IMG/VR virus record: IMGVR_UViG_3300033571_015955
Coordinates: 1 to 21,047 of that record
DNA from: a virus
DNA: 21,047 bases
Direction: 5' to 3' (one strand)
The first letter of the stretch is position 1; every line of letters begins with the position of its first letter. Both the position numbers and the translations under genes were made by a program. Positions 1 through 21,047 of this stretch are shown here, in pieces. The notes below the pieces were generated by a model that worked only from the letters and a program-made list of their open reading frames with translations, was not told where the DNA came from and did not search any database.

Positions 1-582
1 GACCAAACTACTTCAGGTACTCCTACATCAGATTCTACTGTTTACTTTGGTAGTGATGGATATACAACATCAATGCAAAGAACTGCAAATGAAACAATAG
101 GTAATCTTAGTGGAGGAGCTAGTAATGTAGCATTTGGAAGTAGTAACTTTACAATAGAAGCATGGTTCAAACCAAACGGAAGTAATAGTGGAAGTAGTTG
201 GACACTATTTGCTTATTCAGGTCAAGTTGGATTCTTTGGATGGAGTAATGATGGATATTATAGATGGGTTGGTGCTACTGGTGGTGAAGCTTTAGTAGAT
301 TACTCAACATCAGCACCAAGCGTTGGAGATTGGCATCATATAGCAATGACTAGAAGTGGTAATACTTGGTATGGATGTATAGATGGATTTATAAGAGGAC
401 AATTTACATTATCAGGTGCAGTTGGAACATCATCTACATTTAATATGATGGGATGGCCAGGTAACGCTACTATGTTTAGTACACTATTCCAAGACTTTAG
501 AGTAACAAAAGGAGTAGCTAGATATACAGGCAGTACTGGTTCAACATACACTGTACCACAATCAATAGTAACATTAGGTTAA
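1..582 (+). CDS. LamG/concanavalin-like tail adhesin, 5' end missing
   Basis: The reading frame is open from the first base, so the gene starts outside the window; an internal ATG at 73 is not the true start. The visible 193 residues form one LamG-like (concanavalin A-type jelly-roll) domain. Diagnostic strings are FTIEAWFKP, then WHHIAMTRSGNTWYGCIDG (the typical central strand of LamG_3-type domains), and DFRVTKGVARYTG near the end, a closing motif common in phage and virome LamG proteins. Such domains bind carbohydrate or act as trimeric fibre tips, so the likely role is recognition of host surface glycans. It is followed after 8 bp by a small gene and a second LamG protein, forming a receptor-binding block. 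No enzymatic motif is visible. The fold family is fairly certain; the receptor role is inferred. Confidence 0.8.
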   Translation, partial: DQTTSGTPTSDSTVYFGSDGYTTSMQRTANETIGNLSGGASNVAFGSSNFTIEAWFKPNGSNSGSSWTLFAYSGQVGFFGWSNDGYYRWVGATGGEALVDYSTSAPSVGDWHHIAMTRSGNTWYGCIDGFIRGQFTLSGAVGTSSTFNMMGWPGNATMFSTLFQDFRVTKGVARYTGSTGSTYTVPQSIVTLG

Positions 583-590
583 AATATATT

Positions 591-779
591 ATGGCAATAG
601 GAACATACACAGCATTAGATAGTAATTATATAGTATTTGATATTATAGAAATGGATATATTAGATGATATTCCAGCTCCATATGAAAATATAGTTTATGT
701 AAGAGTAGGAGAAGAACCATATCCCCCAATACCTACAATAGGTCAAATGTGGGATGGAAACACTAACACATTTATATAA
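591..779 (+). CDS. Small tail-fibre-associated protein, 62 aa
   Basis: A 62-residue acidic protein lying between two LamG genes. Its stop (TAA 777-779) shares one base with the ATG of the next gene (779), which suggests translational coupling. The C-terminal half contains VRVGEEPYPP followed by GQMWDGNTNTF. This resembles the short 'PP..IG..WDG..F' segment at the ends of many phage tail-fibre and fibre-assembly proteins. There is no signal peptide or membrane segment. It could be a small fibre subunit, a fibre chaperone, or the remnant of a longer fibre gene. The reading frame is well supported by its spacing and overlap; the function is not established. Confidence 0.6.
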   Translation: MAIGTYTALDSNYIVFDIIEMDILDDIPAPYENIVYVRVGEEPYPPIPTIGQMWDGNTNTFI

Positions 780-1555
780 TGGGACAAGAAGGATTACAAT
801 CATATTTAGGGAACGCAACAAGCACATTGTATTTAGGCAACAATCCTGTTGTACTAAATCCATTTAGTGATGCTGTAATACCAACTACAACAACTACAAC
901 TACAAGCACAACTACAACAGCTGCACCAGCTTATGTAACAAATGGATTGATTATCTATATGGATAGTACAGTAGCTGCATCATATCCTGGTAGTGGAACT
1001 AATTTATTTAACTTAGTATCTGGACAAGATTATACTGGTAGTTTGGAAAATGGTGTAACATATAGTGGTGGATATTTAATAACTGCTAAAGCTAGTTCAC
1101 AATTTATTCAAATAAATGCACCAAACTACACATCTCAAAACTATACCGTAATGGGAGCTACTAAATATAATAGTGGAAGTGGTAATGGTAGAATGATGGC
1201 AGGTAATGGTAACAACTGGTTATTAGGTCATTGGCAAAACTCAACAATTAATTATTATGCAGAAGGAACAATAGAAGGAATAGCTGGAGGACCAAATGAT
1301 GAGAATTGGAGAATATATGCTGGTACTGGAAATATAGCTGGTGATAGTTATGGATTCTATGTTAATGGTACATTATCAACAAGTAATAATGGTGGAGCTG
1401 CAGGACCTAATGGATTAAGAGTAGGTTCGCAAGGTGGTGGAGGTGAATGGTCAGATGGACAATTTGCTTTCATTATGCTATACAATAGAGTACTTAGTGA
1501 TGCAGAAGTATTACAAAACTACAATGCATTAAAATCAAAAGTAGGATTAACATAA
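779..1555 (+). CDS. LamG-domain adhesin with N-terminal anchor and threonine linker
   Basis: A 258-residue protein in three parts. Residues 1-30 contain a duplicated short motif (SYLGN at 8-12 and LYLGN at 17-21) that recurs in the downstream gene and may anchor the protein to the tail. Residues 36-50 form a threonine linker ending in alanine and proline (TTTTAAP). Residues 51-258 form a LamG-like jelly roll that ends in YNRVLSDAEVLQNYNALK, a closing helix typical of phage LamG proteins. It is probably a host-glycan-binding adhesin. The same kind of threonine linker dominates the large tail protein at 11335-13425. The start is set by the one-base TAATG overlap with the upstream gene. The LamG call is strong; the anchor role is inferred. 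Confidence 0.8.
   Translation: MGQEGLQSYLGNATSTLYLGNNPVVLNPFSDAVIPTTTTTTTSTTTTAAPAYVTNGLIIYMDSTVAASYPGSGTNLFNLVSGQDYTGSLENGVTYSGGYLITAKASSQFIQINAPNYTSQNYTVMGATKYNSGSGNGRMMAGNGNNWLLGHWQNSTINYYAEGTIEGIAGGPNDENWRIYAGTGNIAGDSYGFYVNGTLSTSNNGGAAGPNGLRVGSQGGGGEWSDGQFAFIMLYNRVLSDAEVLQNYNALKSKVGLT
884..928 (+). repeat. Threonine-codon (ACN) microsatellite encoding a linker
   Basis: A run of ACA/ACT codons, with one AGC, encodes residues 36-50 of the LamG adhesin. The base composition and coded product match the much longer linkers at 11851-13233. Confidence 0.75.
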
Positions 1556-1564
1556 AATAATGAT

Positions 1565-2401
1565 ATGCAAGTATATTTAGGAAATCAGATAATCAATCAA
1601 GCTTACATTGGCAATATTAATATTGAAAATGTAAGTCAATATAAGATACTTCCAATAGAATATTTATTAGTAGCTGCTGGTGGTTCATCTGGTGGTGATA
1701 ATGCTGGTGGTGGTGGTGCGGGTGGATTACTTTCTGGTTCTTATACATTAGGAGAACCATCAACTATTACAATCACAATAGGTACTGGTAGTTTAGCTAA
1801 AAATGGACAGAATTCAACATTCATAGGTGGATTAACATTAACTGCTATTGGTGGTGGACGTGGTGGGACTAATCAACAAAACGGATTTGGTGGAGGCTCC
1901 GGTGGTGGAGGAGGTGGCTTTGGAGGACCAACTTTAGGTGGAAGTGGAACAATAAATCAAGGAAATAATGGAGGAACTGGTTCTTTTAATACTCCAGCAT
2001 CAGATAGTGGAGCTGGCGGAGGTGGAGGTGCATTAACTAGTGGAAGTCGTAATGTTCCAGTTTTCACAGGTGGAGCTGGAGGTTCTGGTTCAATTTGGTT
2101 AAATGGAGTACGCTATGCCGGTGGTGGTGGTGGAGGTGCAGCCCGTGAATATGCTGGTGGATTAGGCGGACCAGGCGGTGGTGGTAACGGAGGTAATGCA
2201 TTCAATGACCCAATAGGTTTAGTTGGAGCACCTAACACTGGTGGTGGTGGGGGAGGAGACTTCTCTGGTAAAGCAGGTGGAAGTGGAATAGCTGTAATAA
2301 GATATAATTCACCAACGCAATTAGCTAATGGTGGAGAGGTTCAAACTACTGGTTCATACACATATCATTACTTTACTGCAAGCGGACAATTCACTTATTA
2401 A
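1565..2401 (+). CDS. Glycine-rich phage adhesin
   Basis: A 278-residue protein. Residues 3-20 repeat a YLGN...YIGN motif that resembles the N-terminus of the upstream LamG protein. EYLLVAAGG follows, and then a glycine-rich body (about residues 38-240) with many GGGG and GGAGG runs. The C-terminus reads IAVIRYN...TTGSYTYHYFTASGQFTY, the usual closing beta strands of the viral glycine-rich domain family. Glycine-rich folds of this kind are known from phage receptor-binding adhesins, where polyglycine helices form the tip and short loops set specificity. It probably recognises the host. The GGT/GGA-rich DNA (about 1675-2290) could be prone to repeat-length change, although the frame is intact. 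The family is confident; the receptor is unknown. Confidence 0.75.
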   Translation: MQVYLGNQIINQAYIGNINIENVSQYKILPIEYLLVAAGGSSGGDNAGGGGAGGLLSGSYTLGEPSTITITIGTGSLAKNGQNSTFIGGLTLTAIGGGRGGTNQQNGFGGGSGGGGGGFGGPTLGGSGTINQGNNGGTGSFNTPASDSGAGGGGGALTSGSRNVPVFTGGAGGSGSIWLNGVRYAGGGGGGAAREYAGGLGGPGGGGNGGNAFNDPIGLVGAPNTGGGGGGDFSGKAGGSGIAVIRYNSPTQLANGGEVQTTGSYTYHYFTASGQFTY

Positions 2402-2451
2402 AAAATACTACAAATTAAAGGTTGTTTGTTAAATAAAAAAAATATTAGAAT

Positions 2452-3147
2452 ATGAACTCAAAAGAAGTATTAAAAAAGATAGTAACAATGCTTTCTCTAT
2501 CGAAGGAAGAAGTTCTATTTACATACGCAAAATTAGCAGATGGTACAATTTTAGAATCACCAACATTTGACGTAGGTGAGGCTGTTGATGTTGTATCTGA
2601 AGATGGAAAGAGTCCAGCTCCAAATGGTGAGCATGAAGTAATCCTTAAAGACACTGAAGGTAATGATGTAAGAATTAAAATCGAAGTTGCTGATGGAAAG
2701 ATTACTGAAAGAGAAAATGTTGAATTACCTGAAGCTGATACTAAAGGTGAGACATCAGAAGCCGTTGAGATGGAATCTATCGCAGGTGATGATATGGGCG
2801 ATGGTGAAGGAGATTCTCCATTAGCTATTGATACCGCAGAACCAATCGAAGAAGATATGGGTAAGATGATGCAGAAATTGCAATACCGTATTGAAGAGAT
2901 GGAAAAGAAAATTACAAAAATGGAAGAAGCTGGAATCCCTGTAAATAAGGATGAGGTATCTGAAGGAACTGAAGCAGAAATTAAGAAGGCTGAGAAATTA
3001 CCTGAAATGATGGCTAAAGTGATTGAAAAAGAACTTCCAAAATTAGATGGAGCTCCTATTGAAGAAGCTGCATTACCAAAAATGAATAAGTTCGGTAAGA
3101 CGAATGGTTCAGCGCAATCAAGATTCTTATCAAAAATATACAAATAA
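2452..3147 (+). CDS. Putative capsid scaffolding protein
   Basis: A 231-residue, strongly acidic protein directly upstream of the major capsid gene (20 bp gap), the classical place for a scaffold. Residues 27-92 form a beta-rich domain with ADGTILESPTF, VGEAVDVV and APNGEHEVIL. This 'LADGT...VG..V.VV..DG...PAP.G.H.L' pattern is, from memory, frequent in phage scaffold-type proteins. Residues 95-132 are acidic and likely disordered, residues 133-160 form a predicted coiled coil (EEMEKKITKMEEAG), and the last 20 residues are basic. A basic C-terminal tail that contacts the capsid protein is common in scaffolds. It is probably removed during maturation by the protease encoded at 18507. A 232-aa frame on the opposite strand here is a shadow. 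Confidence 0.6.
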   Translation: MNSKEVLKKIVTMLSLSKEEVLFTYAKLADGTILESPTFDVGEAVDVVSEDGKSPAPNGEHEVILKDTEGNDVRIKIEVADGKITERENVELPEADTKGETSEAVEMESIAGDDMGDGEGDSPLAIDTAEPIEEDMGKMMQKLQYRIEEMEKKITKMEEAGIPVNKDEVSEGTEAEIKKAEKLPEMMAKVIEKELPKLDGAPIEEAALPKMNKFGKTNGSAQSRFLSKIYK

Positions 3148-3167
3148 ACAAAACATTAAAAAAAACA

Positions 3168-4121
3168 ATGAGACAAAATCAAAACTTCGCTCAACCAGCA
3201 GTAACGTCTACCTACGCAGGTGAGTTCGCTGGAAAATACATTGCGGCAGCTTTGTTATCAGCAAGAACATTGGATAATGGATATGTAACTATCGTTCCTA
3301 ACGTTAAGTACAAGCAAGTAATCCAAAAAATTGCAGTAGATAGCATCGTAAATGACGCATCTTGTGATTTCGTAACTTCAGGTACTGTAGCTCTTACAGA
3401 GAGAATCTTAGAACCGAAAGAATTACAAGTAAACTTAGAATTATGTAAGCAAGAATTCGTAGATTCGTGGCAGGCAATGCAATTAGGCTTTTCTGCATTC
3501 GATGAGATTCCAGCTACATTCAATGATTTCTTAATCTCTTATGTTGGAGGTAAAGTAGCTGAGGCAACTGAACAATCTATTTGGACAGGTGTTGCAGCAA
3601 CTAACGGACAATTTGGTGGATACTTACCAGCTTTATCAGCATCTGCAGCAGCAGGTGGAACTGGTGCAGTTATTAAATCAGCACAAAGTGGTTCAGTTAC
3701 TGCAGCTAACGTATTAACTAAATTAGATGGATTAGTAAACGCTATCCCTAATACAGTTTACGGAAAAGAAGATGTATTAATTTATGTTCCAACTAACGTA
3801 GCAAAAGCTTACCAACAAGCATTAGCTGGTGGTGCAGTAGGAGCTAACGGATGGAATAACTCAATGAACGTTGGTGAGAAACCATTCAACTTCAATGGTA
3901 TTGAAATCGTTCTTTGCCCTGGTATGACAGCATCTTATATGGTTGCAGCACAAAAATCAAACTTATTCTTCGGAACAGGTTTATTGAGTGACTACAATGA
4001 AGTAAGAGTATTAGACATGGCTAACCTTGATGGTTCGCAGAACTATCGCGTGATAATGAGATACACTGCTGGTACACAATTTGGTATCGGAGAAGACATC
4101 GCTATCCACATTCCAAACTAA
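3168..4121 (+). CDS. Major capsid protein, HK97-like fold expected
   Basis: A 317-residue protein that assembles the icosahedral shell. It opens with NFAQPAVTSTYAGEFAGKY and continues through a central region with ERILEPKELQVNLELCKQEF. It ends in VIMRYTAGTQFGIGEDIAIH, consistent with the closing strands of the P-domain/A-domain in Bacteroidetes-phage capsid proteins. Length fits a compact HK97-type shell protein without a delta domain. Context agrees: a scaffold-like gene lies upstream and a long RNA hairpin immediately after the stop. Its codon use is more varied (more GTT, ATC, GCA, AAC) than in the tail-adhesin genes, as expected for a highly expressed protein. The assignment rests on remembered family sequence and gene order, not on a search. 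Confidence 0.85.
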   Translation: MRQNQNFAQPAVTSTYAGEFAGKYIAAALLSARTLDNGYVTIVPNVKYKQVIQKIAVDSIVNDASCDFVTSGTVALTERILEPKELQVNLELCKQEFVDSWQAMQLGFSAFDEIPATFNDFLISYVGGKVAEATEQSIWTGVAATNGQFGGYLPALSASAAAGGTGAVIKSAQSGSVTAANVLTKLDGLVNAIPNTVYGKEDVLIYVPTNVAKAYQQALAGGAVGANGWNNSMNVGEKPFNFNGIEIVLCPGMTASYMVAAQKSNLFFGTGLLSDYNEVRVLDMANLDGSQNYRVIMRYTAGTQFGIGEDIAIHIPN

Positions 4122-4124
4122 TAT

Positions 4125-4165
4125 AGAGAGTGGGGTAGTGTAGTGGCTACCCCATAATACTCTCT
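4125..4165 (+). terminator. Two-part hairpin after the capsid gene
   Basis: A nested inverted repeat: AGAGAGT (4125-4131) plus GGGGTAG (4132-4138), an 8-nt loop, CTACCCC (4147-4153), a 5-nt bulge (4154-4158) and ACTCTCT (4159-4165). All 14 stem pairs are Watson-Crick. No U tract follows, so it is not a standard intrinsic terminator. It may protect the 3' end of the capsid mRNA, act as a processing site, or act as a weak attenuator. Confidence 0.6.
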
Positions 4166-4202
4166 TAAAACAACTAAATAAACAATTAAACAATAAAGTA
4201 CT

Positions 4203-4754
4203 ATGGCTTGTAATATTTCAGCAGGACGTCAAGAAGTATGTAAAGAAAGTGTTGGTGGAATCACCGGCGTATATTTCTTAAACTATACTACTGGTTCGTT
4301 CACTAAAAACGGAAGTGGTGAAATCACTGCCTACCCTTCAGCTTCAACGGTTTATTACTATGAGTTGAAAGGAACAAGTGCATATACTGAAACTGTAAAC
4401 TCATCAAGAGAAAATGGTACAACATTCTTCTCTCAAGAGTTAGTTCTTAACTTGAAAAAGTTGACTAACGAAATGACTACTCAATTGAAGTTGATGGCTT
4501 ACGGAAGACCTCAAATCGCTGTTCATACAATGAATGGTGATACACTTTTAGTTGGTTTGAATGAAGGAGCGGATGTAACAGCAGGAACAATCCAAACTGG
4601 TGCAGCATTGGGTGACCTATATGGTTATTCGGTAACATTCACTGGATTGGAACAATTACCAGCAGCATTTGTATCTGGTTCAACTTATGGTAATCCTTTC
4701 GGGGCATTAACAGGAGCTGGTAAACCAACAATTGTGTACGGAGCTAATAACTAA
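4203..4754 (+). CDS. Putative major tail (tube) protein
   Basis: A 183-residue protein located between the capsid hairpin and a strong terminator, the usual position of an abundant structural protein. It begins MACNISAGRQEVCKESVGG and has a mixed beta-rich sequence with one helical stretch (about residues 75-100, SQELVLNLKKLTNEM). QIAVHTMNGDTLLVGLNEGAD and a YSVTFTGLEQLP strand follow. The beta-helix-beta layout, size and position downstream of the capsid protein suit a tail-tube subunit. A head decoration protein is the main alternative. Codon choice resembles that of the capsid gene, again suggesting high expression. I recognise the sequence type from Bacteroidetes phages but cannot confirm the role; mass spectrometry or a structure comparison would decide. 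Confidence 0.5.
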   Translation: MACNISAGRQEVCKESVGGITGVYFLNYTTGSFTKNGSGEITAYPSASTVYYYELKGTSAYTETVNSSRENGTTFFSQELVLNLKKLTNEMTTQLKLMAYGRPQIAVHTMNGDTLLVGLNEGADVTAGTIQTGAALGDLYGYSVTFTGLEQLPAAFVSGSTYGNPFGALTGAGKPTIVYGANN

Positions 4755-4773
4755 TCAGTATATACACAACATT

Positions 4774-4805
4774 AAAAGAGTAGGACAAGGTTCTACTCTT
4801 TTTTT
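4774..4805 (+). terminator. Intrinsic (rho-independent) terminator
   Basis: AAAAGAGTAG (4774-4783) pairs with CTACTCTTTT (4793-4802) around a 9-nt loop that can close by two further pairs. A run of seven T residues covers 4799-4805. This is a textbook intrinsic terminator placed 20 bp after the stop of the putative tail-tube gene. It would end or reduce transcription from the capsid operon before the portal gene. Confidence 0.85.
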
Positions 4806-4873
4806 ATGCCCAATCACTATATTGTCAATGAAAGTTGTTAAATATGTAGATAATACGAGATAAATACAACATA

Positions 4874-5227
4874 ATGATTAGCTATTACATTTCTGGAAGC
4901 AATAATTATACATTTAGAACACAGCCAACAGGCTCAACTACTTTGACATTGTATTTGCAAGATATGCTTACATTGGTGAATACAACTTCATCAATATCGC
5001 CATATACTTACAATGCACAGGAAAGTATGTTGAATTGGACAGCTTCAATAGCATCTGCTAGCGTTGGTGATGAATATAGAGCTTATATTACAAGTGGAAC
5101 ATCATCAATTTGGCATGGTTCTATACAAGTTTATGCATCACAATCAATCAATAAGCCTGTTTACAAAACGCAGATTGACCAGTTTGTGAGTAATGTGACA
5201 GTAAATGAATACATAATAATGGAATAA
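4874..5227 (+). CDS. Small beta-rich virion protein of unknown function
   Basis: A 117-residue protein rich in Ser, Thr, Tyr and Ile, with alternating hydrophobic residues (YYISGSNNYTF, TTLTLYLQDML, EYRAYITSG, SIWHGSIQVY). This suggests a single beta-sandwich, possibly Ig-like. It has no cysteine, signal peptide or membrane helix. Its stop at 5225-5227 is only 2 bp before the portal ATG, so the two are probably co-translated. It is the first gene after the 4774-4805 terminator and must be expressed by read-through or from a promoter in 4806-4873, where I found no good match. Position next to the portal hints at a head or neck component such as a decoration protein. The function is unknown. 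Confidence 0.55.
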   Translation: MISYYISGSNNYTFRTQPTGSTTLTLYLQDMLTLVNTTSSISPYTYNAQESMLNWTASIASASVGDEYRAYITSGTSSIWHGSIQVYASQSINKPVYKTQIDQFVSNVTVNEYIIME

Positions 5228-5229
5228 CA

Positions 5230-6477
5230 ATGGAAGAAAAACAAAAACAACACTTTTCCGTAGTAAACTTAAATCAGCAAGATATACCAATGGTTGTTGA
5301 AGATACAAAGACAAGATATGCATGGGTGCCGATTGGTATAATTGGACCAGATGACTTCTTTATGAATGTAACTGATGCATATAACAACTCATCAACTAAT
5401 GCAGCTTGTGTAGAAGGTTTAGCAGATTTAATTTATGGTAAAGGATTATATAGTAAAAATACTGCATTTCAAGCACAACTACCAAAGATTTTACAGCAAG
5501 AAGAAATTCGTAGAATAACATTTGACTTTAAGTTATATGGTAATGCAGCTGTTCAAGTATATTGGGATGAAACACATACTAATATAATTAAAATGTATCA
5601 TGTACCTGTTCAAAACTTACGTGCTGAAAAGCTATATGATAATCTTCGCATACAAAACTATTACTATTGTACTGATTGGGCAGACCAAAGAGCACAAAGA
5701 AATAAGAAAAAGATTCCAGCATTTGGTACATCAAATGAGAAGATGGAAATACTATGGATAAAGAACTATTCACCAGGTAAATATTATTATTCATTGCCTG
5801 ATTGGATGCCAGCTTTACAATTTTCATTTGTTGAAGCAGAGTTATCTAATCTACATCTTAACAATATTGAAAATGGATTCTTACCAGCCGTAATGATTAA
5901 TATGAACGCTGGTATTCCTGCACCTGAAGAAAGACAAACTATTGAAGATTTAATTGTTGGTAAGTTTACTGGTACTAGAAACGCTGGTAGATTTATGATA
6001 TCATTTAACGATGACCCAGCAACTAAACCTACCATTGATACTATTAATATAGAGAATTTGCATGAGAAATATCAATACGTTGCTGATTATGCACAAGATA
6101 GAATACTTGTTTCACATAGAATCACATCTCCATTGCTATTCGGTATTCGTACTGCTAATAATGGATTTAGTTCTCAATCTGAAGAAATGAAGACAGCATT
6201 CTCTATCCTACAAACTATGATTATCAATCCATTTCAAAATGTTATTATAGATACATTGGCTGGAGCATTTGAGATTGGTGGATACGAAGATTCACAGCTT
6301 TACTTTGAGCAACTTACACCGCTTGCAATCCTTTCTGAAACAGCAGAAGAAACAGGTCAAACTATTGACCAGGTAGAAGAAGATATCAATCAACAGGGAC
6401 AAAATCCTGGTGAAATAGAAGGACAACCTGAAGATGATTCTGTATATGATGATGTAGTATTTACAAACGAATATTAA
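5230..6477 (+). CDS. Portal protein
   Basis: A 415-residue protein that would form the dodecameric ring through which DNA enters and leaves the head and to which the tail attaches. The N-terminal region has PDDFFMNVTDAYNNSSTNAA followed by GLADLIYGKGL (about residues 40-73), the opening helix pattern of Bacteroidetes-phage portals. The central region includes a stem/wing segment with FDFKLYGNAAVQVYWDE. Residues around 290-330 (SHRITSPLLFGIRTANNGFS) carry the 'P..L.G' pattern seen near the tunnel helix in portals. The last 50 residues are acidic and likely flexible. Length fits the 400-500 aa range for portals. Head-tail connector genes follow downstream. A terminase is not in the window. Confidence 0.85.
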   Translation: MEEKQKQHFSVVNLNQQDIPMVVEDTKTRYAWVPIGIIGPDDFFMNVTDAYNNSSTNAACVEGLADLIYGKGLYSKNTAFQAQLPKILQQEEIRRITFDFKLYGNAAVQVYWDETHTNIIKMYHVPVQNLRAEKLYDNLRIQNYYYCTDWADQRAQRNKKKIPAFGTSNEKMEILWIKNYSPGKYYYSLPDWMPALQFSFVEAELSNLHLNNIENGFLPAVMINMNAGIPAPEERQTIEDLIVGKFTGTRNAGRFMISFNDDPATKPTIDTINIENLHEKYQYVADYAQDRILVSHRITSPLLFGIRTANNGFSSQSEEMKTAFSILQTMIINPFQNVIIDTLAGAFEIGGYEDSQLYFEQLTPLAILSETAEETGQTIDQVEEDINQQGQNPGEIEGQPEDDSVYDDVVFTNEY

Positions 6478-6489
6478 AATTAAGAAACT

Positions 6490-7008
6490 ATGGCTTACGC
6501 TTTATTTGTAACAAGAAACGATATAATTAAAAACTCTCCATTGCAGGGTTCAATTGATGCTGATAGATTATTACCATTCATTAGAACTGCACAAGACAAA
6601 TACATGCTTAATCTATTAGGTACTGTATTGTTTTACTATTTGCAAGAAAAGATAGAGACTAACACATTCTCTACTTTAGATGTATATTACCAAGACCTAA
6701 TGAATGACCATATCAAGCCAACACTTATATGGTATGCAACAGCAGAGTACTTGCCATTTTCAGGTGTACAATTTAAGAGCGAAGGAGCAGTTAAGCATGT
6801 GAGTGAGCAATCATTATCAGCTGGTAAAAACGAATTGGATTATTTACAAAACAAATCTCTAAACTCTGCTGACTTCTATGCAACAAGATTACAAAACTAT
6901 TTAGTTGCATACTCAAATCAAATACCACAATTTTTACAAAGCGTTGGAAACTTAACACAGGTATTCCCTGATTTCAGTAACCAATACTTTGGCGGATTAC
7001 AATTGTAA
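6490..7008 (+). CDS. Putative head-tail connector (DUF6712-like)
   Basis: A 172-residue, mostly helical protein encoded 12 bp after the portal gene. Features include LFVTRNDIIKNSPLQGSIDA at the N-terminus, then LPFIRTAQDKYMLNLLGTVL (about residues 28-47) and a helix with HIKPTLIWYATAEYLPFSG. The 'fIr.AQ..y...lLGt.L' pattern matches, from memory, a family of Bacteroidetes-phage proteins annotated DUF6712. These sit between portal and tail-completion genes and have the helical make-up of gp6/gp15-type adaptors. The likely role is the ring that docks under the portal and receives the tail. Size and position agree, but the family assignment needs a profile search. Confidence 0.6.
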   Translation: MAYALFVTRNDIIKNSPLQGSIDADRLLPFIRTAQDKYMLNLLGTVLFYYLQEKIETNTFSTLDVYYQDLMNDHIKPTLIWYATAEYLPFSGVQFKSEGAVKHVSEQSLSAGKNELDYLQNKSLNSADFYATRLQNYLVAYSNQIPQFLQSVGNLTQVFPDFSNQYFGGLQL

Positions 7009-7020
7009 ACAAATTTACAT

Positions 7021-7548
7021 ATGTCAACACAAACAATAGTTAATAACTTAGGGATAAACTATACAATTTATTATAATGTTTTAGATTATTTTAAGACAAT
7101 TATGACAAACCATCCTACGATTCAATATGTTTCGCAGGGTGATATATTTGAAATTGATGATAAAGAATTTCCTGCATATCCATTGGGCAATATTATAATC
7201 ACTAATGCTACATTTTCTGATAGCACTACTGTATATACCTGCCAATTGACAGTAGCTGATAAGGTTAAAAATAAAAATAACGAATCAGTACCTAGAACAA
7301 ATAAGCAGGAGATACCATACTTTGGGACTGATGATACAGTTGATATTCATGCAAACACATTGGCTGTACTAAATGATTTGCTATCCTATACACAATATGC
7401 TACTGATGCATTAGAAATTAATGGAGATATTAGTTGTCAAGCATTCAGAGATAGATTTGATAATGGATTAGCAGGCTGGGTAGCTACATTTGATTTGACA
7501 ACACATAACCCAAGACCACGTTGTATGTTTGATTTACTGCCTCTATAA
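7021..7548 (+). CDS. Putative neck or tail-terminator protein
   Basis: A 175-residue protein between the connector and the gp10-like tail completion gene. It has an N-terminal helix (YNVLDYFKTIMTNHP), a beta-rich middle (NIIITNATFSDSTTVYTCQL), then ADKVKNKNN and a helix HANTLAVLNDLLSYTQYATD. A final GLAGWVATFDL strand is followed by PRPRCMF. The alternating alpha/beta pattern of about 150-180 residues suits a tail terminator (gpU-like) or head-tail joining protein. That slot in the gene order is otherwise unfilled. Its stop shares one base with the next start (TAATG at 7546-7550), so translation is probably coupled. I recognise this sequence type in Bacteroidetes phages, but the function is inferred from position. 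Confidence 0.55.
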   Translation: MSTQTIVNNLGINYTIYYNVLDYFKTIMTNHPTIQYVSQGDIFEIDDKEFPAYPLGNIIITNATFSDSTTVYTCQLTVADKVKNKNNESVPRTNKQEIPYFGTDDTVDIHANTLAVLNDLLSYTQYATDALEINGDISCQAFRDRFDNGLAGWVATFDLTTHNPRPRCMFDLLPL

Positions 7549-7934
7549 TGAAAACCTTAAAGGATTTAGCTGGATTATATAAAACACTAGCTCAAACCTA
7601 TATGGTAAAGGGTCCGTGGAGACCTGCGTACAAAACAGGTAACTTATTTCGTAGAGTTGGTGAGTTCAATACTCCTAACCAAATGATTAAGAGCAATAGT
7701 AAGACATCTGTATCATTAGTATTGAATTTTGCTCCACCAAATGCAGAGTATGGTAAGTATGTTGAGTTAGGTACATACAAAATGAAAGCAAGACCATTTG
7801 CGGAAACAGCAGCTAATGATGAACAATTTATGAAAGCCCTAAATGAGTATTTTGATTCACAATTGGAATTACAATTAGATAAGACATTCAAATCAATAGA
7901 GGCAAAATTCACTAAATTGTCAAAACGCAAATAG
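7548..7934 (+). CDS. HK97 gp10-like tail completion protein
   Basis: A 128-residue basic protein. The diagnostic segment is YGKYVELGTYKMKARPF (residues 68-84), matching the 'Y..yvE.GT..m.aRPF' signature of the HK97 gp10/tail-component family. GNLFRRVGEF (31-40) is the usual 'tG.L..si' strand of the same family. A C-terminal amphipathic helix follows. Members of this family complete the neck between the head connector and the tail tube. It overlaps the upstream gene by one base. Unlike the neighbouring tail proteins, it is Lys/Arg-rich at the C-terminus (FTKLSKRK). Confidence 0.75.
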   Translation: MKTLKDLAGLYKTLAQTYMVKGPWRPAYKTGNLFRRVGEFNTPNQMIKSNSKTSVSLVLNFAPPNAEYGKYVELGTYKMKARPFAETAANDEQFMKALNEYFDSQLELQLDKTFKSIEAKFTKLSKRK

Positions 7935-7990
7935 TATCCAATATATTTCTTACAAAGTTGGTTAAAGTATAAAGATTAAAAATATAATAG

Positions 7991-9211
7991 ATGGCTATTA
8001 CTATTACACAACAACCAGCAACCGCATCATTAGCACAATCGCCGATGATATTTACAGTGAATGAGACTACTAATGTAAAGTATAGCTCATCATTTCAATA
8101 TGTTGCTGACTTATACTATTGGACTGGTTCGTTAAATCAATCAGGTTCAGTACCAAAATATACGCTAGTAAAATACCCTAATGATAACTTAGTTGGTATT
8201 TTTGATGTGAGCAGAATAGTAAATTCAACGCTTACTGATTTAGCTATACAAAACACATCGAATGTAAAATACTATGCATGTGATTTTTATTGGCAATATC
8301 AAAGTGGAAGTACATATGTTACTGGTTCGCATACTAAATCTAATTCTTTTAAGGCATTGGATGGCTATGGTATATTTCCTGAGCCAATTGGACAACAAAT
8401 ACCTTCTAAATCACTTTATTGGCCTATAATGACTGATGGGCCAAATGAGCAGGAATATTTTAACTTCAATTTAGGAACTATGGGTGTATATATTGGAAGT
8501 ACAGGTGGTGTAATACCCACTAATGTATTATATACAACTTATGCACCTGGAACTAATACTATATTAGCTTCATCATCTTTTTCATTACCAGTAACATCGG
8601 TAAGTTCATCAGCACAAATAACCCAAATACCAATTGGACCATTAGAGAGTGGATTTCCATTAGGACCAACGCCAAGTATTGATTTTACTATTCAAGCAAG
8701 AAATTCTACAACACAATTGGGTAATCCTATTAGATTTAACTTTACATGTAAGCAAAAATATCCTAACGTTAGATTAAAATGGAAAAATAGATATGGGCAG
8801 TTTGATTACTTTAACTTTTATATGGTTAATAGACAATCTTTCCAAACAATGACAAGAACATATCAACCACAACTAGGAAGCTGGCAAGGTCAAACTCTTT
8901 CATACAATGATTATGATTCATCCACATTGAATTATATAAGCGATTCTAAGCAAACTCTTACAGTTAATACAAATTGGATTTCTGAAGACTATAATGATAT
9001 ACTAAAGCAATTGCTTGTAAGCGATGAGATATATTGGTATTATGAAGAAGACCAAAACGAAGAATCATCGGTATCGCCAGAGACTGTAGATGGATTAAAG
9101 CCAATTACTATAAAAACTAACTCCATATTATTCAAAACTGGAGTAAATGATAATCTAATTCAATATCAATTTGATTTTGATTTTGGACAAGCATATAAAT
9201 TGTTATTATAA
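7991..9211 (+). CDS. Tail-tip/baseplate structural protein
   Basis: A 406-residue, beta-rich protein beginning MAITITQQPATASLAQSPMI, an opening ('ITQQP...A.SPM.F.V') I associate with large tail proteins of Bacteroidetes phages. It contains many aromatic residues and paired strands but no catalytic motif or transmembrane helix. The region near residues 240-300 (IRFNFTCKQKYPNVRLKWKN) reads as a beta domain. RYGQFDYFNFYMVNRQSF follows, a conserved-looking block. The stop overlaps the ATG of the hub-like gene by one base (TAATG at 9209-9213). It probably forms a ring at the distal end of the tail (distal tail protein or baseplate wedge). The exact role is unknown. Confidence 0.6.
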   Translation: MAITITQQPATASLAQSPMIFTVNETTNVKYSSSFQYVADLYYWTGSLNQSGSVPKYTLVKYPNDNLVGIFDVSRIVNSTLTDLAIQNTSNVKYYACDFYWQYQSGSTYVTGSHTKSNSFKALDGYGIFPEPIGQQIPSKSLYWPIMTDGPNEQEYFNFNLGTMGVYIGSTGGVIPTNVLYTTYAPGTNTILASSSFSLPVTSVSSSAQITQIPIGPLESGFPLGPTPSIDFTIQARNSTTQLGNPIRFNFTCKQKYPNVRLKWKNRYGQFDYFNFYMVNRQSFQTMTRTYQPQLGSWQGQTLSYNDYDSSTLNYISDSKQTLTVNTNWISEDYNDILKQLLVSDEIYWYYEEDQNEESSVSPETVDGLKPITIKTNSILFKTGVNDNLIQYQFDFDFGQAYKLLL

Positions 9212-11331
9212 TGGGATTAACTAGCACTCAATCGTATCCATTTAAGTTAATAGCTGGTGGAGTACAATTGGATTTATTTAAGGATGAGGATGTATTCTTA
9301 TCAGATAATGTCACAGGTCTATTTGATATAGGTGTGTTGCCATCTGATTTCACTAGGCAGATAACTGTACCTGGTACTAAAAAGAACAATGCTTTCTTTG
9401 AGCATGTTTATGATATATCAGTTTATTCTCCTGACTTATTTGCAACCAATCAAAAAATTGAATGCTATTTCGATTTTGATGGCATCTATCTTTCGCAAGG
9501 GTATTTACAGTTAAATAAAGTAAATGTTTTAGCTAATAAATTTATTGATTCATATGAAATTAGCATTTATGGTGCTATCTCATCATTTGCAATCGATATT
9601 AATAGAAACTTCCTAACGGATTTGACTTCTTCATTAGCTCAATACAATCATACTGCCTCAATAACTAATATAACATCAAGTTGGCAAAACGGATTATTCA
9701 ATGGAACTATTGTATATCCAATGGCAGAGTATGGGCAGAAGCTAGTATATAATGCATTAGGAAATGAATTTGGAATAGATGATACATCAGGCAGCTTAAC
9801 AGTGCAGGATTATAAGCCATCTATTAGAGTAAAAGCAGTTTGGGATGCAATATTTGACACTTATGGATATACATATTCAGGTTCATTTATGGAAGAGCCA
9901 TTCTTAAACAATGTGTATATGGTTCTTAATAATCAATTAAGGTATCCTATTGTAAATGGGGCTTCAATTGAAGATTTTGGTACATTTAGAATGGCACCAA
10001 TAAGCGGAGCAACTGATACGCAATTACTATTAACTCCAATTGCTTTACCTTGGTTCAGCATTACATCAAACCCATCATCATCATTAAGTAATAATTTAGA
10101 ATATACTCTTTCCGCTAATAGTAGATTAAGAGGCGAAATTAAAACAGAAATTAAACTAGTAGCTGATACAATATTTACAGGTAGTGCAGTTCCGCAATTT
10201 GACTTAGTAATAAAGACAACTGGTGGAACAACAGTATCTACAATACCTTTAACTGAATTCAATAACTTTTTTATAAGAGTTAGAAATGGGAATATAACGC
10301 AGGGATTAAATACAGCTACACAAACATATACTCTATCGCAGGAGTTTGTAAGTGATTTCATAAACACAGGAACATATAAGTTCTTCATTCAATATAGTAA
10401 ATTGGGTGGGAATGGTTTACTTGATGTTTATTTAGACCCTAATGGTTCGCTTAGTTCTTATTTAGCAGTAACAAAAGTAATGAATGCTGCTGATGGTAAG
10501 ACTATCGATATAGGCAAGAACATGCCATTTGGAACTAATGGAATTAGACAAATAGATTTTATAAAAGGATTACAAAAGAAGTTCAATCTAATCATATACC
10601 CATCTAAAACCAAACGTAATGAATTCATCGTTGAGACATTTAACAATTGGTATAAAGCAGGTCAGGTTAAGAACTTTGACCAATATATTAATTTAGATAA
10701 GGCATTAGAAGTAATTCCAGCTAATAACCTTGCAGTAAATGAGCTAAACTTTGGAGATACATTAGACCAAGACTATGTATCGCAGCAATTTAGTAAGTTA
10801 GCTAATAGACCTTTTGGAAAGCAATTCTATGTAGATACGCAAAATTACTTTTCGCAAGGTAAGTTTGAAGTAGAAACTACATTTGCTTCATCACCATTAG
10901 TTCAGATTACTGGAACTGGTATATCAGGCTCATCTGCATCTCCAATAAGTAATAACACAGTAAGAGTAAGTGATTCAATTACAACTACTGATTATTTGGA
11001 TTGTAATGGTACGCTTTATCAATATCAGGAGAATACTACGGAATGTGCTCTATTAAATCAATTCGGCTCTCCAGCTATTAACTATGGTACACCGATAAGT
11101 GTAGTTGTTAGATATAATAGAAGTGGTGTATGTAATGGCTACACTCCGCAGGATATTCTAATAACAATTCCATACGGAGCAACAACAGGTACTAGAACAT
11201 ATCTATCATCTTATTATGAGGATTGTGGAGCTGGATGCTCACCTCAATCAGAAACAATAAATTGCGTTGTATCAGTTAGTGGGCAGGCTGGTATTACATT
11301 AAATGGAAGCTCACCAATAACATCGTGTTAA
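9211..11331 (+). CDS. Tail hub-like protein with cysteine-rich C-terminal domain
   Basis: A 706-residue protein. Residues 1-90 contain YPFKLIAGGVQLDLFKDED, then TGLFDIGVLPSDFTRQITVP and a GTKKNNAFFEHVYDIS block, hallmarks of a large Bacteroidetes-phage tail-tip family. Residues about 440-560 hold IDFIKGLQKKFNLIIYPSKT and a FNNWYKAGQVKNFDQYINL segment, typical of baseplate-hub proteins of that family. Residues 567-706 (nt 10909-11331) differ. They are Ser/Thr/Gly-rich with seven cysteines (598, 612, 641, 672, 676, 685, 706) and look like an added extracellular-type beta domain. Only three bases separate the stop from the next ATG, and the next protein starts with what appears to be the rest of the same hub family. 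The likely role is the central tail-tip hub. No lysozyme or peptidase motif is seen. Confidence 0.65.
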   Translation: MGLTSTQSYPFKLIAGGVQLDLFKDEDVFLSDNVTGLFDIGVLPSDFTRQITVPGTKKNNAFFEHVYDISVYSPDLFATNQKIECYFDFDGIYLSQGYLQLNKVNVLANKFIDSYEISIYGAISSFAIDINRNFLTDLTSSLAQYNHTASITNITSSWQNGLFNGTIVYPMAEYGQKLVYNALGNEFGIDDTSGSLTVQDYKPSIRVKAVWDAIFDTYGYTYSGSFMEEPFLNNVYMVLNNQLRYPIVNGASIEDFGTFRMAPISGATDTQLLLTPIALPWFSITSNPSSSLSNNLEYTLSANSRLRGEIKTEIKLVADTIFTGSAVPQFDLVIKTTGGTTVSTIPLTEFNNFFIRVRNGNITQGLNTATQTYTLSQEFVSDFINTGTYKFFIQYSKLGGNGLLDVYLDPNGSLSSYLAVTKVMNAADGKTIDIGKNMPFGTNGIRQIDFIKGLQKKFNLIIYPSKTKRNEFIVETFNNWYKAGQVKNFDQYINLDKALEVIPANNLAVNELNFGDTLDQDYVSQQFSKLANRPFGKQFYVDTQNYFSQGKFEVETTFASSPLVQITGTGISGSSASPISNNTVRVSDSITTTDYLDCNGTLYQYQENTTECALLNQFGSPAINYGTPISVVVRYNRSGVCNGYTPQDILITIPYGATTGTRTYLSSYYEDCGAGCSPQSETINCVVSVSGQAGITLNGSSPITSC

Positions 11332-11334
11332 AAT

Positions 11335-13425
11335 ATGGCTACAAATAAAATATCAATACCAACATTTATAAGTAGTGAGGCTTATGCTCCAGCAAGAGTA
11401 TTGCCTCATATCTATTTTTACAATGGATTAAAAGATTGTGAAAGATATTACATACAATCTGGTAGCGGATTTGTAGCTAGAACACAATTTCCATATTTTG
11501 ACAACTATTCAGGTGAGACTACAACAACATCATCCCTGTCATTACTTTTTTATAATGAACAAGCGGCTTATGGAACTGCTCCATCTCAATCTTTGTATTC
11601 TCAATATTGGGAAAAGTATGTTGAGCTATTGTACAATCCTAGAACACGTTTAATTAACGCACAAGCGATTATCCCATTAGCAGATTACTTCGATATGGAG
11701 TTGAATGATATCGTTCAATTTAGAGGGAACTATTACCATTTAAGAGCCATCAATGATTACAATCTTTCTAACGGAGAATGTAGTTTACAATTGCTTGGAC
11801 CAATATTAAATGATGCATTACAATTTGTAGCACCACTTCCTGCACCAGTTAGTACTACAACAAGTACAACTACAACAAGTACAACTACAACAATAGCACC
11901 TACAACTACTACAATTGCTCCTACAACAACAACTGCAGCACCTACTACTTCAACTACAACAATAGGAGGACAAACAACAACTACATTAGCACCAACTACA
12001 ACAACTACAACAACAACTCTTTGTCCTTGTCAAACTGGTGTAACTATTGATGTTACAACGCCAGGTAATGTATCTTGGTTAGATTGCTATGATGTATCAC
12101 ATGAAGAATACTTTATATTTGGAAGTAATGTAATACCTGGCTGTATTAAAGGCCAAACTATATCATTCCGTACTGCTGAAGGTGGGGTAACAAGCTTTGG
12201 TACATGTTGTTCAGTTCCTGCAACTACTACAACTTTAGCACCAACTACTACAACTACTACTTTATGTCCTTGCCAAACAGGAGTTACTATTAATATAACA
12301 ACGCCTGGTAATGTAACATATTTAGATTGTTACAATACTCCACAAAGTGAGTACTACGCATTCGGAAGTAATGTAATAGCTGGTTGTATTAAAGGTCAAA
12401 CTATATCATTTAGTGATGCAGAAGGTAGTGTAACAAGCTTTGGAGAATGTTGTTCAGTTCCTGCAACTACAACAACAACTACTACTACAACTGCAGCACC
12501 AACGACTACAACTACAACGTTATGTCCTTGCCAAACTGGTGTGACAATTGATATTACAACTCCTGGTAATGTAACATATTTGGATTGTAATGATATATCA
12601 TACAATGAATACTATGCATTTGGAAGTAATGTAATACCTGGTTGTATTAAAGGACAAACTATATCCTTTAGTGATGCTGAAGGTAGTGTAACAAGCTTTG
12701 GTACTTGTTGTACACCAACTACAACTACAACAACTGCAGCTCCAACAACAACTACTACAACTGCAGCTGCAACTACAACACAGGCACCTACAACAACAAC
12801 TGCAGCACCTACAACAACAACACAAGCGCCTACAACAACAACGGAGGCACCACCACCACCTACAACTACTACTACACAAGCGCCAACTACAACTACAACA
12901 ACGGCACCACCACCGCCTGTATATTATTATAATGCTACAAGATGTCATGATGGTGCAAGTTTTATTGTATATGGTGGAACAAATTATTATGGAACTGGTA
13001 CTGTTGTGATATCAGGTGGAACAACATATTGCTATACAATTCAGAATGAAGTAGGAGCTCAGGCTTACGATGATACTGTTGGTTCTACAGTAGGTAGTTG
13101 CGCTGATGGTGCTTGTTATGTTGTACCAACAACAACTACAACGCAGGCTCCAACAACAACTACAACAGCTGCACCTGCAACTACTACAACGCAGGCACCA
13201 ACTACAACAACTACAACAGCTGCACCTCCTGCTTGTAGAACATATGAGATAATAGGATACAATGATAATGAATATGTAGATGGTGTTTATACCAATTGTT
13301 CAGGTTTCCCTGATAGCTTCTCTTTCTTTGGTGGAGCAGGTCCGGTTGGTACGATATGTGCTCAAATATCAACTGTATATATTACAACTGGTAATGGAGG
13401 TGCAACTGATATTGGGGCATGTTAA
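11335..13425 (+). CDS. Tail-tip protein with mucin-like threonine linkers and cysteine modules
   Basis: A 696-residue mosaic. Residues 1-172 are a tail-tip domain (LPHIYFYNG, SLYSQYWEKYVELLYNPRTR, FRGNYYHLRAINDY) that looks like the C-terminal part of the hub family upstream. Next come five modules on threonine/alanine/proline linkers. The linkers are residues 173-228, 296-309, 377-395, 462-528 and 599-633. Modules 1-3 (229-295, 310-376, 396-461) are near-copies starting LCPCQTGVTI and ending in SFG(T/E)CC. Module 4 (529-598) has CHDGASFIVYGG...CADGAC. Module 5 (634-696) ends GATDIGAC and is a diverged relative of 1-3. Paired cysteines suggest disulphides outside the cell. It is probably a flexible, exposed tail-tip fibre for adhesion. 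The linkers resemble mucin and could be O-glycosylated by the enzymes encoded next. N-terminal role fairly likely; module function unknown. Confidence 0.7.
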   Translation: MATNKISIPTFISSEAYAPARVLPHIYFYNGLKDCERYYIQSGSGFVARTQFPYFDNYSGETTTTSSLSLLFYNEQAAYGTAPSQSLYSQYWEKYVELLYNPRTRLINAQAIIPLADYFDMELNDIVQFRGNYYHLRAINDYNLSNGECSLQLLGPILNDALQFVAPLPAPVSTTTSTTTTSTTTTIAPTTTTIAPTTTTAAPTTSTTTIGGQTTTTLAPTTTTTTTTLCPCQTGVTIDVTTPGNVSWLDCYDVSHEEYFIFGSNVIPGCIKGQTISFRTAEGGVTSFGTCCSVPATTTTLAPTTTTTTLCPCQTGVTINITTPGNVTYLDCYNTPQSEYYAFGSNVIAGCIKGQTISFSDAEGSVTSFGECCSVPATTTTTTTTTAAPTTTTTTLCPCQTGVTIDITTPGNVTYLDCNDISYNEYYAFGSNVIPGCIKGQTISFSDAEGSVTSFGTCCTPTTTTTTAAPTTTTTTAAATTTQAPTTTTAAPTTTTQAPTTTTEAPPPPTTTTTQAPTTTTTTAPPPPVYYYNATRCHDGASFIVYGGTNYYGTGTVVISGGTTYCYTIQNEVGAQAYDDTVGSTVGSCADGACYVVPTTTTTQAPTTTTTAAPATTTTQAPTTTTTTAAPPACRTYEIIGYNDNEYVDGVYTNCSGFPDSFSFFGGAGPVGTICAQISTVYITTGNGGATDIGAC
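11851..13233 (+). repeat. ACN-codon microsatellite linkers
   Basis: Long ACA/ACT/ACC/ACG runs interrupted by GCA/GCT-CCA (Ala-Pro) occur at 11851-12018, 12220-12261, 12463-12519, 12718-12918 and 13129-13233. They encode the threonine linkers. The repetition makes alternate frames and the reverse strand appear open here. It also makes the locus prone to slippage, recombination and assembly collapse. Confidence 0.85.
12019..12717 (+). repeat. Three tandem coding repeats of about 200 bp
   Basis: Copies at 12019-12219 (201 bp), 12262-12462 (201 bp) and 12520-12717 (198 bp) are separated by threonine-codon linkers of 42 and 57 bp. The translated copies share LCPCQTGVTI, TTPGNV, LDC, FGSNVI, GCIKGQTISF and TSFG. 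Copies 2 and 3 are the closest pair (both NVTYLDC and FSDAEGSVTSFG). Similarity also holds at the DNA level, indicating fairly recent duplication or continuing homogenisation. Confidence 0.9.
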
Positions 13426-13456
13426 TATAAAATTACTAAAATGAAAACTAATAGTT

Positions 13457-14434
13457 ATGAAGAAATTAAGATTTATAAGTGCACAACCTGCTACTAAATA
13501 CTACGCATGGCAAGTAGAAGTAATGTTAAACAACTTTGTGCAAATGGGTATAAGCCTAAATGACATAGATGTTGTTTGTTGGAAAGAAAACGATGAAGTT
13601 CCACAGGAATGGAGTAACTTAGCTAACAACTATGCAGCTAGATTCTTTTTTTATAAAGATACTAGAGAAACAAAGCATTACATATCCTCAATAAGACCCA
13701 ATATTCTTAAACAACACTTTAAGGAGCATTCTTATTTAACAAGCGAAACAATTTTTTATCACGATTCTGATATAATCTTTACCAAGCCTATAAGCGAATG
13801 GATAACATGGGACATGGTTGAAGATGATAACTGGTATGGCTCTGATACAAGATGGTATATAGGTCATTCATACATTCAGTCAAAAGGAGAGGATGTATTG
13901 GATAAGATGTGCGAAATAATGGAGATGGATAAGCAGATTATTGAAGATAATGAATTAAATGCAATAGGAGCTCAATACATTATGAAAGGAATTGACTCTG
14001 CATTTTGGGATAGAGTAGAAAGAGATTCAGAAAGATTATTCAAAGATATTACTGAATTAAATAATCATAAGATTGCATTAGATAGAGCACACACTCATTC
14101 ACCTGATTCACCACCAAAAACTCCATATCACGAGCTACAAATATGGTGTGCTGATATGTGGGCTGTATTATGGGGTGGTTGGAGATTAGGTCATAAAACA
14201 ATATGTTCACCAAATATGGAATTTAGCTGGGCAACATCATCAGAGCATGAATACAATAGAATGAATATCATGCATAATGCTGGAGTTGTTGACAATACAA
14301 GCGGTTACTTTTACAAAGCAAATTGGATGAATGATTATCCCTACAATAGAAATTTAGAAATTAAAAGAGATAGTGCAAGTTGGCATTATTATGATTGGAT
14401 AAAAAAGACAGAAATTAAAACAGTATTATTATGA
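13457..14434 (+). CDS. DxD glycosyltransferase, GT-A fold
   Basis: A 325-residue cytosolic protein without signal peptide or membrane helix. The nucleotide-sugar/metal-binding DxD lies in IFYHDSDIIFTKP (D103, D105). Downstream are GAQYIMKGIDSAFW (171-184), WCADMWAVLWGGWRLGHKT (230-248) and HNAGV (273-277). This order (DxD; GAQ; W..EMWA/ADMWA; HNAG) is reminiscent of the GT8-like and hydroxyproline/serine O-glycosyltransferase (GT95/GT96-like) superfamily, a resemblance recalled from memory. It is the first gene of a four-gene overlapping cassette starting 31 bp after the threonine-bead tail gene, and its stop overlaps the next start by 4 bp (ATGA). Donor and acceptor are unknown. Glycosylation of virion proteins or of host surface components are the main options. 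Confidence 0.75.
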   Translation: MKKLRFISAQPATKYYAWQVEVMLNNFVQMGISLNDIDVVCWKENDEVPQEWSNLANNYAARFFFYKDTRETKHYISSIRPNILKQHFKEHSYLTSETIFYHDSDIIFTKPISEWITWDMVEDDNWYGSDTRWYIGHSYIQSKGEDVLDKMCEIMEMDKQIIEDNELNAIGAQYIMKGIDSAFWDRVERDSERLFKDITELNNHKIALDRAHTHSPDSPPKTPYHELQIWCADMWAVLWGGWRLGHKTICSPNMEFSWATSSEHEYNRMNIMHNAGVVDNTSGYFYKANWMNDYPYNRNLEIKRDSASWHYYDWIKKTEIKTVLL

Positions 14435-14997
14435 AGCCAGAAACAGGTAGAAATAACTCATTCCTAAAAGTTATTGAAATATTAAAGGAAACATATTCAG
14501 AGCCAATTACAATAGTTGAGACTGGATGTATAAGAAACACAACCGATGAAAGCAAATTTGGTGATGGCTGGAGTACGCTTAATTGGGAATATTATGCAAA
14601 GGATACGGATTCAAAAGTATATGTTGTAGATATAAACCAACATCACATTAATAAAAGTATGGAGATAGTGCCACAATCAGAGCATGTAGAATATACATTA
14701 TCTGATAGCGTTGAGTACTTAAAGAACTTTGACAAGAAGATAGATGTACTATTTGTAGATTCATTTGATTATTGTGGAGATGCTGAAAATATTAGAGCAT
14801 GCCATAACCATTCATTAAACGAAATACTTGCAGCTTGGGATAAATTGGAAGATAACTGTTTTGTTTTAGTTGATGATGTATTCAATGATAAGTGGGCAGG
14901 TAAAGGAGAGTTATCCATACCATATATGCTTGAGAATGGATTCCAATTAGAATACTTTATAGATTCACAGGTACTTCTGAAGAGATGGAAAAAATAA
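14431..14997 (+). CDS. SAM-dependent methyltransferase-like protein, class I
   Basis: A 188-residue protein with a Rossmann-type layout. Strand 1 and motif I are TIVETGCIRN (E30, G32), where the usual GxGxG is reduced to E-T-G-C as in Methyltransf_24-type proteins. Motif II is VYVVDIN (D67, expected to bind the ribose of SAM), and strand 4 is IDVLFVDSFDY (D110). Strand 5 is CFVLVDDVF (D148, D149). Methyltransferases of this size often accompany glycosyltransferases and O-methylate sugars, which would cap or mask a glycan. It overlaps the upstream glycosyltransferase by 4 bp and the downstream one by 13 bp. The fold is likely; activity and substrate are inferred. Confidence 0.65.
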   Translation: MKPETGRNNSFLKVIEILKETYSEPITIVETGCIRNTTDESKFGDGWSTLNWEYYAKDTDSKVYVVDINQHHINKSMEIVPQSEHVEYTLSDSVEYLKNFDKKIDVLFVDSFDYCGDAENIRACHNHSLNEILAAWDKLEDNCFVLVDDVFNDKWAGKGELSIPYMLENGFQLEYFIDSQVLLKRWKK

Positions 14998-15638
14998 TAC
15001 ATCAAATATGGGTTGGACCTTATAATCCACCTGAAAGAGATAAACAATTTGCTGATAGAATTAAAGAAGCACATCCTAACTTTGAATATCAATATTGGGA
15101 TAATAGCATATTGAATGAGCTACCATCTGAATTAAACGAAATAGTGCATAGATTTGCTGAAAACCAAAAGTGGGTCAATATAGCTGATATGCTAAGATAC
15201 TATGTAGTAAACAAATATGGTGGATTATATATCGATATGGATTACGAATTAAAGAATCCACTTGATGAGCTTAATTTAGAAAGATATGATGGCTTCATTC
15301 CCATGCATTTTAATGTTGGTGAGACAATATGCAATTCAATGTTTGGCTTTAAGAAGAATCATCCAATTATAAATTATGTATGTCAGCAAGTTCCAATAAT
15401 ACCAGTGCATGATGATTGGGTTGGACCTCACTTCTTTGGACGTAATATAAAACACTTTTTAGGATTGCAGGATAGCGATATCGATGTTACAGTTGATAGA
15501 ATGTTATGTACAATGAATATAAAGACCATGCATTCCAGAGGTGAGTTCAAGCAAAGATACTTGCATCATCATTACTCTTATACATGGCATCCATTAAATC
15601 AGGATAAATTAACAATTAATAAAGACTTTAACCTATGA
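14985..15638 (+). CDS. GT32-type glycosyltransferase (OCH1/capsular sugar-transferase-like)
   Basis: A 217-residue enzyme of the Gly_transf_sug (GT32) family. It begins KIIHQIWVG, the standard GT32 opening. The donor site follows in NIADMLRYYVVNKYGGLYIDMD, with D68/R71 and the DxD at D84-D86, and a histidine-rich LHHHYSYTWH near the end is the usual 'HH...SW' metal/acceptor motif. All key residues are present, so it should be active. GT32 enzymes transfer hexoses from nucleotide sugars. The start at 14985 overlaps the methyltransferase gene by 13 bp. Its own stop overlaps the next ATG (ATGA at 15635). It probably extends the sugar laid down by one of its neighbours; acceptor unknown. Confidence 0.85.
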   Translation: MEKIIHQIWVGPYNPPERDKQFADRIKEAHPNFEYQYWDNSILNELPSELNEIVHRFAENQKWVNIADMLRYYVVNKYGGLYIDMDYELKNPLDELNLERYDGFIPMHFNVGETICNSMFGFKKNHPIINYVCQQVPIIPVHDDWVGPHFFGRNIKHFLGLQDSDIDVTVDRMLCTMNIKTMHSRGEFKQRYLHHHYSYTWHPLNQDKLTINKDFNL

Positions 15639-16429
15639 AAAAAGTAAGTTTCGTTTGCACAACATATAGAAGATTCCATTGCGTAAGAAGAATATTAGCA
15701 CAATTCAACGCTCAGACATATCCAAACAAAGAGCTGATTATATTCAATACTGATACCGAGCATCCTTATACTATGGATGAGATTCCTTCAAATGTAAAAA
15801 TTATAAACAATGGAAATAACTATAACGATAATACACCCTACACAAATAGAGGAGATATTTGTAGAGATGCCGTTAGTCACTGTACTGGAGCTTATTTTAT
15901 GCTAGCAGATGATGATGATATCTATCTACCATGGCATATTCAACAAGCCGTAGAAGGTGTAGAAGAGATTGGACAAGATGCTTGGAAGCCAAAGAGAAGT
16001 CTATTCGCATCCGGCAATGGAATTGAGTTTGCACAAAATACTATGGAGGCATCAATCATTGTAAAGATGGATAGAATAAGAGAGATAGGTTTTAGAAATG
16101 ATATGACAGGATATGAAGGATTGAGCTGGTATACTGTATTGAGAGATGAAAAGCAATTGGATGAATACAATGAAAATTATGTTCCATCCTACTGCTTCAA
16201 TTGGTCAGACCCATCAGAAGTTGCAGGGCACAAGCAAAGTGGAGATATTAATAATCCAAACAACTTTGACAATCACAAAGATTGCTCCACAGACTTCGCA
16301 TTGTTACCGCTAACACCTCTAAACTATATGGAACTATGGAATGTATATAAACCATATTTTGAGTGGCTTAAATCAAAGGAATCAGAGTTGAACGAAGCCT
16401 ACTATCAAAGGTATTGTTCCACTATATAA
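15635..16429 (+). CDS. GT2 family glycosyltransferase
   Basis: A 264-residue GT-A enzyme. The N-terminal KVSFVCTTYRR is the GT2 nucleotide-binding opening. ELIIFNTDTEHPY forms the second strand, and CTGAYFMLADDDDIYLP (acidic cluster D92-D95) is the metal-binding DxD equivalent. The downstream acceptor region has GYEGLSWYTVLRDEKQLDEY, with aromatic and acidic residues of the kind GT2 enzymes use around the catalytic base. There is no membrane helix, so it acts in the cytoplasm on soluble acceptors rather than as a membrane polymerase. It is the last gene of the overlapping sugar cassette and is followed by a 23-bp gap. Confidence 0.85.
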   Translation: MKKVSFVCTTYRRFHCVRRILAQFNAQTYPNKELIIFNTDTEHPYTMDEIPSNVKIINNGNNYNDNTPYTNRGDICRDAVSHCTGAYFMLADDDDIYLPWHIQQAVEGVEEIGQDAWKPKRSLFASGNGIEFAQNTMEASIIVKMDRIREIGFRNDMTGYEGLSWYTVLRDEKQLDEYNENYVPSYCFNWSDPSEVAGHKQSGDINNPNNFDNHKDCSTDFALLPLTPLNYMELWNVYKPYFEWLKSKESELNEAYYQRYCSTI

Positions 16430-16452
16430 TACATTTAATTTGTTAAAAAGGT

Positions 16453-16599
16453 ATGATAAAGTTAATAATAGATTTACTAGCTATTGGTGACCATTATGGT
16501 GTCTCCAAAAATGTGGACTTCGCAAAAGGAGTTAAGCAATATCCGCAATCTTATAAGCAAGGTTGGAGTAATATAAAAAGAATATATAAAAGTAAATAG
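16453..16599 (+). CDS. 48-aa protein before the tape measure gene
   Basis: A short frame with ATG at 16453-16455 and TAG at 16597-16599, ending 2 bp before the tape measure ATG. It fills almost exactly the space between the GT2 gene and the tape measure gene. The product starts MIKLIIDLLAIGDHYGVSKN, is basic overall, and ends IKRIYKSK. It contains several aromatic residues and a hydrophobic N-terminal helix. The tight packing and codon use like its neighbours argue for a real gene. No family is recognised. The position is where tail-assembly chaperones usually lie, but it is far shorter than those proteins. Confidence 0.6.
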   Translation: MIKLIIDLLAIGDHYGVSKNVDFAKGVKQYPQSYKQGWSNIKRIYKSK

Positions 16600-16601
16600 C
16601 G

Positions 16602-18476
16602 ATGGCAGATAATACAAAAACCTACACAGCCATTATAGATGTTGAAGTTGAAGGTCAAAGTAATGTAAAGGATTTAGGCGATGAAGTTCAAGATACCCAA
16701 GAAAAGTTTGTATCTTTAAGAGGTCAAATCAGAGAAACAACTGTTGCTTTACAAAGATTAGAGACTGAAGGAAAGACAGCAACGAAAGAATTCCAAAACC
16801 TTAGAGCTAAATTAGATGAATTAAATGATGCGCAAGAGAGAGCTGCATTCAAAGCTGGACAATTTGATGACCAATTAGCTGCATTACCAGGTCCATTAGG
16901 GCAAGTTGGTGGAGCAATTAAGACATTTAACGAATCAGTCAATAAGTTTGGTAAAGGATTAACGGTAGGATTAGGTGTAATTGGATTGGTTATTACAGCT
17001 TTCTTTACAATGAAGAAGGCATTAGAGAGTACTGCTGAAGGTCAAGCAGTTCTAAATCGTATTACAACTGCATTTAATAAGATATTAGGACCTGTTTTAG
17101 CATTAGTTGAAACAGTTGCATTACCATTATTCGAAGGATTTGCTAACATATTAGTTAAAGTAGCCGATGGATTTGCATGGTTTGCAGAAAAGTTAGGAGT
17201 ATCACAACAAAAGATAAAGGAGGCATCATCAGGTACAAAGGATTTTGCAGCTGAACAAGAGAAATTATTAGAAAAACAAAAAGAAACAGCTGAAAAAGCA
17301 AAACAAGCTGCAGAGAAAGCCGCAGCTGATGCCAAAGCTAAAAGAGAAAAGGCGGCAGCAGATGCAAAAGCTGCAAGAGAAAAAGCAGCAGCTGAACAGT
17401 TAGAGTTTGAGAAACAACAAATTGCCGCTGCATTATCATTATTAGAGGGTAGAGAGAGAGAAATTGCGGAAGAGACTATTAGATATAATGAGCAAGCAAA
17501 CAAATACAGAAACAAAACAGCTGCTGAAAGAGAGTTGTTTGAGATGGCATATCGAAAGAAGATTGCAGATATCAATAAGAAGTATGATGATGAAGCAGCT
17601 CAGAAGACAAAGGAAAGATACGAAAAAGAACAAAAAGATTTAGATGAACAACTAAAAGCATTAGATTTATTCTATAAAAAGCAAGAAGATTTACAAAGAT
17701 ATGCAGATTTCTCAGCACTTCAGCAAGAATTAGAAACATTAGATGCTGCAAATGAAATTAGAGATGATGATTTTCAAGCTGACCAAGCCCGTTTAGAGTT
17801 AAAGTTCGTTAGGTTGCAACAACAAATGCAACTAGAATTGGATGCAACAAAAGGAATAGAAGATGAAGAAATCAAAAGATTGGAGATTCGTAAAAAGTAT
17901 GGTGACGAACTTTCAAAGACTGATAAAGAAATTACATTATCTAGAAAAGCTGAACTACAAGCTAGGGCTGATTTGGAAATGCAGTATGTTGGTATTGTTG
18001 GTCAAGCTGGTAGATTACTATCACAGGCTGCGGGAGATAATAAGACCTTAGCAATTGCTGGTATTCTATTAGAGCAGGCATCGGCAGTAGCATCAATTGC
18101 TATTAGTACACAAAAGAATGCAGCTAAGGCTGGATACTTTACACCAAAAGGTATTGCTGAATTAGTAGCAGGTGGTTTGGGTATTGCATCAGCTATCGTA
18201 GCAGCTAAAAAAGGAATTGACCAAATCAACCAAGTTAGAATACCTGGTGGTGGGGGTGGGGGAGGTTCAGCTGGAGCATCTAGTATACCTACACCATCGA
18301 TACCATCTATAAATGCACCAAGAGTTGAAACTGCAATATCAGCTTCACCCGGTACTCAAATAGCTGGTACATTAGCAGATGTAACTGGTAAACCAATAAA
18401 AGCATATGTTGTAAGTGGTGATGTATCATCGCAACAAGCATTAGATAGAAGAACAACTAAAGCAGCAACATTTTAA
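16602..18476 (+). CDS. Tail tape measure protein
   Basis: A 624-residue, helix-dominated protein that sets tail length and passes out of the tail during DNA injection. Residues 1-95 form an N-terminal coiled region. PGPLGQVGGAIK (96-107) precedes a hydrophobic helix (about 118-136) and a second hydrophobic stretch (161-194), candidates for membrane insertion. Residues 205-275 are an Ala/Lys/Glu-rich coiled coil with repeated AEKAAADAKAKREK units, and more coiled coil runs to about 460. A hydrophobic Ala/Gly segment, a glycine run and PTPSIPSINAP follow. The C-terminus IKAYVVSGDVSSQQALDRRT is the closing segment of Bacteroidetes-phage tape measures. At about 1.5 angstrom per residue the tail would be near 90-95 nm, a siphovirus-scale length. 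Confidence 0.85.
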   Translation: MADNTKTYTAIIDVEVEGQSNVKDLGDEVQDTQEKFVSLRGQIRETTVALQRLETEGKTATKEFQNLRAKLDELNDAQERAAFKAGQFDDQLAALPGPLGQVGGAIKTFNESVNKFGKGLTVGLGVIGLVITAFFTMKKALESTAEGQAVLNRITTAFNKILGPVLALVETVALPLFEGFANILVKVADGFAWFAEKLGVSQQKIKEASSGTKDFAAEQEKLLEKQKETAEKAKQAAEKAAADAKAKREKAAADAKAAREKAAAEQLEFEKQQIAAALSLLEGREREIAEETIRYNEQANKYRNKTAAERELFEMAYRKKIADINKKYDDEAAQKTKERYEKEQKDLDEQLKALDLFYKKQEDLQRYADFSALQQELETLDAANEIRDDDFQADQARLELKFVRLQQQMQLELDATKGIEDEEIKRLEIRKKYGDELSKTDKEITLSRKAELQARADLEMQYVGIVGQAGRLLSQAAGDNKTLAIAGILLEQASAVASIAISTQKNAAKAGYFTPKGIAELVAGGLGIASAIVAAKKGIDQINQVRIPGGGGGGGSAGASSIPTPSIPSINAPRVETAISASPGTQIAGTLADVTGKPIKAYVVSGDVSSQQALDRRTTKAATF

Positions 18477-18506
18477 TAAATAAGAAATCTTAATTGTTAA
18501 AGAATT

Positions 18507-19871
18507 ATGATATATGAATTAGTAATAGAAGATGAGAAAGTTGATGAGGTATTTGCTATCTCATTGGTAGAGTCTCCAGCAATAGAATCCAACTTTGTTT
18601 ATTTTGACAAAGAGGAAATAAGATTCGCAGCAGTAAATGATGAGAAGAGATTGGTGATGGGACCTATCCTAATACCTGATAAAAAGATTATAAGAGTAGA
18701 TGGTACAGGAATGCCATACCATGTATTCTTTAGACCTGAAACAATTAAGAGATTATCCGAAATGTATCTGCAAAAGAAATATACGGATAAAGCTACATTA
18801 GAGCACGATGAAAAGATAAGCGGTGTAAACTTAGTAGAGAGTTGGATTGTTGAAAGCAGAGTAAAAGACAAATCAGCTGTATATGGATTATCAATGCCAG
18901 TAGGAACTTGGATGGGAACATTTAAGATTGATAATGATGACATATGGAATGATTATGTGAAAGAAGGTAAAGTAAAAGGATTCTCAATAGAAGGTCTATT
19001 CGGACACAATTTAGTAGCAGCTACATCACATGCATATATACTTGAAAAAGATATTGAAGATTTGACAATAGATGAAGCTGATGTATTACTATCTCTAATT
19101 AAAGATACTGTTAAGCTTGAATCTTATACGGATTATGGACAGGAGATTAGAAATAATGCAAAGAGAGGAATTGAATTAAACGAAAAGAATAATAATAAAT
19201 GTGCTACCCAAACAGGTAAAGTTAGAGCACAACAACTAGCAGATGGGGAAGCAATATCAGTTGAGACAATCAAAAGAATGTATTCCTATTTGAGTAGAGC
19301 TGAAACATACTACGATGAAACGGATGTGAATGCTTGTGGTACAATATCTTATTTATTATGGGGTGGTAAATCAGCCCTAAGTTGGAGTAGAAACAAATTA
19401 AAAGAATTAGGATTGTTGGAAGAGGGAGAAGCTCAACCATCAATCACATCTACATACCCCGGTGAAGTTGCAAGTGGAAGTATTGCTCCTGCATTATTAG
19501 CAGAACAATGTCCACCTGCCACTCAACACATAGGGATAAACTTATACAATAGACAAACAGCCATAAATCAAGCAAACTATGGCCCGTTAAATCCAAATGA
19601 ACCAAATGAAGAATACTGGAAAAAGAAAGCAGACCAATTCGGAAGTTCAATCGAAGAAGCCAAAAAAGCCTTATGTGGTAATTGTGCATTCTTTTATAGA
19701 ACTCCACAAATATTGGAATGCATTGCAGGTGGAATCGAAGCCAAAGGAATAGATGACCCATTTGCGGCAATCAATGCTGGTGAGATTGGATATTGTGAAG
19801 CGTTTGATTTTAAGTGTGCTGCAAGTAGAACTTGTGATGCATGGGTAGTTGGAGGACCTATAACACAATGA
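18507..19871 (+). CDS. XkdF-type prohead protease with two additional C-terminal domains
   Basis: A 454-residue protein. Residues 1-190 form the protease: FAISLVESPAIESNF, then LEHDEKISGVNLVESWIVE (candidate catalytic His100), the XkdF-type PVGTWMGTFKI, and KGFSIEGLF (candidate nucleophile Ser160, matching the 'glSvGf' motif of S78-like proteases). It should cleave scaffold and capsid precursors. Residues 205-305 are a separate helical domain (EIRNNAKRGIELN, GKVRAQQLADGEAIS, WGGKSALSWSRNKLKEL) often fused to phage head proteins. Residues 370-450 hold six cysteines (390, 393, 405, 430, 437, 443) ending CAASRTCDAW, a possible metal or disulphide module. The gene lies after the tape measure, about 14 kb from the capsid gene, an unusual place for a protease. 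The catalytic residue assignment is from memory of the family. Confidence 0.8.
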   Translation: MIYELVIEDEKVDEVFAISLVESPAIESNFVYFDKEEIRFAAVNDEKRLVMGPILIPDKKIIRVDGTGMPYHVFFRPETIKRLSEMYLQKKYTDKATLEHDEKISGVNLVESWIVESRVKDKSAVYGLSMPVGTWMGTFKIDNDDIWNDYVKEGKVKGFSIEGLFGHNLVAATSHAYILEKDIEDLTIDEADVLLSLIKDTVKLESYTDYGQEIRNNAKRGIELNEKNNNKCATQTGKVRAQQLADGEAISVETIKRMYSYLSRAETYYDETDVNACGTISYLLWGGKSALSWSRNKLKELGLLEEGEAQPSITSTYPGEVASGSIAPALLAEQCPPATQHIGINLYNRQTAINQANYGPLNPNEPNEEYWKKKADQFGSSIEEAKKALCGNCAFFYRTPQILECIAGGIEAKGIDDPFAAINAGEIGYCEAFDFKCAASRTCDAWVVGGPITQ

Positions 19872-20191
19872 GAAATATATTCCTAAAGAACCTATATGAG
19901 TTTGCAAAGAATCCAACTGTAAGCAGAAGGAGATTAAGAACTATGTCATTAGAATGGAATACACCATTTAAGATATGGGGTGAAACATTGGAAGGTGATA
20001 ATTATGATGGTAGAGAAGTGTTCTCATTTTCAGGTCCAGCTAGAGGGCCAGCATCACCAGCAACTAGATATCCGTACAGTCGTATGGGATATATGATATT
20101 TTATGATATGCGTAAAGGAGAACCAAGAACATTTGTTTATGATTTGATTACGCATATTGAGAAAGATGGAGTTAAATATAAAGTAATATAA
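19868..20191 (+). CDS. Conserved-type phage protein of unknown function, 107 aa
   Basis: I chose the ATG at 19868, which overlaps the protease stop as ATGA. An in-frame ATG at 19841 would overlap the protease gene by 31 bp and add nine residues. The product is 107 residues, basic, with an N-terminal helix (MRNIFLKNLYEFAKNPTVSR) and RRRLRTMSLEWNTPFKIWGE. A beta-rich remainder includes FSFSGPARGPASPATRYPYS and a GYMIFYDMRKGEPRTFVYDL stretch. The C-terminus is short (KVI). No catalytic motif is visible. It lies in a run of small genes after the protease, so a minor head role is possible, but nothing in the sequence proves it. Confidence 0.65.
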   Translation: MRNIFLKNLYEFAKNPTVSRRRLRTMSLEWNTPFKIWGETLEGDNYDGREVFSFSGPARGPASPATRYPYSRMGYMIFYDMRKGEPRTFVYDLITHIEKDGVKYKVI

Positions 20192-20193
20192 TC

Positions 20194-20505
20194 ATGCCAA
20201 TTAGACCAGGTCAATCAGAAAACGAACAGGAGTTCATAGGAAGATGTATGAGCGAAGAAAGCTCTTCATTCCCTGATGAGCCACAAAGATACGCAGTATG
20301 TAAATCATATTGGGATAGAGGTAAAATGAGTAAAATCAAAAACAATGTATCTGCTAAAGTAATGGCTAGAGTTGCATTCGATTCTAAATACGAAGGAATT
20401 AATCTAGCTGAAGGACTTGAAGGAGCATGTTGGGAAGGATACGAAGCTATTGGAACAAAGATACTGGATGGTAGAGAAGTTCCAAACTGCGTTCCAATAA
20501 AATAA
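20194..20505 (+). CDS. Small head-associated protein with two phage-specific modules
   Basis: A 103-residue protein with two recognisable parts. Residues 1-45 (PIRPGQSENEQEFIGRCMSE, then DEPQRYAVCKSYWDRGK) match a short module with the pattern 'P..GE.e..Fi.RCm.d......P...qR.AvC.s.w'. I know this module from the tails of phage prohead proteases and other head proteins. Residues 78-103 (GACWEGYEAIGTKILDGREV, ending PNCVPIK) match a second common phage module, 'CW.GYE.iGtK...G..VPNCVP'. Both usually occur fused to protease or minor capsid proteins. Here they form a separate polypeptide 2 bp after the upstream gene. The role is probably head assembly alongside the protease. Confidence 0.65.
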   Translation: MPIRPGQSENEQEFIGRCMSEESSSFPDEPQRYAVCKSYWDRGKMSKIKNNVSAKVMARVAFDSKYEGINLAEGLEGACWEGYEAIGTKILDGREVPNCVPIK

Positions 20506-20510
20506 TAATA

Positions 20511-20918
20511 ATGAGTTTTGGTAATCAATTACTGTTACGCTTTAGTAATGAAGAGAATGTATATGCTGATGTTCAACTAATAATGGAGAATATGCCATTA
20601 GCAGATGGGTGGGTGTATATACTGCGTAACAAGTTAAAGCTTGATGATTACTATATTACATTCAATGTACCACGTGCTGAATTAGCTAACTCACTTAAAT
20701 TAGCTGATGTCATTGTAGTGCATAGAAAGAAAGACTACAATACAATATTCACAATCAATGCTCTAAATCAAATACAAAAGGAAGCTACTGGGCTTGATAT
20801 TATCGATGCTAAATGGCCATTTCCATTTGATTTATATCGTAATTGCATATTGCTATATACTGATAAAGGTATTGATATTATACCAACAAAGATAGTAGAA
20901 GCGATGGAAGTAAAATAA
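20511..20918 (+). CDS. Hypothetical protein, 135 aa
   Basis: A 135-residue mixed alpha/beta protein. It opens MSFGNQLLLRFSNEENVYAD and continues with MENMPLADGWVYILRNKLK, a strand-rich centre (YYITFNVPRAELANSLKLAD, VIVVHRKKDYNTIFTINALN) and a C-terminal half with KWPFPFDLYRNCILLYTDKG. It has one cysteine, no signal peptide and no membrane helix. It is the last gene before a weak terminator and a promoter, so it probably closes the late structural operon. I do not recognise the family. The frame is supported by dense packing (5-bp gap) and neighbour-like codon use. Confidence 0.65.
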   Translation: MSFGNQLLLRFSNEENVYADVQLIMENMPLADGWVYILRNKLKLDDYYITFNVPRAELANSLKLADVIVVHRKKDYNTIFTINALNQIQKEATGLDIIDAKWPFPFDLYRNCILLYTDKGIDIIPTKIVEAMEVK

Positions 20919-20942
20919 TTTCATTTTTTTTTACTTTTTTTT
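20906..20942 (+). terminator. Weak AU-rich terminator candidate
   Basis: GGAAGTAAAA (20906-20915) can pair with TTTTACTTTT (20929-20938), including two G-U pairs, around a 13-nt loop. A T run to 20942 follows. The stem overlaps the stop codon region of the upstream gene and is mostly A-U, so stability is low. Position at the end of the gene run and just before a promoter supports it. Confidence 0.35.
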
Positions 20943-20949
20943 GTCATTT

Positions 20950-20980
20950 TTTGTTGTTTGGGATTTTTGGTCTATATTTA
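20950..20980 (+). promoter_or_regulatory. Bacteroidetes-type promoter
   Basis: TTTG at 20950-20953 is followed by exactly 19 bases and TATATTTA at 20973-20980. The known Bacteroidetes primary sigma consensus is TTTG-N19-TAnnTTTG, so only the last base differs. A T-rich tract (20919-20952) lies upstream and an A-rich leader leads to the ATG at 21015. Transcription would start near 20985-20990. Confidence 0.65.
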
Positions 20981-21014
20981 TAAGTGTAAATAAAACAATT
21001 CAAAACCCACTACA

Positions 21015-21047
21015 ATGCAACAATCTTTGAACAATTCTAGTTCACAA
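21015..21047 (+). CDS. Start of the next gene, cut by the window end
   Basis: An ATG at 21015 opens a frame without stop to the last base, giving 11 residues (MQQSLNNSSSQ). It lies about 30 bp downstream of the predicted transcription start and after an A-rich leader, as expected for a Bacteroidetes-phage translation start. Too little is visible to name it. Confidence 0.5.
   Translation, partial: MQQSLNNSSSQ

Follow-up and report, generated by a model that had tools for sequence, protein, structure and literature searches.

Virion glycosylation in the mycobacteriophages Che8, Corndog and Myrna was reportedly described by Freeman et al. in 2023. Two papers document such glycosylation for a few mycobacteriophages, in which it affects antibody recognition (PMC12363180, PMC12619734); the capsid and tail-tube subunits are modified by phage-encoded glycosyltransferases. 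The glycans sit at C-termini (PMC12619734), and the enzymes are Che8 gp110 and Corndog gp38 (PMC12363180). The system considered here resembles this one in its predicted virion-protein target, and Enterococcus phages bearing GT1, its central enzyme, have analogous C-terminal Thr tails. However, the mycobacteriophage enzymes differ from GT1, and the C-termini of the Che8 capsid and tail-tube proteins are not Thr-rich. A tblastn search with GT1 of 50,697 phage records (E up to 10) returned no Mycobacterium phage. The pairing of a Thr run with a glycosyltransferase was not found described in the accessible mycobacteriophage glycosylation papers, and a literature search on Thr-rich phage proteins with glycosyltransferases yielded nothing relevant.

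The initiator of serine-rich repeat protein (SRRP) glycosylation is the Gtf1/Gtf2 pair. In Gram-positive bacteria, this system combines Gtf1/2 with accessory glycosyltransferases such as GlyE (PMC5207161). Its likeness to the present locus lies in the (here predicted) cytoplasmic O-glycosylation of a long low-complexity run of hydroxy residues, in glycosyltransferases encoded beside the substrate and in variable extension enzymes. The SRRP substrate, however, is a secreted adhesin with Ser-rich repeats, whereas the runs here are of Thr (123 Thr versus 6 Ser in the linkers of the window's tail protein) and belong to virion proteins, and a single GT8-like enzyme would stand in place of the Gtf1/Gtf2 initiator. 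Neither a Gtf1/Gtf2 pair nor accessory Sec genes were seen among the window genes with Pfam, PHROGs and NCBIfam, in a record that may be a fragment. General O-glycosylation also operates in Bacteroidetes, which we take to be the likely host phylum of the window phage; it differs in acting on exported proteins, at an Asp-containing D-S/T-x sequon.

In the window, the whole 21,047-nucleotide stretch of viral DNA analysed, all features discussed lie on the plus strand. A 696-aa tail protein (11335..13425), the predicted glycosylation substrate, is followed by four genes: GT1 (13457..14434; 325 aa, GT-A/GT8-like by fold and motifs), the predicted initiating enzyme, and three predicted accessory enzymes, namely a putatively glycan-modifying SAM methyltransferase (14431..14997; Methyltransf_24, PF13578, 2.2e-9), a GT32-type glycosyltransferase with a DxD motif (14985..15638; Gly_transf_sug, PF04488, 1.9e-12) and a GT2-family glycosyltransferase (15635..16429; PF00535, 1e-7). 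According to the preliminary description, the four genes overlap one another and lie within the tail module, and this arrangement was confirmed: the ORFs are present, the three junctions among them overlap, and the block is flanked by tail genes (at 7991, 9211 and 11335) and by a tape-measure-like gene that closes the cassette (16602..18476; phrog_339, 5e-8). The tail gene directly upstream of the substrate (9211..11331) encodes a 706-aa protein of phrog_38559. None of the four cassette products shows a signal peptide or a membrane helix, as had also been claimed, the maximum 19-residue hydropathy being 0.5–1.1.

A Thr-density scan for stretches with 9 or more Thr in 15 residues found exactly five segments in the 696-aa protein, so that the five Thr/Ala/Pro linkers reported earlier are borne out by composition count. 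They span aa 170–235 (11842..12039), 294–312 (12214..12270), 372–398 (12448..12528), 453–526 (12691..12912) and 596–631 (13120..13227), and together comprise 222 residues, of which 123 are Thr, 30 Ala, 29 Pro and 6 Ser, with no Asp. Strung on these linkers are three near-identical Cys-rich modules (LCPCQTG...CC, from aa 229, 310 and 396; 12019..12711). Because the linkers contain no Asp, the Bacteroidetes sequon is absent: none of the five carries an Asp-Ser/Thr-hydrophobic sequence, which is consistent with the earlier argument that host O-glycosylation would not serve them. The linker Thr codons are mixed (ACA 68, ACT 49, ACG 6), much like those of the other window genes (ACA 175, ACT 123, ACG 20, ACC 19), and the linkers are therefore not one microsatellite unit. 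Among 2055 ORFs of related loci, Thr was by far the commonest run residue (140 ORFs; next Gly, 45).

The protein begins with a conserved N-terminal domain (aa 1–172; 11335..11850), which has no family match and a predicted structure of only pLDDT 46, and the whole protein had no match in phage records. Its Pfam matches (Penaeidin, 7.5e-6, and DUF432) were dismissed as composition artefacts. In IMG/VR the N-domain has 50 relatives; in those without GT1 the tail protein is usually the N-domain alone (about 172–200 aa), and in locus L189 the domain is fused to the upstream tail protein. Position and this fusion suggest a putative tail-tip role for the 11335–13425 product. A second Thr-linker protein (779..1555), with a bead at aa 31–52 followed by a Laminin_G_3 domain, had been overlooked in the preliminary description and is a second predicted substrate.

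GT1 matched the phrog_4417 profile (E 4.7e-62, over 2–291/293), as did nine isolate homologues (E 2e-78 to 2e-156). This family, of the Lactococcus prophage pi2 protein 34 type, is annotated as 'unknown function'. The GT1 sequence had no Pfam or NCBIfam match and no PDB sequence match up to E 10, and none of 34 GT1 members matched a glycosyltransferase Pfam family, the GT8 profile included; a match to Ribonuc_red_2_N (0.05), below cut-off and in one member of 34, was dropped. The AlphaFold2 model (pLDDT 96.3, pTM 0.92) resembled glycogenin (Z 14.6, rmsd 3.5 over 229) and LgtC (Z 14.1), with further matches to UGGT and GlyE (Z 13.0 for GlyE), and it is this predicted fold that points to a glycosyltransferase. 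D103 and D105 of the DxD motif were invariant in 34 sequences, as was a second motif, H273-N-A-G...F285-x-K287. GT1 thus has the predicted fold and the DxD of glycogenin and LgtC (CAZy GT8, retaining), together with a comparable His/Gly/Lys motif at the C-terminal end, but is 6–12% identical to them, and its HNAG...FxK differs from the HxxGxxKPW motif of GT8. GT1 is therefore predicted to be a GT8-like GT-A glycosyltransferase at the superfamily level, a fold that does not give the substrate. The earlier label 'DxD glycosyltransferase' holds as to the invariant DxD and the modelled GT-A fold, but has no counterpart in a sequence match to the GT8 profile. What is new for phrog_4417, a family with no assigned function before, is its pairing with Thr runs and its predicted GT-A fold.

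The preliminary description had named absence of co-occurrence between the glycosyltransferase cassette and Thr-bead proteins as grounds for abandoning the idea; the comparison of related genomes did not give that outcome. In 82 deduplicated IMG/VR loci sharing one tail backbone, with Thr runs scored in the interval from the tail protein to the tape-measure gene, both were present in 44, only the run in 2, only GT1 in 2 and neither in 34 (Fisher p=2.8e-18). The two exceptions with a run and no GT1 (L044, L189) come from records that may be fragments, and no Thr run was present anywhere in 13/13 GT1-less records. On the tail tree the Thr run changed 13 times and GT1 10 times; with few well-supported branches comparable, the supported independent pairs gave 4 changes in the same direction, 0 opposite and 2 unchanged, and a test confined to starred branches had too little power. 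Among 60 non-redundant GT1 genes, the gene at −1 bears a Thr run in 50 (83%) and that at +1 in 1 (2%). In an unbiased check, GT1 occurred in 11/50 Thr-run viral records versus 0/50 acidic-run control records, which were shorter on average. Some GT1 homologues (e.g. L092 and L111) are surrounded by genes that are not structural and have no run close by, although several such records carry runs elsewhere. The genes downstream of GT1 are of glycan type (GT2, GT32, GT25, GT6, FkbM, TylF and other methyltransferases, and an epimerase). Of the four-gene system first proposed, only GT1 is constant across GT1 loci, while the methyltransferase, GT32 and GT2 are variable add-ons.

GT1 homologues also follow Thr-tailed proteins, usually the major tail protein (MTP) or major capsid protein (MCP), in phages of Enterococcus, Lactobacillus, Lactococcus, Staphylococcus, Arcanobacterium and Chryseobacterium. 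In Enterococcus phiFL1, where MCP is gp45, GT1 (gp51) follows a Thr-tailed MTP (gp50), in Lactococcus 1706 GT1 (orf14) follows a major structural protein (orf13) that ends in a Thr10 run, in an E. faecium phage-plasmid and Lacticaseibacillus R3.3 a Thr-tailed MCP, and in Lactobacillus Semele, 521B and LP65 and Chryseobacterium MA9V-3 other Thr-tailed proteins. Planchet, nattely, RQ1 and TPWB06 have the Thr tail immediately past the MCP or MTP stop, in a shifted reading frame. The system is thus not tied to tail tips as had been supposed, whereas the core claim, phage-encoded cytoplasmic glycosylation of Thr linkers, gains support from GT1 co-occurrence, gene position and these unrelated phages. 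Among phiFL-type IMG/VR loci, 3/3 of those with GT1 carry a Thr tail on MCP and on MTP alike, and of those without GT1, 0/11 carry one on MTP and 0/10 on MCP (p=0.003 each, few genomes). The MCP gene of phiFL-type phages is not adjacent to GT1 but several genes away, so linkage alone does not explain the covariation; since both tails track GT1, the gene comparison suggests that GT1 probably acts in trans on virion proteins.

A different reading is that the cassette alters host surface glycans (receptor masking, superinfection exclusion or serotype conversion) and merely sits in a late operon, the Thr linkers being plain flexible spacers. Serotype-converting phage glycosyltransferases are well known, and in bacteria, capsule and LPS are targets of enzymes from the GT32 and GT2 families. 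Many Thr-run phages, moreover, do without GT1: 39/50 Thr-run viral records lack it, some with GT2-type enzymes downstream instead, so that Thr runs can exist without GT1. Presence of GT1 in every Thr-run phage was ruled out (only 9/80 loci and 11/50 records). However, action on the host surface predicts neither a Thr run and GT1 together on the same backbone, nor GT1 behind whichever structural gene bears the run, nor the covariation of both phiFL-type tails with GT1, and no membrane-anchored partner or flippase was seen within the window; we consider it unlikely. That run and GT1 are one inserted segment, functionally uncoupled, with runs grown by repeat expansion, would fit their adjacency in most loci and the low complexity of the linkers, yet the distant phiFL-type MCP tail also covaries, the mixed Thr codons match genome usage, the shifted-frame cases keep the run open in a second frame, and non-homologous proteins bear runs beside the same GT family, which makes such hitch-hiking quite improbable. 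That the runs are modified through some other chemistry or by enzymes of the host, with GT1 acting elsewhere in the particle, draws on the same GT1-less Thr-run phages but is set against the Bacteroidetes sequon's need for Asp, absent from the linkers, and the predicted GT-A fold with DxD of GT1, and its chances are very slight. Glycosylation of the phage's own DNA, seen in phages whose bases are hydroxymethylated, is a known use and one in terms of which phage glycosyltransferases are commonly discussed (PMC12619734), but no base-hydroxymethylating gene was recognised within the window and the cassette lies in the tail module, adjoining a Thr-run gene and tightly linked to such runs, so that this is the least credible reading.

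On sequence and model evidence, it is very likely that GT1 works in the cytoplasm and glycosylates the Thr runs of virion proteins, with the methyltransferase, GT32 and GT2 as optional elaborators. Co-occurrence, gene order, fold and active-site motif were computed; from them we infer which reaction takes place and with which sugar, in what order the enzymes act and what the phage gains. GT1 would belong to a phage family of GT-A glycosyltransferases that has gone unrecognised, and would depend on metal and act in the cytoplasm, attaching sugar to the threonines of low-complexity runs during particle assembly, in the window phage on the five linkers of 11335–13425 and probably also on the run of the LamG protein. 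GT32 and GT2 may extend the sugar and the SAM methyltransferase may then cap it, and the resulting bottle-brush linker would space out the distal Cys-rich modules. The methylated glycans, linker stiffening, protease resistance and glycan mimicry raised in the preliminary description are hypothetical. One GT1 gene with one or more Thr-rich virion proteins forms the core unit, and this pairing recurs in phages whose hosts belong to Bacteroidota, Bacillota and Actinomycetota; there the run is often on MCP or MTP instead.

The wider reading, which we hold likely though with less confidence, is that phrog_4417 enzymes are devoted to O-glycosylating polypeptides with Thr-rich sequences and form the heart of a portable module, carried by tailed phages whose hosts span at least three bacterial phyla. 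On this reading, capsids, tail tubes and tail fibres with mucin-like glycans would be a common and overlooked property of virions, and a programmed frameshift in some phages would tune the number of glycan-bearing subunits. The family's place beside Thr-rich capsid and tail proteins across several phyla suggests that virions with a sugar coat are far more widespread than has been assumed. Taken as a sequence rule, a Thr run with an adjoining phrog_4417 gene would point to glycosylation of virion proteins and to the subunit concerned, both in familiar phages of Enterococcus, Lactobacillus, Lactococcus and Staphylococcus and in many uncultured Bacteroidota phages, with a bearing on phage-particle recognition, virion stability and adsorption, and the family is a possible source of a Thr-directed glycosylation enzyme working in the bacterial cytoplasm. 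A scan of genome contigs for GT1 gave only five loci: three on Bacteroidota MAG contigs, where the genes upstream are Thr-rich, one at a contig end, and one on a deltaproteobacterial MAG contig beside PDAPAPESSQ repeats.

In the window, head genes (a scaffold-like gene at 2452, a gene at 3168 that occupies the position of the major capsid gene, and a portal gene at 5230) lead into neck genes. Next come tail genes at 7991, 9211 and 11335, the four genes of the cassette (13457-16429), a tape-measure-like gene at 16602 and, at 18507, a gene for an XkdF-type protease. The closest isolates of this 21 kb virus record (IMG/VR) by portal are the Nonlabens phages P12024S/L (34%), and GT1, the first cassette gene (13457-14434), matches a gene in a Chitinophagaceae MAG; together these similarities point to a Bacteroidota host. 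The preliminary description of the tail protein and cassette proved accurate: the 696-aa tail protein (11335-13425) has five Thr-rich linkers, with 123 Thr among 222 residues, surrounding three near-identical Cys-rich modules, with more modules C-terminal, while the four downstream genes overlap and no signal peptide or membrane helix is visible in any of their products. The linkers had also been placed outside the host O-glycosylation machinery, and we found no Asp in any of the five, so that the D-S/T-x sequon could not be used on them. At one related locus (L189:10001-13072), a single ORF fuses the conserved N-domain of the tail protein to a homologue of the upstream 9211 tail protein, which suggests that the two act together in the tail.

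Sequence searches with GT1 revealed no Pfam glycosyltransferase family, NCBIfam or PDB match, and its PHROGs family, phrog_4417, is listed as 'unknown function'. An AlphaFold2 model built from 34 relatives (pLDDT 96.3, pTM 0.92) matched glycogenin (Z 14.6, rmsd 3.5 over 229) and LgtC (Z 14.1), and also aligned with WbbM, UGGT and GlyE. Invariant residues comprise D103-x-D105, H273-N274-A275-G276, F285 and K287, of which the last three elements resemble the motif that binds metal and phosphate at the C-terminal end of GT8 enzymes. Based on the modeled fold and these motifs, we therefore designate GT1 a putative GT8-like GT-A enzyme.

The preliminary description had named a lack of co-occurrence between linkers and the glycosyltransferase cassette across related genomes as one refuting outcome; for linkers and GT1, co-occurrence holds. 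Relatives of the N-domain and of the tail protein's upstream neighbour gave 82 IMG/VR loci once duplicate and incomplete ones were excluded; of these, 44 had both a threonine (Thr) run in the interval and GT1, 2 only the run, 2 only GT1 and 34 neither (p=2.8e-18). The tail protein has a median length of 457 aa with GT1 and is usually a bare N-domain without it (median 176 aa); an informative control is locus L008, where GT1 and the Thr run are both absent and the C-terminal extension is long. No Thr run was found anywhere in 13 GT1-less records searched whole. On the N-domain tree, with 13 Thr-run and 10 GT1 changes, six supported independent pairs included 4 changing together and 0 in opposite directions, too few for significance alone. 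At the exceptional loci L017 and L025, GT1 lies behind a bare N-domain; in the L017 record, however, a different virion-like protein carries a Thr run. A similar protein in the window (1565-2401) is tail-fibre-like and glycine-rich (GGGGG).

We also examined GT1 on other backbones. For 61 representatives (90% identity) of 114 GT1 genes in IMG/VR loci, the Thr run was in the first upstream gene in 50/60 cases, the second upstream in 24/57 and the first downstream in 1/60. GT1 occurred in 74 annotated phage records, mainly of Lactobacillus, Enterococcus, Staphylococcus and Lactococcus phages. When 16 GT1-bearing annotated records were read (14 phages, 2 plasmids), a Thr-rich run lay within 300 nt upstream of GT1 in 14, compared with 11 of the 119 remaining gene starts at these loci; in Chryseobacterium MA9V-3 the run is deeper within the upstream gene, and only the Rhizosphaericola plasmid lacked an upstream run. 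The run-bearing protein is the major tail protein (MTP) in phiFL1, a 'major structural protein' in Lactococcus phage 1706, the major capsid protein (MCP) in an E. faecium phage-plasmid and R3.3, and other proteins in Semele, 521B and LP65. GT1 tracks the Thr run rather than any single homologous gene. On a deltaproteobacterial MAG contig (L229:3-3997), a GT1 relative (39%) directly follows a gene for PDAPAPESSQ repeats, which could be a further low-complexity candidate for O-glycosylation.

In phiFL-type phages, every locus with GT1 has a Thr tail on the MCP and another on the MTP, and in GT1-less relatives neither protein has one (MTP 0/11, MCP 0/10). Since the MCP lies several genes away, joint insertion of GT1 and one Thr tail does not account for this pattern. 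The window shares this arrangement of one enzyme and several substrates in a different form: far from GT1, the 779-1555 protein joins a Thr run (aa 31-52, TTTTTTTSTTTTAAP) to a Laminin_G_3 (LamG) domain and is likely a second substrate of the cassette.

When Thr-run loci were sampled from IMG/VR by the pattern TTTT-A-P-TTTTT, blind to GT1, only 9/80 loci and 11/50 whole records contained GT1, versus 0/50 acidic-run control records. The prediction is therefore asymmetric: GT1 strongly predicts a Thr run, whereas a Thr run predicts GT1 in some lineages only. Thr-run loci without GT1 are common (L234-L313), some with GT2 or GT29-family genes downstream, and other enzyme families may serve the role of GT1 there. 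One set of GT1 homologues (L092, L097, L103, L111 and similar loci) lies beside metallophosphoesterase-like genes and further genes of non-structural type, and no Thr run is close by; these homologues may use a different acceptor or be copies that act in trans.

The glycan genes that separate GT1 from the following structural gene vary (GT2, GT32, GT25, GT6, GT4-type, FkbM, TylF, other methyltransferases, an epimerase and an APS-kinase-like gene), and an annotated one beside GT1 is absent in most Gram-positive phages examined. The other window families recurred with 1 (methyltransferase), 6 (GT32) and 18 (GT2) matches versus 120 for GT1. In the simplest reading, GT1 would start the glycan and the other enzymes would elaborate it, differing by lineage. 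In the mycobacteriophages Che8 and Corndog, phage-encoded enzymes glycosylate the capsid and tail-tube proteins (PMC12363180, PMC12619734). No Thr run occurs at the C-terminus of either the capsid or the tail-tube protein of Che8, and no mycobacteriophage matched in the GT1 search of phage records. Closest in logic are the serine-rich repeat adhesins of Gram-positive bacteria, whose low-complexity hydroxy-residue runs are glycosylated in the cytoplasm by neighbouring glycosyltransferases (e.g. PMC5207161), although residue, enzyme and substrate differ. The pairing proposed for the tail-tip linkers is real but not specific to the tail tip, since runs also occur on capsid and tail proteins elsewhere; a GT-A family of unrecognised function is recurrently paired with Thr-rich virion proteins, more widely than first described. 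The pairing is best explained as predicted virion O-glycosylation; which sugar is attached and by what linkage, in what order the enzymes act and what the phage gains are inferred.

Some Thr tails lie in a shifted frame (FRAMESHIFTED tails). In Enterococcus phages Planchet (L207:2740-2830) and nattely (L203:2720-2800), the MCP frame ends and the -1 frame runs on into a Thr tail immediately upstream of GT1, with a CCCAAAA slippery heptamer at the Planchet junction; a programmed frameshift yielding a Thr-tailed minority of capsid subunits is possible. Staphylococcus RQ1 (L198:3600-3931) and Arcanobacterium TPWB06 (L199:3640-3926), whose hosts belong to different phyla, share one arrangement, the MTP ending ACT CCC TAA and the +1 frame carrying on into a long Thr tail. 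The SPP1 MTP is extended by frameshift (PMC8718954); if the extension, read here from the sequence, is real in these phages too, the glycan would sit on only a fraction of subunits. In Lactococcus prophage bIL285 (L202:2880-3010), NDKTTTTTTRHD lies in frame beyond the MCP stop and ahead of GT1, resembling a Thr tail that has been cut off or is reached by read-through; a Thr run also closes the bIL285 MTP.
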